Shown: in pieces, positions 1-64,000 of the stretch
How positions within the stretch are numbered: position 1 is the first letter of the stretch
Layout of the letters: each line of letters opens with the position of its first letter
NCBI RefSeq assembly: GCF_900087015.1
Contig: NZ_FLKP01000002.1
Coordinates: 1,984,001-2,048,000, forward strand
Length of the DNA: 64,000 nt
Source of the DNA: Christensenella timonensis
GTDB lineage: Bacteria; Bacillota; Clostridia; Christensenellales; Christensenellaceae
Direction: 5' to 3'
Notes under the pieces: model-generated
Told to the model about the DNA's origin: nothing
What the model saw: the letters and a program-made list of their open reading frames with translations, nothing else
Database searches by the model: none
Program-made: the position numbers and the translations under genes

Positions 1-285
1 GCCCCAGTCTACGAGCTTATCCTTTAAAATGTAATGTCCGCCCACCATTTCGTTGGAAAATTCCCACGTATATACTCTTTCCATACTCAATTTATCGTTG
101 GTACAAAAAGGACAGGGCGCGTCGCGTCCCTGCAATACTTCATAACATTTTTTTCCTTCAATATCCGTGATGCCGAATGTTTCCCGGCCCGCTGAATTGA
201 GGTATAAAAGCTCGTAAGTCTCCACATCGGACACATATACCAGTTCGAGCATCTGATCCAGCAGGTCAAGCAACAGGTTTTGCAA
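1..285 (-). CDS. PAS-domain sensory protein, 5' part only (runs off the left edge)
   Basis: The reading frame starts at a TTG at 283-285, preceded by GGAGGG at 292-297, and stays open to base 1, giving 95 codons. The visible part is one PAS domain: LVYVSDVETYELLYLNSAG, then a cysteine-rich turn PCPFCTN typical of PAS domains fused to GGDEF, EAL or histidine-kinase outputs in Clostridia. An ATG-started frame in the same place gives a nonsense protein, so the TTG start is preferred. The output domain lies outside the window, so the signal and function are unknown. It sits just upstream of nothing on its own strand except the window edge and is separated from the phosphorelay genes by a terminator. 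The PAS call is fairly secure; the full protein family is not knowable here. Confidence 0.75.
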   Translation of the reverse strand, partial: MQNLLLDLLDQMLELVYVSDVETYELLYLNSAGRETFGITDIEGKKCYEVLQGRDAPCPFCTNDKLSMERVYTWEFSNEMVGGHYILKDKLVDWG

Positions 286-421
286 AAAAATCCCTCCGAT
301 TTTGCCATAAACTATAAAGAAACGATAAGCATAGCGATTTTGTACCTATTGATCCTATCATATACCACTTTTCAGCAAATGGGAAGTAGAAAAATATTTT
401 TTTAATCCGGAACCGGTATGC

Positions 422-455
422 AAAAAAACAGGCTCCGAAAAGCCCGCAGCCTGCC
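422..455 (-). terminator. Rho-independent terminator of the phosphorelay operon
   Basis: On the minus strand a hairpin with arms AGGCT and AGCCT is followed by seven Ts. It lies 14 bases beyond the stop codon of the receiver/HD gene at 469-1515. Confidence 0.75.
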
Positions 456-468
456 CATGTGATCCTGC

Positions 469-1515
469 TTATGATTTTTCCTTGTTGTTTTCGTAAATGC
501 TCCGGCAATGATCGCCCACCAGCTTGAGCGTTTCCGTCATGACCGGCGAAAATTGCTGGGCGTCCCCCGCCATCAGCGTCTGCAGCGCCTTGTCGTGGCA
601 GCCGCCGTATTTGCACATCAGCTCGTCATAATGGTGCGCAAGCGCTACGGCCTGCGCGCAAATCGGTATGTTATTGCCGGAAAGCTTATCCGGATATCCG
701 CTGCCGTCCCAGCGTTCATGGTGGTAACGGCATATGTTGTAGCAATAATTCGCATAAAACTCGTTTTCGAGGTTTTTCAGCGGATCGATGAGCTTGCATC
801 CCTTTGTCGTATGCGTCATGAATATCTTTTCTTCTTCGGGCGACAGCGATTCCCTGTTGTTGACGATCGACTCCGGCAGCATCAGCTCGCCTACGTCGTG
901 CAGGATGGAAGCCATGCCCATCATTTCGATCTTCTGCGGCGTGAGCCCGTAGTTGTCGTCATAATATTCGTAGATATACTTCAGGATCTCCTTCGTATAA
1001 AGCCGGATGCGCTGGATATGCTCCTTTGTCTCCATCGTCTTGGTTTCCATGACGGAAGTTAAGACCGCGACGATCATTTCGTTGATATCGGAAAGCGCCT
1101 CCGTCTTTTCCTCTATGGCCTCTTCCAGATGGTTCTGGTATTTGTAAAGTTCGATGAGCGTACGCGCGCGCCGTTTGACGATATCCGGCGCAAAGGGTTT
1201 GCGGATATAGTCCACCGCTCCCAGCGAAAGGCCTTTTTCTTCCATTTCGTCAGACCCCGCCGCCGTGATCAGCATAACGGGGATGTCGCGCAGCATATCA
1301 TGGAAGCCCATGTATTCCAGCACATCATAACCGCTTACCTCAGGCATGATCACGTCGAGCAGTACCATCGATATCTCTTTCCTGTGTCCATCGAGCAGCT
1401 CGATCGCCTGCCGCCCTCCGTCTGCCACGAGGACATCATATTCGCTCACCAGCAGGTTTTTGAGCATGTTGCGGTTGATCTCGATGTCGTCCACAACCAA
1501 TATACTGTTTGCCAT
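469..1515 (-). CDS. Response regulator with HD-GYP-like output domain
   Basis: 348 residues. Residues 1-120 are a receiver domain with acidic pocket D9/D10, phospho-acceptor D54 in LLDVIMP, T84 and K106 (RKPF). A helical linker leads to an HD-GYP-like domain with HDVGE and HHERWDGSGYP. The family hydrolyses c-di-GMP when intact. Two signature positions deviate: HDxGK reads HDVGE, and the late metal-ligand segment usually reading VADxxDAL reads ALAHHYDEL. Phosphodiesterase activity is therefore uncertain; it could be a binding or scaffolding output. It is the third gene of an operon with an Hpt protein (10 bases upstream) and a hybrid kinase, so it is the probable terminal receiver of that relay. 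Confidence 0.88.
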   Translation of the reverse strand: MANSILVVDDIEINRNMLKNLLVSEYDVLVADGGRQAIELLDGHRKEISMVLLDVIMPEVSGYDVLEYMGFHDMLRDIPVMLITAAGSDEMEEKGLSLGAVDYIRKPFAPDIVKRRARTLIELYKYQNHLEEAIEEKTEALSDINEMIVAVLTSVMETKTMETKEHIQRIRLYTKEILKYIYEYYDDNYGLTPQKIEMMGMASILHDVGELMLPESIVNNRESLSPEEEKIFMTHTTKGCKLIDPLKNLENEFYANYCYNICRYHHERWDGSGYPDKLSGNNIPICAQAVALAHHYDELMCKYGGCHDKALQTLMAGDAQQFSPVMTETLKLVGDHCRSIYENNKEKS

Positions 1516-1525
1516 GTCCCCTCCC

Positions 1526-1882
1526 CTAGCCTATCCGCTTGATGGTATCGACTGCCGCTTCGTATGCTTCTTTGAGCGCCTGCGCCTCCCGCGCAATATC
1601 CGTTTCCCCGCTTCTAAGCTTATCCACGATGCACGCGCTTTGTTCATATACCCCGCGAAGCCCCAGGTTTCCGCCCAGCCCCTTGAGCGTATGCGCATGT
1701 ACCATCGCCTGCCGCATATCATCCTTGCCATAGGCCGTGCAAAATTCCCCGTAGGTCTGGTCTTCCAGAAACTTGTGCAAAAACTTCACACACAGGCTTT
1801 CATTGCCGCCCATCCGTTTGAGTACGTCCTTCAAATCGATTCCCTGTCCGCTGTATTTTTCCGCAGCCTCCTGAAATGTCAT
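1526..1882 (-). CDS. Histidine phosphotransfer (Hpt) protein
   Basis: 118 residues, a single Hpt four-helix domain. The phospho-accepting histidine is H64 in HAHTLKGLGGNLGL, which matches the family motif closely. The length is typical of a free-standing Hpt. It lies between the hybrid kinase (ends 1916) and the receiver/HD-GYP-like gene (starts 1515) on the same strand, with short gaps. That order suggests a His-Asp-His-Asp relay in which this protein moves phosphate from the kinase receivers to the D54 receiver downstream. Partner specificity is inferred from gene order only. Confidence 0.9.
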   Translation of the reverse strand: MTFQEAAEKYSGQGIDLKDVLKRMGGNESLCVKFLHKFLEDQTYGEFCTAYGKDDMRQAMVHAHTLKGLGGNLGLRGVYEQSACIVDKLRSGETDIAREAQALKEAYEAAVDTIKRIG

Positions 1883-1915
1883 ATTCTGTCCTTTCCGCCA
1901 AACAGCTCCCTTTTA

Positions 1916-4534
1916 TTATAGCAAATAGTCTTTCAGTATGGCAAAGACCACTTTTGCATCGATTGGTTTTGATACGTGCGCATTCATGCCGTTTTTGATC
2001 GATTCCGCAACGTCCTCCCGGAAACCGTTGGCAGTCATGGCCAAGATCACAATATCCTTCGCGTCGGCATGTCCGCTTGCACGGATCGCCTGCGTCGCTT
2101 CGTACCCGTCCATCACGGGCATTTGCACGTCCATCATGATCGCGTCGTAATATCCCGGCGGGGAAGCAACGAACTTTTCAAGCGCCTGCTGCCCGTCGTT
2201 TGCGGTCTCTACCATGAACCCGACTTGTTCGCTCAGGGCCTGCCCGATCTCGCGGTTCAGCTCGCTGTCGTCCACCAAAAGCATGCGTTTGCCTGTAAAA
2301 TCGGGCAGCTCCTCCGTTTCCTCCGCTTCTTCCACGGCCTCGCCCTCAAGCTCCCCGATCACCTGGTACACCGCTTCCCGGAGCACAGGTTTTGTCAGGA
2401 ATCCCTTCACGCCCGCCTCACGCGCTTCCTGCTCGACACGTTTATAGTCATACGCCGACATCAGCACGACGAGGATATCGTTTTTGGCCTCGTTCCTGAT
2501 CCATTCCGTCGTACGGATCCCGTCCACGTCCGGCATGTAAAGGTCGATAAACGCAAAATCAAATGGCTCCGCCGACTTCTTGATGATATGCACGGCCTCC
2601 GCACCCGAACCGGCCTCCTCTGCCCGGATACCCAACTGTTCGCAGATGACCTTTAGGTGCCCGCGCATTTCGTCGTCGTCATCCACCAGCAGTACGCGCA
2701 GGTCTTTCCATTTTTCCGGCAGCTTGCCGTCGTTTACCGGCGCATCCGCAAACTGCAGCCACAGGTCGAACGAGAATTTACTGCCCTTGCCTTCTACGCT
2801 GTGTACGTCGATAGTGCCGCCCATCGTTTCCACAAAGGTTTTGGAAAGCGCCATACCGAGGCCTGTGCCGCCAAACTTGCGCGAAATGTCCGTGCTTTCC
2901 TGCTCAAATGGCAGGAATATCCGGCTCATGAATTCTTCACTCATGCCGATGCCATTATCCGTCACCGAGAAATTCAGGCACGCCGCGTTGCCGCGCTGCG
3001 CCACCTGGCGGATCGCCAGCTTGATCTTCCCGCCCTCCGGCGTGAATTTCACCGCGTTGGAAAGGAAGTTCAAAAGCACCTGCCGGATACGCAGCTCCGC
3101 GCCCACAAAGCGGTCGTTTACCACGTCCCGGAGCATGACGTCGAATATCTGTTCTTTTTCCGCGATCTTCGGCTCCATGATCATGGATATCTCCGAAAGC
3201 ATCACGTTCAAGCTGAACTCCTTTTGCTCGAATTCCATCTTGCCGCTTTCGATCTTGGACATATCGAGCAGGTCGTTGATCAGCTCCAACAAATGCTGCG
3301 CCGCTATATGGACCTTCTTCAAGTCGTTGTTCGGCTTCTTTTCGGCCTCCAGGGAATTCTTCATGACTTCGACAAGCCCGATGATCGTATTTAAGGGCGT
3401 GCGGATCTCGTGGCTCATGCGCGATAGGAACTCCCGCTTGGCCTTGTTTGCGCTGCGCGCGTCGTCCAGTGCGGATTCCAGCATTTTCTTCGATACTTTT
3501 TCCGCCGTCAGGTCGCTCGTCACAAACACGTGTTTGACGACCCTGCCGTTTTCCAGGATGGGATACAGCTTGCTGTGCAGCTCTTTTTCCGTTCCTGTCT
3601 TGGGGTCGTGTATCATGAAATCAAATTCTATGATCTCCCGCGTCTTCGCAAGTTCCACCGTCTTGCGCACCCTCGCAAACTCATCGTCGCTGAAATAGGA
3701 ACGCGCGATCCACATGTTGTGCTTGTAGTCTTCCACAGGCAGCCCCAGGATGCGCCCGGCGTTGTCGCTGATGTATTCCACCTTTTCGCCGACACAATCG
3801 TATATCATGAACACATCGTCCACGTTTTCCGATATGATCTTAAAGAGCATATCGTTGTGGTAGATGTCCGCATTCCGCTTGGTAATAGTGTGCGCGCTCA
3901 TGATAGACAGCAGCAAAGTAATACCGATCAAGGCGCCGCCCCATATGAGCGCCATCATGTTCGTACGGTCGTTAAGAGCGGTCGTACTCTCCACGTAATG
4001 CGCGATGTGCTGCTGCGAATCGCTGATGACCCGGGCAATGAGCTGATCCGCTTCCTGATAGACCGGATAGGCCTCAGTATACAAGATCGCTTTTGCCTCG
4101 TCGAGTTTGCCCTGGTAGATGAGCTCGATACACCGGTCGTGCTGCGTGCGCAGGGTATCGAAATCCTCAAACAGCGTCGCGACCAGCTGGGGATCCCCCT
4201 GGTATTGCTCCTGCAGCACGCGCCGGATGGCGGGCTGCTCTTTGCGGTTCTCATACATCCGCTCCAGGTTTTCCCGCTGGTTATCGAAATTTTCATCGTC
4301 TGTCAGCATACTGAGCATCGTATTGCGCGCATACAAAATCTGCAGCCGCATTTTCCAGGCCGCTTCGTTCACCGCGTAAGGTTCCTGATATATTTCATTT
4401 GTGTACCGTGCAAGGCGATCGGTATTTACGATCGTCATACCCGCAAAAGCGGTCACGCCGATGGAAATAACAAAGACAGTCAATATAAGGAGCGTATTGA
4501 CGTTCTTCAGTTTCCATCTTTTCCTCTTCCCCAT
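1916..4534 (-). CDS. Membrane hybrid sensor histidine kinase with two receiver domains
   Basis: 872 residues. Membrane segments lie near residues 10-32 and 192-215 and flank a helical extracytoplasmic domain of about 160 residues, like four-helix-bundle sensors. A PAS domain follows (about 225-345), then HisKA with the phospho-histidine motif FLSRMSHEIRTPLN, then an HATPase with N-, G1 and G2-type boxes (LLNFLSNAVKFTP, DNGIGMS, GTGLGMAL). Two receivers close the protein: one with FIDLYMPDVDG and a C-terminal one with MMDVQMPVMDG. It is the first gene of the relay operon with Hpt and receiver/HD genes. GGGGCAGG precedes the ATG. The sensed signal cannot be told from sequence. Confidence 0.93.
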   Translation of the reverse strand: MGKRKRWKLKNVNTLLILTVFVISIGVTAFAGMTIVNTDRLARYTNEIYQEPYAVNEAAWKMRLQILYARNTMLSMLTDDENFDNQRENLERMYENRKEQPAIRRVLQEQYQGDPQLVATLFEDFDTLRTQHDRCIELIYQGKLDEAKAILYTEAYPVYQEADQLIARVISDSQQHIAHYVESTTALNDRTNMMALIWGGALIGITLLLSIMSAHTITKRNADIYHNDMLFKIISENVDDVFMIYDCVGEKVEYISDNAGRILGLPVEDYKHNMWIARSYFSDDEFARVRKTVELAKTREIIEFDFMIHDPKTGTEKELHSKLYPILENGRVVKHVFVTSDLTAEKVSKKMLESALDDARSANKAKREFLSRMSHEIRTPLNTIIGLVEVMKNSLEAEKKPNNDLKKVHIAAQHLLELINDLLDMSKIESGKMEFEQKEFSLNVMLSEISMIMEPKIAEKEQIFDVMLRDVVNDRFVGAELRIRQVLLNFLSNAVKFTPEGGKIKLAIRQVAQRGNAACLNFSVTDNGIGMSEEFMSRIFLPFEQESTDISRKFGGTGLGMALSKTFVETMGGTIDVHSVEGKGSKFSFDLWLQFADAPVNDGKLPEKWKDLRVLLVDDDDEMRGHLKVICEQLGIRAEEAGSGAEAVHIIKKSAEPFDFAFIDLYMPDVDGIRTTEWIRNEAKNDILVVLMSAYDYKRVEQEAREAGVKGFLTKPVLREAVYQVIGELEGEAVEEAEETEELPDFTGKRMLLVDDSELNREIGQALSEQVGFMVETANDGQQALEKFVASPPGYYDAIMMDVQMPVMDGYEATQAIRASGHADAKDIVILAMTANGFREDVAESIKNGMNAHVSKPIDAKVVFAILKDYLL

Positions 4535-4701
4535 AACCTGCCCCTACTTTATTTATATGCCCGGTCGCAAAAAAATATTCCGAAGAAAAGAAAACCTCTC
4601 TATTGTGACTATTCGATACGGTTCCCTGTTTTTCCTGTCGCATTTTGCAAAAAAGCCTTTGTTAAGCTGTTTATATGTATTCCTCGCTCAGTCATATTTA
4701 T

Positions 4702-4731
4702 ATTATATAACCCTGTTTGCCACCCCTGTAA
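4702..4731 (-). promoter_or_regulatory. Probable sigma-A promoter of the phosphorelay operon
   Basis: On the minus strand TTACAG (4726-4731) and TATAAT (4702-4707) are separated by 18 bases, about 170 bases upstream of the histidine-kinase ATG. The rest of the long leader (4535-4690) shows no gene that I can support. Confidence 0.5.
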
Positions 4732-4737
4732 CATCAA

Positions 4738-4771
4738 AAGGCACGCAGCCGCAAGCGGCCCGTGCCTTTTT
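4738..4771. terminator. Bidirectional terminator closing the hydrogenase/TnpB-like operon
   Basis: The arms GGCACGGGCCGC and GCGGCTGCGTGCC (minus-strand sense) form a GC-rich stem with T runs on both sides. For the minus strand it ends the operon whose last gene is the TnpB-like CDS. No plus-strand gene upstream needs it. Confidence 0.85.
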
Positions 4772-4888
4772 CTCAGATAGCTGCGCTTTTACGCATATGC
4801 GCTCCGCTCGGCGGATATCCACCCGGGAAACGTCCGCAGGCAATCCCCCAGTGTGACGGCGCGGCAGCAAAATGCGCCGTATATGGTT
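4772..4888 (-). other. Foldable 3' region of the TnpB-like gene; candidate guide-RNA region
   Basis: These 117 bases lie between the TAA of the TnpB-like gene and its terminator and contain no reading frame of note. On the minus strand the first element is a perfect 7-bp hairpin (ACGGCGC ... GCGCCGT, 4856-4880, 11-nt loop). Next come GCGGA/TCCGC arms and a small TGCG/CGCA hairpin just before the terminator. TnpB and nuclease-dead relatives take their guide RNA from exactly this position (3' end of the gene and just beyond). That this stretch is such an RNA is inference from position and foldability; no sequence match to a known scaffold was tested. Confidence 0.3.
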
Positions 4889-6457
4889 TTATTTTACATC
4901 GACGATCGCGATCTCTTCGCGCGGGTTCGTGATGCCAATAAACTTTTTATAATAGCTGATCTTCTTCGCACCGGCGCGGATGGGCGCGTTTCCGTTCGCC
5001 TTCCATTTTTCCACCAGCTCGCCGATGTAGTCGTAAAAGCCATCGATCGCTTCGCGCGTGTAATCCGTTTCGTACCGGATATCGAGGATCTTGTTGGAAA
5101 GCGTGATCCGTCCGTGTGCGACGCTCGCTTCAAAGGGCAGCAGGCTGCCGCCGTACTTTTGCAGCCTGCGCGCCGCATTTGCCGCGCCCACGCTTTCGGT
5201 CTCCCCCGCAAAGCCGCACTTGACGCACAGGAATTTATCCTGCATGAACCGGTTTTTGAGCGTATTGGCGCCGCACCGCGGACAGGTGTAAAAAAGCCCG
5301 CGCGGACTGACGGTGACCGGCCTTGCCAGCCCCTTGAGCTCCGCCTTGTAAGAAACCATGGACATCAGTTTATTGAACTGCCCCGCCGTCAGGCAGGCAA
5401 GGCGCCCTTCCCGCGAGAGCTGGTCGCCCATGTGGCCGAGGTGGTAGCTGACGATCTTGCTCTTGTGTTCCTGCGCCGCCAAAACGATCTGTTTGGCAGC
5501 GGTATGGAAATCATTTTTCGAGGGCGCCTCCGGCATCCTGACCGTCCGCTCCGCGACAAGCCTGCCCTCCTGATCCACCACCGCATAGCGCGCCGCCGCC
5601 ACAAGGCTGCGCGTCACGCCGAGGAAGGTTTTTTCCGGCAGGCTTTTTGCCGGGGCCGCCGCTGTATTCACCAGCAGGTAATATTTTCCGTTCTTTTCCT
5701 TGAGCCGTGCGGTCTTGAAGATCGATGGGTCGCTGAGCCCCTGCCGGAGCACCTTTTGCTGCTCCTTGCCAAAGGAAAGCGGCAGCACCAGGTAACGTTC
5801 TCGCTTGTTGTCTTTTTCCAGGAGCCCGCCATCGCCGGCGACGTAGCGCAGGCAGCTATTGCCGCGCATAATCCCCCCGCGCCGTCCTTCGTCCCGCACG
5901 TTCATCAGGTACAGCTTTGCGTAAAACCTGTCCTTTTGTTCGTCGTACAACAGGCAATAATCGCGGTTTTTGGCGTATCGCCCGAAGAGGATCGGCTTTT
6001 TCATATGCAGCCCGTCATAAAGCTTTTTCAGCTGCGCCTCCAGCGCCCGCCTGCCGATGCCGCCCCCGTCATAGCTGCAAAGCAGCTCGTGGATCGCGCG
6101 GTCTGCTATCCGCCCTTCGCGCACCAGGCGCGGATAGCGTGCGTTCTTTTGCGACCTCCTGAGCGCGATCCACGCGATCATCGTCATGGCGTAATCGAGC
6201 TTTAAGGAATCCTTGAAGGGCTGCACGCCGAAATCATTCAGCGAATCCATCAGCTCCTTTGAGAGCAGTGCGGTGATGCGGCGCGAAAGGAAGCTCGCGC
6301 CACTGTGCATCTCGTCCACGATATCAGGGATATAGCCCTTGGTATGCTCGAGCAGGTAGCCCATCGCGTCGTTATACTGCCCGATCGCGCGATCCATGAC
6401 CTTCCTTTTTTCCGCGGTGGGCTTATGTATTTGTAAGGCGATTGTTTTGATGACCAT
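4889..6457 (-). CDS. TnpB/Cas12-like protein with apparently inactivated RuvC domain
   Basis: 522 residues. The N-terminus (KTIALQIHKPTAEKRKVM) looks like the wedge strand that opens TnpB proteins. A helical region follows, then KTARLKEKNGKYYLLVN, the strand pair preceding RuvC. RuvC-I reads FLGVTRSLV where TnpB has GxDxG, so aspartate is replaced by T282. RuvC-II reads IVSYHL where IVxEDL is expected, giving Y338 for glutamate. The zinc ribbon C392/C395/C411/C414 is intact. RuvC-III reads GAANAARRL where DxNAA is expected, giving A425 for aspartate. About 90 residues beyond RuvC-III have no counterpart I know. The ATG abuts the TGA of the phosphatase gene, so it is the last gene of the hydrogenase operon and probably translationally coupled. 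No TnpA gene or element ends are seen. The family call is confident; nuclease-dead is read by eye; an RNA-guided binding role is inference. Confidence 0.85.
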   Translation of the reverse strand: MVIKTIALQIHKPTAEKRKVMDRAIGQYNDAMGYLLEHTKGYIPDIVDEMHSGASFLSRRITALLSKELMDSLNDFGVQPFKDSLKLDYAMTMIAWIALRRSQKNARYPRLVREGRIADRAIHELLCSYDGGGIGRRALEAQLKKLYDGLHMKKPILFGRYAKNRDYCLLYDEQKDRFYAKLYLMNVRDEGRRGGIMRGNSCLRYVAGDGGLLEKDNKRERYLVLPLSFGKEQQKVLRQGLSDPSIFKTARLKEKNGKYYLLVNTAAAPAKSLPEKTFLGVTRSLVAAARYAVVDQEGRLVAERTVRMPEAPSKNDFHTAAKQIVLAAQEHKSKIVSYHLGHMGDQLSREGRLACLTAGQFNKLMSMVSYKAELKGLARPVTVSPRGLFYTCPRCGANTLKNRFMQDKFLCVKCGFAGETESVGAANAARRLQKYGGSLLPFEASVAHGRITLSNKILDIRYETDYTREAIDGFYDYIGELVEKWKANGNAPIRAGAKKISYYKKFIGITNPREEIAIVDVK

Positions 6458-7630
6458 TCAGCAGTACTCGATCTCCACTTCCTTGCCCATGGCGCGCATG
6501 GTCTGCGCGATATCCTTCACCAAACGCAGCTTCAGGCTCAAATTAATGGGCAGGTCGGGGTTCTGGTGGGCAGGATTTAAAGCCCTGCCCACGATAAAGT
6601 GCGCGCGCGTGCAATCCTCCAGCAGTATCTTCGCCAGCCGGGACGCGCCGTCGTTTTTGTACAGGTTGAAGATATCGTCCATGGCGCTTGCGGACGACAT
6701 ATATTTTTGCATGATCTCCTGCGTCTTTGCCAGCGTGACCACGCCCTCCGTCACCAGGTCGATCCCGTCGATCAGCCCCACCGGCGGTACGTCCGGGTCT
6801 TTGTAGTCGATCTTGACGGAAAGCTCCCTGCCCGAAACGCGGCTCACAATCTGCGACGTCGTCCCGCCGCACACGACCTTGAACCCGTCCACGCTAAGCA
6901 GGCGCCTGACGATCTCTTCATCGCGCGAACCGTCTACCGGCGGCCCCACCATGATGTGCGCGGGACGCGATTTGCGTATTTTCGTAGTCACGAACGTCGT
7001 ATCGTCGCCCGGCTTTTCGTCGTAGAGCGAATCGCACGCCGACAACAGCAGCTTGGTCATGGCGCGCGCGGGCATATCCTTCCCGTACGCGCGGCACGCA
7101 TATTCCACGATGTTGTCGCGCTGCCAGCCGAAATTCAAAAGCTGGCCTACGCCCGCATGGATCGCGCCGTCCGAAAAGGCGATGCACATGTCGCCTTCCT
7201 TCATCTCGAAGCGGCTTTCCAGTATTTTCTTGTCGCCGATCTCGATCTCTTCCTTATCGATTACGACTTCTTTTCCGCCCCTCACGAGGATCACCTGCGG
7301 GTTATCGAATTCCACGAGGTGCGCCTGTCCCTGTTTGTTTACGCGCAGGATCGTGAACGTACAGTACGCAAGCCCGCGCACGCTGCACACCGGCAGTGTG
7401 GAGGCGACCGTTTCCACCGTTTCGTAGATATCCGCGCCGTCCGCGAGCATCGTCGCCGCGATCTTGGAGGTGAGCGTAGAGAGGATATTCGCCTTGACCC
7501 CGCTCCCGAGGCCGTCCGCGAGCACGATCGTCACCACGTCGCCCTTGCGCACGATCTCTACCTTATCGCCGCACAGCTCTTCCCCATATTTGAAAAGGCT
7601 GCCCGGGCTTGTCTCAATAAATACGCTCAT
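6458..7630 (-). CDS. SpoIIE/PP2C-type serine phosphatase of the hydrogenase cluster (HsfB-like)
   Basis: 390 residues. The first 220 or so form a PP2C/SpoIIE phosphatase domain with the metal-binding motifs LADGLGSG, FSDGAIHAG and PGDDTTF. The remaining 165 residues are an accessory domain I do not recognise in detail. Similar phosphatases are known next to PAS-containing [FeFe] hydrogenases in anaerobes, where they are thought to act in H2-dependent signalling. The start overlaps the end of the sensory hydrogenase gene by 17 bases and its stop abuts the TnpB-like gene, so all three should be made together. Substrate unknown. Confidence 0.88.
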   Translation of the reverse strand: MSVFIETSPGSLFKYGEELCGDKVEIVRKGDVVTIVLADGLGSGVKANILSTLTSKIAATMLADGADIYETVETVASTLPVCSVRGLAYCTFTILRVNKQGQAHLVEFDNPQVILVRGGKEVVIDKEEIEIGDKKILESRFEMKEGDMCIAFSDGAIHAGVGQLLNFGWQRDNIVEYACRAYGKDMPARAMTKLLLSACDSLYDEKPGDDTTFVTTKIRKSRPAHIMVGPPVDGSRDEEIVRRLLSVDGFKVVCGGTTSQIVSRVSGRELSVKIDYKDPDVPPVGLIDGIDLVTEGVVTLAKTQEIMQKYMSSASAMDDIFNLYKNDGASRLAKILLEDCTRAHFIVGRALNPAHQNPDLPINLSLKLRLVKDIAQTMRAMGKEVEIEYC

Positions 7631-9332
7631 CTTCGGACTCCTGGATATATTTCTTGAGGTTGGTGAGCGCGATCTTCGTTTCCGCCGTCGTTTCCCCCAG
7701 CAGGCTTGCGATCTCCTGTGCCACGCGCATTTGCTTGTCGATGACCTTCTGCGTGACCTCGACGGTCTCCGCGCGCATTTCGTTCATCTTATGCTGCTGG
7801 TGCTCGTCCTCCGTGATGTCCTTGATCAGCAGCAGGTAGATGGAATTCTCACGGATAAAGATGGTGGACTGCTCCACTGTGATATCAAGGTCCTTATAAT
7901 ATACCTTGCGGTCGAAAATATTTTCCCCCGTCTCCCTGACCTCGTCGATGTCGTCGCAGTCGATGATCATGGAGATCGGACGCCCGACATAGTTTTTCTC
8001 GTTTAAGCGGAAAAGCTCCGCCGCCGCGCTGTTGTATTCCATGAGGTTGAAATCGCCGTCCAAAATCACGATGGCGTTGGGCGTGTTGTCCATCACCACG
8101 TTAGAGATGCTTTCCGCCTTTTCCCGCATGAACGGCAGGCACATGCGCATATCCGCCTTGCCCTGCAATACGGCGATCGCCTTGTCGCGGCACGTCGAAT
8201 AACCGCAGCCGCCGCAATTGAGTATTTTGTCGTCGCTCGTCTTGCCCATGCGCAAAAACACCTGCTGTATTTCCTCTTCCGTCGGCTCGTGGCGTTTGGG
8301 CACACGGCTTTCGTACTGCCACGAAAAATCGAGCCGCGTATCTTCTGAAACGGGCGCCTGTGCAGCCTTGCGGTTCTTGACGTATTTGAGCGTATTGTCT
8401 TTGGAGAGCAAATACGCCGGACTGCATTCCTTAAGGCCGGGGCCGCCGAGGCAGCTGCCGGGGCAGGCGTTCATCTCCAGGAAATAATTCGTGATCTCCC
8501 CGCCTTTTAAGGAATCCAATATTTCCACGCAGCGGTCGATCCCGTCGATCGCCACGCATTGATAGTTTGCGCGCGCCTGCTTGTCTATCGTCTGGATGAT
8601 GCCGCCGGGAATGGGATACAGGCGGTTGACCGTCGCCTTCATCTCGCGGACGTCGCCGTCCTCCTGCTCCAAATCGACGCCCTCGTCCTTCAGCCAGTTC
8701 ATCACCTCGTCAAAGAGCAGCACCGCGTCGATCGCGCCGCCGCCTTTTTCTTCCTGCGCCTCGTGGATTTTGGAAATGCACGGGCCGATGAAAACCGTTT
8801 TGATGCGGCTGCCATACACTTCCTTCATCATCTTGCCGTGCGCCGTCATAGGGGCGGCTACGGGCGCTAAATACTTGACCAGCTCCGGGTAATATTTTTC
8901 CACCAGCAGCACGAGCGTCGGACAGCAGGTGGTGATGATATTGCCCATCTTATGCTCTTTCATCAGCCCTTCAAAGCTGCGGGACACCTGCGCGGCGCCG
9001 ATGGACGTTTCCTCCACGCCTGTAAAGCCCAGCTTTTTGAGGGCGGCGGAAATCTTCGGGAACGTCGCGTCCTTATAACAGCTCGCAAAGGACGGCGCTA
9101 CGGACACGTATACCTTTTCGCCGTTTTTGAGATATCCCTTTACCGTTTCCAGGCTGGAATTGATGGATTTTGCATTCTGGGGGCAAGCAAGGAAGCAATG
9201 CCCGCACAAAATACACTCCCTTTCGGTGATCTCCGCCTGCTCGTTTTTGAAGGCGATGGATTTCACCTGGCAGCTCCGGATACATTTATAACAGTTTTTA
9301 CAATTCGCTTCTTTGAACTGGATGATACTCAT
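7614..9332 (-). CDS. hydS: PAS-containing sensory-type [FeFe] hydrogenase (group C, HydS-like)
   Basis: 572 residues. Two N-terminal [4Fe-4S] ferredoxin motifs (C11-C21 and C40-C50) precede an H-cluster domain with divergent signatures: TTCCPTLV (C136/C137), GPCISKIHE (C185) and MNACPGSCLGGPG (C290, C294). A further four-cysteine cluster motif CGGCGYSTC...MRMC lies at 373-398, then a PAS domain (about 410-510) and a short coiled coil. This architecture is that of putatively H2-sensing hydrogenases, usually placed beside a bifurcating HydABC and a phosphatase, as here. AGAGGT precedes the ATG. A sensing rather than catalytic role comes from family knowledge, not from this sequence alone. Confidence 0.9.
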   Translation of the reverse strand: MSIIQFKEANCKNCYKCIRSCQVKSIAFKNEQAEITERECILCGHCFLACPQNAKSINSSLETVKGYLKNGEKVYVSVAPSFASCYKDATFPKISAALKKLGFTGVEETSIGAAQVSRSFEGLMKEHKMGNIITTCCPTLVLLVEKYYPELVKYLAPVAAPMTAHGKMMKEVYGSRIKTVFIGPCISKIHEAQEEKGGGAIDAVLLFDEVMNWLKDEGVDLEQEDGDVREMKATVNRLYPIPGGIIQTIDKQARANYQCVAIDGIDRCVEILDSLKGGEITNYFLEMNACPGSCLGGPGLKECSPAYLLSKDNTLKYVKNRKAAQAPVSEDTRLDFSWQYESRVPKRHEPTEEEIQQVFLRMGKTSDDKILNCGGCGYSTCRDKAIAVLQGKADMRMCLPFMREKAESISNVVMDNTPNAIVILDGDFNLMEYNSAAAELFRLNEKNYVGRPISMIIDCDDIDEVRETGENIFDRKVYYKDLDITVEQSTIFIRENSIYLLLIKDITEDEHQQHKMNEMRAETVEVTQKVIDKQMRVAQEIASLLGETTAETKIALTNLKKYIQESEDERIY

Positions 9333-9490
9333 ATTCTACCTCTTTTTGGTTCGGCGCAAGCTTCGTCAGGGCGTTTGTTTCCGTCAGTCGTTCCGGTCGA
9401 CATGCAAACCGCTCAGGTTTTGCTTCGCAAAAACTCGCTCTTGCAAGCGCCGGCGTCGCTCCGCCGGATCAATCACGCCCGCGCCGCGCG
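9333..9490 (-). other. Intercistronic region with two hairpins inside the hydrogenase operon
   Basis: 158 bases without a supportable gene, unusual in an operon whose other junctions overlap or are short. It holds a perfect 6-bp hairpin CCGGCG/CGCCGG (9450-9467) and GTTTTGC/GCAAAAA arms around TTC (9417-9433). Neither is followed by a T run on the minus strand, so they are not ordinary terminators; they may set mRNA stability or processing. Confidence 0.4.
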
Positions 9491-9733
9491 TCACATTTTG
9501 GCAAGCACCTGCTCCTTGAAAAAGTCGCCGACGTTATCAGAATTGACGGAGAATACTTCCTCGCCGATCTGTACGGACACCGCGTCCGTGCAGTGCCCGA
9601 GGCAAAATACGCCCGTAAGCTCCACCTCGTCGCCCAACCCCTTTTCCTCGATCATCTCCTGCAGCTCGCTCACCACGTTGTAAGACCCTTTCAGGTGGCA
9701 TGCGCTCCCGATACATACGCTGATTGTCATCAT
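9491..9733 (-). CDS. Small thioredoxin-like [2Fe-2S] ferredoxin
   Basis: 80 residues. The pattern CIGSACHLKGS (C7, C12) and FCLGHC (C44, C48) is the thioredoxin-like [2Fe-2S] fold found in NuoE/HydC and at the N-terminus of NuoF-type subunits. It overlaps the hydA stop by 4 bases, so translation is probably coupled. In this operon it could be an extra electron carrier or a small subunit of the bifurcating hydrogenase; HydC and the HydB N-terminus already supply similar domains, so its separate job is unclear. Confidence 0.85.
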   Translation of the reverse strand: MMTISVCIGSACHLKGSYNVVSELQEMIEEKGLGDEVELTGVFCLGHCTDAVSVQIGEEVFSVNSDNVGDFFKEQVLAKM

Positions 9734-11454
9734 GATTTTATTCCCTCCCCTTTTGTGTAATTAACGTGCAGCAGCTCGTGCACCTTATTTTTTAAAATCC
9801 CACTATACAGTGACATCATAACCGGATTTTCTTCCGAACGCTTGACCTGGCATAGCTTGTCCGCGTCATACAGTCCCCTTGAGCGTTCCTGTTTTCCTTC
9901 CCGGCGGGCAAAGGGCTGCCCCGCGCCCGCGATACAGCCGCCCGGGCATGCCATGACTTCCACAAAGTCGTAGCTTGCTTCGCCGTTTTTGATTTTCCGG
10001 ATCAGCTTTTCGGCATTTGCCAGGCCATTTACGACCGCGATCTTTATGCGTTTATCCCCGCCCAGCGGGATGTTCGCCTCTTTTGTACCCTCAAGGCCGC
10101 GCACGCCCGTATAAGCGATATTATGCAGCATGTTGTTGCTTTTGTCGTCCACCACGCGGCGGATGACCGCCTCTGCTACGCCGCCCGTCACGCCGAAGAT
10201 GACACCCGCGCCCGATGTGATACCAAAGGGCATATCGGCAGCCTCCGGGTCGATGTCCTCGAACACGATGCCCGCCTGCTTTAAGATGCTGGCAAACTCC
10301 TGCGTGGTGATTACGCCGTCCGTATCCCTGCCGCCATCCCCATGGATAAATTCGGGACGTACCTGCTCGTCCTTTTTGGCCGTGCACGGCATGATGGCGA
10401 ACACAACTGTCTCCTTGCCGTCCACCTCCTGTACCTGCTTGAAGTGCTCCTTGATCACGGCCGAGAATATCTGCATGGGCGATTTGCAGGTGGAAACCTG
10501 CCCCATCAGCTCCGGATGCGTATTTTCCGCATATTTGACCCACGCCGGGCAGCAGGACGTAAACAACGGCAGCTTGCCGCCCTCCTTATACTTTTTCAAA
10601 AACTCCTTGGATTCTTCCATGACCGTGAGGTCTGCGCCCATCGTCGTATCGTATACCTCGTCCACGCCCATCTTCCTGAGCGCGCCTACAATTTTTCCGG
10701 CGACGTTTACGCCCGGTTCCAGCCCGAACTCGTCGCCCAGCGCCACGCGGACGGCCGGCGCATACTGCACGACTACGCGCTTGGTATCGTCATAAAGCGC
10801 GTCCCAGAACTTCTGGGTGCAGTTGCGGATCACGATCGCGCCCGTCGGGCACACCGACGCGCACTGTCCGCAGTTGACACAATTTGTTTCGGCAAGCGGC
10901 TTGCCCCACGCTGTGGAGACCGTCATATTGGAACCGCGGTGCGCAAAGTCGATCGCTCCCACATTCTGTATCTCCGAGCACATGCGCACACAGTCGCCGC
11001 ACAGGATACACTTGGATTCGTCGCGGATGATGGACAGCGCCGACTCGTCGACCTTTGCTTCCTTCTTCGTGTTTTCAAAGCGCACGCTGTCGATGCCGAA
11101 GCGAAGCGCCAGCTCCTGCAGGCGGCATTTCCCATTTTTGGGGCACGTCGTGCAGTCGCGGCAATGGCTCGCCAGCAGCAGCTCCAAAATCATCTTGCGG
11201 TGGCGAAATAGCTGCGGCGTATTCGTCTTGATCTTCATTTTATCGCGCGGCGGCGTGGAACACGAGGCAATAACGCCGCCCCATTCGTCCTCCACCACGC
11301 ACATACGGCACGCGCCGTAAATGGACAGGTCGGAATAGTAACAGAACGTGGGCAGCTCGATACCCGCTTTGCGGATAACCGCCAAAATATTCTGCTCGTC
11401 ATCGTAATTCACGATCTGTCCGTCTATAATCATATGCTTTTTATCAGTCATCAT
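9730..11454 (-). CDS. hydA: [FeFe] hydrogenase catalytic subunit HydA
   Basis: 574 residues. Order of domains: plant-type [2Fe-2S] (C38, C49, C52, C65), His/Cys-ligated [4Fe-4S] (H97, C101, C104, C110), two [4Fe-4S] ferredoxin motifs (149-159, 192-202), and the H-cluster domain with FTSCCPAWV (C301/C302), MPCTAKKDE (C357) and MACPGGCIAGAGQP (C503, C507). All signature residues are present, so it should be an active H2-producing or H2-oxidising enzyme. Together with HydB and HydC it matches the trimeric electron-bifurcating hydrogenase that couples NADH and reduced ferredoxin to H2. GGAGG lies just ahead of the ATG. Confidence 0.97.
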   Translation of the reverse strand: MMTDKKHMIIDGQIVNYDDEQNILAVIRKAGIELPTFCYYSDLSIYGACRMCVVEDEWGGVIASCSTPPRDKMKIKTNTPQLFRHRKMILELLLASHCRDCTTCPKNGKCRLQELALRFGIDSVRFENTKKEAKVDESALSIIRDESKCILCGDCVRMCSEIQNVGAIDFAHRGSNMTVSTAWGKPLAETNCVNCGQCASVCPTGAIVIRNCTQKFWDALYDDTKRVVVQYAPAVRVALGDEFGLEPGVNVAGKIVGALRKMGVDEVYDTTMGADLTVMEESKEFLKKYKEGGKLPLFTSCCPAWVKYAENTHPELMGQVSTCKSPMQIFSAVIKEHFKQVQEVDGKETVVFAIMPCTAKKDEQVRPEFIHGDGGRDTDGVITTQEFASILKQAGIVFEDIDPEAADMPFGITSGAGVIFGVTGGVAEAVIRRVVDDKSNNMLHNIAYTGVRGLEGTKEANIPLGGDKRIKIAVVNGLANAEKLIRKIKNGEASYDFVEVMACPGGCIAGAGQPFARREGKQERSRGLYDADKLCQVKRSEENPVMMSLYSGILKNKVHELLHVNYTKGEGIKS

Positions 11455-11463
11455 AATCCTCCG

Positions 11464-13338
11464 TTAAAACTGCTCGATGACAGCGTTAAAGTTGCAGGCA
11501 TCGACGCACGCGCCGCACTTGATGCACTTGTCCTGGCCGATCGTGTACGGGTGCTTGACCTCACCCGTGATCGCCCCGACCGGGCACTGCCGCGCGCACT
11601 TGCTGCATCCCTTGCACTGCTCGCTTACAATCACGTACCGCTTCATCGCCTGGCAGTTTTTCGCCGGGCACTTTTTATCCACGACGTGCTTTAAGTATTC
11701 GTCTTCAAAATATTTGAGCGTACTGATCACCGGCGACGGCGCCGTCTTTCCGAGGCCGCACAGCGCGGTCTTGGAGATGGTATCCGCCAGCTCGCGCAGC
11801 ATATCGAGGTCTTCCTTTTCTCCCTTGCCCGCAACGATACGTTCCAAAATCTCCAGCATACGCATCGTACCCTCGCGGCACGGCACGCATTTGCCGCACG
11901 ATTCGTTTTGCGTGAAGTTCATGAAGAAACGCGCCACTTCGACCATGCAGGTATCCTCGTCCATGACCACAAGGCCGCCCGAGCCGATCATCGCGCCCAC
12001 CTTTTTGAGCGAATCAAAATCAAGCGGCAGGTCGAGGTGTTCCTTGGTAAGGCAGCCGCCCGAAGGCCCGCCGATCTGTACCGCTTTGAATTCCTTGCCG
12101 TTTTTCACGCCGCCGCCGATATCAAAGATGATCTCCCGCAGCGTCGTTCCCATCGGTACTTCGATGAGGCCGGTGTTGTTGACGTTGCCCGTTAAGGCGA
12201 ACGCCTTGGTTCCCGGGCTTGATTCCGTGCCCATCTTCCTATACCAATCGGCTCCTTCCAAAATGATCATGGGGATGTTGGCGTATGTCTCTACATTGGA
12301 AAGCACCGTCGGCTTGCCGAACAACCCCTGCTCCACCGTGCGCGGCGGCTTGACGCGCGGCATGCCTCGGTTTCCCTCGATGGAAGCTGTCAGCGCGCTG
12401 CCCTCGCCGCATACGAACGCGCCCGCGCCCTGGTTGATTTTAAGGTCAAAGGCAAAGCCGCTGCCGAGGATATCCTCTCCCAAAAGCCCCTCTTTACGCG
12501 CAGCAGCGATAGCCGTTTGCAAGCGCTTGACTGCCAACGGATATTCCGACCGCACGTAGATATACCCTTCGTGGGCGCCTGCCGCGATGCCCGCGATCAT
12601 CATCCCTTCGATCATGCGGTGTGAATCGCCTTCCATGATGCTCCTGTCCATGAACGCGCCCGGGTCTCCCTCATCGCCGTTGCACACCACATATTTCACA
12701 GGTTCCGCCTGCCGCGCGACCTGCTGCAGCTTGCGTCCCGTAGGGAACCCGCCGCCGCCGCGCCCGCGCAGGCCGCAGTCAAGGATTTCCTGCACAATGC
12801 CTTCCGGCTGCATATCGAAAAGCGCCTTCGCAACCGCCTGGTAGCCGCCGCGCGCGATATATTCCATCAATGATTCCGTATCCGTGTGCCCGCAGTTGGA
12901 AAGCACCATCCGCGTCTGCTTGCTGTAAAACGGGATGTCCTCCTGCGCCGCGTACGCTTTGCCGTCCTGCGTGAACAGCAGGCGCTGCACCGGTTCGCTG
13001 CCCACAAGGCTTTTTTCGAGGATTTCTTCACAGTCCTCCGGCTTCACTTTGACATACAGCCAGCCGTGCGGCTCGATGCGCAGCAGCGGCCCCATTTCGC
13101 AAAAGCCGTGGCAGCCGCTCTTTTTAAAGGCGATCTCCTCGTGCGGCTCCGCTTTCAGTTCCACCGACACAGGGAGGCCCTTTCGCTCTGCCAATTCCTT
13201 TAAACGTTCATAGATCTCCAGCGATCCCCCCGCCACGCAGCCCGTGCCCGCGCATACCAGCACCTTCTTATACTGCGCGTCGAGCGATTTTTTATATTGC
13301 TCTTTCGTTTGATTCAGTTCTGCCACATTTTGTATCAT
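11464..13338 (-). CDS. hydB: Bifurcating hydrogenase subunit HydB (NuoF-like)
   Basis: About 624 residues from the ATG at 13338, chosen because AGGGGAG precedes it and the start clears the hydC stop; a longer frame to 13392 would overlap hydC. The N-terminal thioredoxin-like [2Fe-2S] domain (CAGTGCVAGG) is followed by the NuoF FMN/NAD core (GRGGGGFPTGRK, NGDEGDPGAFMDR), the NuoF [4Fe-4S] motif ESCGKCVPCREG, and two C-terminal [4Fe-4S] motifs (CKGCSKCARQCP, CIKCGACVDAC). It is the flavin subunit where electron bifurcation is thought to occur. It lies between hydC and hydA. Confidence 0.95.
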   Translation of the reverse strand: MIQNVAELNQTKEQYKKSLDAQYKKVLVCAGTGCVAGGSLEIYERLKELAERKGLPVSVELKAEPHEEIAFKKSGCHGFCEMGPLLRIEPHGWLYVKVKPEDCEEILEKSLVGSEPVQRLLFTQDGKAYAAQEDIPFYSKQTRMVLSNCGHTDTESLMEYIARGGYQAVAKALFDMQPEGIVQEILDCGLRGRGGGGFPTGRKLQQVARQAEPVKYVVCNGDEGDPGAFMDRSIMEGDSHRMIEGMMIAGIAAGAHEGYIYVRSEYPLAVKRLQTAIAAARKEGLLGEDILGSGFAFDLKINQGAGAFVCGEGSALTASIEGNRGMPRVKPPRTVEQGLFGKPTVLSNVETYANIPMIILEGADWYRKMGTESSPGTKAFALTGNVNNTGLIEVPMGTTLREIIFDIGGGVKNGKEFKAVQIGGPSGGCLTKEHLDLPLDFDSLKKVGAMIGSGGLVVMDEDTCMVEVARFFMNFTQNESCGKCVPCREGTMRMLEILERIVAGKGEKEDLDMLRELADTISKTALCGLGKTAPSPVISTLKYFEDEYLKHVVDKKCPAKNCQAMKRYVIVSEQCKGCSKCARQCPVGAITGEVKHPYTIGQDKCIKCGACVDACNFNAVIEQF

Positions 13339-13364
13339 ACCGTTATATTCTCCCCTAAAGCGGT

Positions 13365-13826
13365 TTATTTCAGCGTATCCAGCAACTCGCACGCCGATTC
13401 GGGCGTCATGGCCGGGTAGACCTTGTCATTGACCGTCAGCACAGGCGCAAGGCCGCATGCCCCCAGGCAGGAGACCGTTTCCACCGTATACAGCATATCT
13501 TCCGTCGTCTTTTTTTTATCCGTCAAATGCAGTTTTTTGCGGAGCGCGTCTAAGATCGGTATGGACTTGCGCACATGGCACGCCGTCCCGTCGCAGATCT
13601 TGATCACGTATTTGCCCTTGGGCTCCAATGAAAAATTCTCGTAGAAGGTGGCAATGGAATACACCTTCGCTTCCCCCACGTTAAGCTTTCCGGCCACATA
13701 TGAGAGCGCCTCTTTTGGCAAGTAACGGTAATCCTTCTGGATGTCCTGCAGGATGGGAATGATTTCTGACTGTTTGCTGTGCTCGCTCAAAATCGAGTCG
13801 AGTTTCTTCTTCATTTCAAGATCCAC
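13365..13826 (-). CDS. hydC: Bifurcating hydrogenase subunit HydC (NuoE-like)
   Basis: 153 residues of the thioredoxin-like [2Fe-2S] NuoE family, with the ligand pattern CDGTACHVRKS and CLGACGLAPV. It is the promoter-proximal gene of the hydrogenase operon, 26 bases ahead of the hydB start. It should pass electrons between the flavin of HydB and the iron-sulphur chain. Upstream lies a good promoter whose transcription start is covered by a Rex-type operator. Confidence 0.94.
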   Translation of the reverse strand: MDLEMKKKLDSILSEHSKQSEIIPILQDIQKDYRYLPKEALSYVAGKLNVGEAKVYSIATFYENFSLEPKGKYVIKICDGTACHVRKSIPILDALRKKLHLTDKKKTTEDMLYTVETVSCLGACGLAPVLTVNDKVYPAMTPESACELLDTLK

Positions 13827-13866
13827 GTTTTAGGCTCCTCCGTTTTTCCGCAATTCATGCGATATA

Positions 13867-13884
13867 TTGTTAAATAATTAACAT
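13867..13884. promoter_or_regulatory. Rex-type redox operator of the hydrogenase operon
   Basis: TTGTTAA-ATAA-TTAACAT matches the clostridial Rex consensus TTGTTAANNNNTTAACAA at all but the last base. It occupies roughly +2 to +20 of the predicted hyd transcript. Rex represses when NADH/NAD+ is low, so hydrogenase would be induced when NADH accumulates. Confidence 0.75.
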
Positions 13885-13892
13885 ACTATCCC

Positions 13893-13921
13893 ATTGTATC
13901 TGATTTCATACTATTAGGCAA
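13893..13921 (-). promoter_or_regulatory. Sigma-A promoter of the hydrogenase operon
   Basis: On the minus strand TTGCCT (13916-13921) and TACAAT (13893-13898) are exactly 17 bases apart, placing the start near 13886, directly before the Rex-type operator and about 60 bases from the hydC ATG. Confidence 0.75.
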
Positions 13922-13973
13922 TATAAGATATGGTTTTTTTTGAAAATTTTATGGAAACGGTTTTCAGGGAAAT

Positions 13974-14003
13974 AAAAAACGCCCTCCGCATAGCGCGGAG
14001 GGC
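13974..14003 (-). terminator. Terminator after the membrane-protein gene at 14031
   Basis: A 9-bp stem GCCCTCCGC/GCGGAGGGC is followed on the minus strand by TTTTTTATTT. It separates the repeat-protein/membrane-protein unit from the hydrogenase promoter. Confidence 0.85.
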
Positions 14004-14030
14004 TCCCTTCGTTTACACGTCCAATCTCTT

Positions 14031-14744
14031 TTAGTTCAAGGTCTCTTGTAACAAAGTTTTATCGGCTGCCGGTTTTGTGTTGATCCAAAGCAGGAAGAAG
14101 AACATCAAATTCCAAACCACAACGCATTTTTCTACAGCTGTGCTTAAGTCCCATTGGGACACGCCTCTCGTAAACGCACCAAGCAAAGCAATGACGTTGT
14201 CCAGCTTCACCGGCTCCATCGGCGTATTGCCCTGTATCGTCACAATAATAAGGATGGCAAAGGATATGAGCAGTACAACCAGCGCAATGCTGATCCCCTT
14301 TTGTACGGACGTTTTACCCAAGACGGCCCTGCGCCTATCCAGTACAAAAAACGCCAGCAACATGATTGCCAGTAACGCGATCCAGCTTATATAGCCATGA
14401 TATAGCAGCATTGTCCCAAAGGCATCCGACCCCATCGGGTAATGGAACACATATGCAGCGTCCAACAGCAGCCGTATGCCCAGGCCGCATACTACGATCA
14501 GAACGCTTTGCACATGCCACCCCCGCACCTTTCCCCTGATTGCCCACTTGTAAAGCCATGTGAATAGGTACAGCAGGAGGCTGATCATCACGGTTCCTCG
14601 TGTAAATTCTTCCACGCCCCACCGCGATTCAAAGTCCGGCAAAACGCTGTAACTAATCATACCATATGCCGCAAAAATGAAGTACGCCGCCACCGCTGCG
14701 ATTTTTAAAAGCAGCATCCGGTTTTTCTTTACCCATGTTATCAT
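14031..14744 (-). CDS. Polytopic membrane protein of unknown function
   Basis: 237 residues with about six hydrophobic segments (near residues 12-34, 50-65, 78-97, 110-132, 148-168 and a last one near 208-226). The ends are charged. I recognise no family motif. It lies 15 bases downstream of the 19-residue-repeat protein gene on the same strand and ahead of a terminator, so the two are probably one unit. A role in anchoring or partnering the repeat protein at the membrane is only inference from this pairing. Confidence 0.75.
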   Translation of the reverse strand: MITWVKKNRMLLLKIAAVAAYFIFAAYGMISYSVLPDFESRWGVEEFTRGTVMISLLLYLFTWLYKWAIRGKVRGWHVQSVLIVVCGLGIRLLLDAAYVFHYPMGSDAFGTMLLYHGYISWIALLAIMLLAFFVLDRRRAVLGKTSVQKGISIALVVLLISFAILIIVTIQGNTPMEPVKLDNVIALLGAFTRGVSQWDLSTAVEKCVVVWNLMFFFLLWINTKPAADKTLLQETLN

Positions 14745-14759
14745 CGCTGTTCTCCTCTC

Positions 14760-16952
14760 CTATGAAATTTTGTCAATCGATATACTATCTCGCTGTCCAA
14801 AAAACACATGACCAGTACCGTCTGTCAGCGGAATACGCTTCGTTATTTTTCCTCCGCCATATTCAACGATCTCGATCTTGACCCCGGTAAGATATGGTTT
14901 GCAAACAACATTTCCGTCCTTGTCTTGCTCCAATCGCCCAATAGTTGGATTATCCAGGTATTCCTTACTGTATGTACATACGACATCATACTGTTTATTT
15001 GGGTCTGGTGTATTACCTGTATATAACTCATAGCTACTTTTCGCAGCATTTTCTGCATCAGCTGTTTTGTATCCGGGTATTCCTGCAATATCATTAATCA
15101 GGCTATATTCCCTGCCAGGCTTAAGATTAGCTTTCTTCTGCCGATCCTCCGACGTAGCGATTTCAACAATCGCCTGTGTTTTTTCATCCGTTGTCCCCTT
15201 GTTCTTTTCTAACAGGGTCACCGTATAATCTACGCTGCTTACGGAATCCAGTACAAATCCCAAAGCATTTAATACTATCTCGGCACCTGCCGACGCCTTG
15301 CTTCCCTTAGGTTCGTACACATTTCCATTCCCTAAATCCGTGCCGGAATCGCCATCCATCCCCTCCAGGCTCATCTTTGCAAAACCTTTTGCAGGATCAA
15401 AGGAAACATTGGTTTGTGTATAGCTACCAACGGTTTCCCATGGCGCCTCGATAATCTGCTCGCTGTTACTCTCAGGCCGGCTGGGGTTAATTGGATAGGT
15501 TCGTCCATCGACAATCAAAGCTTCTCCATTCTCGGAAAGAGTCGCCCCAGGGACAGTGCTGCAACATGCTTTATTCCATTCTGCAGCACCAGAGGTCGTC
15601 CATTGCGGCCCGCTGTTTTGTGCCTCATCCATCTGCTGCTCGAAATCATCCAGCATCGCCGCGTTCACACCGTGGATCGTTTCATTCGGATGTGCTTTCA
15701 AATAGTCCCGCATTCCCTCCAGTGTCGCAGGCAACGGCTCTTGCGGCGGCTGCCACCCAAACTGCGCCGCCTCCGTCGATGCCTTTTTGTCGTTCCCCTG
15801 CGGCGGCTGCCACCCGGATTGCGCGGCCTCCGTCGACGCCTTTTTGTCGTCTTTATCCATAGTATACACCATATTCGTTCCATATGCCGTATCTTTTTGC
15901 TGCGGCTCCTCCGTCTGCCCGCTCACCTTGCCCCCCAGGGGGCCTTCCGCGCCAGCGCGCCCTCTCTCGCCTTGCGGCGATTCACCTTGTCTCGTCGCCG
16001 AGCTCGGATTCACCTTGTCCCCCAGGGGACTTTCTCTCCTCGCCGAGCTCGGATTCACCTTGTCCCGCAGCTGCGCGATCCGCCTCTCCAGCGCGGGCAT
16101 AAACTGTTCCATCTGCCCTTGCACAAACTCGTTTTTCAGTTCTTCCTCCCCAAACAGCCCCTGCAAAAACGGATCCGACAGGTCTCCATCCGTCCAGTTT
16201 CCCTGCTTGTCTGTCCCTTCCGCCGGTTTTACCTCGCCCGACATCAGCTGCCCCGCCAACTGCCCCACAGCCTCCTTGAACGCCTTTATCCTGCCTTCCC
16301 TGTATTCCTGCTCCCAGCTGTCACGGTTCAGTTCCATCAAAAACGGGTCGCCCGTATCTCCCTCGTGCGCCAGCACATTGTCCATCAGCGTCCGCGCGTA
16401 TGGCTTGCCCTGCGCCTGTGGCGCGCCTTCCTTCTCCCCTGCCTGCTTTTGCATCTGCGGCGGCTGCCACCCAAACTGTGCCGCCTGCGTCGACGCCTTT
16501 TTGTCGTTCCCCTGCGGCGGCTGCCATCCAAACTGCGCTGCCTGCGTCGACGCCTTTTTGTCGTCCCCCTGCGGCGGCTGCCATCCGAACTGCGCAGCCT
16601 GCGTCGACGCCTTTTTGTCCTCCCCCTGCGGCGGCTGCCACCCGGATTGCGCTGCCTCCAGCGACGCCTTTTTGTCGTTCCCCCGCGGCGGCTGCCACCC
16701 GAACTGTGCCGCCTGCGTCGAGGTCTTTTTGTCCTCCCCCTGCGGCGGCTGCCACCCGGATTGCGCTGCCTCCAGCGCCGCCTGCTTTGCCCGCTCCTCC
16801 GCTTCTTGCTGCCTGCGCTTACGTTCCTCTTCTTCCTGCCGTTTACGTTCCTCTTCTTTCCTGCGCCGCTCCGCCTCGCGCTTCTGCCGCGCCCGCTCCT
16901 CTTCCTGCCTGCGTATCCGTGCATCCCGCTCGCTGTGCTGTTCTTTTCCCAT
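14760..16952 (-). CDS. Repeat-rich protein with GWQPP repeats; unknown function
   Basis: 730 residues from the ATG at 16952, chosen because a purine-rich GGAAAGGAAAAGG precedes it and the highly charged N-terminus starts there; the frame is open further but would overlap the DeoR gene. Residues 5-50 are an Arg/Glu-rich helix likely to form a coiled coil. Then come six units of a 19-residue repeat (type KKASTQAAQFGWQPPQGND), a linker with two DKVNPSSA-type units, two more GWQPP units (about 365-405), and a 320-residue C-terminal region with no domain I know. No signal peptide or membrane segment is visible. Repeat units alternate between SGW and FGW forms, suggesting recent duplication. Confidence 0.75.
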   Translation of the reverse strand: MGKEQHSERDARIRRQEEERARQKREAERRRKEEERKRQEEEERKRRQQEAEERAKQAALEAAQSGWQPPQGEDKKTSTQAAQFGWQPPRGNDKKASLEAAQSGWQPPQGEDKKASTQAAQFGWQPPQGDDKKASTQAAQFGWQPPQGNDKKASTQAAQFGWQPPQMQKQAGEKEGAPQAQGKPYARTLMDNVLAHEGDTGDPFLMELNRDSWEQEYREGRIKAFKEAVGQLAGQLMSGEVKPAEGTDKQGNWTDGDLSDPFLQGLFGEEELKNEFVQGQMEQFMPALERRIAQLRDKVNPSSARRESPLGDKVNPSSATRQGESPQGERGRAGAEGPLGGKVSGQTEEPQQKDTAYGTNMVYTMDKDDKKASTEAAQSGWQPPQGNDKKASTEAAQFGWQPPQEPLPATLEGMRDYLKAHPNETIHGVNAAMLDDFEQQMDEAQNSGPQWTTSGAAEWNKACCSTVPGATLSENGEALIVDGRTYPINPSRPESNSEQIIEAPWETVGSYTQTNVSFDPAKGFAKMSLEGMDGDSGTDLGNGNVYEPKGSKASAGAEIVLNALGFVLDSVSSVDYTVTLLEKNKGTTDEKTQAIVEIATSEDRQKKANLKPGREYSLINDIAGIPGYKTADAENAAKSSYELYTGNTPDPNKQYDVVCTYSKEYLDNPTIGRLEQDKDGNVVCKPYLTGVKIEIVEYGGGKITKRIPLTDGTGHVFFGQRDSISIDKIS
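15742..15856 (-). repeat. Second block of 57-bp coding repeats (two units)
   Basis: Two further units of the 57-bp repeat, encoding KKASTEAAQSGWQPPQGND-type sequence, about 600 bases from the main block in the same gene. Confidence 0.8.
16455..16796 (-). repeat. Main block of 57-bp tandem coding repeats (six units)
   Basis: Successive ctgcggcggctgcca starts are 57 bases apart (for example 16455 and 16512). The period is a whole number of codons (19), and the units differ at a few positions (S/F before GW; E, N or D near the end). Confidence 0.85.
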
Positions 16953-16971
16953 TTTTCCTTTTCCTTTCCAT

Positions 16972-17000
16972 AAAAAAAGAAGCACATCCCTGTGCTCCTT
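16972..17000 (-). terminator. Intrinsic terminator in the leader of the repeat-protein gene (possible attenuator)
   Basis: Minus-strand arms AAGGAGCACA and TGTGCTTCTT make a 10-bp stem with a GGGA loop followed by seven Ts. The last T is only about 20 bases from the ATG at 16952, and that gap is filled by the ribosome binding site. Transcription of the repeat gene therefore has to pass through it unless it starts elsewhere. It could also serve as the distant terminator of the DeoR gene. Confidence 0.7.
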
Positions 17001-17021
17001 CCCATATTTTTTTACGATCCC

Positions 17022-17076
17022 ATCATACCACGCCCGCCCCGGACTTTGGCGGACATCTGCCGGACTTTTTCGGACA
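17022..17076 (-). promoter_or_regulatory. Direct repeats and possible activator-dependent promoter of the repeat-protein gene
   Basis: Two 17-base copies of TGTCCGNNNAAGTCCGG (17060-17076 and 17039-17055) repeat with a 21-base period. A TATGAT (17022-17027) follows with no recognisable -35 box; the second repeat covers that position. Direct repeats of about two helical turns are typical of LytTR or related activators. The pairing with a particular regulator is inference. Confidence 0.45.
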
Positions 17077-17091
17077 TTCAGCGCGCAGCGT

Positions 17092-17859
17092 TTATACGAT
17101 CTCCACGCCCGTACTGTTCGCAACGCGCAGCCCGTTCTTGTCCAGCCCGTCGTCGGAGACGAGGACTTCAATGTCTTCCATGTTTGCAAACGTGAACGGC
17201 AGCACCTTGCCCATCTTGTTGCTGTCCATCAATATAATGACCCGGCGCGCCCGCCCAAGCACTTCCTTCTTGATCTCCGCTTCCGTATACGTTCCTGTCG
17301 TAAAACCGTTTTCAATCGAAAAACCGCTGGCCGCCAAAAAGGCGGTGTCAATATTCACTTCCTGTATGAAACGCGTGCAGTTCGTCCCTGATACGGCGAC
17401 CGTATTGCGGTTTACCTGCCCGCCGATCAGCGTAACGCTCAGCTTCTGCTTTTTGATGAGCTCCAGGGCAATATTTACCCCGGAGGTCAGCACGGAGAGG
17501 TATTCGTCGGGCATCTCTTTTACAAACTGCATCATCGTGGAGCCTGCGTCGATATAAATGGAGCGGCCGGGTTCTATGAACTTTACCGCCTTTTTCGCGA
17601 TCTGGCACTTTTCCCCCACACACTCCGTCGCGCGCTGCGAAAAGACATTCTCCGCTTCCAGGGAAAGCTTGTGCAGGGCGACGGCGCCGCCGTGCGTACG
17701 CTTGAGCGCGCCCTGCTCCTCCAAAAACTTCAAGTCCCGCCGCAGCGTGACCCCCGAGCAATCGGGAAACGCTGCTTCCAGCTCCCTTAAGGTGATCTCC
17801 CCGCGTTCCTTTAACAGTTCCTTGATCTCTTCGCGCCTCTTCATGATAGATTGCCCCAT
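17092..17859 (-). CDS. DeoR/GlpR-family transcriptional regulator
   Basis: 255 residues. The N-terminal winged helix-turn-helix (about 6-60) contains the family signature ITLRELEAAF...GVTLRRDLKFLEEQGALKRTHGGAV. The C-terminal domain has the sugar-phosphate sensor pattern (IDAGSTMMQF, LTSGVNIALEL, LIGGQVNRNTVAVSG). Such proteins repress carbohydrate-use genes and are released by a phosphorylated sugar. No sugar operon lies beside it, so the target is unknown. It has its own promoter and no nearby partner on its strand except the repeat-protein gene 140 bases downstream. Confidence 0.92.
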   Translation of the reverse strand: MGQSIMKRREEIKELLKERGEITLRELEAAFPDCSGVTLRRDLKFLEEQGALKRTHGGAVALHKLSLEAENVFSQRATECVGEKCQIAKKAVKFIEPGRSIYIDAGSTMMQFVKEMPDEYLSVLTSGVNIALELIKKQKLSVTLIGGQVNRNTVAVSGTNCTRFIQEVNIDTAFLAASGFSIENGFTTGTYTEAEIKKEVLGRARRVIILMDSNKMGKVLPFTFANMEDIEVLVSDDGLDKNGLRVANSTGVEIV

Positions 17860-17885
17860 CCCTTTTCCAGTCGATTTCTTACAAT

Positions 17886-17914
17886 ATTATACCATCTCCA
17901 TCACCTTAATGTAA
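17886..17914 (-). promoter_or_regulatory. Sigma-A promoter of the DeoR gene
   Basis: On the minus strand TTACAT (17909-17914) and TATAAT (17886-17891) are 17 bases apart, about 27 bases upstream of the ATG. The rest of 17915-18020 is AT-rich and I see nothing else in it. Confidence 0.7.
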
Positions 17915-18021
17915 CTTTTCATGACAAATTAGCGCCCTTTCCAAAAAAAATTTTTAAAAAATTTATATTTGAACATTTTCCGAATTATTTCCCCAAATGC
18001 GAAGATATCGCATTTTTTAAA

Positions 18022-18035
18022 TGAACGCACGTTCA
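18022..18035. promoter_or_regulatory. Upstream inverted-repeat operator (TGAACG-CA-CGTTCA)
   Basis: A perfect inverted repeat lies 50 bases ahead of the -35 box of the radical SAM gene. Its core GAAC-N4-GTTC also fits the Gram-positive LexA box. The sister site at 18123 has three central bases instead of four, which fits a TetR-type dimer better than LexA. Confidence 0.5.
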
Positions 18036-18084
18036 CAGGAGTGCCCTTTTGCCCTCAAAAGCCCATTAAAAAGCCTTTTCCGCC

Positions 18085-18113
18085 TTGACTTTTTCATTTT
18101 CAGAACGTATTAT
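18085..18113 (+). promoter_or_regulatory. Sigma-A promoter of the radical SAM gene
   Basis: TTGACT (18085-18090) and TATTAT (18108-18113) are 17 bases apart. Start is expected near 18120, about 80 bases ahead of the ATG. Confidence 0.8.
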
Positions 18114-18122
18114 GTACATTAA

Positions 18123-18137
18123 ATGAACTGCGTTCAT
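18123..18137. promoter_or_regulatory. Inverted-repeat operator at the transcription start (ATGAAC-TGC-GTTCAT)
   Basis: A perfect 15-base inverted repeat begins within three or four bases of the predicted start, where a bound protein would block transcription. It shares half-site TGAAC with the upstream site at 18022. Confidence 0.55.
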
Positions 18138-18199
18138 ATAAGGTTTTTCAGAGATATGTCGCAACAGGCACACAGGATTTATTTGGAGGTTTTATTATT

Positions 18200-19684
18200 A
18201 TGGCAAGTGTAAAAGACGCAATTAAAGGCGCAGGCGCAAACGTTGCTTTTTCGGCAGCCTTTAAGTATCTGGAAAAAGACCCGGTGAAGAATCTTCCCAA
18301 GCTCCTGAAATGGGCGGACAACTTTACAAAGGGCAACCAGTGGAACAAATCCGTGAAAAATTTCCAGGATTGGTGGGATCAGCAGACATGGCAGGGCGTG
18401 CTCATGAAGCGCGTGCTGACCGACGTCAACGTAAACTATTTGAAGCGTTTTATTCTGAACTTCTTCCTCAATTCCGGCGTCAAGGGCATGCCCATCGCGC
18501 AGGCAAAGGGTAAGGAAATGGGCGTTCAGGTTCCGTGGGCGATCCTCATGGACCCGACGTCTGCTTGCAACCTGAAATGTATCGGCTGCTGGGCTGCCGA
18601 ATACGGCAAGCACTACAACCTGACTTACGAAAAGATGGACGAGATCATCGAGCAGGGCAAGGAACTCGGTATCTATGTATACCTGTTCTCCGGCGGCGAG
18701 CCGCTCGTTCGTAAAAAAGACCTGATCCGTCTTGCGGAAAAACATTCCGATTGCGCTTTCGGCGCATTCACGAACGCTACGCTGATCGACGAAGACTTCG
18801 TGCAGGACTTGCTGCGCGTGGGTAACTTCACGTTCATGATCTCTGTGGAAGGTACGCCCGAAGAAACGGATGCACGCCGCGGCCAGGGAACGTACGACAA
18901 GGTCATGAAGGCGATGAAGCTCTTGAAAGACGCTGGTATCCCCTTCGGCTATTCCGCATGCTACCACAGCCAGAACTACAAGACGATCGCCAGCGACGAA
19001 TGGAACGATACGATGATCGAAGCAGGCTGCCTGTTCGGTTGGCTGTTCACCTACATGCCCATCGGCAAGGATGCTGTTATGGATCTGTGCGTAACGCCTG
19101 AGCAGCGTGCTTATATGTACAAGCGTGTTCGCGAGATGCGTGAATATAAGCCGCTTTTCATCCTCGATTTCTGGAACGACGGCGAATATGTCGGCGGATG
19201 TATCGCTGGCGGGCGCCGTTACTTCCACATCAACTCCAACGGCGACTGCGAACCGTGCGCGTTCATCCATTATGCGACGCACAACATCAACGAATGTACG
19301 CTGGAAGAGGCTCTCGGCAGCCCGCTCTTCCGTAAATACCAGGAAGGCCAGCCGTTCTCCGACAACCTGCTGCGTCCGTGCCCGCTGCTTGACAATCCGG
19401 AAGGACTGCGTAAAGCTGTCAACGAATCCGGCGCGCATCCGACACAGGACTTGGATCTTGAGGGCGTTGACGTATTGACGGCAAAGACGGACAAGATCGC
19501 TGAAAACTGGAAAGTCAAAGCGGACGAAATCTGGGCTTGCGGCCACTTCCCCTTCAACGGCGTGATCAACCACGCAATGGACAAGAGGGTCGACACGACA
19601 AACGGCCAGGGTGCTGCTGCCTGCGGCAACTGCGGACACGTTCCGTGCGACCGTGCGACAGAAAAACCCGCTGGGCTCGACTGA
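18200..19684 (+). CDS. Radical SAM/SPASM-like protein
   Basis: 494 residues. About 105 N-terminal residues precede the radical SAM core, which opens with CNLKCIGC (C123, C127, C130) and has the SAM-binding SGGEPL. A SPASM-like cysteine region follows (GGCIAGGRRYFHINSNGDCEPC...CPLLDNP), and the tail ends in CGNCGHVPC. GGAGG lies 11 bases ahead of the ATG. The gene stands alone between a promoter with two operators and a shared terminator. Its codon use (many CGT, GCT, AAG) differs from neighbours and resembles that of highly expressed genes. The substrate is not evident; convergence with a glycolipid synthase may be chance. Confidence 0.9.
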   Translation: MASVKDAIKGAGANVAFSAAFKYLEKDPVKNLPKLLKWADNFTKGNQWNKSVKNFQDWWDQQTWQGVLMKRVLTDVNVNYLKRFILNFFLNSGVKGMPIAQAKGKEMGVQVPWAILMDPTSACNLKCIGCWAAEYGKHYNLTYEKMDEIIEQGKELGIYVYLFSGGEPLVRKKDLIRLAEKHSDCAFGAFTNATLIDEDFVQDLLRVGNFTFMISVEGTPEETDARRGQGTYDKVMKAMKLLKDAGIPFGYSACYHSQNYKTIASDEWNDTMIEAGCLFGWLFTYMPIGKDAVMDLCVTPEQRAYMYKRVREMREYKPLFILDFWNDGEYVGGCIAGGRRYFHINSNGDCEPCAFIHYATHNINECTLEEALGSPLFRKYQEGQPFSDNLLRPCPLLDNPEGLRKAVNESGAHPTQDLDLEGVDVLTAKTDKIAENWKVKADEIWACGHFPFNGVINHAMDKRVDTTNGQGAAACGNCGHVPCDRATEKPAGLD

Positions 19685-19694
19685 TCAAAGCATA

Positions 19695-19727
19695 TAAAAA
19701 AGGCATCCATACCGGATGCCTTTTTTT
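19695..19727. terminator. Bidirectional terminator between radical SAM and glycosyltransferase genes
   Basis: Arms AGGCATCC and GGATGCCT carry A and T runs outside, so it can serve both converging genes. Confidence 0.88.
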
Positions 19728-19733
19728 GATTCG

Positions 19734-20846
19734 TTACACCAGCTTTTCGATAAACTTTGCCAGCATACCCGCACTGTTTTTTTTGCCCCATTTCTTTTGT
19801 GCGCGCTTCATTTCGCTCAACTTTACATCATTGAGCCGCATCTGCTTTAAGACCATGCTCAAGGGCTGGTATTCGTTCGCGTGCACCGCCAGCGAATTGT
19901 TGAGCAGGAAAGCAATGTTCATGTTTTCCACGCCCGGCATGGGCTTAGTGAGGATCATCGGCTTTTCCTTGGCGATGGCCTCCGATGTGGAAAGCCCGCC
20001 CGGCTTGGTGATGACCGCGTCCGCCGCGTCGATGTATTCGTCCATATTATCCACAAACCCCAAAATATGCACCGGGTTGTTGAAATCCATGGCCAGCAGC
20101 TTGTTTTTCAGCCGCGTGTTCGTGCCGCATATGGTGACGACCTGCGTCCCCTCCACCGTATCGATGTCCTGCAGCACGGGCACGAGGCCCGCAAACCCCA
20201 TGCCGCCCGAAGCCATGAGCACGGTGAACATATCCGGATCCAGCCCCAGCTTTTCCCGCGCTTCTTTTTGCGCGATACAGCGCGCGAACTTCGGCGCGAT
20301 CGGGATGCCTGTGGGCAATATCTTGTTTTCGGCGATGCCCCGGGCTGTAAACTCCGGGATCAGCAGCTCGTTGGCCGCGACGAAATAGTCCATTGCCGTA
20401 TATTCCCAGAACGGGTGCAGCGAATAGTCTGTCACGATGCCGATGCTTTTGATGTCCGGGTCGATCATGCCCGCTTCCTTCAAGGAAGTGATGAGGATCG
20501 CCGTCATGACGATGGAACAGACGATCACATCCGGCTTTGTTTCCTCGATGTATTTCTGCATCTTGCTTTTGGTCAGGTTGGCAAACGCCCACGGGAAATA
20601 CATTTTCATGTCCGAGCGCCCGTTGGCCTTTTCCGCGGCCTTGTAGATGTTCTCGTTCAGCTTGGGCACAAACCTGCCCATTGCGGTATACCCCTTGTCA
20701 AAGCCGAGGCCGATGGGCTTTGCGAGGAATTTGTAAGTATCTAAAATCTCGCACGTATGGCCCCTTTGCTCCATACACGCGCGCAGCGCTTTACTTGTCG
20801 CATTGTGTCCCTGCCCGACCGTCATGCTCAAAATCAGTATTTTCAT
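19734..20846 (-). CDS. MGDG-synthase/UgtP-like glycosyltransferase (GT28)
   Basis: 370 residues. The start MKILILSMTVGQGHNATSKAL is the N-terminal motif of monogalactosyl- or diglucosyl-diacylglycerol synthases, and the C-terminal domain has GFVDNMDEYIDAADAVITKPGGLSTSEA, the nucleotide-sugar site of the MurG-like GT28 fold. It should transfer a sugar from a UDP donor to diacylglycerol at the inner membrane face, making membrane glycolipids or lipoteichoic-acid anchors. Sugar and number of additions cannot be told. Transcribed alone, opposite to murG-like upstream. Confidence 0.88.
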   Translation of the reverse strand: MKILILSMTVGQGHNATSKALRACMEQRGHTCEILDTYKFLAKPIGLGFDKGYTAMGRFVPKLNENIYKAAEKANGRSDMKMYFPWAFANLTKSKMQKYIEETKPDVIVCSIVMTAILITSLKEAGMIDPDIKSIGIVTDYSLHPFWEYTAMDYFVAANELLIPEFTARGIAENKILPTGIPIAPKFARCIAQKEAREKLGLDPDMFTVLMASGGMGFAGLVPVLQDIDTVEGTQVVTICGTNTRLKNKLLAMDFNNPVHILGFVDNMDEYIDAADAVITKPGGLSTSEAIAKEKPMILTKPMPGVENMNIAFLLNNSLAVHANEYQPLSMVLKQMRLNDVKLSEMKRAQKKWGKKNSAGMLAKFIEKLV

Positions 20847-20958
20847 AGAAAAACCCCGTTACATCGCTTTTTTCATCAAATTTAATATATCATAGATACC
20901 CACTTCATTCAACGCCCTAACTATGAAACCTTTCTTAAGATTGGCGGGCAACGCGCTA

Positions 20959-20987
20959 TTGCGGGAGGCCTCTTCTTGTGCTATGAT
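20959..20987 (+). promoter_or_regulatory. Sigma-A promoter of the murG-like operon
   Basis: TTGCGG (20959-20964) and TATGAT (20982-20987) are 17 bases apart, 70 bases ahead of the ATG. Confidence 0.6.
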
Positions 20988-21058
20988 AGATGTTGGCCTT
21001 TTTGCTTTGTCCACGCGCTTTTGTGGATACCGCGGGCCAATCGGAGAGGTATATTTTT

Positions 21059-22129
21059 ATGGAAAGCACACAAAAGAAAATCGTACTCACAGGCGGCGGC
21101 AGCGCGGGTCATGTCACGCCCAACTTAGCGCTTGTGCCCGGCCTGCTGAGCCATGGTATAGACGTACATTATGTCGGTACCGCAGACGGTATCGAAAAGA
21201 CGCTTGTACACGATATCCCCTTCCACGCGATCAGCGCGGGAAAGATGCGCCGCTACGCGAGCCTCAAAAACGTGACGGATATTTTCAAGATATTCAAGGG
21301 AACAAAGGAAGCCAAACAAATATTAAAGGAGCTGCGGCCCGACCTTGTTTTTGCCAAAGGAGGCTTTGTATCCGTACCCGTCGTCTGGGCGGCGGCAAAG
21401 CTTAAAATTCCCGTTATCCTGCATGAAAGCGACTATACGCCCGGCCTTGCCAACAGGCTGTGCATCAAAAAAGCGCAGAAGATCTGCCTGTCTTTCGATA
21501 CGGAGGAGGCGCGTTTTTCAGGCAGCACGCTCACAGGGTCGCCCATCCGATGCGACCTCCTTGCGGGGGATCGCACGCGCGGGCTTTTGAAGCTGCGGTT
21601 TAGCGGCAGTAAACCGGTGTTATTAATAATGGGAGGCTCTCTGGGGGCCCAGGCGTTAAACGACGCGGTGGATGCGGCGATCGAGCCCCTTTGCGGGCGT
21701 TACGACATCGTCCATCTCCGAGGCAAAGGCAAGCTCAATCCCGGGCTTGAAGGCAAAGACAGCTATAGGCAATATGAATATATGGAAGACGGCCTTTCCG
21801 ACGTATTCGCGGCGGCAGACCTTGCCCTTTCGCGTTCCGGCGCCAATGCCATTTTTGAATTTCTGGCTTTGAAGCTGCCTGCTTTGCTTGTGCCGCTCCC
21901 GCTTTCCGCGAGCCGCGGCGACCAGATCCTGAACGCCCGATATTTTGAAAAGCGCGGGTATGCACGCGTACTGGAACAGGAAAAGCTGGATGCGCAGGCC
22001 CTCCTCGGCGCACTGGAAGAGCTGTCCGCGCACAAAGATGAAATGATCCAGTCGATGGAAAACAGTAAGGAAGCGGACGGTACCAAAAACGTACTGGACG
22101 TTATTTTCGAGAGTATGGGAGTACAATGA
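21059..22129 (+). CDS. MurG2-like N-acetylglucosaminyltransferase
   Basis: 356 residues from the ATG at 21059, preceded by GGAGAGG. Motifs of MurG are clear: TGGGSAGHVTPNLAL, FAKGGFVSVPV, HESDYTPGLANR, and the C-terminal GGSLGAQALN and SRSGANAIFEFLAL. The HESD variant instead of HEQN resembles the second MurG paralogue of bacilli. It should add GlcNAc to lipid I, or to a related carrier-linked sugar, at the inner membrane face. No other cell-wall gene is near, so it may be the accessory copy rather than the division-cluster one. It overlaps the methyltransferase gene by 4 bases (ATGA). Confidence 0.9.
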   Translation: MESTQKKIVLTGGGSAGHVTPNLALVPGLLSHGIDVHYVGTADGIEKTLVHDIPFHAISAGKMRRYASLKNVTDIFKIFKGTKEAKQILKELRPDLVFAKGGFVSVPVVWAAAKLKIPVILHESDYTPGLANRLCIKKAQKICLSFDTEEARFSGSTLTGSPIRCDLLAGDRTRGLLKLRFSGSKPVLLIMGGSLGAQALNDAVDAAIEPLCGRYDIVHLRGKGKLNPGLEGKDSYRQYEYMEDGLSDVFAAADLALSRSGANAIFEFLALKLPALLVPLPLSASRGDQILNARYFEKRGYARVLEQEKLDAQALLGALEELSAHKDEMIQSMENSKEADGTKNVLDVIFESMGVQ

Positions 22130-23604
22130 AAACAGCAGAAATCACGGAATTTGTAGAAAGCTATAACGAACTTCCGGCAGCCGAGCGCAAAGAAGGCCTT
22201 GCCGAATTGCTGAAAAGCGGAGGGCTGCAGCGTGTATACGCACAGACAAAGGGCGGCAACGCGCGCGCCGCTTTGCGTATTTTGGCCGACCTCGGCGAAC
22301 GTGCCAAGGATGTCGCCCTTGCAAATATCGACGGGCTTTTGAAGCTGCTGCGGGACGCCGACCCAAAGGTGCGCATGCTCGCGGCACAGGTCATCGGCAA
22401 CACATGCGCGGCGGATTACCTTGACGAGCTCATCGAGGGCGTAATGCACGAACAGACCGTGTTTGCGCTTCCCTCCTACCTGCTCGCCATCGGGCGGGCC
22501 AAAAGCGACCGCGCCAAACGGTTTTTGGAATCCTACCAGCTGCGCAGCGATTTGGAAAAACACCGCGACGAAGAAAGCGCGGCTTTGAGCAAGGCGCTGG
22601 CAAATTTCGTGATGCGCACCAAGGCACGCGTACGCGTCCTTCCCTCGGACGTGATCGTGCTCGCGTCACCCAACTTAAACGTCACCTATTCCCAGTGCAA
22701 GGAAGCGGGCCTTTCCCCCCGCAAGTTCGGCAAATACATTGCCGTAACCTCCCTTGCCGATTTCTATGATATTTATAAATTGCGCGCCTACACGGACGCA
22801 TATATCTACCTCGGCTGTTCGCCTGTGGGCGAGCTGCCCGCGTTTCTTTCCCAGCGCGAGGCGGCGGTCATGCAGCGCACGGGCGTGACGGGCTACCGCC
22901 TTGAGGTACGCAGCGTAGCGCATGAGGTGCGCATCGATATCATCAAAAAGTGCGTGGCAGCCATGAAGCAGCTTATCAATACGCCTTCCTCCTATTCGGT
23001 GGAGATCATGATCGAGATCGATGGGGACAGCGCGCAGGTGTTCTTAAATCCCCTCACGGATAATCGCTTTTCTTACCGCAAAAAAGCGATCTCCGCAAGC
23101 ATCAACCCGGGCGTGGCGGCAAGCGTATGCGCATATGCCAGCGAGTTTTTCAACCCGGACGCACGCGTGCTCGACAACTTCTGCGGCAGCGGCACCATGC
23201 TTTATGAGCGCGGCTTTTACCCGCATCATTCCCTGACGGGGGCGGATATCAACATGACGGCCATCGAGGCTGCCAAGGAGAACAGCCGCTATGCGCATGT
23301 GCATCCGCAGTTCCACTACATCGACGCGTTGAAATTCACCGCCAAGAAATACGACGAGATCCTCGTCAATATGCCCTTTGGCCTGCGCGTGGGCAGTCAT
23401 TCGCACAACGAGCGTCTGTATAAAGCGTATTTCCGCATCCTGCCGGAAATACTGACGGAAAAGGGTATCGCCGTTTTATATACGCACGAAAAAAACCTTA
23501 CGGAAGGCCTGATCAAAAGCTGTAACAATTTTGAAATGCTGAAGCGCGCTACGTTCGACGCGGGCGGGCTTTACCCGGCGGTGTACGTGCTGCGCAAAAA
23601 ATAA
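22126..23604 (+). CDS. Predicted RNA guanine methyltransferase with HEAT-like N-terminus
   Basis: 492 residues. The first 150 residues look like helical repeats of HEAT type (ALRILADLGERAKDVALANIDGLLKLLRDADPKVRMLAAQVIGN). The C-terminal half is a UPF0020/TrmN-type SAM methyltransferase: PGVAASVCAYASEF, motif I LDNFCGSGTMLYE, motif II GADINMTAIEAA, and the catalytic motif IV NMPFG. That family makes N2-methylguanine in tRNA or rRNA. A classical THUMP domain is not obvious in the middle. Translation is coupled to the murG-like gene by an ATGA overlap. The RNA target is unknown. Confidence 0.82.
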   Translation: MKTAEITEFVESYNELPAAERKEGLAELLKSGGLQRVYAQTKGGNARAALRILADLGERAKDVALANIDGLLKLLRDADPKVRMLAAQVIGNTCAADYLDELIEGVMHEQTVFALPSYLLAIGRAKSDRAKRFLESYQLRSDLEKHRDEESAALSKALANFVMRTKARVRVLPSDVIVLASPNLNVTYSQCKEAGLSPRKFGKYIAVTSLADFYDIYKLRAYTDAYIYLGCSPVGELPAFLSQREAAVMQRTGVTGYRLEVRSVAHEVRIDIIKKCVAAMKQLINTPSSYSVEIMIEIDGDSAQVFLNPLTDNRFSYRKKAISASINPGVAASVCAYASEFFNPDARVLDNFCGSGTMLYERGFYPHHSLTGADINMTAIEAAKENSRYAHVHPQFHYIDALKFTAKKYDEILVNMPFGLRVGSHSHNERLYKAYFRILPEILTEKGIAVLYTHEKNLTEGLIKSCNNFEMLKRATFDAGGLYPAVYVLRKK

Positions 23605-23619
23605 AAATAAGCAGGCATC

Positions 23620-23652
23620 AAAAAAGGACAGGCGACTTGCCTGTCCTTTTAT
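23620..23652. terminator. Bidirectional terminator after the methyltransferase gene
   Basis: AAAAGGACAGG and CCTGTCCTTTT form a stem with an 7-nt loop between two converging genes. Confidence 0.85.
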
Positions 23653-23661
23653 TATCCCATG

Positions 23662-23865
23662 TTATTTGTTTTCGGGGTTTCCCTTCGTCATCTTGTTGTG
23701 CTGGTCGAAAAGGCCGATGACACAGAAGAAAATACCGATCGCACACAAAAAGCCCTGCGCAAAATCAATAAAACTGTTTTGCATCATGATAAACTGCCCT
23801 AAAATAATATTGATAGCAATCGCTAAAATCCCTACGATCAGGTATAAGTTCGGACGTATTTTCAT
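23662..23865 (-). CDS. Small two-helix membrane protein
   Basis: 67 residues with two hydrophobic segments (about 8-27 and 35-52), a short polar turn and a charged tail. An AAAGGCGG lies ahead of the ATG. It runs into the terminator shared with the methyltransferase gene. No family is recognised and no partner gene is adjacent. Confidence 0.6.
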   Translation of the reverse strand: MKIRPNLYLIVGILAIAINIILGQFIMMQNSFIDFAQGFLCAIGIFFCVIGLFDQHNKMTKGNPENK

Positions 23866-23967
23866 CTCCGTGCCGCCTTTTTCATGTTAGTATGTTCATT
23901 ATATCACCACAAATTTTAAGATACAACCAGCTTTTTCGAGTTTTTATACAAATTTAACATTTGTATC

Positions 23968-24936
23968 TTAGAGCAGCCCTGCCCGGAATCCGCACGCGGC
24001 GATCATTTCCCGGTCGCTTTGGAAGGCTGCGCCCGACGTGGTGAGCATATCGCCCGTGATGGCGGCATTCACGCCCGCCTCCAGCATCTCCCTGCCGCCC
24101 GCGCGCAAGCGGTTCCTTCCCCCGGCAAGGCGGATCGCCGCATCCGGGAGCAGGAAGCGGAAAATTGCCGCGCTCCGCCGCAGCTCTTCCTGCGGCAATG
24201 CCGGCATGCCTCCAAGGGGCGTGCCTTTGATCGGGTTTAAGATGTTGAGCGGTACGGAACGCACTTCCAATCCGCGCAGCTCAATCGCGAGGTCAATGCG
24301 CTCGGCCATACCCTCGCCCATGCCGATGATCCCGCCGCTGCAAACAGCCAATCCTGCGTTTTTTGCGCGGCGTATCGTTTCCAGCTTATCGTCATAGGAA
24401 TGGGTGGTGCAGATTTTCCCAAAAAAGCCGCGCGACGTTTCCAGGTTGTTGTGGTAGCGCTCCACCCCGGCCTCTTTTAACATCGCGAATTCCTGTTCGT
24501 CCAGCAGGCCGTGCGACGCGCACAGGCGAAGCTGCGGGCACGCCCTTTTGAGCGCGCGGTAGGTTTCGCACAGCGCCGTGACCTCTTCCCGCGTCAGCTT
24601 CCTGCCGGAGGTCACGATGGAAAAACGCTGTGCGCCGCCCGCAAGGCTCCTCTGCGCGGCGGTGACGATCTCCTCCCTACTGAGCAGGCCGTAAAATTCC
24701 GTCGCTGTTTCATAATGCGCAGACTGCGCGCAATACCTGCAGTCCTCCGGGCACCTCCCACTTTTCCCGTTGACGATGGAGCACAGGTCAAAGGTATCGC
24801 CGCAGCGTTCCTTGCGTATCCGGCTGGCGGCGGCGCAAAGGCTGCTTGTATCCTCCCGCGCCAGCAAAACCGCCTCTTTTTTGGTGACCGCCTGTCCTGC
24901 GATCGCCTTATGCGCCATGCTTTCCACAAAGCCCAT
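23968..24936 (-). CDS. bioB: Biotin synthase
   Basis: 322 residues. It is a radical SAM enzyme that inserts sulphur into dethiobiotin. The cluster motif GRCPEDCRYCAQS (C62, C66, C69) and the BioB-specific YHNNLETS, GGIIGMGE and NILNPIKGTPL are present. The ATG overlaps the bioY stop (TGATG), which sets the start. A longer frame continuing to 25458 is an artefact of reading through bioY in another frame. No bioA, bioD or bioF is in the window, so the organism may use imported dethiobiotin or encode the rest elsewhere. Confidence 0.95.
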   Translation of the reverse strand: MGFVESMAHKAIAGQAVTKKEAVLLAREDTSSLCAAASRIRKERCGDTFDLCSIVNGKSGRCPEDCRYCAQSAHYETATEFYGLLSREEIVTAAQRSLAGGAQRFSIVTSGRKLTREEVTALCETYRALKRACPQLRLCASHGLLDEQEFAMLKEAGVERYHNNLETSRGFFGKICTTHSYDDKLETIRRAKNAGLAVCSGGIIGMGEGMAERIDLAIELRGLEVRSVPLNILNPIKGTPLGGMPALPQEELRRSAAIFRFLLPDAAIRLAGGRNRLRAGGREMLEAGVNAAITGDMLTTSGAAFQSDREMIAACGFRAGLL

Positions 24937-25505
24937 CAGGCCGCCCCCTTTTTGAGCACGGGAAGCAGCCGCTTGGCCAGCCACGAAGCGAGCAGGCAGC
25001 GCAGGACATCCGCGGGCAGCACCATGATGATGCACGACCAGACCGCGGCCCATACGCCGATGGGTGTCTGCATGACGTAGTTCATGATGAGATAGAAATA
25101 AACGACGCCGATCAGGTATACGGGAACCATGGCGAGCATTCCCGTCAGGAACAGTTTCCCTACCGTCAGCTTTTTGAGTTTTCGTACGCGCCAGCCCGCG
25201 ATCAGCGCGCATACCGCAAAACCGATCAAAAAGCCAAACGTCGGCTTTAATACATACATCACGCCGCCGCCCTCCGTGAAAATGGGCAGCCCCACCAGGC
25301 CGAGCGCGATATACACCAGCATGGAGATGCTGCCGTATTTCGGCCCCAGTAAAAAACCTGCCAGCAGGACAAAAAATCCCTGGAAGGTAATGGGCACATA
25401 GGGAATGGGAATACGGATGAACGCGCCGATGGCGATGAGTGCGGCAAACAGCGCGCACAGGATGATGTCCCTCGTCGCCGCCTGTTTTTTGGGTATTGTT
25501 TCCAT
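24936..25505 (-). CDS. bioY: Biotin ECF transporter S component
   Basis: 189 residues, six hydrophobic segments, with the BioY features VPITFQGFFVLLAGFLLGPKYG and an internal PTFGFLIGF. It binds biotin at the membrane and works alone or with the shared energy-coupling module (not in this window). It is the first gene of the bioY-bioB pair. A biotin-operator-like sequence lies about 60 bases upstream. Confidence 0.93.
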   Translation of the reverse strand: METIPKKQAATRDIILCALFAALIAIGAFIRIPIPYVPITFQGFFVLLAGFLLGPKYGSISMLVYIALGLVGLPIFTEGGGVMYVLKPTFGFLIGFAVCALIAGWRVRKLKKLTVGKLFLTGMLAMVPVYLIGVVYFYLIMNYVMQTPIGVWAAVWSCIIMVLPADVLRCLLASWLAKRLLPVLKKGAA

Positions 25506-25562
25506 TGCTTGTTTTCCCCCGTCATTTGTGGATACGAACCCCAGTATAGCACAGTATAATTT

Positions 25563-25598
25563 AATTGTAAACCAAAATATTTATTGCAGTATACAATA
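25563..25598. promoter_or_regulatory. Putative BirA (biotin) operator of bioYB
   Basis: AATTGTAAACC and, after 15 bases, AGTATACAATA resemble the two half-sites of the Firmicute biotin operator. The left half matches well and the right half less so. It lies between the divergent bioY and hicA genes. Confidence 0.5.
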
Positions 25599-25687
25599 TG
25601 CCCTTTGCCGGCAAACCCACCTCTCCGCGTCGACATTTACATTTTTTGAAAACGTGGTATACTGGGAGCAGGCCAGGGGAACGATTC

Positions 25688-25885
25688 ATGAAAGTAAGCG
25701 AGCTCACCAAACTTCTTTTGAAAAACGGTATCACATTAAAGCGCGAGGGCGGACGGCACGACCTATATTACAGCCCGCTGACGCGCAATACGTTTCCCGT
25801 GTCCCGCCACCGCACCGAAGAGATGCCCGCAGGAACCCTCGCGGCGATCCTCAGGCAGGCGGGCCTAAAACAGGAGGTGTCCTGA
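25688..25885 (+). CDS. hicA: HicA-type mRNA interferase toxin
   Basis: 65 residues, typical for HicA. LTKLLLKNGITLKREGGRHDLYYSP contains the double-stranded-RNA-binding fold and the catalytic histidine in GGRHDLYY, and EEMPAGTLAAILRQAGL is the conserved C-terminal helix. The ATG at 25688 follows AGGGGAACG; the frame upstream of it is open but without family similarity. The HicA stop overlaps the hicB start, the usual toxin-first order. Confidence 0.9.
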   Translation: MKVSELTKLLLKNGITLKREGGRHDLYYSPLTRNTFPVSRHRTEEMPAGTLAAILRQAGLKQEVS

Positions 25886-26199
25886 TGGCAACCTATCAAT
25901 ACCCGGCTGTTTTAAAGCAAGAGGCGGACGGTCTTTATGCCGTCTGTTTTCCCGACATCGAGAGCTGCGTCTCCTGCGGCGCTACGCTTGCGCAGGCACT
26001 GGAGATGGCGGAGGACGCGCTGTCCCTCATTTTATATGATATGGAACAGGAAGGCGCGCCGATCCCCGACCCTACCCCCATAGAAAATGTCCTCTGCGAT
26101 GGTTTTTGCATACGCATCGTCCCCATTTGTGTGGATACGGACGAATATGAAAGGCAGTATTGCCGCTGCAGGGACACGCACGAAGGAGGAAATGAATGA
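25885..26199 (+). CDS. hicB: HicB-type antitoxin
   Basis: 104 residues. YPAVLKQEADGLYAVCFPDIESCVSCGATLAQALEMAEDALSL is the HicB N-terminal domain that masks HicA. The C-terminal 40 residues (Cys-rich, acidic) show no clear helix-turn-helix or ribbon-helix-helix, so self-regulation by DNA binding is uncertain. AGGAGGTG lies just ahead of the ATG, a strong site that favours antitoxin over toxin. Converges with the nitroreductase gene 8 bases away. Confidence 0.88.
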   Translation: MATYQYPAVLKQEADGLYAVCFPDIESCVSCGATLAQALEMAEDALSLILYDMEQEGAPIPDPTPIENVLCDGFCIRIVPICVDTDEYERQYCRCRDTHEGGNE

Positions 26200-26207
26200 A
26201 GAAGAAT

Positions 26208-26993
26208 TTAGTGCTGGCAGCGGACGTTTGCGCTCTCGCGCTGCGCCGTGCGGCGATAGTTGATATCCGGATAGCCGAGCACCAGCGTGGTCACGGCCTT
26301 TTGTTTACGGCCCAGGCCCAGCGTCCTGCGCAGCTTGCCGGAAACATTTACCGCTATCGTAAAAAGCCCGCTGTAGAGCACGCCCAAGCCGTTTGCCTCG
26401 GCCATCAGCGCCATATTGGCTGCGGCCAGCGCGCCGTTGACCTTCGTTTTTGATACGATCACAATGGCTGCCGGCGCTTTTTTAAAGAAAAAATGATCGT
26501 CTATGGCGATATCCCTCCTGTCCCTTGCTTCTTTGCTGAAAAGGGAGGCGACCGGCAGCAAACGCCTGAAAAGCCCGACTGCCATTTTCTCCGCCTTTTC
26601 TCTTCCATCTTTGAGCACAAGGTACGAAACATCCTGCGCATTGACTGCGCTGGGTGTAAACCGCCCCGCCTCGATGATCTGCCGGATCACTTCATCCGGG
26701 ATATCCTCCTGCTTGAAGCGGCGGATGCTCCGTCTCGTCTTGATCGCTGCCAGGAGCTCTTTTGGTGAAAGTATCGTTTGCTTTGCAAATTCCTCCGGCG
26801 GTTCGTCAAAGCCGCTTATGGATACTGCGGCTTTGGGACAAACCGCGACGCAGTGCCCGCACATGAGGCAGTCCTGTTTCCTGACAAGGGCTTTTGCGTT
26901 CGTTATTTCTATATTATCTGCCGGGCAATCCTGTTTGCACAGCCCGCACCCGATGCATTTTCCTGTATCTATGGTAATCGTATGTTGACGCAT
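26208..26993 (-). CDS. Ferredoxin-nitroreductase fusion
   Basis: 261 residues. Two [4Fe-4S] ferredoxin motifs (C13-C23, C42-C52) lead into a nitroreductase-type FMN domain (AIKTRRSIRRFKQEDIP, AGRFTPSAVNAQDVSYLVL, AANMALMAEANGLG). Such fusions take electrons from ferredoxin to reduce flavin-bound substrates; the true substrate is usually unknown. It lies 10 bases downstream of the uvrA stop-side on the same strand order (uvrA ends 27004 and this begins 26993), with its own purines ahead, so it might ride on the uvr transcript. Confidence 0.9.
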   Translation of the reverse strand: MRQHTITIDTGKCIGCGLCKQDCPADNIEITNAKALVRKQDCLMCGHCVAVCPKAAVSISGFDEPPEEFAKQTILSPKELLAAIKTRRSIRRFKQEDIPDEVIRQIIEAGRFTPSAVNAQDVSYLVLKDGREKAEKMAVGLFRRLLPVASLFSKEARDRRDIAIDDHFFFKKAPAAIVIVSKTKVNGALAAANMALMAEANGLGVLYSGLFTIAVNVSGKLRRTLGLGRKQKAVTTLVLGYPDINYRRTAQRESANVRCQH

Positions 26994-27003
26994 GGCCGTT
27001 CCC

Positions 27004-29865
27004 CTATTTCTTCTTTTTCGGCTGCAAATAGTGCTCGGGTGTGGCGTTGTCGAAAATACGCTTCAGGTACTGCCCCGTATAGCTCTTTTTATTGGCCGCG
27101 ACCTCTTTGGGCGTGCCCTTGGCGATCACCGTGCCGCCCTTGTCTCCCCCGTCCGGCCCCATGTCGATGATGTAGTCCGCGCTTTTGACCACGTCGAGGT
27201 TATGCTCGATGACCACCACCGTGTTTCCCTTGTCCGCCAGGCGGTTTAAGACCTTGACCAGTTTTTTGACGTCGTCCATGTGCAGGCCCGTCGTCGGCTC
27301 GTCGAGGATGAACAGCGTATTGCCCGTCTGTTTTTTGGAAAGGTGCGTCGCCAGCTTGACGCGCTGCGCCTCGCCGCCCGACAGCGTCGTCGAGGGCTGC
27401 CCCAGCTTGATATACGAAAGGCCCACGTCCATCAGCACCTTGAGCTTGCTTTCGATGCGCGGGATGTTCTCAAAGAACTTGTACGCTTCTTCCACCGTCA
27501 TGTCCAGCACTTCAAAGATGTTCTTGCCCTTATAGCGCACCTCCAGCGTCTCACGGTTGTATCGCTGTCCCTTGCACACCTCGCACGGCACGTATACGTC
27601 CGGCAAAAAGTGCATCTCGATCTTGATGATGCCGTCGCCGCGGCACGCCTCGCAGCGCCCGCCCTTTACATTGAAGGAAAAACGGCCCTTCTGGTAGCCG
27701 CGCGCCTTCGCGTCCTGCGTCATGGCAAAAAGATCGCGGATCATGTCGAACATTCCCGTATACGTCGCCGGATTGGAACGCGGCGTGCGCCCGATGGGAG
27801 ACTGGTCGATGTCCACGACCTTGTCCACATATTCCAGCCCCTCGATGGCCTTATGCTTTCCCGGCCTGTCCTTGGAATGGTAAAACCGCTGCATGGAGGC
27901 TTTTTTCAGGATGTGGTTGACAAGCGTGCTCTTGCCGCTTCCCGATACGCCCGTCACCGCCGTGATCACGCCCGTAGGAAAAGCCACGTCGATGTTACGC
28001 AAATTATTCTCCTGCGCCCCCCTGACGGTGATCCACTGCTTGGGCTTTCGCACCTTTGCGGGAATGCGGATGAGCTTGGCGCCCGACAGGTACTGGCCGG
28101 TGATGCTCTTCTTGTTTTCCATGATCTCCCTGGGCGTACCCTTGGCGACGACCTTGCCGCCGTGCGCGCCCGCGCCCGGCCCGATGTCTACGATGTAATC
28201 CGCGTTGAGCATCGTTTCCTCGTCATGCTCGACTACGATCAGCGTATTTCCGAGGTCGCGCAGCCCTTTGAGGGTCGTGAGCAGCTTATCGTTATCTTTC
28301 TGGTGCAGCCCAATGCTCGGCTCGTCCAGAATGTAAAGCACGCCCATCAGCCCGCTGCCGATCTGCGTCGCCAGGCGAATACGCTGCGCTTCGCCGCCTG
28401 AGAGCGTCCCTGCCGCGCGCGACAGCGTCAGGTAGTCAAGGCCCACGTTGATCAAAAAGTCGAAGCGCGCGTTTAATTCCTTCATCACGCGCTCGGCGAT
28501 CATTTTCTGTTTGTTATCCAGCTTTACGTTATTCACATATTCGCGCGCCGCGCGGATGGACAGTTCCGAAAGCTCCGCAATGTTCTTGTCCCCGATTTTA
28601 ACGGCAAGCGTTTCCGGCTTGTAACGCTGCCCGTGGCACACGGGGCACGGCGTTTCCACCATGTAGCTTTCGATCTCGCCTTTCATGTATTCGGACGTTG
28701 TCTCCTGGTAACGGCGCTCCAAATTGGGCACGATGCCCTCGAAGGCTGCGTTGTAATAGCCCGCGCCGCCCATACCGTCGTATTCCACGCGCAGCTTTTC
28801 CCCATCCGTACCGTATAAAAGCGCGTGCTTCACTTCATCGGACAAGTCCTCATACGGCGTATCCATATCGAAGTTGTAACGCTTCATCATCGCATCGAGG
28901 TAGTTTTTGGCGATGGTGCCCACTGCGCCGAAATTCCAGCCCGACGCCTTGACCGCGCCCTCGCGCAGCGTCTTGGTCTTGTCCGGTACGATGAGGTCAG
29001 GGTCTATTTTCAGCAGCATGCCCAGCCCCGTACACTGCGGGCAGGCGCCGAACGGGCTGTTGAAGGAAAACATGCGCGGGGTCAGCTCCTCGATGCTCAC
29101 GCCGCAGTCCGCACAGGCAAAATTCTCGTTCATCAGCTTTTCTTCGCCTGTCTCCATATTTTTGACGATCACCAGCCCGCCCGCCATGTGCAGCGCCGTT
29201 TCGATGGAATCCGTCACGCGCTTGGCGCTGCCTTCTTTGATGATGATACGGTCGATCACTGCGGCGATCGTGTGCTTTTTCTGTTTTTCGAGCTTGATCT
29301 CCTCGTCCAGCTCACGCGTCTGCCCGTCCACAACGGCACGTGTAAAGCCTTCCTTGGCTAAATCTTCCAGTACCTTCTTGTGCTCGCCCTTTTTCGCGCG
29401 GATCACGGGCGCGAGGATCATCAGCTTTGTCCCCTCCGGGTTTTTCATGACCTGGTCGACCATCTGGTCGACCGTCTGGCGCGATATCTTTTTGCCGCAC
29501 TTGGTGCAGTATACCTCGCCTGCCCTCGCGTATAAAAGCCGCAGGTAGTCGTGTATCTCCGTCACCGTACCCACCGTGGAACGCGGGTTGCGGGCGGTCG
29601 TTTTCTGGTCGATGGAGATCGCGGGAGAAAGGCCGTCGATCTGGTCTACCTCCGGTTTTTCCATCTGTCCCAAAAACTGCCGCGCATACGACGACAAGGA
29701 TTCCACATACCGCCGCTGTCCCTCGGCGTAGATGGTGTCGAACGCCAGCGACGATTTTCCGCTGCCCGAAAGCCCGGTGATCACGATGAATTTGTCGCGC
29801 GGGAGCGAGATATCTATGTTCTTTAAGTTATGCTCGCGCGCACCCTTGATGTGTAAGTAATCCAT
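27004..29865 (-). CDS. uvrA: Excinuclease ABC subunit A
   Basis: 953 residues, full length. Two ABC ATPase halves with Walker [11 protein letters not shown] and [10 protein letters not shown] and signatures [12 protein letters not shown] and [12 protein letters not shown]. Zinc motifs CADCGVS...CPQC and CEACRGDG...CEVCKGQR are present. It recognises helix-distorting DNA lesions and loads UvrB. It follows uvrB by 24 bases, the common Gram-positive uvrBA order. Confidence 0.98.
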
Positions 29866-29889
29866 ACCTTCTCCTCTTGTATATAGAAA

Positions 29890-31854
29890 TTATTTTTTCT
29901 TCTTTTGCAGTTCCTCGATCATGTCGCGCAGCTTGGCGGCGACCTCGAACTCCAGCTCCGCGGCGGCCTGCTTCATCTGCTGCGTCAGGATATCGATACG
30001 CATATTGCGCTCTTCCCGCGAGAGGTTTTTAAGCGTATCCTCCTCGTCCGCCTTCTGCGAGATGGCGAGCGCGTCGCTCACCTCTTTTGAGATGGACGTC
30101 GGCGTAATGCCGTTCTTTTCGTTATATTCTTTCTGCAACGCGCGGCGGCGCTCCGTCTCGCTTACCGCCGCCTTGATGGAACGCGTGATGGTGTCCGCAT
30201 ACAGGATCACGCGGCCCTGCGCGTTACGCGCTGCGCGCCCGATGGTCTGTATGAGCGACGTTTCGTTGCGCAAAAAGCCTTCCTTGTCCGCGTCGAGGAT
30301 AGCGACCAGCTCGATCTCCGGGATGTCCAGCCCCTCGCGCAGCAGGTTGATGCCCACCAGCACGTCGAATTCCCCTAATCGCAGCCCGCGCACGATCTCG
30401 ATGCGCTCCAACGTATCGATATCCGAATGCATATACTTCACGCGAATACCCATTTCCGTATAGTATTCCGTCAGCCGCTCCGCCAGCCGCTTGGTGAGCG
30501 TCGTCACCAGCACGCGCCTGCCCCGCCCGGCGACCTCGCCGATCTCGCCTAACAGGTCGTCCAGCTGCCCCTGCGTTTTGCGTATCTCGATCGCAGGATC
30601 GAGTAGCCCTGTCGGGCGGACGATCTGCTCCACCACTTTTCCGTCCGCCAGATCCCGTTCATACTCCGCGGGCGTCGCCGAAACGTATATCGCCTGGTTT
30701 ACCCGCGCGTTGAATTCGCTGAATTGCAGCGGGCGGTTGTCAAACGCGGACGGCAGGCGGAAGCCGTAATCCACCAGCATCTGCTTGCGGGCGCGGTCTC
30801 CGTTGTACATGGCGCGCACCTGCGGCAGCGTTACATGCGATTCGTCCACGAACAACAGGTAATCGTCCGGGAAATAATCCATCAGCGTATATGGCGGCTC
30901 GCCCGGCCTGCGGCCGTCAAAGTAGCGCGAATAGTTTTCGATGCCCGAGCAATACCCCAGCTCCTTCAGCATCTCCATGTCGTACATGGTACGTTGGGCA
31001 ATGCGCTCCGCTTCCAGCAGCTTGCCCTTTTGCTTGAACATCTCGACCTGCGCGAGCATGTCCTTTTTGATGTCCGGGATGTGCGCAAGCACCTTTTCAT
31101 GCTCCATCGCGTAATGCGACGCGGGAAAGATGATGACGTATTTTTCTTTGGTGAGCTTCCTTCCCGTGAGCGCGTCGATCTCCGAGATTTGCTCGATCTC
31201 GTCGCCGAAATAATCCACGCGCACCGCCCGCTCGCTCGTCCCCATGGGGAAAATTTCCACCACCTCGCCGCGTACGCGGAACGTGCCGCGCGACATATCG
31301 ATATCGTTTCTCATATAATTGATGGACACCAGCTTTTCCAGCAATGCTTCGCGCGGGTATTCCATGCCCTCCCGCAGCGCTACCGCGAGGTTCCCGTAGT
31401 CCTCCGGCGCGCCGATGGAATAGATGCACGATACGCTCGCGATCACGATCACGTCCTTACGCTCCAAAAGCGCGGACGTTGCCGAATGGCGCATTTTGTC
31501 GATCTCGTCGTTGACGCTCGAATCCTTTTCGATATACAGGTCGCGCCCGGGCACATAGGCTTCCGGCTGGTAATAATCATAATACGAAACAAAAAATTCC
31601 ACCGCATTGTTGGGGAAGAATTCCCGGAACTCGCTCGCGAGCTGCGCCGCGAGCGTCTTGTTGTGCGCCAAAATGAGCGCGGGCCGCTGCGTACGCGCGA
31701 TCACGTTGGCCATAGTAAACGTTTTCCCGCTGCCCGTAACGCCCAAAAGCACCTGCGCGCGCTTTTTGTCTTCTATCCCGCGCACCAGCTCGTCGATCGC
31801 CTTTGGCTGGTCTCCGGCGGGCGCGTATTTGGAATGCAATTCAAAACGCTTCAT
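29890..31854 (-). CDS. uvrB: Excinuclease ABC subunit B
   Basis: 654 residues, full length. Helicase motifs: Walker [15 protein letters not shown] box [10 protein letters not shown], motif [11 protein letters not shown]; the damage-probing hairpin [12 protein letters not shown]; and a C-terminal UVR domain that contacts UvrC. GGAGAG lies ahead of the ATG. The upstream region has TATAAT and a short palindrome TTGATT-A-AATCAA (31913-31925) but no clear GAAC-N4-GTTC LexA box, so SOS control is not evident. Confidence 0.98.
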
Positions 31855-31941
31855 GTTCTCTCCTATCCCTAAAAAATCAGTATCTTTTATTATACCATAT
31901 TTTAAACCAAAATTGATTAAATCAACGAGCTTTCGCCAAAT

Positions 31942-31970
31942 AAAAAAAGGCGCCGTGAAAGGTGCCTTTT
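31942..31970 (-). terminator. Terminator of the small gene at 32013
   Basis: AAAAGGCACC/GGCGCCTTTTTTT arms with one G-T pair, followed by T7 on the minus strand. Confidence 0.75.
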
Positions 31971-32012
31971 CCGCTATGTATGGCGGGCATCGCCCTTGTT
32001 ACCCGTTCTCTT

Positions 32013-32273
32013 TCATGCGCGCACGTTTACCTTGCCGATCTTTTCCAGCAGGGTTTTTCGCGCCTGCGTCCCGTCCTGCGCCGATATCCTTTCCCCTGCG
32101 ATATAATAAGCGGCTTCCTCCCATTCGCGTACGCTGTATTCCTCCGGGTCGATCCGTTTCAGCGCGTCCGCAACAAGAGGATATACCTTGGGGTTCCTCA
32201 ATTCTGACAAATAAGCACAATCCGCCTGCCTCGCGAGCACATCCAGCAGGTCTTCTTTTTTATGTCCGTCCAT
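32013..32273 (-). CDS. Small acidic helical protein of unknown function
   Basis: 86 residues from the ATG at 32273, preceded closely by AAGGG. The frame continues upstream but there it runs through the terminal-inverted-repeat element, so the short form is preferred. The sequence (LLDVLARQADCAYLSELRNPKVYPLVADALKRIDPEEYSVREWEEAAYYIAGE) is split by no known motif; it looks all-helical. It has its own terminator and no partner. Confidence 0.6.
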   Translation of the reverse strand: MDGHKKEDLLDVLARQADCAYLSELRNPKVYPLVADALKRIDPEEYSVREWEEAAYYIAGERISAQDGTQARKTLLEKIGKVNVRA

Positions 32274-32315
32274 AGCCCTTGCCACCCTGTCCGCGCAAAC
32301 CCGCCCCCCGGTCAG

Positions 32316-32445
32316 AAAGGTAGACTTTTTTATCCACGGAGTAAATATACCGGATCGTGCGCTTTTCCAGCCTGAAAAGTGTGAGATTATATCATTTTCT
32401 TTAATAAAAACAGTATAAATGAAATGGATAAAAAAGTCTACCTTT
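32316..32445. repeat. 130-bp element with perfect 21-bp terminal inverted repeats
   Basis: 32316-32336 (AAAGGTAGAC...) and 32425-32445 (...GTCTACCTTT) are exact reverse complements over 21 bases, enclosing 88 AT-rich bases with no gene. The shape is that of a miniature inverted-repeat element, although no target-site duplication is evident. It could also fold as a long-stem hairpin in RNA. The flanking 32446-32600 holds a GC hairpin (AGCGGCAGG/CCTGCCGCT) and nothing else I can support. Confidence 0.6.
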
Positions 32446-32607
32446 TCGCACGAAAATGGAAAATAAAGTAAAGAGCGGCAGGGAGGATCAACGCGCCTGC
32501 CGCTTTCCCTGTTCCTTCCATTCTTCACGCCGCGTACCCCGCACGAACACCACGGCTAAAACCAGCGCTGCGGCCCTGCTGAAAAAGCAGCGGGAATAAA
32601 GGGACAC

Positions 32608-32645
32608 AAAAAAGCCCGGCGGATAAAAAACCTGCCGGGCTTTTG
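32608..32645 (-). terminator. Terminator of the ABC exporter operon
   Basis: AGCCCGGC/GCCGGGCT stem followed by six Ts on the minus strand, 10 bases after the permease stop. Confidence 0.85.
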
Positions 32646-32654
32646 TTTGCCCTG

Positions 32655-35600
32655 TCATTCGATCGATTTCATGGATTCCACCATGTCGATCTTTTTCAGC
32701 TTGAAGTGCAGCACGAAATTCACAATGAAGGCAAAGGCCAGCGTGAGCAAGCCCGCATACACGAAGGCCGTCCACGGGATTTCGGGCGCGAACATGACGA
32801 TGTCCACCTCCGCCGTACTGACGACGAACTTCTCCAAGAATATGCCCAGCACCAACCCCACCGCCATGCCGATCACCGCGGAAATATTGTTCTCGCGGTA
32901 GATATAGGCGGATACCTCGCCGTCGTAAAACCCGAGCACCTTGATGGTCGCAAGCTCGCGCATGCGCTCCGTCACGTTGATATTGACGAGGTTGTACATG
33001 ACGATAAAGGCCAGCAGCCCCGCCGAGATGATGATTACCAGCATGATACTGTTCATACTGTCCACCATGTCCGCGAACTGCTCCGTCGTATCGCTCGCGT
33101 ACGAAAGCCCTTGCACATGGTCGTACGTAAGCAGCGTTTGCGAAAGCGCGGAAAGGTCCGTTCCCTGCTCCATATCCATCGCGAACATATTGCTCTGCGG
33201 CTTGCCGCCGAAAAGCTGCGCGTAATAATCCGGCGTCATGTAGACGTAGTTCATCGCGTAGTTTTCCGTAATGCCGCTTACCTTTGCCTGCGCGCTGTTG
33301 CCGTCCGCATCCGTTATCTTAAACGTATCGCCCACTTTCAGCCCGAGCAGCTTCGAGAGCTTTTCATTGATGACCGCCCCGTCGTCCGTGAGCGTAAGCG
33401 GCTGCTTATCCTCGCGCGTGCGCAGGGTGATATAGTTGCCGATCTCCTCCGGCTCTTCCGGCACAAACGCGGTGGCGCTCACCTTTTTCCCGTTCGCGTC
33501 AAAAACGTCAAGCCCTTTGTAATAAAGCAGCATTTCGTCTTTCACGCCCGGCGTATCCGCGACTTTTTGCTGGATAACGGAAAGGTCGTCTGCCGTCGTT
33601 TCGTCATCCAAAGACCCGAGCGCGTCGTATACGGAAATCTCGTTAAACTGCTTGTCTACGATCGAACCGATGGAATATTGCAGGCCGAAGCCCGTGAGCA
33701 TAAGCGCCGTACATCCGGCGATGCCGATGACCGTCATCAGCACGCGGTTTTTGTAGCGGAAGATGTTGCGCATCGTTACCTTATGCGTAAAGGAAAGCTT
33801 GTTCCACAGCCACGTCCATTTTTCGAGCAGCACGCGTTTGCCGCCCGGCGGCGCCTTGGGGCGCATCAGCTGCGCCGGTTGTTCCCGCAGCACCTTATAC
33901 CCTGCCGCCCAGGCGGAAAAGCCCGTTACCGCGATGGATACGGCAGTGCACCAAAAAGCGTAATCCCAGTGGAAAGGCGTTAAGCCTTCTGGCATAAAAT
34001 AGCGCAAATGGTAGGCGTCGATCACCACTTTGGGGAACAGCGTAAAGCCGATCGTAAGCCCTATGATACTGCCCAGCACGCTCGCCGTGATGGCGTACCA
34101 CAGGTATTTTGCCATGATCGACCGGCTGGAATACCCCAGCGCCTTTAACGTGCCGATCTGCGTGCGCTGCTCCTCCACCATGCGCGTCATGGTCGTGAAG
34201 CAGACGAGCGCTGCCACCAGGATAAAGAACAACGGGAACACCGAGGCGATCGCGTCCACCTTTTCCGCGTCGTCCTGATAGCTGGAATAGCCTGGGTTGT
34301 TGCTTCTGTCCCAAACATACCAGACCGGTTTTTTCACGTCCGCAAGCTGCTGCTCCGCGTCGTCAAGCTCCTGCTGCGCGTCGGCGATCTCCCGGTCGGA
34401 TTCCGCCTTGCCTTCTTCATATTCCCTGCGGGCGTCGTCTAATTCCCGCTGCCCGTCATTCAATTTTTCCTGTGCGTCCGCAAGCTGCCGCGCGCCCGAA
34501 GCTTTCTGCCTGTCAAGCTCCGCCTGCCCGGAGGCGATCTGGGAATCCGCCGCGTCTAATTGCGCGCGCGAATCGTCCAGCGTCTTTTTGGCTTCGTCAA
34601 GCTCCGCCTTGCTGTCCGCCAGTTGCTTTTCCGTCGCCGCCAGCTTATTTTCTCCGTCGCTGATGCCCGCTCGAAGCTGCGCAAGCCCCTCCTTCGCGGG
34701 CGCGAGCTGCGCTTCAGAGCTGTCGAGCGCGGAAGACACCCCCGCCGTGATGCCGCCGAGCTGCGCGCAGGCAGCCGATTTCTGCGCCGCCTGCGCGGGG
34801 TTTGACGGATCGAGCGTCACATAGCTTTGCAGCAGCGTTTTGACGCTCACGCCGGACGGCAGCGTCCCCGGCGGGAGCAGTGCGTCCAGCGCGGAGGAAG
34901 CGTCGATTACGGCGGCAACGTCTGCGGGCAGGTAAGATAAATCCGGCACAAACTGGTTTGCAAAGCCCGCGGTCACGCCGTCAACGCCGGAAACGAGCGC
35001 ACGCCCCTCATCGATTTGTGCCTGTGCGCTGTCAATACGCGCCTGCAAGTCCGCCGCCTGCTGTTTCAAATCCGCCAGCTGCTGCTCCGCCGCTTCTTTT
35101 TGCGCCTCAAACTGCGCAAGCCCGTCCTCGTATTGCGCAAGGCCGTCTTTATATTGCGCAAGCCCGTCCTCGTATTGCGCGTTTCCCTCCGCCGCCTGCG
35201 AGCGCGCATCGTCAAGCTCCTGCTGCGCGTCCGCGATCTGCGTATCGTATTCGTTCCGCTTTTCGTCCAAGGCCGCCTGTCCGTCGTCCAGTTCCTTTTG
35301 CGCGTCGTCTATTTTCTTTTGCGCGTCCGCAAGCTCCGTTTGCTGCGTCTGCTTTCCGTCCGCTAATTCCTTTTTCCCGTCGTCGATCTTTTCCTGCGCT
35401 TCGCTCACGATCTCGTCGTAGCGCGCGCCCTCGCGCTGCTCCGCGACTTTTTCAAAGGTTGCCACCGCACCGGCCGCCGCGTCTTTGTACGGTTGCTCGA
35501 ACGGGTCTTTCCCCTCGGTGTCCGCCATCGTCAGGTACACGTCCGTATACACGTCCAGTACAAAATCCTGCTCGGGAATCATCATGAAGCAATCGATTTC

Positions 35601-36206
35601 CCCGTCGCCGATCTGCGCCTTGCCACGGTCAAAGGAAATAAAAGAAGACGATTCCACGATCCCTACGATGGTGAATTCGTCTACCTTGAGCGTATCAAAA
35701 AGATCGTCGTCCTCTTTGCCCGCGAGCAGCCTGACCGTCTGCCCGATCTCAAAATTTTCCGGCGAATGGATGTTCTTTTCCACCACGCATTCGCCCGCTT
35801 TTTCAGGCAGCCTGCCCTCTTTGAGCACAGGTTTATTGAGCTCGTTTCCATCCTCGCCCGCCCCTGACGTTTTAATGGACAGCACTTTTACGATGGTATC
35901 CGCACGCTCGCCAGAATCTACAAACGTATCGACAGAATAAGCGGGCATCATTTCCCTTATGCCCGAAACCTCTTCGATCGCCTTTAAATCGTTCTCGTTA
36001 AAACCGTATGTGGAAACAAGATGAATATCGCTAAGGGCAGTCTGCTCGTAATACTGCTTCATCGTGAGCTTCATGTCGGGACAGCTCGCCTTGACGCCGG
36101 CAAAAAACCCGACGCCCAGCGCGACGATCCCTAAAATAGAAAAGAAACGATTGCGGCTTTTCCATATTTCGCGCACCGCTTCTTTTACAAGCATATGTCG
36201 TTTCAT
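32655..36206 (-). CDS. ABC transporter permease with long coiled-coil extracytoplasmic domain (FtsX/MacB-like)
   Basis: 1183 residues. An N-terminal membrane segment (about 20-42) is followed by a large outside region. That region includes a MacB-like periplasmic domain and about 350 residues of heptad-like sequence rich in ADAQQELDDA and QYKDGLAQYEDGLAQ units (about 270-640). Three membrane segments of an FtsX domain come near 665-790, a fourth segment and a second outside domain follow, then three C-terminal segments (1070-1170). The ATPase gene starts the operon 4 bases upstream. The substrate may be lipid, peptide or a mechanical signal to the wall; not evident. Confidence 0.9.
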   Translation of the reverse strand: MKRHMLVKEAVREIWKSRNRFFSILGIVALGVGFFAGVKASCPDMKLTMKQYYEQTALSDIHLVSTYGFNENDLKAIEEVSGIREMMPAYSVDTFVDSGERADTIVKVLSIKTSGAGEDGNELNKPVLKEGRLPEKAGECVVEKNIHSPENFEIGQTVRLLAGKEDDDLFDTLKVDEFTIVGIVESSSFISFDRGKAQIGDGEIDCFMMIPEQDFVLDVYTDVYLTMADTEGKDPFEQPYKDAAAGAVATFEKVAEQREGARYDEIVSEAQEKIDDGKKELADGKQTQQTELADAQKKIDDAQKELDDGQAALDEKRNEYDTQIADAQQELDDARSQAAEGNAQYEDGLAQYKDGLAQYEDGLAQFEAQKEAAEQQLADLKQQAADLQARIDSAQAQIDEGRALVSGVDGVTAGFANQFVPDLSYLPADVAAVIDASSALDALLPPGTLPSGVSVKTLLQSYVTLDPSNPAQAAQKSAACAQLGGITAGVSSALDSSEAQLAPAKEGLAQLRAGISDGENKLAATEKQLADSKAELDEAKKTLDDSRAQLDAADSQIASGQAELDRQKASGARQLADAQEKLNDGQRELDDARREYEEGKAESDREIADAQQELDDAEQQLADVKKPVWYVWDRSNNPGYSSYQDDAEKVDAIASVFPLFFILVAALVCFTTMTRMVEEQRTQIGTLKALGYSSRSIMAKYLWYAITASVLGSIIGLTIGFTLFPKVVIDAYHLRYFMPEGLTPFHWDYAFWCTAVSIAVTGFSAWAAGYKVLREQPAQLMRPKAPPGGKRVLLEKWTWLWNKLSFTHKVTMRNIFRYKNRVLMTVIGIAGCTALMLTGFGLQYSIGSIVDKQFNEISVYDALGSLDDETTADDLSVIQQKVADTPGVKDEMLLYYKGLDVFDANGKKVSATAFVPEEPEEIGNYITLRTREDKQPLTLTDDGAVINEKLSKLLGLKVGDTFKITDADGNSAQAKVSGITENYAMNYVYMTPDYYAQLFGGKPQSNMFAMDMEQGTDLSALSQTLLTYDHVQGLSYASDTTEQFADMVDSMNSIMLVIIISAGLLAFIVMYNLVNINVTERMRELATIKVLGFYDGEVSAYIYRENNISAVIGMAVGLVLGIFLEKFVVSTAEVDIVMFAPEIPWTAFVYAGLLTLAFAFIVNFVLHFKLKKIDMVESMKSIE

Positions 36207-36210
36207 CTGT

Positions 36211-36915
36211 TTACCACTCTATCTCTTCCACCGGCGTCGGATGGTCGTTTAATATGACTTCCTTCACCTTGCTGTTTTTCATTTTGATGATGCGGTCGGC
36301 CATGGGCGTGATCGCGTGGTTGTGCGTAACGACCACCACCGTCATGTTCTTTTCGCGGCAGGTATCCTGCAAAAGCTTTAGGATCGTCTTGCCAGTATCT
36401 GAATCGAGCGCGCCCGTAGGCTCGTCGCACAACAAAAGCTTGGGGTTTTTCGCGAGAGCGCGCGCAATGGAAACGCGCTGCTGCTCCCCGCCCGAAAGCT
36501 GCGCCGGAAAATTATCCAGCCTGTGCGCAAGGCCGACTTCGCCCAGCACTTCCTGCGCGTCGCGCGGGTTTGGGCAGATCTGCGTTGCCAGTTCCACGTT
36601 TTCCTTGGCCGTCAGGTTCTGCACCAGGTTGTAAAACTGGAACACGAACCCGATGTCGTAGCGCCTGTATTCCGTCAACTGGCGCGAATTGTATTCGCTC
36701 ACCCTGTTGCCGTCGACAAGGAGCAGCCCCTCGTCGCACGTATCCATACCGCCCAAAATGTTGAGCATGGTCGTTTTCCCCGCGCCCGAAGAGCCGACGA
36801 TCACACAAAATTCGCCTTTTTCTATGGTAAAATCAACGCCGTCCGAGGCAGTAATGGTTACCTCGCCCATGCAGTATCTTTTGTAAATACCCTGTGCCGT
36901 TACAAAGCTTTGCAT
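36211..36915 (-). CDS. ABC transporter ATPase (MacB/LolD type)
   Basis: 234 residues from the ATG at 36915, which has AGGAGA six bases ahead; a GTG two codons earlier is a weaker alternative. Walker A GSSGAGKTT, Q-loop FQFYNL, signature LSGGEQQRVSIARAL, Walker B LLLCDEPTGALD. It powers the FtsX-like permease encoded immediately downstream. The upstream 36916-37090 shows no gene. Confidence 0.95.
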   Translation of the reverse strand: MQSFVTAQGIYKRYCMGEVTITASDGVDFTIEKGEFCVIVGSSGAGKTTMLNILGGMDTCDEGLLLVDGNRVSEYNSRQLTEYRRYDIGFVFQFYNLVQNLTAKENVELATQICPNPRDAQEVLGEVGLAHRLDNFPAQLSGGEQQRVSIARALAKNPKLLLCDEPTGALDSDTGKTILKLLQDTCREKNMTVVVVTHNHAITPMADRIIKMKNSKVKEVILNDHPTPVEEIEW

Positions 36916-37092
36916 ATGCACTCTCCTGAGAAGCCTCTTTTTTCCTTACTTATCATATCACTTTCGGCACGCCGCCGCCAGTAAAAATCCCGCTTAACTT
37001 ATATATCATAATCTCCCAATGTGAATTGAGTTTGAACAACTTCTTATATGGACACATTTCAGGCCATCGTAACGCGCGCCGTTCATTAAGTG

Positions 37093-37121
37093 TTGTTTCG
37101 CCCTGCCGGAAATGCTATAAT
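37093..37121 (+). promoter_or_regulatory. Sigma-A promoter placed to give a nearly leaderless flippase mRNA
   Basis: TTGTTT (37093-37098) and TATAAT (37116-37121) are 17 bases apart. The ATG begins 8 bases after the -10 box, so the start site should fall at or within two bases of the start codon, with no room for a ribosome binding site. Confidence 0.6.
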
Positions 37122-37129
37122 GGCTGGGT

Positions 37130-38416
37130 ATGAACAGGTTATTATTGGGAAACACAGACAATCTGGAACGGAAAATATACCTTTGGAACATCATCGGCAG
37201 CATGGCGAACGCGCTGGCGTCCGTCATATTATTCTTTGCCGTGACGCGTGTTTTGGGCGCAAACGACGCTGGCATTTTCCAGCTCGCCAATTCCACCGCG
37301 CTCATGATGCTTACCATCGGGTTTTACGAAATGCGCGCCTTCCAGGCGACCGACGTCAAGGGCGTTTATTCTTTCAGCGACTATTTGACCTCACGTTTCG
37401 TGACGGTCGCAGCCATGGTCGTTACCAGCTTTTTCTTTGTGTACCTGAGCGGCTATACGCCTGAAAAAGCTGCCGTTACCCTCCTTTTGTGTATCTATAA
37501 GGTGTTTGACGCTTTGGAGGACGTGTTCCACGGCCTCTACCAGCAGCAAGGCCGCCTCGACGTTGCGGGGCGTTCGCTTTCGCTGCGCGTGCTGCTCTCC
37601 ACGGCGGCGTTTGTTGCGGCGCTGCTCGCGACGCGTTCCCTCCTCGGCGCGTGTATCGCGGCTATCGTTGCCGCGGCCATTGGTTTTATGCTCTTTAACC
37701 TCATGATTTTCCGGAATTTTTACGGGGGCGCTTTCCACTGGAACAAAAAAGCGGTTTTCAAGCTTTTGTGGGTATGCCTGCCCATGTTTGCAGGGTCTTT
37801 CATGCTGGTTTACATCAACAACGCGCCCAAATATGCGATCGATACCTATATGTCGTTTGAAAATAACGACTACCAAGCGTATTTCGGCGCACTGTTCATG
37901 CCGTCGTTCGTCATCAATTTATTCAGTACGTTTATTTTCCGCCCGATGGTCACGCCGATGGCGCAGGCGTGGGCCGACCACGACCGCAGCAGGCTGACGC
38001 GCATCATCGGAAAGCTGCTGGTCGCCATCGTTTTCCTGACCGTCGCGGGCGAAGTGGTGGGATATTTCTTCGGCATCCCCGTTTTGTCGTGGTTTTACGG
38101 CCTGGATCTTTCCGCTTACCGCCCCGAGCTATTGATCCTCGTTTTGGGCGGCGGGTGCAACGCGGTCGTGACGCTGATGTTTTACGGCATCACCGTGCTG
38201 CGCAAGCAAAAGCTGCTCGTCGTCGGCTATGGCGCGACGCTGGCGCTTTCGCTTATCATCGCTAATATCCTTGTCAAATCCTACGGCCTGATGGGCGCAT
38301 CCGTCTCGTTCCTCCTCTCCATGGCGGCGCTGGCGCTGTTGTTCTTCATCATCTTCATCGTCTGTTATAAAAAAGAAGCCCGCAAAATGGATCTTGCGGA
38401 CGCACAGTCGCAGTAA
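37130..38416 (+). CDS. Wzx/MATE-type polysaccharide flippase
   Basis: 428 residues with about 12 membrane segments. NLERKIYLWNIIGSMANALASVILFFAVTRVLGANDAGIFQLA is the N-terminal signature of O-antigen/teichoic-acid flippases. It should move a lipid-linked oligosaccharide across the membrane. There is no glycan cluster alongside, so the glycan is unknown. The ATG at 37130 gives the full first helix; the next ATG (residue 25) would truncate it. Confidence 0.88.
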   Translation: MNRLLLGNTDNLERKIYLWNIIGSMANALASVILFFAVTRVLGANDAGIFQLANSTALMMLTIGFYEMRAFQATDVKGVYSFSDYLTSRFVTVAAMVVTSFFFVYLSGYTPEKAAVTLLLCIYKVFDALEDVFHGLYQQQGRLDVAGRSLSLRVLLSTAAFVAALLATRSLLGACIAAIVAAAIGFMLFNLMIFRNFYGGAFHWNKKAVFKLLWVCLPMFAGSFMLVYINNAPKYAIDTYMSFENNDYQAYFGALFMPSFVINLFSTFIFRPMVTPMAQAWADHDRSRLTRIIGKLLVAIVFLTVAGEVVGYFFGIPVLSWFYGLDLSAYRPELLILVLGGGCNAVVTLMFYGITVLRKQKLLVVGYGATLALSLIIANILVKSYGLMGASVSFLLSMAALALLFFIIFIVCYKKEARKMDLADAQSQ

Positions 38417-38420
38417 TATA

Positions 38421-38449
38421 TTTACATCGCGTTTCGCCCGTGATATAAT
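38421..38449 (+). promoter_or_regulatory. Promoter of the 6S RNA / tRNA-Ala unit
   Basis: TTTACA (38421-38426) and TATAAT (38444-38449) with a 17-base spacer; start expected near 38456. Confidence 0.8.
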
Positions 38450-38455
38450 AGGTAC

Positions 38456-38607
38456 GTTCGTCAGGAATGAATCCGATTTGCAAGCGGAAACAGTCCCCCG
38501 CGGAAGCCCAGCGTTAGCGGGTTTCGTGGGGTAAGAGGAGAAACCGGCCATAACCGCGAAGCTTTTATCCATAAGGATAAAACGAGCAAATGGCCGTGTT
38601 TCGACGA
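38456..38607 (+). ncRNA. ssrS: 6S RNA
   Basis: This 152-nt stretch has the 6S layout. The 5' arm contains TTTGCAAGCGG-N3-CAGTCCCC, which from memory matches the conserved GCAAGCGG..CAGUCCCC of E. coli 6S. Closing pairs are TCGTC (38458-38462) with GACGA (38603-38607) and ATTTGC (38476-38481) with GCAAAT (38586-38591). A terminal arm pairs CCCC.GCGGAA.CCC with GGG.TTTCGT.GGGG, and a small hairpin TTTTATCC/GGATAAAA lies in the 3' strand, as in other 6S RNAs. It binds the housekeeping RNA polymerase and mimics an open promoter. Its last paired base is directly followed by the first base of the tRNA. Confidence 0.75.
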
Positions 38608-38683
38608 GGGGCATTAGCGCAGCTGGTAGCGCACCACAATGGCATTGTGGGGGTCAGGAGTTCGAATCTCCTATGCTCCACCA
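38608..38683 (+). tRNA. tRNA-Ala (anticodon GGC)
   Basis: 76 nt including an encoded CCA. The anticodon loop ATGGCAT sits on a CCACA/TGTGG stem; GTTCGAATC forms the T loop. The acceptor GGGGCAT/ATGCTCC contains the G3-U70 pair that identifies alanine tRNAs. It reads GCC and GCU codons. It is joined head to tail to the 6S RNA and shares its promoter and terminator. Confidence 0.97.
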
Positions 38684-38688
38684 AAACA

Positions 38689-38722
38689 TAAAAGCCGAAT
38701 CCAAAAGGGTTCGGCTTTTATT
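38689..38722 (+). terminator. Terminator of the 6S-tRNA unit
   Basis: AAAGCCGAATCC/GGGTTCGGCTTT stem followed by TATTGTTACTTTGTT; can also serve the Xre gene from the other side. Confidence 0.8.
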
Positions 38723-38737
38723 GTTACTTTGTTATTA

Positions 38738-38986
38738 TTACATATTCTGGATATCCTCTGGTGCCCGGAAGAAGTCGTCAAAAGTGCAGGAATAGATCTC
38801 CTGTAATCCAACAAGCAGGTTAACAGGGATATTTAGCTCGCAGGTTTCTATACGGGAGTATACGTTCCTGTTGGTTTCTATTCCCATCAGGTTCAACTTT
38901 GCAACCAATTGATCCTGCGTATAACCGTTCGCTTTCCTAAGGGCGCGCAAGGTATAACCCATATTGCTGTCTTTTAATTTTTGCAT
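38738..38986 (-). CDS. Xre-family helix-turn-helix regulator
   Basis: 82 residues from the ATG at 38986, preceded by AAAGGGG with a 6-base spacer; an earlier ATG lacks one. GYTLRALRKANGYTQDQLVAKLNLMGIETNRNVYSRIETCELNIPVNLLVGLQEIY is an HTH_3-type domain occupying most of the protein, with a short acidic tail. It is transcribed away from a small gene at 39117, and two near-identical palindromes lie between them, so it probably controls both. Confidence 0.88.
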   Translation of the reverse strand: MQKLKDSNMGYTLRALRKANGYTQDQLVAKLNLMGIETNRNVYSRIETCELNIPVNLLVGLQEIYSCTFDDFFRAPEDIQNM

Positions 38987-39010
38987 ACGCGACCCCTTTC
39001 CACAAAAAAT

Positions 39011-39026
39011 GCTCAAATAGTTGAGT
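39011..39026. promoter_or_regulatory. Candidate Xre operator 1
   Basis: GCTCAAATAGTTGAGT, a near-perfect palindrome (GCTCAA-N4-TTGAGY). Its right half is a possible -35 box (TTGAGT) for the plus-strand gene. Confidence 0.6.
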
Positions 39027-39063
39027 GGATTCTGTAATTATAGGTTATAATGAAAACACTAAG

Positions 39064-39079
39064 GCTCAATATATTGAGC
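39064..39079. promoter_or_regulatory. Candidate Xre operator 2
   Basis: GCTCAATATATTGAGC, a perfect 16-base palindrome of the same type as operator 1, 53 bases away. It lies just past a TATAAT (39046-39051), over the likely start of the plus-strand transcript. Confidence 0.65.
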
Positions 39080-39116
39080 AATCACGCAAATTGATTGATA
39101 GAAAGGTGGTATTTTT

Positions 39117-39329
39117 ATGCAAAGTGCGGAAATGTGGATACAGAGCGACATAAAACGGTGGAATAAGATATGCCGGATCGATGGCGCTATGCTTGAGGAA
39201 GATGAGTTTTGGCAAATTTACCTTGAATTACAGCAACACGCAGAGAAGAAATCCGAATTTACTCTTTTAATTATATTATTAATAACGGAATATTCCCGGG
39301 AATTTGATCTTCCTTTAATCTTTGGATGA
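39117..39329 (+). CDS. Small protein of unknown function beside the Xre gene
   Basis: 70 residues. GAAAGGTGG precedes the ATG by 7 bases and a terminator follows the stop, so it is probably a real gene. The sequence is mixed charged and hydrophobic, with a leucine/isoleucine-rich stretch (LLIILLITEY) too short to be surely membrane-spanning. No family is recognised. Its promoter region carries both palindromes, suggesting control by the divergent Xre regulator. Confidence 0.65.
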   Translation: MQSAEMWIQSDIKRWNKICRIDGAMLEEDEFWQIYLELQQHAEKKSEFTLLIILLITEYSREFDLPLIFG

Positions 39330-39352
39330 TTTTGCATACGATGCAGGCAATG

Positions 39353-39394
39353 AAAAAACGCGGTTACCGTACAGGCGGCAGCCGCGTTTTTCCA
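39353..39394 (+). terminator. Terminator of the small gene at 39117
   Basis: AAAACGCGG/CCGCGTTTTT with a long loop; plus-strand T run. The rest of 39395-39535 is AT-rich with a TATAAT-like box near 39510-39530, presumably the AraC-gene promoter. Confidence 0.65.
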
Positions 39395-39548
39395 GAAAAT
39401 GAAGTGATTTATATTTTTTTGCTGGTTTGCATATTGTGCGCACCTCTGATTACCCTTTTCAAATATAATTATATAGATACCGTTCCCCTTGTATCAGGTA
39501 AAATAATGCCATATACTATAATTATATAGCCATGCAGGAGGTATTGCC

Positions 39549-40466
39549 ATGCAGTTACAGGAAATCGTGGTCGACCACGCTTTGCGGGAGTTGACGCCGC
39601 GCGGTACGCCCTCCTTTCCCCTGGGGATGTATTGCAATGATATCTACGGGCTGGTCACGCATTATGTCCCCTGGCACTGGCACCGGGAGGTGGAGTTCGG
39701 CTACGTCTCCGAGGGGAGCATCGCCATCGAATACGAAAACCACAAGCTTACATTGGCTTCCGGGGACGGTTTTTTTATCAACAGCAACCGGCTCCACGCC
39801 ATGCGGCCGGTTGGCCGGCCCCCGTGCAAGACCGTGAACATCGTGTTCGATCCTGAAATCATCGCGGGCGCGCCGCACAGTGTTTACGAAACCAAATACG
39901 TACTGCCGCTGGTCGCCAACCCAAACATCGGCGTCGTCCCGTTTTCCCCGGCGGTTGGTTGGCAGCGCGCCGTCCTCGCGGCTTTGCAAAGCGCCTATGC
40001 TGCCTATGCCGATGCCAACTATGGCTACGAGCTGCAAACGCGGAATTTGCTGTCGCAGGCATGGTGCGCCCTTTTGGAAAAGGCAGTGCCGCCCGCACAG
40101 GACGGCTGCCGCCCGCAGAACCAGCATATCAAAAGCATACTGACTTATATCCATGCGCATTATAAGCACCCGGTGACGCTTGGCGATATCGCCCGGGGCG
40201 CGAACATCGGCGTCAGGACATGCTGCCGCTGCTTCCGGCAGCAAATCGGCATCACGCCTTTCCGCTACCTGATGGAATACCGTGTGAAAATTGCGGCGGA
40301 GCAGCTTGCGTCAACGGACAAGCCCATCACGGAGATCTGCTTTGACACCGGCTTTAACGACACCAGCTATTTTGCGAAAACATTCAAAAAACTGACCGGG
40401 TATACGCCCTCTGCCTTCCGCAGGAAAAAGGGCGATTTTGCGGACAAGCGGCATGACACAAAATGA
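39549..40466 (+). CDS. AraC-family transcriptional regulator
   Basis: 305 residues; CAGGAGG precedes the ATG. The N-terminal half is a cupin-like effector domain (YVPWHWHREVEFGYVSEGSI, LASGDGFFINSNRLHAM). The C-terminal 100 residues hold two helix-turn-helix units (VTLGDIARGANIGVRTCCRCFRQQIGITPFRYLMEYRV, ITEICFDTGFNDTSYFAKTFKKLTGYTPSAFRR). It converges on the transporter/dipeptidase operon; whether it regulates that operon is not shown. Confidence 0.92.
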   Translation: MQLQEIVVDHALRELTPRGTPSFPLGMYCNDIYGLVTHYVPWHWHREVEFGYVSEGSIAIEYENHKLTLASGDGFFINSNRLHAMRPVGRPPCKTVNIVFDPEIIAGAPHSVYETKYVLPLVANPNIGVVPFSPAVGWQRAVLAALQSAYAAYADANYGYELQTRNLLSQAWCALLEKAVPPAQDGCRPQNQHIKSILTYIHAHYKHPVTLGDIARGANIGVRTCCRCFRQQIGITPFRYLMEYRVKIAAEQLASTDKPITEICFDTGFNDTSYFAKTFKKLTGYTPSAFRRKKGDFADKRHDTK

Positions 40467-40485
40467 GTTTGCGGAGGCCGCCTGC

Positions 40486-40520
40486 GCACGCTCTCCGCTT
40501 GCAAGCCAGCGTTTTTTTTG
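40486..40520 (+). terminator. Probable terminator of the AraC-family gene
   Basis: ACGCT and AGCGT arms with inner GC pairs followed by eight Ts on the plus strand. Confidence 0.55.
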
Positions 40521-40600
40521 TAGAAGCGTGCATCGCCCAGCCTGTCGCGCGCTGCGCCATGCAAAAGCTGCACCGGATAAGGGACGAGGCCTGCGAATGA

Positions 40601-42151
40601 CTAGAACACCAGCCCGATATACGGCGCCAGCGCGATGACCACCGTGGAAACGACGAGCATGGGCACACCGTATTTGAGCACGAATTTGAGGTAAGAGTTA
40701 TAGGGTACGCCGTACATTTCCGCAGTACCCAAATTGACCGCGCCCGGGTAGATGAGCGTCATGAAGTTAAGGCCCACCGTAAACGAGCTGATGAGCACGA
40801 TCTCCCCGCCCACCGCGCCGATGGCCGACGTTGCGAACAGGGCGGACGCCACCGCGCTCAAAATGGGCATGGAAAGCCCCGCGACCCCGCTTGTGGATTG
40901 CAGCGCAAGTCCGATGAGCAGGTAGGAAGCGACCGCCACCACCGCGAAGATCCACAGCGGCACCTGCGCGAGGCCGTTCGATATCCAGTATACGAGCGTA
41001 ACGGACATGCCCTGCGTCGAGCTGCCCATCACGATGGCGATGCCGTTGGCGATGGCTAAGATGAGTACCACGCCCAGCAGGTCTTTTGCCCCGTCGAGGA
41101 AATTCTTGATGAAGTCGTCGATCTTCATGCGGTTGATGGCCATTAGGATCAGCGCCCCTGCGAAGAAGAGGACGGAGAATTCGTTAAAGCCCCAGTCCCC
41201 CAGCGGCGTCGCGTTGCCCGCGCCGAGGATATCGCCCAGTATGGGGACTTTGGAAAGCCCGATGCCGATGGCGTTGACCGCGTTGCCCGCAGCCTCCCCG
41301 CCCAGCGATTCCCACGGGATATAGCCGATCATCAGGATTGCTACCATGACCATGAAGATGATCGCCGAAGCGAACCGCACCGGCGTCATGGCCGGCAATT
41401 CCTTCTTTTCGCCGTCCACGCTCGTCTTTACGCCCTCAATATGCGCGAGCGCGGAAGTCTCCGGGTTCTTGCGCACGCGAGCGCCATAGCGCATGAGCAT
41501 GACCGTGGAGATAATATACATGATAGCAAATAAAACGATGCGCAGCACGATGCCCGAACCGATGGTCAGGTTCGGGTCGCCGATCGCGCCTACCGCCGCG
41601 CCCGTTGCAAAGGGGTTTACCACCGCGGCCATATTCCCCACCGTCGCGCCCACAAAGAGCACGCCGATGCCCGTCATCACATCGTATCCGGCGAGCACGA
41701 ACATGGGGATCACGACCAGCGAAAAAGGCAATATTTCTTCCCAGAAACCAAACACCGTGCCCATCAGGGCAAAGGCCAGGTTCATGATCGCGATCAGCAT
41801 ACCGCCCTTCAGCTTCTTGAGCAGCCTGCCGATGCCCGCTTCCAGCGCGCCTGTCGCCGTCATCACGCTCAAAAAGCCGCCCACTACAAGCAGGGCGATA
41901 CCTACGCCGCTCGAGCGCTGGAAGCCTTCTACCGGCGCCATCAGCACATCCCACAAGCCCTGCGGCTGGGGGCCCGCGTTTTCGACGATCTGCCCGTCCG
42001 CATCAAATGTCGCGTTGTACACCACGTCGCCCGTCTGCGGGTCGCGCACCGATACCGGAATAAAATACGTGAGCACCACCACCACGATGAGCACTATGAA
42101 GATGATCACATAGGCGCTGGGCATCTTGAATTTCTTCTTTGCCTGCTCCAT
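40601..42151 (-). CDS. YfcC/ArcD-like membrane transporter
   Basis: 516 residues with 12 to 13 hydrophobic segments and the family-typical N-terminus (KMPSAYVIIFIVLIVVVVLTYFIPV) and segments GFWEEILPFSLVVIPMFVLAGYD and PFATGAAVGAIGDPNLTIGSG. YfcC-type proteins are predicted amino-acid or carboxylate antiporters or importers. It is two bases downstream of a dipeptidase gene, so amino-acid or peptide products are a plausible substrate. Not established which. Confidence 0.88.
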   Translation of the reverse strand: MEQAKKKFKMPSAYVIIFIVLIVVVVLTYFIPVSVRDPQTGDVVYNATFDADGQIVENAGPQPQGLWDVLMAPVEGFQRSSGVGIALLVVGGFLSVMTATGALEAGIGRLLKKLKGGMLIAIMNLAFALMGTVFGFWEEILPFSLVVIPMFVLAGYDVMTGIGVLFVGATVGNMAAVVNPFATGAAVGAIGDPNLTIGSGIVLRIVLFAIMYIISTVMLMRYGARVRKNPETSALAHIEGVKTSVDGEKKELPAMTPVRFASAIIFMVMVAILMIGYIPWESLGGEAAGNAVNAIGIGLSKVPILGDILGAGNATPLGDWGFNEFSVLFFAGALILMAINRMKIDDFIKNFLDGAKDLLGVVLILAIANGIAIVMGSSTQGMSVTLVYWISNGLAQVPLWIFAVVAVASYLLIGLALQSTSGVAGLSMPILSAVASALFATSAIGAVGGEIVLISSFTVGLNFMTLIYPGAVNLGTAEMYGVPYNSYLKFVLKYGVPMLVVSTVVIALAPYIGLVF

Positions 42152-42153
42152 GC

Positions 42154-43485
42154 TTACCCCTCCGCCGCCAGCAGCACGAACGCGCGCATATACACCGCGA
42201 TCGCGGTCTTGAGATCAGCTGCCACCGCGTGCTCGTTTGCCTCGTGCTCCGTTTTGGGGGCGCCGGGCATGAGCGCGCCAAAGGCGACGATATTGTCCAT
42301 GCTGCGCGCAAATGTCGCGCCGCCTGTTGCGATAGGCTGCGTTTTGGCGTCGCCCGTCACCTCCTGGTATGCCTGCATCAGCGATCTTACCAGCGGCGTA
42401 TCCGTCGATATGTGCAGCGGGCGCAGGTAATCGAACTGCTCCACGCCGATCCCGTAAGGTTCCGCAGCCTTTTTGAGCGCGTCCGTCACTTTTTCCTTTT
42501 CGTACGTCACCGGAAAACGGATATCGACGCCCAGCGTCTGTTTGCCCGGCTTCATATCCGCCAGCCCCACATTGAACGTGAGCTTGCCCGAATATTCATC
42601 AGACACGTCGCCGAAGATATCCCGTCCGTTTGCGTCCGTACATTTTTCCGCGAGGAATTTGACCATGCCCTCCGTGTTCCCCGCCAGGGCAAGCGCCTGC
42701 GCGAGGCGCACGATGGCGTTGACGCCCTTATCGGCCGCCATTGCATGTACCGCCTTGCCGTGCACGACAAGCTTTCCGTTTTCTTCTGTAAAATCGTAGC
42801 CCAGTTTCTTTAATGCCTGCGCCGTCTTGGCGTCGGCGCCTGTTTGCGCACTGCCCGCGACTGCGTTTAAGGCCGTGCCGCCCGAAAGCGTAACGCTATT
42901 TTTCCGCGCCGCTGTGAGCGTATATTCCACCAGTCCCTTTTCTGCGTAAAGCAGCGGGAAATCCGCGTCCGGCGTGAAGCCCATGGTCGGGTGTTCCTCT
43001 TTTTCCGCGTAGGCCTTGACGCCCCGCCACAGCGATTCCTCGTCCGTGCAAAAGATGAAGCGCACGCGCCGCCTAAGCTTTGCCCCGCCGTCCAGCAGGA
43101 GTTTTAAGGCATACAGTGCGGCGAGCGTGGGGCCTTTGTCGTCGCTCGTGCCCCGCCCATAGAGCATGCCGTCTTTTTCCGTGAGCGTAAAGGGCGGCGT
43201 CGCCCAATTTTCCACGTCGTCCGCGGGAACGACGTCCAGATGCCCCAATACGCCCACCATTTCTTTTCCTTCGCCCGCTTCCGCGTACGCATAGTACCCG
43301 TCCGGGTCTACCGTGACCGCAAACCCCATGCGGCGGGCGATGGATACCATCGCATCGAGCGCCTGCGCGACGCCCGCGCCCATCGGCGCGCCCTCCTGTG
43401 CCGGTGCGTTTTTGCTGTTTGCCGCCACCAGTGCGCGCAGGTCTTCCACATAATCCGGAAACGCCGCTTCGATCGCTGTTTTCAT
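42154..43485 (-). CDS. pepV: M20-family dipeptidase (PepV/Sapep-like)
   Basis: 443 residues. Metal and catalytic motifs of the M20 di-zinc peptidases: GHLDVVPADD (H82, D84), GRGTSDDKGPT (D115, D116) and CTDEESLW (E149, E150), with the large PepV lid insertion in the middle. It should cleave dipeptides in the cytoplasm. First gene of an operon with the YfcC-like transporter, which suggests joint use of peptides or export of their amino acids. Confidence 0.92.
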   Translation of the reverse strand: MKTAIEAAFPDYVEDLRALVAANSKNAPAQEGAPMGAGVAQALDAMVSIARRMGFAVTVDPDGYYAYAEAGEGKEMVGVLGHLDVVPADDVENWATPPFTLTEKDGMLYGRGTSDDKGPTLAALYALKLLLDGGAKLRRRVRFIFCTDEESLWRGVKAYAEKEEHPTMGFTPDADFPLLYAEKGLVEYTLTAARKNSVTLSGGTALNAVAGSAQTGADAKTAQALKKLGYDFTEENGKLVVHGKAVHAMAADKGVNAIVRLAQALALAGNTEGMVKFLAEKCTDANGRDIFGDVSDEYSGKLTFNVGLADMKPGKQTLGVDIRFPVTYEKEKVTDALKKAAEPYGIGVEQFDYLRPLHISTDTPLVRSLMQAYQEVTGDAKTQPIATGGATFARSMDNIVAFGALMPGAPKTEHEANEHAVAADLKTAIAVYMRAFVLLAAEG

Positions 43486-43591
43486 GTTCCGCCCTCCTGT
43501 ATTTTTACTGTTTTGTACCGCATTTATGAATATAAAATATATACCCTGATTTTTTAATGAATAACACGATCTGCCCGCCGGAAAAATTCGC

Positions 43592-43621
43592 TTACATTTC
43601 CCTGCGGTTTTCTGGTATACT
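43592..43621 (+). promoter_or_regulatory. Promoter of the CarD gene
   Basis: TTACAT (43592-43597) and TATACT (43616-43621), 18 bases apart; start near 43628, directly before a strong terminator hairpin. Confidence 0.55.
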
Positions 43622-43630
43622 ATAAGTAAT

Positions 43631-43685
43631 GACGCGCAGTCAAAAAGACGTAAGTCCTGTCGTTTTTACAGTGCGTCCTTTTTTT
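43631..43685 (+). terminator. Leader terminator / candidate attenuator ahead of carD
   Basis: Pairing 43631-43649 with 43659-43677 gives a stem of about 17 pairs (GACGC-G-C outermost, AAAAA/TTTTT and GAC/GTC inside; two mismatches and one bulge) followed by CC and seven Ts. It lies between promoter and ribosome binding site (AAAAGGAGTG, about 43694), so default transcription would end before the gene. Confidence 0.65.
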
Positions 43686-43710
43686 ACCACTGAAAAGGAG
43701 TGATGGAAAC

Positions 43711-44220
43711 GTGTTCCAACAAGATGATTATGTGATGCACGAGTCCGCGGGCGTATGCCGCGTTGCGGGCGTGGAAGAACGTGACTTTATGCAAGGGGAA
43801 AAAAGGCGGTACTATATTTTAAAGCCCCTGCACTCTCCCTGCGACAGTATATTCGTCCCTGTGGACGGCAACATCAAAATGCGCAATATCCTGACGAAGG
43901 AACAGGCCAACGAGCTGGTGGAAAAGATCCCGGAGATCAAGGCGGAGTGGCTCGACGACGACAGCGCGCGCGAACAAAGCTATAAGGACGCGCTCGCCTC
44001 CTTTGACTGTTACGAATGGGTCAAGGTCGTAAAGAGCCTTTACCTGCGCATTTCGGAGCGCAAGCAGGATGGCAGGAAGCCGCTTTTGATGGACGAGAAG
44101 TATATGGCTATGGCGGAGGATTACCTGCACGGCGAGCTTTCCGTGGCGCTCGACATCCCGCTCGACAAGATCAGGCCATACATCGCCCGCCGCATCCGCG
44201 AAGCGGACATGGACTGGTAA
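43711..44220 (+). CDS. CarD-family transcription factor
   Basis: 169 residues. The N-terminal RNA-polymerase-interacting domain begins MFQQDDYVMHESAGVCRVAGVEERDF...RRYYILKPLHSPCDSIFVPVD, and the C-terminal helical domain follows (about 80-165). CarD-like proteins bind the beta subunit and stabilise open promoter complexes. AAGGAG precedes the start codon at the usual distance; GTG is used as start (43711). The gene is monocistronic, with a leader hairpin and a shared downstream terminator. Confidence 0.9.
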   Translation: MFQQDDYVMHESAGVCRVAGVEERDFMQGEKRRYYILKPLHSPCDSIFVPVDGNIKMRNILTKEQANELVEKIPEIKAEWLDDDSAREQSYKDALASFDCYEWVKVVKSLYLRISERKQDGRKPLLMDEKYMAMAEDYLHGELSVALDIPLDKIRPYIARRIREADMDW

Positions 44221-44238
44221 GCGCTTTCCCAATATAAT

Positions 44239-44276
44239 AAAAAGCCGCACAGGGACTGGTTCCCGTGCGGCTTTTT
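44239..44276. terminator. Bidirectional terminator between carD and the LiaF-like gene
   Basis: AAAAAGCCGCAC and GTGCGGCTTTTT arms with internal GGGA/TCCC pairs. Confidence 0.9.
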
Positions 44277-44287
44277 CGGTTTTCTTT

Positions 44288-44995
44288 TCAGATATAGTGC
44301 ACTTCTACTCCCGCCATGGAGATATTGCCGCTGACTGTGACGTGCGGCGAGGACGCTTCATGGTATGGCGTTCCCGTAAAACTCAGGCTGCCCATGCCCG
44401 CGTGGGTGCCGTTGGAAACCTGCCAGTTTTTGGGCACGTACAGCTCGATGTTCCCAAACTTACAGTCCACGAAGATCTCCGCCCCGTTAGGGCTTATTTG
44501 CACCTGGTCGAAGTAGACCTCCAGCGAACCGAACGAGCAGGAAAGATTCGCGTATTCCAGCGCGCCCGCCCGCAGGTAGCGGGTCGTCCCGCTGAAGCTC
44601 ACGTTGATGGACGGTCGGTTTTCGTCGCTCGTATCTTCGCAGGCCGTTCCTTCCGGCCGGCAGCCCCCGTGGGAATAGCTGCCTGTATGGCGCGGGCGCT
44701 TGTGGAACAATATCCCGAACCCGATCGTCAATAAAATGCCCGCGACGACCAGGATCCACGGCTGCAAAAACGGCAGCTTGAGCGGCGCCTGGAAGATCAT
44801 GTACAGCAGCGCCAGCGGGACGAACATTCCCCAAGCCGCACGGCTCATGATGAGCTGCACGATCACCGCGACGAGCAGGATCGCGCCCAGCAGCGGCCAA
44901 AACCCGATACTGCCGAAGGGCACGAGCTGGCTGGCGATGAGCACCACCGTCGCCAAAATAAAGAATATCCCCCAAAACCAATTTCTACCTTTCAT
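44288..44995 (-). CDS. LiaF-like membrane protein
   Basis: 235 residues. Four hydrophobic segments (about 6-24, 30-49, 53-69, 78-98) are followed by a soluble beta-rich domain ending TPYHEASSPHVTVSGNISMAGVEVHYI, the pattern of LiaF/VraT-type C-terminal domains. LiaF proteins hold envelope-stress regulators inactive. It overlaps the LytTR gene by 11 bases and so probably modulates that regulator. Confidence 0.85.
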   Translation of the reverse strand: MKGRNWFWGIFFILATVVLIASQLVPFGSIGFWPLLGAILLVAVIVQLIMSRAAWGMFVPLALLYMIFQAPLKLPFLQPWILVVAGILLTIGFGILFHKRPRHTGSYSHGGCRPEGTACEDTSDENRPSINVSFSGTTRYLRAGALEYANLSCSFGSLEVYFDQVQISPNGAEIFVDCKFGNIELYVPKNWQVSNGTHAGMGSLSFTGTPYHEASSPHVTVSGNISMAGVEVHYI

Positions 44996-45449
44996 ATTTC
45001 ATCCTTTCCTGTAAACGCTCCTTGAGGACCGCATAATAACGCCGGGAGACATATACATGTTTGCAGGAGTTACGGAACTCGATGCGGCTGGAAGCCGTGA
45101 TGTTGCGGGTGATCGCGTGGATACGGCGCATGTTGACGATCGCCGATTTTGAAATGCGCACAAAATACGGGGGCAGCGATTCTTCCAGCTCGTACAGGCG
45201 GTACTTCACGCGGAACAACTCTCCGGCGGTATGCGCATACACCGTTTCCCCTTCCGTTTCAAAGAACAGCACCTCTCCCAGCGGGAAATAATACTCGCGG
45301 CCTCCCTGCAAAAACACGATGTCCGCGCCCGGCGTTTCCTGCTCCATGACGAACCTGCAGACCGCGCGCACCGCGGCGTTTTCTGTGCGGCAGCGGATCA
45401 CTACCTCGTCTTCTTCTATCCCGTTTTGCACTTCCACCCGTACCTTCAA
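44985..45449 (-). CDS. LytTR-domain DNA-binding regulator
   Basis: 154 residues. About 45 N-terminal residues of unknown kind precede a LytTR domain (EVLFFETEGETVYAHTAGELFRVKYRLYELEESLPPYFVRISKSAIVNMRRI). It has no receiver domain, unlike classical LytR/AgrA. Standalone LytTR proteins paired with small membrane proteins are common in Firmicutes, often in membrane-controlled self-regulating circuits. The LiaF-like partner downstream fits that model. Confidence 0.9.
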   Translation of the reverse strand: MKVRVEVQNGIEEDEVVIRCRTENAAVRAVCRFVMEQETPGADIVFLQGGREYYFPLGEVLFFETEGETVYAHTAGELFRVKYRLYELEESLPPYFVRISKSAIVNMRRIHAITRNITASSRIEFRNSCKHVYVSRRYYAVLKERLQERMKYER

Positions 45450-45648
45450 ACCCGTTTCTTCCTTTCCCCTGCATTATAACAATCCATACGGGCCTTGCAT
45501 AGCGTTTTTGTGCAACAGGTAACAAGCGGCCGCCAAGCGGTAGGAAAACATTCTGTTAAATTTATGCCCGCGCTTTTCCTTCGCATGGAAAAAGGCGTTC
45601 GGCGGTGGTACAATAAGAAGAAAACATTCTCCCGGAGGGATTGCAGGT

Positions 45649-46839
45649 ATGAAGGGTTTCCTGAAAGGCTTTTTGTGCGGCGTGCTCGCGCTTGCGCTCG
45701 TCCTTGTGTGTATCGTCGCCTTTGACGGTTCGGGCGCGGTCTTGAGCAACGCCGCCCTTTCCCCAGTGTTTGCCAAAATGCAGCAGATACAGAGGCTGGT
45801 CGACGATAAATTTTATTTTGAACAGGACGAAGGGCAAATCGCGGAGGGCGCGTATGCCGGTATGCTCGCCGGGCTCGGCGACCGTTTTTCCTATTACCTC
45901 GATCCGTACGCATACCAGCAGTTCATGCGCTCGCTGCAGGGAAACTATACGGGTATCGGCGCGAGCGTAACACAGGACGGTGAAACGCTTGAAACTTCCG
46001 TCACCGGCGTCGACGAAGGCGGCCCGGCCGATGAAGCAGGCATGGAGGAAGGGGATATCATCGTCGCCGTAGACGGCGTAGACGTGACGCAGATGCCCCT
46101 GGAGGAGATCATCTACGACCACATCATGGGCGATGTGGATACGCAGCTCACCGTCACGGTGGAGCGCGGCGGCGCGCGGGTCGACCTGCCCATGACGCGC
46201 AAGACCATCATCGAGCAAACGGTCAAGCACCGCATGCTGGACGAAGAAACGGGATATTTGCAGGTCACCTCCTTCGAGGACGAGAGCGTGCAGCAGTTTC
46301 AGGACGCGCTCGGCGACCTGCAAAGCCGGGGTATGCGGCGTATCGTCTATGACCTGCGCGGCAACGGCGGCGGTTCGCTTTCCGCGGTCGTAAGCATGCT
46401 CGATTATCTGCTGCCCGACGGGCTGCTGGTATACACCGAGGATGGGGACGGCAACCGCCTCTCAACCTACGAGGGCAGCGACGGGCACGAGCTAAACCTC
46501 CCCGCCGTCATTTTGGTGGACGAAGGCACGGCCAGCGCTTCCGAGGTCTTTTCCAGCGCCATGCGCGATTATGGGCGCGCCAAGCTCGTAGGCACGCAGA
46601 CATACGGCAAGGGCATCGTGCAGCAAATCTATCCCCTGGGCGACGGCAGCGCCATAAAGCTCACCTCCTCCGCGTATTTCACCAAGAGCGGCACGCCCAT
46701 ACAGGGGATCGGGCTTACGCCGGACGTCGTGGCGGAAATGGCGGACGGGGAACCAAAAGACCCCGCGCAGGAGCTTGACGCGGCGCACGACGCACAGCTT
46801 GCCGCCGGGCTGCGCGCCCTCGGCCACCGGCAGGAATGA
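45649..46839 (+). CDS. S41-family C-terminal processing protease
   Basis: 396 residues. An N-terminal membrane anchor or signal (about 7-26) precedes a PDZ domain (NYTGIGASV...GPADEAGMEEGDIIVAVDG) and the S41 catalytic domain with the Ser/Lys pair in DEGTASASEVF and TQTYGKGIV. CtpA-type enzymes trim proteins outside the membrane. CGGAGGG precedes the ATG; a TACAAT with weak TGGAAA (17 bases apart) lies 40 bases ahead. Stands alone between the LytTR unit and the EAL gene. Confidence 0.93.
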   Translation: MKGFLKGFLCGVLALALVLVCIVAFDGSGAVLSNAALSPVFAKMQQIQRLVDDKFYFEQDEGQIAEGAYAGMLAGLGDRFSYYLDPYAYQQFMRSLQGNYTGIGASVTQDGETLETSVTGVDEGGPADEAGMEEGDIIVAVDGVDVTQMPLEEIIYDHIMGDVDTQLTVTVERGGARVDLPMTRKTIIEQTVKHRMLDEETGYLQVTSFEDESVQQFQDALGDLQSRGMRRIVYDLRGNGGGSLSAVVSMLDYLLPDGLLVYTEDGDGNRLSTYEGSDGHELNLPAVILVDEGTASASEVFSSAMRDYGRAKLVGTQTYGKGIVQQIYPLGDGSAIKLTSSAYFTKSGTPIQGIGLTPDVVAEMADGEPKDPAQELDAAHDAQLAAGLRALGHRQE

Positions 46840-46975
46840 GCCCTTTCCTTAAAATCATACCCGCAAGGTATAAATTCATGGCGTTTTCCGCTTACTTATG
46901 ATAAAATGGGAGTATCTGCAAAGCGCTTTGTTTTGGAGATTCTTTCCGTAAAAAACATGGTAAAGGAAGCAGCCA

Positions 46976-48946
46976 ATGGTCTGGAACATCACCGCGGAAT
47001 GTTTTTCTGTCGTCATATTATGTATCCTGTGGGTCTATTCCCGCCAGGGCAACTTTTTGCCGACGCTCAAAAACAAGCTCTTCCAGGTATGCTTCCTCGT
47101 CACCTTCATCGCCATCTCCTCCAACATCGCTTCCACGCTGATGCTGTACCACTACCAGGACGTGCCGATGTTTTTGAGCTGGCTCGTGACGACGGTCTAT
47201 TTCGTGACGACGCCGCTGATGGGCGTGGTGTATTTCTGGTATGCGTTCTCCATCGTGTTCGAGGGGCACCCGCGCTTTTGGCGCCTGCTGCTTTTGTCGT
47301 CTGTCCCGGCGGCGGCTTACCTGGCGCTGATACTGTTAAACCCGCTTACACACTGGATTTTCGATATCAGCCCCACGGACGGTTATGTGCGCGGCAAGGC
47401 GCTGGCCGTGACCTACGTCATCTTCTATCTCTACTGCTTTTCGTGCCTGGTCATCTCGCTTTTGTGGGGCAAGCACCTGGAACGCTCCATCCGCAACATA
47501 CTGGCCTCTTTCCCCATCGTTGCGGGGGTCGCGATCGTCGTGCAGCAGCTATTCCCGGAATATATCCTGTCCGGCTCCGCCGCGACCTGCGCCCTTTTGA
47601 TCATTTACCTGTATTTGCAGAACAAGCAGATCTCCCTTGACCACCTGACGGGGCTGCCCAACCGGCAAAGCTTCCTGAAAATGCTGGAGCTGCGCATGGA
47701 GCGCCACCAGAGCGAGCCGTTTACCGTGCTTGTCCTGTCACTGAAAAATTTCAAGACCGTCAACGACAATTTCGGGCAGCACAACGGCAACCTGGTGCTG
47801 CGCGCCGTCGCGGAATACCTGCGCACGGCCGCCCGCCGCAGCCTTGTTTACCGCTACAGCGGCGACGAATTCGCCATCCTGCCCGGCCGGCCGGCCGAGC
47901 GGGACACAGACGACCTGATCGGCGCGGTGAGCCACCGCATGACGCTCCCATGGGAGGCGGGCACATGCAGCACGCTTTTGTCGTGCGGGCTTGCCGTCGT
48001 CCAATACCCCAGCAGCGCGGTCAATGTGGAAGGCCTCGTCGACGGCATCGAATCCACCGTGGCGGAGGCGAAAAAAAACGCGCACCAGAGCTGCTGTTAT
48101 TGTACGCAGGAAATGCTCGACCAGCTAAGGCGCCGCAGCCGCATCATCGATATTTTAAAGCAGCGTCTCGCGGCGGACAGCTTCGAGGTCTATTACCAGC
48201 CCATCCTTTCGCTCGACAGCATGAAGTTCAACAAGGCGGAGGCCTTGCTGCGCCTGAACGATACGCCCATTGGCCCCATCTACCCGTCCGAGTTCATCCC
48301 CATTGCGGAAGACACGGGGCTCATCACCGGCATCACCTACCAGGTGCTCGCCAAGGTGTGCGCCTTTTTGAGGCGGCAGCTCGATGAAGGCAAGGAAGTG
48401 GACACCATCAGCGTCAACTTCTCCTCCAAGCAGTTTTTGCAGGAGGATATTGCGCAGCGCGTGTTCGACATCATCGAAGCGAGCGGCGCGCCCTTTTCGC
48501 ACCTCAAAATCGAGATCACGGAAAGCACGCTCATGGAAAACTTTGAGGCGGTAAGCAGCTTCCTAGGCGAAATACACAGCCGCGGCGTGCGCTTTGCGCT
48601 CGACGATTTCGGCGTGGGTTATTCCAATATCTCCACTGTGCTCGGCTTCCCCATCAGTACGGTCAAGCTGGACAAAAGCCTCGTTTGGTCTTCCGTCAAC
48701 AACCGCAAATCCGAGGCCGTCGTGCGGCACATGATCGCCGCTTTCAAAGAGGTGGGCATCGATATCCTGGCGGAAGGCGTGGAAAACGAACAACAGCGCG
48801 ACTTTATTATGGAATGCGGCTGCGACATGATACAGGGCTTTTTGTATGCAAAGCCTATGCCGCCGGGCGACGCGGCGGCTTTTTTGGGGAATTCGCCGGA
48901 GGACGCGCCCCATATCGAGGAGAACCTTTATGAAAAAATCTTCTAA
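46976..48946 (+). CDS. Membrane GGDEF-EAL protein, probable c-di-GMP phosphodiesterase
   Basis: 656 residues. An N-terminal region with seven hydrophobic segments (to about residue 210) resembles histidine-kinase-type seven-helix sensors. The GGDEF domain (DHLTGLPNRQSF) has SGDEF at its active site, and the EAL domain keeps EALLRL, the asparagine in SVNFSSKQF, EITES and LDDFGVGYSN, so hydrolysis is likely. Its last 17 bases overlap the start of a pilin-like gene, so both are on one transcript. It sits at the left flank of the type IV pilus locus. Confidence 0.92.
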   Translation: MVWNITAECFSVVILCILWVYSRQGNFLPTLKNKLFQVCFLVTFIAISSNIASTLMLYHYQDVPMFLSWLVTTVYFVTTPLMGVVYFWYAFSIVFEGHPRFWRLLLLSSVPAAAYLALILLNPLTHWIFDISPTDGYVRGKALAVTYVIFYLYCFSCLVISLLWGKHLERSIRNILASFPIVAGVAIVVQQLFPEYILSGSAATCALLIIYLYLQNKQISLDHLTGLPNRQSFLKMLELRMERHQSEPFTVLVLSLKNFKTVNDNFGQHNGNLVLRAVAEYLRTAARRSLVYRYSGDEFAILPGRPAERDTDDLIGAVSHRMTLPWEAGTCSTLLSCGLAVVQYPSSAVNVEGLVDGIESTVAEAKKNAHQSCCYCTQEMLDQLRRRSRIIDILKQRLAADSFEVYYQPILSLDSMKFNKAEALLRLNDTPIGPIYPSEFIPIAEDTGLITGITYQVLAKVCAFLRRQLDEGKEVDTISVNFSSKQFLQEDIAQRVFDIIEASGAPFSHLKIEITESTLMENFEAVSSFLGEIHSRGVRFALDDFGVGYSNISTVLGFPISTVKLDKSLVWSSVNNRKSEAVVRHMIAAFKEVGIDILAEGVENEQQRDFIMECGCDMIQGFLYAKPMPPGDAAAFLGNSPEDAPHIEENLYEKIF

Positions 48947-49703
48947 AAAAGCTTTTACACTCATCGAGCTCATGGTCACGATCGCCATCATCGGCGTTCT
49001 TGCCGCGCTGCTCGTCCCCGCGATGGGCGCGCTGGCTGCGGATTCGCAGGCCGCCGCCTGCAGCGATTACCGCAACGCGGCCATCGGACAGTATGCGGCA
49101 AACACGGTCGGCGATCCATCGTATACGCTGGGCCAGTTCTTAACCGACGAACAAATTACCTGCCCGTACGGCGGGGCGTATTCCGCCTCCAAGGACGAGG
49201 ACGGAAACAACGTGATCATCTGTTCGCTGCACGGGCTTTCGGGCGGCGGCATGCCTGAGGACCCGGGAACGGTCGTTGGGCGCTCCGTTTACGAAACTTA
49301 CCTTTCGTTTGTGCAGCGCTACGACGCGGCTTCGCCCGAAGAACAGGCACAGATCGCGGCGCGCGGCGACAACGACAGCCTGCGCAACGCCCTGCTCGCG
49401 CAGTACGGCGGAACATGGCCGCAGTTCCCGCAATCACTGATCGACAAATACGGCATCAAGCTGAATCCGGGCGAAACGCTGTACGTACAGCCGTTCGTCA
49501 ATTCTAACCGTACGTCCGGCGAGACGAGCGTCGTGGTATATGCGAGCGTCTATCCACAAAACGGCAGGTGGTATACCGGCTACATCTACGACCACGAGGA
49601 GGGCGTGTGGTACAAGGGCCCGGGTATTTCCGTGACCACGCCGTGGGCGCAGATCAAGGAAAAGCTGCACGACCCCAACGGCCGCTGGACAGCGCTCAAA
49701 TAG
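48930..49703 (+). CDS. Pilin-like protein with long C-terminal domain
   Basis: 257 residues. KKSSKKAFTLIELMVTIAIIGVLAALLVP is a type III (prepilin) signal, cleaved before F with Ala at -1 instead of the usual Gly, and the Glu at +5 is present. About 220 further residues form a globular part with four cysteines and no recognised domain. The ATG at 48930 lies inside the end of the EAL gene. A bidirectional terminator follows. It may be a minor pilin or tip protein, co-expressed with a c-di-GMP enzyme. Confidence 0.85.
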   Translation: MKKSSKKAFTLIELMVTIAIIGVLAALLVPAMGALAADSQAAACSDYRNAAIGQYAANTVGDPSYTLGQFLTDEQITCPYGGAYSASKDEDGNNVIICSLHGLSGGGMPEDPGTVVGRSVYETYLSFVQRYDAASPEEQAQIAARGDNDSLRNALLAQYGGTWPQFPQSLIDKYGIKLNPGETLYVQPFVNSNRTSGETSVVVYASVYPQNGRWYTGYIYDHEEGVWYKGPGISVTTPWAQIKEKLHDPNGRWTALK

Positions 49704-49719
49704 CGAAAAAGAAGGCATC

Positions 49720-49749
49720 AAAAAAGCCGCCCGAAACGGGCGGCTTTTT
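49720..49749. terminator. Bidirectional terminator between the two pilin-like genes
   Basis: AAAAAGCCGCCCG and CGGGCGGCTTTTT arms around AAA. Confidence 0.9.
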
Positions 49750-49766
49750 GGTTGTGGATTATTGGA

Positions 49767-50150
49767 TTATGGAACAGGATATGTTGCCGAACCGTTGGCA
49801 TCCGTAAATGTTACGCTCTCAACCAAACCGCCTGTAACGGTAACCGTGTAGTTACCAGTAAACTGGCTTCCCAAAAGATTTGGCAACGCCGCCTCAACAG
49901 CGGCTTGTGTGACCTGCTGGTTCTGCGACTGCAATTGTGCCACCGCAGCCGTCGCCGCGCTGTACACCGACCGCGCGTTCGCAAGGCGCGTCTGATCCTG
50001 CGCCTGCGTTACAAACCCCATCATAGTCGGAACTAAAATGGCGACCAGTACGCCGATGATCGCGATGACGACGATCAGTTCGATCAGCGTAAACGCTTTT
50101 TTACCGTTCTTTTTGGCATTTTCCCTTTTGAGCATTGCCCTGTACAACAT
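49767..50150 (-). CDS. pilA: Type IV major pilin (PilA-like)
   Basis: 127 residues. A 17-residue leader ends in KKA, then FTLIELIVVIAIIGVLVAILVPTMMGF, the hydrophobic assembly helix with Glu at +5. The C-terminal part is short and Gln/Val rich. Size and single strong promoter suggest the major pilin. AGAGGAG precedes the ATG. Here too the residue before the cleavage site is Ala. Confidence 0.9.
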   Translation of the reverse strand: MLYRAMLKRENAKKNGKKAFTLIELIVVIAIIGVLVAILVPTMMGFVTQAQDQTRLANARSVYSAATAAVAQLQSQNQQVTQAAVEAALPNLLGSQFTGNYTVTVTGGLVESVTFTDANGSATYPVP

Positions 50151-50213
50151 AAAATTCTCCTCTTTTCTTTTTTTATATTATTGCATTATAACGTGACATG
50201 TACGGTATTATTT

Positions 50214-50242
50214 ATTATACACACGGGCCACGTTTTTGCCAA
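50214..50242 (-). promoter_or_regulatory. Sigma-A promoter of pilA
   Basis: TTGGCA (50237-50242) and TATAAT (50214-50219), 17 bases apart on the minus strand, about 63 bases from the pilA ATG. It allows pilA to be made separately from pilB-pilT. Confidence 0.75.
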
Positions 50243-50255
50243 GTCATAGGTGTGA

Positions 50256-51314
50256 CTAAAAATAACGTTTGATCTCCTGCGGATCGACGCAGCGCGAGAG
50301 CGCTTCCTCCGGCGTAATTAGGCGGCTTCTGACGAGCGCGCCCAGCGCCATATCCATCCCCTGCATCCCAAACTGGCGGCCTGTCTGGATCGCGTTGTCG
50401 ATCTGGAAGATCTTGCCTTCGCGCACGAGGTTTGCGATCGCGTCCGTGCGCGCCATGACCTCCAGCGCCGCCACACGCCCCCCGCCCATCGCGGCCGTCA
50501 CGGGCACGAGCTGCTGCGTGATGACTGCGGCAAGCGTTTCCGCGAGCTGCGTGCGTATCTGCGCCTGCTGGTTTGCCGGGAACACGTCGATGATCCTGTT
50601 GATGGTATCGGCCGCGCCCTGCGTGTGCAGCGTGGATAAGACCAGGTGCCCCGTTTCCGCCGCCGTGATCGCCGCGGATATCGTATCCAGGTCGCGCATC
50701 TCACCCACCAATATGACGTCCGGGTCTTCGCGCAAGGAGGCGCGCAGCGCGGACGAAAAGGCGATGGTATCTTCGCTCACCTCGCGCTGGTTCACAATGC
50801 AGCGCTTGTGTTCGTGTACATATTCGATCGGGTCTTCCACGGTGATGATGTGGCAGCTGCGCGTTTCGTTGATATAGTCGATCATCGCCGCGAGCGTGGT
50901 CGATTTCCCGCTGCCCGTCGGCCCGGTGACCAATACCAGCCCGCGCCTGAGCGAGGCAAACTGCTTCAGTACGGGCGGCAGCCGCAGCCCGTCTATGGTG
51001 GGGATAGACTGCGCGAGCAGCCGCAGCGCCGCCGCAAAGCAGCCGCGCTGCTTAAAGACGTTGACCCTCAGGCGCTGGCCGCCTACCGCATAGGCAAAGT
51101 CCACGTCCCCCGCCGTTTCCAGCGTCCCCATCCTGTCCGGCGGGACGAGCGGCCTGATCAGGGCCTCCGCCGCCTGCGGGTCGAGCCTTCCGTATTCCGC
51201 GGCCTCCATAAGCTCCCCGTCGATACGCATGACAGGCGCTTTCCCCACCGTCAGGTGGATATCCGACGCGCCGCGCGATACCGCCTGCATGACCAGTTCA
51301 TTGACCGTTGCCAT
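50256..51314 (-). CDS. pilT: Type IV pilus retraction ATPase
   Basis: 352 residues. Walker A GPTGSGKSTT, Asp box, Walker B VILVGEMRD and the PilT-type His box GHLVLSTLHTQGA. The last residues correspond to the AIRNLIREGK-type motif seen as AIANLVREGKIFQ. It powers pilus retraction. It follows pilB by 15 bases. Confidence 0.96.
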   Translation of the reverse strand: MATVNELVMQAVSRGASDIHLTVGKAPVMRIDGELMEAAEYGRLDPQAAEALIRPLVPPDRMGTLETAGDVDFAYAVGGQRLRVNVFKQRGCFAAALRLLAQSIPTIDGLRLPPVLKQFASLRRGLVLVTGPTGSGKSTTLAAMIDYINETRSCHIITVEDPIEYVHEHKRCIVNQREVSEDTIAFSSALRASLREDPDVILVGEMRDLDTISAAITAAETGHLVLSTLHTQGAADTINRIIDVFPANQQAQIRTQLAETLAAVITQQLVPVTAAMGGGRVAALEVMARTDAIANLVREGKIFQIDNAIQTGRQFGMQGMDMALGALVRSRLITPEEALSRCVDPQEIKRYF

Positions 51315-51329
51315 ATCGTTTCCCTTTCC

Positions 51330-53027
51330 CTATATCGTATAGACCGCTTTGACGTATTCCTGCACGGTCGATTCCCCCGCCAGCACGTTGCGCAGCATGT
51401 CCTGTTTCAGCGTCACCATGCCGTGCTCCTGCGCGTAAGCCGATATCCTGTGCGAGGTCTCGCGCGCGGAAATCAGCTCCTGCATCCCCTCGTCCACCAG
51501 CAGTATCTCGTGGATGGCCTTTCGCCCGAGGTAGCCTGTGAAGTTGCAGCGCGGGCAGCCCTTGCCCTCGTAGAGCATCACCGTTTCATTTAGCCCCAGC
51601 ATCATGTTTTCCGCCGGGGTCGAGGGATGCTCCTGCTTGCAGTGCGGGCATATACGGCGCACCAGCCGCTGTGCGACCACGCCCGACAACGCGGAGGCGA
51701 CGAGATACGGCTCCGCGCCCATGTCGATGAGCCTGCCCACCGAGGAAGCCGCGTCGTTCGTGTGCAGTGTGGACAGTACCAGATGCCCGGTGATGGACGC
51801 GCGCACCGCGATCTGCGCAGTCTCGCTGTCGCGGATTTCGCCGACCATGATGATGTCCGGATCCTGCCGCAGGATGGAGCGCAGGCCGCTGGCAAACGTC
51901 AGCCCCGCGCGGTTGTTGATCTGCATCTGGTTTGCCCCGTCGATCTTATATTCCACCGGGTCTTCGATGGTCACGACGTTGAGCTGTGGCGTCATGACTT
52001 CGCCGATCACCGTGTAAAGCGTCGTCGTTTTGCCGCTGCCCGTCGGCCCGGTGACCAAAAGGATGCCGTGTACCGCGCGTACCAGCTTATCGAACAGGCG
52101 GGCGTTTTCCTGGCTCAGGCCGAGCGAATACGTTCCCGCCTGCGTTTTCAAGAAATTGTTGACCAGCAGGCGGATTACCGCCTTTTCCCCGTACACCGTG
52201 GGCAGCGTGGAAATACGCAGGTCGATCTTTTCCCCGTGGATGTCGACCTCGCAGCGCCCGTCAAGCGGCAGCCTGCGCTCGGCGATGTCCATGGAGGACA
52301 TGATCTTGATACGCGTCACGATGGAGGCATGCGCGCCCGTGGACAGCGTGAGTACGTCCTGCAAATTGCCGTCGATCCGCATGCGCACGCGGGTCGCTTC
52401 CCTGCCCGGCTCGATGTGGATGTCGCTGGCGTTTAATTTGACGGCCTGCTCGATGATCGAGTTGACGAGGCGCACGACAGGCGCGCTGTCCACGCGTTCG
52501 TCGATGCCCGCGTCGACAGGCGATATCTCCTGCGCTGCCATGGCGGCGCGGAACTCCTTGTTCACATCCTCCGCCGCCTCGTGCGTGACCTTGTCGGCAT
52601 AGTGCTTGCCGATCGCGTCGCGGATGCTGCTTGGGGTAGCGATGACGGGTACGACCTCCATGCCCGTTTCCAAACGTACGTCCTCGATGGCGTGGAAGTT
52701 CATCGGGTTGCTCATGGCCACGATGAGCGAGCCGTTCTTGCGGTCGATGGGGATCACTTCGTTTTCACGCGCGAAATCCTCGCCCAGCATGTGCACCGCG
52801 GCGGGGTCGATACGCGCCTGCGAAAGATCGACAAACGTCGTTTTCAGCCGCCTTGCCAGCGCCTTTGTGAAATCGGTCTCCGTGATGAATTTTTCCTCGA
52901 TCAGGATATTCCCCAAAAGCTTTCCCGTTTTCTTCTGGATCGAGAGGGCGGTATTCAGCTGCTGCGCTGTGATGAGGTTTTCATTGAGGAGCAGCTGCCC
53001 GATCTGGATATTCTTTTGCTCTGCCAT
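51330..53027 (-). CDS. pilB: Type IV pilus extension ATPase
   Basis: 565 residues from the ATG at 53027, preceded by AGGACAGG; the frame extends 17 codons further without a clear site. The N-terminal MshEN-like region (IGQLLLNENLITAQQLNTAL) can bind c-di-GMP in some homologues. The ATPase core has GPTGSGKTTT, IIMVGEIRDSETA and GHLVLSTLHTNDA, with the zinc motif CPHC...CPRC. It powers pilus assembly. Next to two c-di-GMP enzymes the MshEN-like region may be functional; not tested. Confidence 0.96.
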   Translation of the reverse strand: MAEQKNIQIGQLLLNENLITAQQLNTALSIQKKTGKLLGNILIEEKFITETDFTKALARRLKTTFVDLSQARIDPAAVHMLGEDFARENEVIPIDRKNGSLIVAMSNPMNFHAIEDVRLETGMEVVPVIATPSSIRDAIGKHYADKVTHEAAEDVNKEFRAAMAAQEISPVDAGIDERVDSAPVVRLVNSIIEQAVKLNASDIHIEPGREATRVRMRIDGNLQDVLTLSTGAHASIVTRIKIMSSMDIAERRLPLDGRCEVDIHGEKIDLRISTLPTVYGEKAVIRLLVNNFLKTQAGTYSLGLSQENARLFDKLVRAVHGILLVTGPTGSGKTTTLYTVIGEVMTPQLNVVTIEDPVEYKIDGANQMQINNRAGLTFASGLRSILRQDPDIIMVGEIRDSETAQIAVRASITGHLVLSTLHTNDAASSVGRLIDMGAEPYLVASALSGVVAQRLVRRICPHCKQEHPSTPAENMMLGLNETVMLYEGKGCPRCNFTGYLGRKAIHEILLVDEGMQELISARETSHRISAYAQEHGMVTLKQDMLRNVLAGESTVQEYVKAVYTI

Positions 53028-53119
53028 TTTCGCCTGTCCTTTCTTATACGCGAATGGTTGGTTCCTATTGTATTGCACGGCGCTTTCCCATATAATACTT
53101 ACGAAGGAGATATTACGCC

Positions 53120-53887
53120 ATGCTTGTTTTCGCTTATTTCTGGCCGTTCGCCCTGCTCTTCGGGCTGGTGATCGGCAGCTTTTTAAATGTTTGCATCTGC
53201 CGCGTGCCCTTAAAGCAGTCCGTGGCCGCCGGCCGTTCCTATTGCCCCAGCTGCGGCCATGCGCTAAAGCCCCTTGACCTCGTCCCCGTTTTCAGCTACC
53301 TGTTCCTTAGGGGGAAATGCCGTTATTGCGGGGAGAGGATCAGCGCCCAATATCCGCTGGTCGAGCTGCTCAGCGCCGGGCTGTACGTCCTGTCCTTTTA
53401 TATCTTCGGCCTCACATGGATGACGCTCGCCTCTTGGGCCTTTGTGTCCGTGCTTATCGTCGCTTCCATGATCGATATCCATACCTTTGAGATCCCGGAC
53501 GGCGCAAGCATCGCCATCCTTGTGATCGGCGCCGCCTGCTTTTTCCTCCCGGATTCGCTCCTGTGGTGGGAGCGATTGCTGGGTGCACTGTGCGCGGCAG
53601 GGCCTCTTCTGCTGGTCGTCTTACTTTCACGCGGCAACGCGATGGGCCTCGGGGACGTCAAACTGATGGCGGCCTCCGGCTTGGTGCTCGGATGGAAGCT
53701 GTCGCTGTTTTCCCTGCTCAGCGCGGTGGTAATCGGCGCCATCGTGGGCGTTGTGCTCATCGCCTCCAAAAAGAAAGGGCGCAAGGACGCCATTCCCTTT
53801 GTTCCCATGCTCTCCGCCGGCCTTGTCACCGCGCTTTTCTGGGGCAACGCCGTCATCGCGTGGTACGTCTCCCTGCTCGGCCTTTAG
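53120..53887 (+). CDS. pilD: Prepilin peptidase / N-methyltransferase
   Basis: 255 residues, eight hydrophobic segments. FALLFGLVIGSFLNVCICRVP is the family N-terminus, C42/C45/C67/C70 make the zinc site, and the two catalytic aspartates are D119 (SMIDIHTFEIPD) and D179 (GLGDVK). It cleaves and methylates prepilins. It is the only gene of the locus on the plus strand and its stop overlaps the stop of the facing pseudopilin gene by 4 bases. Confidence 0.95.
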   Translation: MLVFAYFWPFALLFGLVIGSFLNVCICRVPLKQSVAAGRSYCPSCGHALKPLDLVPVFSYLFLRGKCRYCGERISAQYPLVELLSAGLYVLSFYIFGLTWMTLASWAFVSVLIVASMIDIHTFEIPDGASIAILVIGAACFFLPDSLLWWERLLGALCAAGPLLLVVLLSRGNAMGLGDVKLMAASGLVLGWKLSLFSLLSAVVIGAIVGVVLIASKKKGRKDAIPFVPMLSAGLVTALFWGNAVIAWYVSLLGL

Positions 53888-54411
53888 GGCGTTTGCGCGT
53901 CGTAGCTCACCATCAGCCCCCACGAGGCCCCGCCGACCGTTTCCGTATTGAGCACATTCACGTCCGTTTCCAGCGAATAGGCGACGGACAAGTCGTTTTT
54001 ATTGGTCAACGCGACCGTCACCGTCACGATATCCTGCCTAATGGCGCCCACCGTCAGCTCCGCATAATACCCTTCGTAGAATTCCTCGCTGAACATATCC
54101 TCCGCGGTGTTTTTGCCTTCCTGCAAATAGATCCTGCCGCCTAAGCTGTAAAGGTATGTTTTCCCGCTTTCCTTTGCGTCGTCCGCCGTTTCATGGATCA
54201 AAAGCCCCTTCGCGTATTTGAGGTATTTCTGTACCGTTTCCATGGCGTAGTTCGTCTTGACCTGCACATCCGTCTGCTGCCCTAAGGTGACGACAGAATC
54301 GTTCGCGGATACGAAAATGAGCGCGAGGCCGAGGCCGACGATGCCCACCAGCGCCATGACGACGACCAGCTCGATCAGCGTAAAACCCTTTTTTGCATTT
54401 TTGCCCCCCAT
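53884..54411 (-). CDS. Minor pseudopilin (PilW/PilE-like)
   Basis: 175 residues from the ATG at 54411, which overlaps nothing and follows the preceding stop (TGATATG). Leader ends NAKKG, then FTLIELVVVMALVGIVGLGLALIFV with Glu at +5. About 140 residues of globular domain follow. Last gene of the pilC-to-pseudopilin unit, convergent with pilD. Confidence 0.88.
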   Translation of the reverse strand: MGGKNAKKGFTLIELVVVMALVGIVGLGLALIFVSANDSVVTLGQQTDVQVKTNYAMETVQKYLKYAKGLLIHETADDAKESGKTYLYSLGGRIYLQEGKNTAEDMFSEEFYEGYYAELTVGAIRQDIVTVTVALTNKNDLSVAYSLETDVNVLNTETVGGASWGLMVSYDAQTP

Positions 54412-54412
54412 A

Positions 54413-54775
54413 TCAGTCCCCCGCCTCTTTTGCATCCGGCGCAAACGCCTGTAATATAAGCCCGGTATCCGGCTGCCTTGACTGGACGCGCTTGCCGTCC
54501 ACGGAAAAATCCGTACCGTTGAGCTCGAAATGAAGCGTATGGGGCCAATATGTGATATAGTTCATGTCCGTGATATCAGAGCCGCTGCGCATACTGTAAA
54601 GCGCGCGCTCAAGCTGCCCCGCCGCGTCAAAGGTCGCGGCGTTCATGCTGCGCGTATCCTTTTCCATGTTCACAGTGGGGGCGAGCACCCCCAAAAGCGC
54701 AACGGAAAGGATGCCCAGCAGCGCCAGGCTGATGATCACTTCTATTAAGGTCATGCCTCTTTTTTTCTTATCCAT
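54413..54775 (-). CDS. Minor pseudopilin (PilV/GspI-like)
   Basis: 120 residues from the ATG at 54775 (a GTG three codons earlier is possible). Leader KKKRG, then MTLIEVIISLALLGILSVALLGVLAP with Glu at +5 and Met at +1. The small globular part resembles GspI/PilV minor pilins in size. It is tightly packed between the large surface protein gene and the next pseudopilin. Confidence 0.85.
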   Translation of the reverse strand: MDKKKRGMTLIEVIISLALLGILSVALLGVLAPTVNMEKDTRSMNAATFDAAGQLERALYSMRSGSDITDMNYITYWPHTLHFELNGTDFSVDGKRVQSRQPDTGLILQAFAPDAKEAGD

Positions 54776-54787
54776 GCCGGCCACCCG

Positions 54788-57691
54788 TTATTCGCCCGTT
54801 CCTGGGTAGGTGCCCAGAACCGTCCAACCGCTGATCCCCCCGCCGGGCGCGCTGCCGAACGTCCCTTCAGGCGTATACTGGATATACCGTAGGTTGTTGC
54901 CCATCTCGATGTGCGAGGCGATCGCGCTGCCGTAAAGCTTCGCTCCGCCTGAAAAAACCGTGCTGCCCGTCATCTTGACAGTGCCCTGCGGGGCATAGAA
55001 AAACGCGTACGCCGTGTTGTAGCGCGAGATATCCATGGCGACGCCTTTCGCGTTTGAGATCAAATACAGGTTGGGCACGCGCGTATCGCCCTCCTGCGGC
55101 ACGCCGTCCGCATAGTCGTAGTAGCCCATAAACGTATTGCCGCGCAATTCCCAGTCCACGAAATTGCCCGCGTCCGTCCCTTCGTCGAGGAACAGGTAAA
55201 CGTTGTGGTCCCCCTTGGTAAGGATGTTCACGCCCGACGCCACTTCCATCGTGTAACCGTCGTTTTCCGGCATTTTAAGGCGGATATAAAGGTCGCTGTC
55301 CGTGGCGTCGAACACCAGGCTCTTGCCGTATTGCTGTCCCTGCGCTTTTTTGAAATCCAGCGTCAGGTTACAGTTCTTCGTGAAAATATAGTCGTTGCCG
55401 TCGATCTCGTAGCCGGCGGGTTTCTTTTCGTTGAACGCGAAGTACACATTGTTTTGCTTCATCTGCGCTTCGATCGCCGCCGGGATCTTCCATTCCGGCA
55501 GGTTTTCATATTTTTCCCGCAGCTTCAAATCCACCATGGGCATTTCGTCATACGGGATATCCAGCTTTTTGATTTCCGTGATATCGCCGTTTCCCGACGG
55601 GATATCCGCCCACGGCACTTCCCCCAGGGGCGCCACCGGCGTCATGGTTCCCGGATCCACGACGCTGAGGCCCGTAATGCTGGAATTGTCAACGGAGGGC
55701 TGCGCGCCAAACACGAGCGTACCCGAAGCCGTCGAATTTTTGAAGCTCCCGCCGCCGATCACGTTCATGTTCCCACGGATATTGGCATTTTCAAAGTCCG
55801 CGATGCCGTTGACCGTAAAACCGGCGCTGATTCCCTGCGCCGTTTGCTGCGGCAGCCGCACGCCCAGGTTCCCGCCTACGAAAGCGTCGACGCCCACGGC
55901 GTCAAATGTGCCGCTGATATCCATTTCCCAGTTACATTGCCAGATACCCATTTCCGCCCTGACGTTTTTCATCCTGATCTCGCGGCTTGCGTGCAGGTTT
56001 GCCTTCACTTCCGCGTCCCGGACTTCGATCCCGCCGCCGGCCGCCAGGTTTCCCTGTACCTTTCCGCCGTCGACCTGTATCTCGCCCCATGCAGTAAGCG
56101 TATTCCCCCCGCCCCAGCTGTCCCGCAGGATTTGCGAATCCTTCAGCACGATATGCCCATTGGAAACAATCTTCACCACCTGCAGGCTGTTGCAGTCTTC
56201 CAGCGTGACGTCGCCGTACGCATAATACTGCGGCGCCAAATCCTCTGTCACGGCATAGGCCGTACTGTTTTTGAGTTCGATCGTGCCCGGTTTTCCCTGC
56301 GCATACAGGCTGCAATACGAAATATCCGAATTCTCCGCCCTGATCATCGGCGCATAAAAGCTTGGATATACGGAGCTTGGCGGCGTACTGACGCCGTTTA
56401 AGAAAATGGTCGCGCCGCAATGCAGCTCCTTCATCGCCGTGATGCTTGTGATTTCCACCGTGCCGTTGATATAAATATTCCCGCTGTAGCTGCCCGCGAT
56501 CTTTCCTTTTCCGTTCGCGCGCACCTCCCCTGTAAACCTGCCGTCCAAATCCACGTCGCCCATACACTCGATAGAGCCGACCGAGCCGTTGTAGACATCG
56601 TTTTTGACGAGCACGTTCCCGTTCGATTTGACCTTGGCGGCTTCGGCGCCATTTTGCACCACCACGTCGCCGCCCGCATAGATAGCGCCCTTGCTTTGTG
56701 CGCCGTTCCCGTCTACCGTGACCGTGCCGCCCGCATAGATATCGCCCTGCGCCAGCGCGCCTGCCGCGATATTCACGTTGCCGCCTTCCAGCGTGCCGTC
56801 GTCCTTTTTGGCGCCGTTTGCGTAGATCGTCCCGTTTACCGCAGCGCCCCATCCCTCCAGACTGACCGTGCCGCCCGCATGGATATCGCCCTGCACGACC
56901 GCGCCGTTTTTGACCGTCACGTCGCCGTCCGCGTAGATATCGCCGGGGATATCCTGTGACCGTTCGATGACCACGTTCTTTTCCGAACGCACCGTGGAAT
57001 AGACCGTGCCGCCTGTCGTGATCTTAATATCCCCTGTCGACTGGATGTGCGTATCCCCGTCCTGCGTACCGAAACCGCCCGCCCCCAACGCCAGGGGGCC
57101 GACGGCGTCCACGTTTTTGGTCACGCCTTTCCCGCCGGAAAAGGTCGTCGAGCTCTCGCCATTGTCAAAGAAAACGCTGCCCTCCGAGCCGGAGCTGCCC
57201 GGCGTTGAAGGCAGCATGCTCGCGTTTGGATTGAGGTTCGTCGCCCCCGCTACCACGTCGAAAAGGCTTGCAAGGCCGATCTCTTCCCCGCCGCTCCCGG
57301 ACGTATACTGGAGCAGGCTGTACATGCTGGAGGTAAAGCCGTTTTTTTCGGCTGTCACCGCAACGCGGAAAACGTTTTCCATGCCGCTTTTACTATCTTT
57401 TTCAATTTGTATCCCGTAGTCCCCGAATAGGGCGTCGCTGCCGCCGCCCTCGATTTTGTACGTGGGGCCCGTGCCCAGCGCAAACGGGTCGATCGTTTGG
57501 TCAACGATCTGGCCGTTTACCGTATCCAGCACCGACTGCGCGGCAAAATCGGCCTGCTGCTGCCCATAGGTACGCGAGGCCTGCTCATTGGCCACACCCG
57601 CGAGCGTCATCACGCCGACTCCGACGATCACAATGAACCCAAACACACACAGCACCATGACAAGCGTGCTGGCGCGTTTTCCATTTCTCAT
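54788..57691 (-). CDS. Large repeat-rich pilus-associated protein (beta-helix-like)
   Basis: 967 residues. The N-terminus MRNGKRASTLVMVLCVFGFIVIVGVGVMTLAG resembles PilX/GspK-type minor pilins with one membrane helix. From about residue 200 to 650 it consists of short repeats such as GDIYADGDVTVKNGAVV and GTIYANGAKKDDG, like bactofilin or polymer-forming beta-helix repeats. The C-terminal 300 residues are a second beta-rich part. The ATG overlaps the pilO stop by 4 bases and the next gene begins 13 bases after the stop, so it is an integral part of the pilus operon. A tip adhesin or PilY1-like role is inference. Confidence 0.8.
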   Translation of the reverse strand: MRNGKRASTLVMVLCVFGFIVIVGVGVMTLAGVANEQASRTYGQQQADFAAQSVLDTVNGQIVDQTIDPFALGTGPTYKIEGGGSDALFGDYGIQIEKDSKSGMENVFRVAVTAEKNGFTSSMYSLLQYTSGSGGEEIGLASLFDVVAGATNLNPNASMLPSTPGSSGSEGSVFFDNGESSTTFSGGKGVTKNVDAVGPLALGAGGFGTQDGDTHIQSTGDIKITTGGTVYSTVRSEKNVVIERSQDIPGDIYADGDVTVKNGAVVQGDIHAGGTVSLEGWGAAVNGTIYANGAKKDDGTLEGGNVNIAAGALAQGDIYAGGTVTVDGNGAQSKGAIYAGGDVVVQNGAEAAKVKSNGNVLVKNDVYNGSVGSIECMGDVDLDGRFTGEVRANGKGKIAGSYSGNIYINGTVEITSITAMKELHCGATIFLNGVSTPPSSVYPSFYAPMIRAENSDISYCSLYAQGKPGTIELKNSTAYAVTEDLAPQYYAYGDVTLEDCNSLQVVKIVSNGHIVLKDSQILRDSWGGGNTLTAWGEIQVDGGKVQGNLAAGGGIEVRDAEVKANLHASREIRMKNVRAEMGIWQCNWEMDISGTFDAVGVDAFVGGNLGVRLPQQTAQGISAGFTVNGIADFENANIRGNMNVIGGGSFKNSTASGTLVFGAQPSVDNSSITGLSVVDPGTMTPVAPLGEVPWADIPSGNGDITEIKKLDIPYDEMPMVDLKLREKYENLPEWKIPAAIEAQMKQNNVYFAFNEKKPAGYEIDGNDYIFTKNCNLTLDFKKAQGQQYGKSLVFDATDSDLYIRLKMPENDGYTMEVASGVNILTKGDHNVYLFLDEGTDAGNFVDWELRGNTFMGYYDYADGVPQEGDTRVPNLYLISNAKGVAMDISRYNTAYAFFYAPQGTVKMTGSTVFSGGAKLYGSAIASHIEMGNNLRYIQYTPEGTFGSAPGGGISGWTVLGTYPGTGE

Positions 57692-58470
57692 TCCTGCGTT
57701 TCTCCTGTCCCGGCCTGAGCGCCGCCGCCGACTGCCGGTATCCCGTAAAATTCAATGGTGACCACAGCGGGCATCCGCCCGTCCTCCCCCGCTTCCTGCG
57801 TGGAAAGGGAAGTAATGCGCAGCGCGCGGCCGCTCTCGTAGAGGCCGTTTGCAAACGCAATGATATCGTCAAAGCTGCCCGTACAATTGACGATCGCGTT
57901 TAACTGGTAAAGCGAAGCCTGTGCCGATGGCGATTCGCTCGCCGTAGCGGTTGCCGCCGCCTGCGCGTACGGGTCGCCGGATTCCTGGGCCGAAGGCTGT
58001 GCCGACGGTTGCGCGGAAGGCTGCGCCGAGGGCGAAGCGCCGTTCACGATATCCGCCGCGTCCTGTATGGGCAGGGATTCCTGCCCCTCCTGCGCGGAGG
58101 CGTCCGTGCCGGAAAAGTCCGCCGTGGCCGTGCCGACGTCCGAAAGATCCATGTTCGCTACTTCCAGGTTATGATAGGCCAGCATATTGTTGAGCCACAG
58201 GTCGATCTCCTCCTGCCGCAGGCTGTTTTCATACGGTTTTTGCAATTCCTTTGTGCGCGCGTACTCTTCGTCGATGCTAAAAAGCAGGGCGCTCGACGTT
58301 TCCGTATCCGCCCGGGCGCTCACAAGCTCGTCCTGCTTCTGCGAAATGAGCGACCTTAAATCAAGCAGCGACTGCTGCATGGGCACGATAAGGAAATTCA
58401 CGCCCAGTACAACGATCAGTACGACGCCCAATATGATGAGCAATACCATTTCCCTTTTGGAAAGCCTCAT
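57688..58470 (-). CDS. pilO: PilO-like pilus alignment protein
   Basis: 260 residues: one N-terminal membrane segment (about 10-30), a coiled coil, then a Ser/Ala/Pro/Gln-rich linker containing repeated QPSA units (about 140-160), and a ferredoxin-like C-terminal domain. Order after pilN and 4-base overlaps on both sides support PilO. The low-complexity linker is not usual in PilO. Confidence 0.8.
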   Translation of the reverse strand: MRLSKREMVLLIILGVVLIVVLGVNFLIVPMQQSLLDLRSLISQKQDELVSARADTETSSALLFSIDEEYARTKELQKPYENSLRQEEIDLWLNNMLAYHNLEVANMDLSDVGTATADFSGTDASAQEGQESLPIQDAADIVNGASPSAQPSAQPSAQPSAQESGDPYAQAAATATASESPSAQASLYQLNAIVNCTGSFDDIIAFANGLYESGRALRITSLSTQEAGEDGRMPAVVTIEFYGIPAVGGGAQAGTGETQE

Positions 58471-59075
58471 TGCGCCTCACCTCCTGCAAGCGCGCAGCTT
58501 ACGGAGAACGTGACCGTCCCCGTCTGCGCGGTGCTGTCCGCTTCGTCCGGCGCCACCGCCGTGCCGTCCGCGGCATAATACCCGTTGTATGTAACGTCCG
58601 AAATGAACGACGAGCCGCGCAGGCTGCGCACGAATTCCGCCGGAGAGGAGGTATCCTGCGCCTGGCAGTCGAGCTTTAATACGCCGCCTGTGTATTCGAT
58701 CTTGACAATGCCCACGTCCTGCGGTTTTTTCGCCTTGATATCCTCCATCAGGGCGCTGTCGAGGTGCGGATCGGCCGCCAGGTTTTCGTTGAAAGCCTCG
58801 ATGATGGAATTATAGGTCTTGAGCGCGTTCAGCTTTTGCGCGTTGGAAGAAAGGGCCGCATACTCCGAGCTGCCCGATTTCACCTCGTCGATCTGCATTT
58901 CCAGCGCCGCGAGCTGCCCGACGGCCGTCGCCCGCTGCACCAGCTGCCAGACATAAAAGCCCCCTACCAGTACGGCGCATACGACGAGCACGATGATCCC
59001 GCCCTTCATAAAGCTCCCCAGCGTGCGCCTTGCTTCCTGCTTTTTGATGCCTGCAAAAAAGTTAAGATCTTTCAA
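58467..59075 (-). CDS. pilN: PilN-like pilus assembly protein
   Basis: 202 residues from a TTG at 59075, chosen because GAGGTGG lies five bases ahead; an upstream ATG would include sequence overlapping pilM. KDLNFFAGIKKQEARR matches the short cytoplasmic PilN N-terminus (which binds PilM), then one membrane helix (about 24-46) and a periplasm-side type domain. Overlaps pilO by 4 bases. Confidence 0.82.
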   Translation of the reverse strand: MKDLNFFAGIKKQEARRTLGSFMKGGIIVLVVCAVLVGGFYVWQLVQRATAVGQLAALEMQIDEVKSGSSEYAALSSNAQKLNALKTYNSIIEAFNENLAADPHLDSALMEDIKAKKPQDVGIVKIEYTGGVLKLDCQAQDTSSPAEFVRSLRGSSFISDVTYNGYYAADGTAVAPDEADSTAQTGTVTFSVSCALAGGEAQ

Positions 59076-59085
59076 ACCATCCACC

Positions 59086-59991
59086 TCACACCCGGACCTG
59101 CGCGCCCAGCGCGTTGACCAGTATCTTTGTATTGAGCGTCTGGACTTCACGGTTTAAATAGTCGCCGAGCAGCGTGCCCAGCCCCTCAAAACGCGCGCCG
59201 CCGCCCGTGATATAGATTTTCGCCCGCAGCGATTTGTATTCCCCCGTCGCCGCGAACTGCAGCATCTTCTGTATTTCGTCCCCCAGCCTCGATACATAAG
59301 TATTGAAGTTGATATCTTCCTTTAATTCCTGCGCGGCCTTGCCGTACAGCTCCCCGACGGTCTCCTTGGAATAGACGTCCATCCCGATAACGGCGCAGCG
59401 CGTAAACGCCAGCTCCCCTTCCACAAACAGGTGGAAATTGATCAGGTCGCAGCCGATGTCCGTCACGATACTGAGCTGCCCCGGCGCATTGGGCACGACG
59501 TCCGCCACCATGGCAAGCTTGCGCACCGCGTTGGCATGGAGATCCAGCGCCACCGGCACAAGGCCCGCCGCGCGCAGCATGTCCCGGTAGCCGTCCGCAA
59601 GTTTTTTGTCCACGCCGAACACGAGCGCCTTGGTCTGTTCCCCGTCCGTGCGCGCCAGGTAGTCGATCGCATAACGCTCGCCTGATAAAAATTCGTCCAT
59701 CTCGTTTGCGATCATCTGCTCCGTTTGCTTAGAGGGCGCCTTAGGCAGCGCCATTTCCTTTACGACGACGTCCGGCGTACTGATGGTTACGACCGCTTTT
59801 TTGTCGCTGATCTTCTCCTCAGCCAATACCGCCGCGAGCGTTTTGGCGGTCTTTTCAAAATCGACGACCGCACCGTTCAGTACACAGCCTTCCGGCATTT
59901 TGAACAGTACCTCTTTTTTCGTTTTGATGGACTTATCGCCGTTGCCCTGTATGATCTTTAAAAATTTACTTCCGATATCGATTGACAGCAA
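59086..59991 (-). CDS. pilM: PilM-like actin-fold pilus protein
   Basis: 301 residues from a TTG at 59991 with GGGGGAAGG ahead; an ATG 78 bases earlier would overlap pilC. LLSIDIGSKFLKIIQG is the actin-fold phosphate-1 motif at the N-terminus, and VTDIGCDLINFHLF and ITGGGARFEGL the later nucleotide-site motifs. It forms the cytoplasmic part of the PilMNO assembly platform. Confidence 0.9.
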   Translation of the reverse strand: MLSIDIGSKFLKIIQGNGDKSIKTKKEVLFKMPEGCVLNGAVVDFEKTAKTLAAVLAEEKISDKKAVVTISTPDVVVKEMALPKAPSKQTEQMIANEMDEFLSGERYAIDYLARTDGEQTKALVFGVDKKLADGYRDMLRAAGLVPVALDLHANAVRKLAMVADVVPNAPGQLSIVTDIGCDLINFHLFVEGELAFTRCAVIGMDVYSKETVGELYGKAAQELKEDINFNTYVSRLGDEIQKMLQFAATGEYKSLRAKIYITGGGARFEGLGTLLGDYLNREVQTLNTKILVNALGAQVRV

Positions 59992-60007
59992 ATTCCTTCC
60001 CCCATCC

Positions 60008-61213
60008 TCATGAAATATTTTGGTACATGCCGTAAATGGGCATGATGATCGAAATAACGATAAAACCAATGATGAACCCCATCACCACCAGCGTGATCGG
60101 CTCGATCATGGACACCATCTTCTTGACCGCGCGGTCGGATTCCTCGTCATAGTAGGCCGCCGCCTTCTTAAGCAGCTCGTCCATCTCGCCCGACTCCTCG
60201 CCGATGGCGATCATGGACTTGAACATGGGCGGGAATACGTCGAATTTTTTGATGGATTCGCTAAGCGGCATACCCTTCTTCACATCCTCGACCATCACGG
60301 CGATGTATTTTGACATGCAGCCGTTGTCAAGGACGCGCGAGACGATCTCCAGCGCGCTGATCATGGAAAGCCCGCTCGAGATGAGCATGGAAAACGTGTG
60401 CGCGAAACGGGCGGCCAAAATCGTCTGCTTCATCTTGCCAAAGCCCGGAAAATGCAGCATCACCGTATCCCACCCCGGCTTTGTGGCCGGGCTGCTTTTT
60501 AAAATAAAGACCAGGATCACGACGCCCACGACGACCGCGAGCACGGCGAACCAGTAATTCTGTAAAAAGGAAACCAGGTTAAGAAGCATTTGCGTGGGTA
60601 CGGGAAGCTCCGCGCCCGACGTGGTATACATGGCCAAAAATTTGGGGACCACCACCACGAGCATCAACAGCACCACGCCAATACACATGATACACAAAAG
60701 GATCGGATAGGTAAGGGCGCTTTTGATCTGCGCCTTCGTCTTGTACTGCTTTTCAAAATAGTCCGCCATGCGCACCATGACTTTGTCAAGCGTGCCGCTC
60801 TGTTCGCCCGATTCCACCGAGCTGATCAGGTAAAAGGGAAACGCGCCGCCCTGGTCGGCGAGCGCCTGGTGGAAGGATACGCCCTTCTTGACTTCCTCCA
60901 CCACAGAGAGAAGGATCGCCTTTATTTTTGCGTTCTGCGCCTGCTGGCACAGTACGTCAAGGCCTTTGACGACGCCGATGCCCGCGTCCAGCATCACGCC
61001 CAGCTGGCTGCAGATCAGGTAAAGCTCTTTCGCGGGGATCGACCCCTGCACGGAATTGCCGAACTGTTCGCGTTCCACCTTGTAGGACAGGCAGTAAAGC
61101 CCTGCGCTTTTCAGGAAATCGCGGAAATCCTGCAGGTTTTCCGCCTCGTACGTTCCCTTTGTAGCCTGCCCCCCGGCGTCCACAGCCTTATATCTATACC
61201 TTGCCAACGTCAT
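60008..61213 (-). CDS. pilC: Type IV pilus inner-membrane platform protein PilC
   Basis: 401 residues of the GspF/PilC family with two F domains and three membrane segments (about 170-195, 215-240, 375-398). QALADQGGAFPFYLISSVESGEQSGTLDKVM is the family motif and recurs as FPPMFKSMIAIGEESGEMDELL in the second half. First gene of the minus-strand pilus unit; GAAGGGG precedes the ATG. Confidence 0.95.
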   Translation of the reverse strand: MTLARYRYKAVDAGGQATKGTYEAENLQDFRDFLKSAGLYCLSYKVEREQFGNSVQGSIPAKELYLICSQLGVMLDAGIGVVKGLDVLCQQAQNAKIKAILLSVVEEVKKGVSFHQALADQGGAFPFYLISSVESGEQSGTLDKVMVRMADYFEKQYKTKAQIKSALTYPILLCIMCIGVVLLMLVVVVPKFLAMYTTSGAELPVPTQMLLNLVSFLQNYWFAVLAVVVGVVILVFILKSSPATKPGWDTVMLHFPGFGKMKQTILAARFAHTFSMLISSGLSMISALEIVSRVLDNGCMSKYIAVMVEDVKKGMPLSESIKKFDVFPPMFKSMIAIGEESGEMDELLKKAAAYYDEESDRAVKKMVSMIEPITLVVMGFIIGFIVISIIMPIYGMYQNIS

Positions 61214-61513
61214 TACCCCTTCGCGCCCCGGCTTGTCCGGTCATTTTTGTTTTTATAAACATGACATACCCAGTATGGATTATATCCGCTTTATTATATC
61301 ATTTTTTACAGAAAAGCAATACCTGTTTCCTGTTAAATTTTCTCATAGATACGCGTTTTTGGCCTATCCCTGCCATTCGCATCATATTTTTCCTTTTCTT
61401 TTCCCGGGCCATCATATATAATGGGAATAAATAATATTAGACTCACTGTGTATAATATAACAGGAAAGCTGGCGTGGCGATTGCTGCCGCCGCCGTAAGG
61501 CAGGCATGATTTT
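61214..61513. other. Divergent promoter region between pilC and the GGDEF-EAL gene
   Basis: AT-rich 300 bases without a gene. Several TATAAT-like boxes are present on both strands (for example 61279-61284 and 61294-61299 for the minus strand), none with a convincing -35 box at 17 bases. It presumably holds the promoters of the pilus unit and of the c-di-GMP gene. Confidence 0.5.
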
Positions 61514-63796
61514 ATGACGAAAAAAAACAAGACGGTCTTCATTTCCGTTATTATCGTACTCGCGATCGCGATGCTCGCGCTTTTTTTAATGCTTTTTTAT
61601 TCCAACACGGTCAAAAATACCCTGAACGCAGAGATTTCCTCCTACCTGCAGGAGGTGACGACGCAGGAAGCGGCGCTGATCGAAACCAAGGTCACGGGAG
61701 ACCTTTCTACCCTCGAAGGGCTGGCCACGGCGCTTAGCGCGCCGGAATTACGCGACGCAAGCAGCGAAGAAGTGTTCGCCATGCTGGAGGACGTGCAAAA
61801 GCAAAACGGCTTCAAGCGCATGGGCTTTATCGATATGGACGGCAATGCCGTGACGTCCGACGGCGCCACCGCCGATTTTTCCACACGCGATTATTTCCAC
61901 AAGGCCATGCGCGGCATCCCCAATGTATCGGACACCTTCCACGATGCGATCGATGGCGAAGCGGAGCCGATCAACGTATACGCCGTGCCCATTTTCAACG
62001 GTAACCGTATCGTTTCCGTTTTATTTGCCACGCAGGCCACCGACGAATTTGAACAAAAGATCTCCGTGCCCACCTTCGACGGGAACGGGTATTCGTACGT
62101 CGTCAAGCGCGACGGGACAAGCGTTGCGCGTTCCCACCACCCAAACAGCATCAGCTTCGACAACCTGTTCTCGTTCTGGGAAGGCAAGATCTCGGATGTC
62201 CATAACACCTTCCCCACGATGCAAAAGGACATGCAGGAGGGAAAGAGCGGCATCGCGCAGTATGATAAGGACGGCGCGCTTTATTATATCGGCTACACGC
62301 CTGTCGACGTCAACGACTGGTATCTCCTTTCCATCGTCCCCGCTTCCGTGATCGCCGCCAAAAGCTCTTACCTGGTCACGCTCAACAGCTGGGTCACGTT
62401 CATCATTGTGGCCACTGTCGCCGCGCTCCTCGCCTATATCCTGGTGTCCCAGAACCGCGCGCGCAAAAAGATCGAGAGGATCGCCTTCACGGACGAGGTC
62501 ACCGGCTCGTTTAGCTGGCTCAAATTCCGCGAGTGCTGCAAGGATATCCTGCGCGCAAACCCTGACCAGCACTTCGCTTTTGTCAGCCTCGACATCAATA
62601 AGTTCAAAATATTCAACCAGCTTTACGATTACGACAACGGGAACCTGCTGCTGCGCCACGTCGCCGCTGTGCTCGAAAACGATATACACGAAAACGAGAT
62701 CTTTTCCCATACCGGCTCGGACGAATTCAACGTGCTCATCACCTACTATTCCCAGGGCGACATCGTCGGCCGCATCCTGAAATGGAACCAGGCCATCCGC
62801 GAATACGAGTTCACCATGAAACGCAACTATAACCTGCTGCTTTCGTACGGCGTTTACCAGGTCGAGCCCGGCGACACCTACGTGACGCGCATGAGCGACC
62901 GCAGCAAGATCGCCAAAAACAGCATCAAGCACAATTCCCATATTTTCTATGCTTTTTACAGCGACGCAATGAACGCGGAGATGCTGCGTGAAAAGCAGTT
63001 GGAAAACGATATGGAAAGCGCGCTCAAGGACGGCGAATTCCTGGTCTACTACCAGCCGAAATACGACCTGAACACCGAACAGCCCCTCGCGGCGGAGGCC
63101 CTCGTACGCTGGCGTTCCCCCAACAGCGGTTTTATGAACCCCGGTGTGTTTATCCCCGTGTTCGAGAAAAACGGCTTTATCGTCAAGCTGGATATGCACG
63201 TGTTCGAGCATGTGTGCATCTTTTTGCGCAACCGCCTTGACGAGGGCAAAAACGTCGTTCCCATCGCGGTCAACTTCTCCCGCCTTAATATGTACCGCAC
63301 CGATTTTGTGGAGCAGCTTTTGTCCATCATACAAAAATACGATATTTCCACCGACCTTTTGGAGATCGAGCTTACCGAAAGCGCACTCACCTATAACGAC
63401 GAGCTGATCGTCGCGCGCATGCACGAGCTAAAGGACGCCGGCTTCCGCCTGACCATCGACGATTTCGGCACAGGTTATTCCTCGCTCAATTTGCTGCGCA
63501 CCTTGCCTGTCGACGTGATCAAGCTCGACAAGCGCTTCTTTACGCAGCGCCTCGACAGCGACCGCGAAAAAATCGTGATCTCGAGCATCGAGGACATGGC
63601 GCAAAAGCTGGAGATCACCGTCGTGGCCGAGGGTGTGGAAACGACGGCGCAGGCGGATTTCTTAAAAAAGATCGGTTACGATATCGTCGTACAGGGCTTC
63701 TTATACGCGCATCCTATGCCCGAAGAAGAATTCGTCGGCCTGCTCGATATGCTGGGCAAAGGGCCGCTCAAAAAGGATCCGGACGAAGGGGAATAA
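61514..63796 (+). CDS. Cache-GGDEF-EAL membrane protein
   Basis: 760 residues. Two membrane segments (about 8-30 and 290-312) flank an extracytoplasmic dCache-like sensor. The GGDEF domain is degenerate (GSDEF, and FTDEVTGSFSWLKF), while the EAL domain retains EALVRW, AVNFSRLNM, EIELTES and IDDFGTGYSS. Net activity should be c-di-GMP hydrolysis controlled by an external ligand. AAGGCAGG precedes the ATG. It is divergent from pilC and so flanks the pilus locus on the right, as the other EAL gene does on the left. Confidence 0.93.
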   Translation: MTKKNKTVFISVIIVLAIAMLALFLMLFYSNTVKNTLNAEISSYLQEVTTQEAALIETKVTGDLSTLEGLATALSAPELRDASSEEVFAMLEDVQKQNGFKRMGFIDMDGNAVTSDGATADFSTRDYFHKAMRGIPNVSDTFHDAIDGEAEPINVYAVPIFNGNRIVSVLFATQATDEFEQKISVPTFDGNGYSYVVKRDGTSVARSHHPNSISFDNLFSFWEGKISDVHNTFPTMQKDMQEGKSGIAQYDKDGALYYIGYTPVDVNDWYLLSIVPASVIAAKSSYLVTLNSWVTFIIVATVAALLAYILVSQNRARKKIERIAFTDEVTGSFSWLKFRECCKDILRANPDQHFAFVSLDINKFKIFNQLYDYDNGNLLLRHVAAVLENDIHENEIFSHTGSDEFNVLITYYSQGDIVGRILKWNQAIREYEFTMKRNYNLLLSYGVYQVEPGDTYVTRMSDRSKIAKNSIKHNSHIFYAFYSDAMNAEMLREKQLENDMESALKDGEFLVYYQPKYDLNTEQPLAAEALVRWRSPNSGFMNPGVFIPVFEKNGFIVKLDMHVFEHVCIFLRNRLDEGKNVVPIAVNFSRLNMYRTDFVEQLLSIIQKYDISTDLLEIELTESALTYNDELIVARMHELKDAGFRLTIDDFGTGYSSLNLLRTLPVDVIKLDKRFFTQRLDSDREKIVISSIEDMAQKLEITVVAEGVETTAQADFLKKIGYDIVVQGFLYAHPMPEEEFVGLLDMLGKGPLKKDPDEGE

Positions 63797-63819
63797 ACGA
63801 CAGCATGCTGCCAATGACG

Positions 63820-63848
63820 GAAGCTTTCGCTGTGAAAGCTTCTTTTTT
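63820..63848 (+). terminator. Terminator of the Cache-GGDEF-EAL gene
   Basis: GAAGCTTTC/GAAAGCTTC stem followed by six Ts. Confidence 0.85.
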
Positions 63849-63872
63849 CATGCAAGGGCTCGCATTTTGTGC

Positions 63873-63878
63873 TATAAT
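63873..63878 (+). promoter_or_regulatory. -10 box of the gene at the right edge
   Basis: TATAAT 22 bases ahead of the ATG; the -35 region (ATGCAA around 63850) is weak. Confidence 0.45.
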
Positions 63879-63900
63879 AGGATGGTATAAAGAGGTGCTT

Positions 63901-64000
63901 ATGAAAATCAGTTTATCAGACGGGAGCCTGGTTCAGGTCTCAATCAGTAAAAAAACCATGAAAAACATCCGGCTGCGCGTGTGCCGCGACGGCCGCGTGT
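63901..64000 (+). CDS. YgjP-like metallopeptidase, N-terminal fragment (runs off the right edge)
   Basis: 33 codons are visible: the part SKKTMKNIRLRVCRDGRV matches the conserved N-terminal strand pattern of the YgjP/DUF45 zinc-peptidase family, in which basic residues precede IRLRV and a GRV turn. AAAGAGG precedes the ATG. The catalytic HExxH region lies beyond the window, so the call rests on a short match. Confidence 0.55.
   Translation, partial: MKISLSDGSLVQVSISKKTMKNIRLRVCRDGRV

What the first reader, a model, noticed from the sequence alone, without database searches (positions are those of the whole stretch)
4889..6457. Nuclease-dead TnpB/Cas12-like gene as last cistron of a hydrogenase operon
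Seen: all three RuvC acidic positions read as other residues (T282, Y338, A425) while the zinc ribbon (C392, C395, C411, C414) and fold-defining segments are kept. The gene is intact at 522 codons, abuts the phosphatase stop codon, and has neither TnpA nor element ends. Known: some TnpB descendants (TldR proteins) lost catalysis and became RNA-guided repressors beside flagellin or transporter genes. Inference: this is an independent domestication, tied to H2 metabolism, that may bind DNA under guide-RNA direction. I know of no described case in a hydrogenase operon.
Basis: partly seen in the sequence, partly recalled or inferred. Interest (0 to 1): 0.9.

Follow-up and report, generated by a model that had tools for sequence, protein, structure and literature searches.

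The report
Dead TnpB with RNA regulating hydrogenases
A gut bacterium's hydrogen-metabolism operon ends in a relative of a DNA-cutting, RNA-guided enzyme that has lost its cutting site but kept a dedicated small RNA, whose tip matches a sequence found in promoters of hydrogenase operons in related bacteria, so it is probably a natural RNA-guided gene switch for hydrogen metabolism.

Summary
The finding is real and larger than reported. The gene (minus strand, 4889-6457, 522 aa) belongs to a family of which I found 20 members in Clostridia. All 20 lie within about 3.3 kb of a PAS-type sensory [FeFe]-hydrogenase and SpoIIE-type phosphatase pair. The RuvC-I aspartate is lost in 20 of 20, the RuvC-II glutamate in 18.

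New here: each member is followed by a conserved RNA (about 80-115 nt) with a covarying pseudoknot and no Rfam match, found in 14 of 366 Clostridia genomes, all carrying the gene. The RNA ends in UAUCU(G/A) (UAUUUA in one). AAAACCN followed by the own tail's first five bases occurs in hydrogenase promoters of 12 of 20 loci; the motif is absent upstream of 22 nuoE genes of genomes lacking the family. Most sites lie upstream of the predicted -35 box at helically phased spacings, suggesting activation.

Best reading: an RNA-guided transcription factor with a fixed, roughly 6-8-nt seed, wired to an H2 sensor. Nothing is shown experimentally; 4 of 6 Christensenella lack a site, and the window's own match is 5 nt.

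The parts
4889..6457 (-). Nuclease-dead TnpB/Cas12f-like protein, 522 aa; RuvC-I D to T282, RuvC-II E to Y338, RuvC-III D to E421; zinc ribbon kept
4775..4885 (-). Conserved partner RNA (guide-RNA-like scaffold plus tail), directly downstream of the gene; ends not mapped; model match 4767-4885
   Evidence: 78.4 bits
4858..4878 (-). P1 hairpin GGCGC-ATTTTGCTGCC-GCGCC; its loop holds the 5' strand of the pseudoknot (GCTGC, 4868-4864). The single-sequence MFE fold of the window copy does not show it; that of L048 does
   Evidence: read from the sequences; coordinates; folds
4803..4815 (-). P2 hairpin TCCGC-CGA-GCGGA (CTTAC-AGA-GTAAG in distant relatives)
4780..4784 (-). 3' strand of the pseudoknot (GCAGC)
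4768..4779 (-). Putative short guide TATCTGAG..; core TATCT in 19 of 20 members (TATTT in L020)
4736..4771 (-). Intrinsic-terminator-like hairpin directly after the tail
6458..7630 (-). SpoIIE-type (PP2C) phosphatase
7614..9332 (-). PAS-containing [FeFe]-hydrogenase (HydS/HfsB-like putative H2 sensor)
9491..9733 (-). Thioredoxin-like [2Fe-2S] protein, 80 aa
9730..11454 (-). Catalytic [FeFe]-hydrogenase HydA
11464..13392 (-). NuoF-like diaphorase subunit
13365..13826 (-). NuoE-like subunit, first gene of the cluster
13917..13937 (-). Putative target in the promoter region: AAAACCA (TAM-like) then TATCTTATATTGCC; 5 contiguous nt match the own tail; core ends 4 nt before a -35-like TTGCCT (13921-13916)
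13869..13882 (-). Rex-like operator GTTAATTATTTAAC in the same promoter region
   Evidence: pattern only

Best explanation
The gene product is a nuclease-dead TnpB/Cas12f-type protein that binds the RNA encoded directly downstream. The RNA's 3' tail, UAUCU(G/A)A, is a fixed guide of about 6-8 nt. The RNP binds promoters that carry AAAACC(G/A/T)-TATCT(A/G), with AAAACC(G/A/T) acting as a TAM, and regulates, most likely activates, hydrogenase operons and, in some genomes, alcohol dehydrogenase and other redox genes. Its activity or expression is tied to H2 or redox state through the PAS sensory hydrogenase and the SpoIIE phosphatase of the same cluster. Shown computationally: family, loss of catalytic residues, partner RNA with a pseudoknot, co-occurrence, promoter motif, tail-motif match, geometry. 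Inferred: RNA binding, DNA binding, activation, and the signalling link.
For: 20 of 20 members lie near HydPAS and SpoIIE. RuvC-I Asp lost 20 of 20, RuvC-II Glu 18 of 20. Foldseek top hit AsCas12f-sgRNA-DNA, E 3.9e-13, model pLDDT 81.8. RNA downstream of 20 of 20; pseudoknot 100% paired, 3 double-compensatory cells, 0 of 500 shuffles for those two measures. RNA model, built from these 20, hits 14 of 366 genomes, one copy each, all carrying the gene. AAAACCN plus own tail 5-mer in own hydrogenase promoters: 12 of 20 loci, at most 2 at any of the other 82 RNA offsets. The motif is among the top k-mers of these promoters with the Rex-like operator. NuoE upstream regions: strict motif in 8 of 15 family loci, 0 of 22 with sequence (23 loci, 15 genomes) lacking the family. 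Genome-wide hits outside the loci that defined the motif: five inspected intergenic hits, three before NuoE-type operons (all in G250), one before an Fe-ADH, one before a DHODB-Fe-S-domain protein; a sixth is unclear. Own guide beats swapped guides in contiguous exact match, p=0.002. TldR guides of 6 nt suffice (PMC13418256, passage).
Against: L010-L013 (4 of 6 Christensenella) have no recognisable site in the 500 nt before NuoE; L009, L057 and L058 are near-misses of the strict motif. In the six Christensenella genomes 9 of 9 AAACCRTATCTA hits are in coding sequence. Exact contiguous match is 3 nt in L055, 4 in L009 and 5 in the window. Identity over 12 nt is no better than with swapped guides (p 0.45 and 0.23), so any guide is very short. 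The tail is nearly invariant, so the tail-motif match is close to one evolutionary event, not 20. Genome-wide the patterns are not enriched over the reversed pattern (34 against 52; 36 against 39); only location is striking, and 7 of 13 intergenic hits are the sites that defined the motif. No expression, binding or phenotype data.
Confidence: 0.6

Rival explanations
1. The same RNP acts as a TldR-type repressor: it binds the sites and blocks transcription or an upstream activator.
For: Characterised TldRs repress (PMC13418256, passages). In the window and L009 the core ends 4 nt before the predicted -35 box.
Against: At nine non-Christensenella sites the core ends 46-49 nt upstream of the best predicted -35, and at three tandem copies 18 nt, where a roadblock of RNA polymerase is unlikely. 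Predictions, not mapped starts.
Confidence: 0.15
2. AAAACCRTATCTA is the operator of an unrelated transcription factor. The RNA tail is only scaffold or terminator leader and resembles it by chance; the protein-RNA complex does something else.
For: The tail is short and nearly invariant. A 5-6-mer match to a 13-nt motif by chance is of order 1-2% (my estimate, not a call). Four of 6 Christensenella lack the site.
Against: The match starts exactly at the first base after the pseudoknot strand and sits exactly behind the conserved AAAACCN. Extended own-guide matches of 8-10 nt in L048, L050 and L052. The C-to-T change in the L020 guide is mirrored in its promoter site, although L055 shows that such a site can arise without a guide change. 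Motif absent from 22 NuoE upstream regions of genomes without the family.
Confidence: 0.2
3. The protein has lost RNA guidance and works as a structural or allosteric partner of the sensory hydrogenase and phosphatase.
For: Constant linkage to HydPAS and SpoIIE. Faster evolution than three neighbouring genes.
Against: A covarying guide-RNA-like RNA is kept next to each of the 20 members and was found only beside the gene, once per genome, in the 366 genomes searched.
Confidence: 0.05

Closest known systems
TldR (TnpB-like nuclease-dead repressors)
   Same: TnpB fold with inactivated RuvC, gRNA encoded next to the gene, lost from transposons and tied to a host gene, 6-nt seeds sufficient (PMC13418256, passages; original 2024 paper recalled, not held)
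   Different: Here the guide core is nearly constant across the family, the predicted targets are several operons, most sites lie upstream of the predicted -35 (activator-like), and the gene is linked to an H2 sensor and phosphatase. The word hydrogenase does not occur in the main text of that paper.
dCas12f with sigma factor (exapted Cas12f)
   Same: Natural nuclease-dead Cas12f-like protein that drives RNA-guided transcription (recalled; only the PDB titles of 9n9c and 9n9m seen)
   Different: No sigma-factor gene noticed beside the gene (by eye) and no repeat array in window 1-14000. Different host genes and RNA.
Cas12m (type V-M)
   Same: Non-canonical RuvC; protects by transcriptional silencing without double-strand cleavage (PMC10442227, start of abstract in search listing)
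   Different: CRISPR-associated defence effector; here no array within 14 kb and host-gene targets.
hfs / HydS sensory [FeFe]-hydrogenase modules
   Same: PAS hydrogenase linked to control of fermentation; hfsA or hfsB deletion raises ethanol yield with increased adhE expression in Thermoanaerobacterium saccharolyticum (PMC5707799, abstract, passages and Background)
   Different: The link from hfs to adhE is not resolved there; here a dead TnpB with RNA sits in the cluster, with adhE between phosphatase and dead TnpB in L019, L048 and L050 (Pfam for L019; L048 and L050 by their sequence).

Membership tests
TldR | Homology to TnpB/Cas12f | tested here: met
   Pfam above cut-off; 18 of 20 members match guided_TnpB at E<=0.001, the window member far below its curated cut-off; Foldseek to Cas12f/TnpB
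TldR | RuvC catalytic triad inactivated | tested here: met
   RuvC-I Asp in 0 of 20, RuvC-II Glu in 2 of 20; RuvC-III position acidic in 19 of 20. Inactivity itself not assayed
TldR | Guide RNA encoded directly beside the gene | tested here: met
   RNA begins within about 50 nt of the stop in 20 of 20; pseudoknot covariation. Expression and binding not tested
TldR | Guide matches a host promoter next to a TAM | tested here: inconclusive
   TAM-like plus TAT site in 15 of 20 loci, exact contiguous match 3-10 nt; no site in 5
TldR | No longer part of a transposon | tested here: inconclusive
   Same host-gene neighbourhood in 20 of 20; no HMM scan for TnpA and no search for element ends
TldR | RNA-guided repression | not testable with these tools
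   Needs expression or binding data; geometry suggests activation
Active TnpB / Cas12f nuclease | Intact RuvC D/E/D | tested here: not met
   hhalign
CRISPR-Cas type V-F | CRISPR array near the effector | tested here: not met
   No direct repeats of 20 bp or more within 200 bp in window 1-14000; the rest of the genome and the other 19 loci were not searched for arrays

The most novel reading that the evidence does not exclude
A natural RNA-guided transcriptional activator with a hard-wired guide of about 6-8 nt that controls a regulon (hydrogenases, in some genomes alcohol dehydrogenases and other redox genes) from helically phased sites upstream of -35, and is switched by a sensory [FeFe]-hydrogenase and phosphatase: an RNA-guided H2-response regulator.
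Probability: 0.42. Interest if true: 0.95.

Novelty: new variant of a known kind. Interest (0 to 1): 0.88.

Why it matters
[quoted passage not shown] This family offers a concrete, testable effector. It would also be an RNA-guided factor used as a multi-operon regulator with a conserved short seed, which bears on how DNA-cutting nucleases become ordinary transcription factors, and on control of H2 and ethanol formation in anaerobes.

Tried and rejected
Single-sequence search of genome contigs found no relative; the 6-row alignment found 5 loci, of which L016-L018 are the same contigs as L011-L013 by length and were dropped. Viral contigs: none. Phylum draw: only the own genome, 1 of 398. Searches around G179 and G250 gave no new members. 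First structure from 6 sequences was poor (pLDDT 61.6); the 20-sequence model replaced it.

Rejected: the tail as a long guide (no own match of 10 or more bases with at most one mismatch recurred at hydrogenase promoters; identity over 12 nt not above swapped guides). Rejected: a known RNA family: nothing at gathering score for 18 of the 20 RNAs (L055 and L056 not scanned), nor near it at E<=10 for two of them. Rejected as sites: pattern hits in coding sequence (14 of 19 inspected, 17 of 30). Rejected: A425 as the catalytic position. No residue-level superposition on a solved structure was possible. L060 and L061 proved to be ordinary TnpBs with intact motifs; two further weak hits (G217, G461) were not inspected.

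Full report
The gene. The ORF is intact on the minus strand at 4889-6457 and starts directly after the phosphatase stop. The cluster reads NuoE, NuoF, HydA, an 80-aa thioredoxin-like protein, a PAS-containing [FeFe]-hydrogenase, a SpoIIE-type phosphatase, then this gene (order by position). The genus is Christensenella: three same-genus genomes match named Christensenella contigs by length and place.

The family. In a search of 101 genomes, 8 matched. Six are the own genus (the only six of that genus listed; 51-69% identity to the query outside the own genome); the other two are ordinary TnpBs. An alignment search found two distant members, L019 and L020. A draw of 391 Clostridia genomes gave 19 matching genomes: 3 of the own genus, 12 new full-length members and 4 weak hits, of which two were inspected and are ordinary TnpBs. 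Total: 20 distinct members, 28-69% identical to the window protein. Further draws added none.

Neighbourhood. In 20 of 20 members the PAS hydrogenase and a SpoIIE-type phosphatase are near. In 16 the phosphatase is the direct neighbour; in L019, L048, L049 and L050 about 2.8-3.3 kb lie between, filled by AdhE in L019, L048 and L050 (L049 not looked at). In L020 the phosphatase is only 29% identical over 220 residues. In the 391-genome draw, 98 genomes have the PAS hydrogenase at E<=1e-120. The 15 that carry the dead TnpB are the 15 best-scoring ones (49-100% identity); the others are at most 46% identical.

Active site. Position 282 is S, T, A, V or G and never D; 338 is Q 9, Y 6, K 3, E 2; 421 is E 13, D 6, G 1; the four cysteines are invariant. 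Profile-profile alignment with three TnpBs puts T282, Y338 and E421 opposite the triad. So cleavage is very unlikely, but the claim rests on the first two positions. dN/dS is 0.08-0.17 in six pairs, higher than in three neighbouring genes. The 20-sequence model (pLDDT 81.8, pTM 0.60) matches an AsCas12f complex best (E 3.9e-13, TM 0.47 by query).

The RNA. Downstream of each of the 20 genes is a conserved RNA: a P1 hairpin whose loop (GCTGC) pairs with GCAGC near the 3' end, a second hairpin with changed but still complementary arms, then TATCT (TATTT in L020) and, read by eye, a terminator-like hairpin. The pseudoknot pairs in 100% of cells with three double-compensatory cells; no shuffle of 500 reached the paired percentage, these cells or the covariation score, 7 of 500 reached the number of doubly changed pairs, and the number of pair types was not above shuffles. 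Rfam has nothing at gathering score for the 18 RNAs scanned. A covariance model, built from these 20, found the RNA in 14 of 366 Clostridia genomes, once each; all 14 are genomes with the gene. The fifteenth known member of the earlier draw, G455, was not among the rows shown. On 43 loci the model found all 20 and one weak hit of 17.5 bits in L177. MFE z-scores are modest for two of three (-1.6, -1.7, -3.9), and the window's MFE fold does not show P1.

The target. k-mer counts in hydrogenase promoters of 15 representative loci put the Rex-like operator and AAAAACCGTATCTA on top. The core TATCT is what follows the pseudoknot strand in the RNA. Requiring AAAACCN before the RNA k-mer, the first position after the pseudoknot matches the own promoter in 13, 12 and 8 of 20 loci for k = 4, 5, 6; no other of 82 offsets exceeds 2. 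Requiring only ACCN the figures are 14, 13 and 9, with next best 6, 4 and 2. Without any such requirement the 6-mer matches in 16 of 20, best of all offsets, but the background is high (median 8, next best 13). Strict sites occur upstream of 8 of 15 family NuoE genes and of 0 of 23 NuoE loci from 15 genomes without the family (one of the 23 had no upstream sequence, two had 371 and 404 nt; 15 of the 83 such genomes were used, and most of these NuoEs are only 33-45% identical to the query). Sites were absent from 15 of 15 PAS-hydrogenase loci without the gene, but present in only 4 of 15 such loci with it, since many sites lie at NuoE instead.

Genome-wide. AAACCRTATCTA has 34 hits in 18 genomes against 52 for the reversed pattern. 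Of 19 inspected, 14 are in coding sequence, including 9 of 9 in Christensenella; the 5 intergenic ones precede NuoE (two), the sensory-hydrogenase operon, an iron alcohol dehydrogenase and a zinc alcohol dehydrogenase. AAAAACCNTATCT has 36 hits in 10 genomes against 39 reversed. Of 30 inspected, 17 are in coding sequence and 13 intergenic: five before NuoE-type operons, five before the sensory-hydrogenase operon, one before the iron alcohol dehydrogenase, one before a protein with the DHODB Fe-S domain that I read as NfnA-like, one unclear. Seven of these 13 are sites that defined the motif; the six others are three NuoE-type operons of G250 (its only three hits of this pattern; in one a 63-codon ORF lies between), the two redox genes and the unclear one. 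NuoE and neighbours in these loci were named by eye. Hit numbers are not above the reversed patterns; the location carries the signal.

Guide-site fit. Own guides fit own sites better than swapped ones by contiguous match (exact: p 0.0018 for 15 loci, 0.0020 for 12 representatives; with wobble 0.008 and 0.011; relatedness not removed), but not by identity over 12 nt (p 0.45 and 0.23). L050 matches 10 nt, L048 and L052 8, the window 5, L009 4, L055 3. L020's guide is TATTTA and its hydrogenase promoter has TATTTA, one of 2 intergenic hits among 15 inspected of 17 in that genome; L055's promoter also has TATTTA with guide TATCTA, which weakens this. L010-L013 have no site; L009, L057 and L058 are near-misses of the strict motif.

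Geometry. From the core to the best-scoring -35 box is 46-49 nt at nine sites (a tenth, L053, is tied between 47 and 74), 18 nt at three proximal copies that lie 30-31 nt after a distal one, 37 nt in L054-L057 (L059: 41 or 37), 4 nt in the window and L009, and 52 at a weak site of L011. These are predictions, not mapped starts. The AAAACC-TAT[CT]T sites listed all point along the operon. This suggests contact with RNA polymerase on one face of the helix rather than blockage.

Mechanism. Most likely the RNP recognises AAAACCR and pairs about 6-8 nt. TldR repression works with 6-nt guides (PMC13418256, passage), so such a short seed is plausible. In T. saccharolyticum, deletions in a sensory-hydrogenase operon change adhE expression through an unresolved route (PMC5707799, abstract and passages); in L019, L048 and L050 the cluster holds adhE, sensor, phosphatase and dead TnpB together. 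The signalling step is inference.

Novelty. Judged by titles and starts of abstracts only, searches for TnpB with hydrogenase (13 of 13 listed), the same with RNA-guided, transcription and Cas12f (15 of 60 listed), TnpB with nuclease-dead and transcription factor (20 of 56), TldR (30 of 196 and 15 of 100), dead Cas12f (20 of 36) and Christensenella with hydrogenase and transposase (2 of 2) showed no description of this family. The library lacks most subscription papers and bioRxiv's own collection, so this is not proof.

Noticed in passing
L108, L110, L111, L126, position 1501: In 4 of 4 genomes of one family (f53) searched, AAAAACCGTATCTGAYCC also lies inside a HATPase gene after a NuoE-like gene (codons L-K-T-V-S-D-P); elsewhere about half to two thirds of shared residues keep the same codon, so it may be a further site or codon coincidence.
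   Followed up: partly
L048, L049, L050, L051 sensory-hydrogenase promoters: Tandem motif copies 29-31 nt apart, about three helical turns; the second copy of L049 reads TATCAA.
   Followed up: partly
L054 8407-8562: Looks like a yybP-ykoY manganese riboswitch before a TerC-like gene downstream (similar sequence in L055-L059 by eye); Rfam score 17 is below the cut-off of 45.
   Followed up: partly
window 14760-17189 (-): ORF of 809 aa with many near-identical repeats of the type KKASTQAAQFGWQPPQG.
   Followed up: no
L010 and L012, downstream of the RNA: A thioredoxin-like gene seems to lie between the RNA and the histidine kinase in these Christensenella (read by eye).
   Followed up: no
L177 1163-1277 (+): Weak RNA-model match (17.5 bits, E 0.19) near a PAS hydrogenase without the protein gene.
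   Followed up: no
window 14898 (-): A second AAACCATATCTTA sequence, inside the end of an ORF and 154 nt upstream of a 237-aa ORF without a Pfam match.
   Followed up: no
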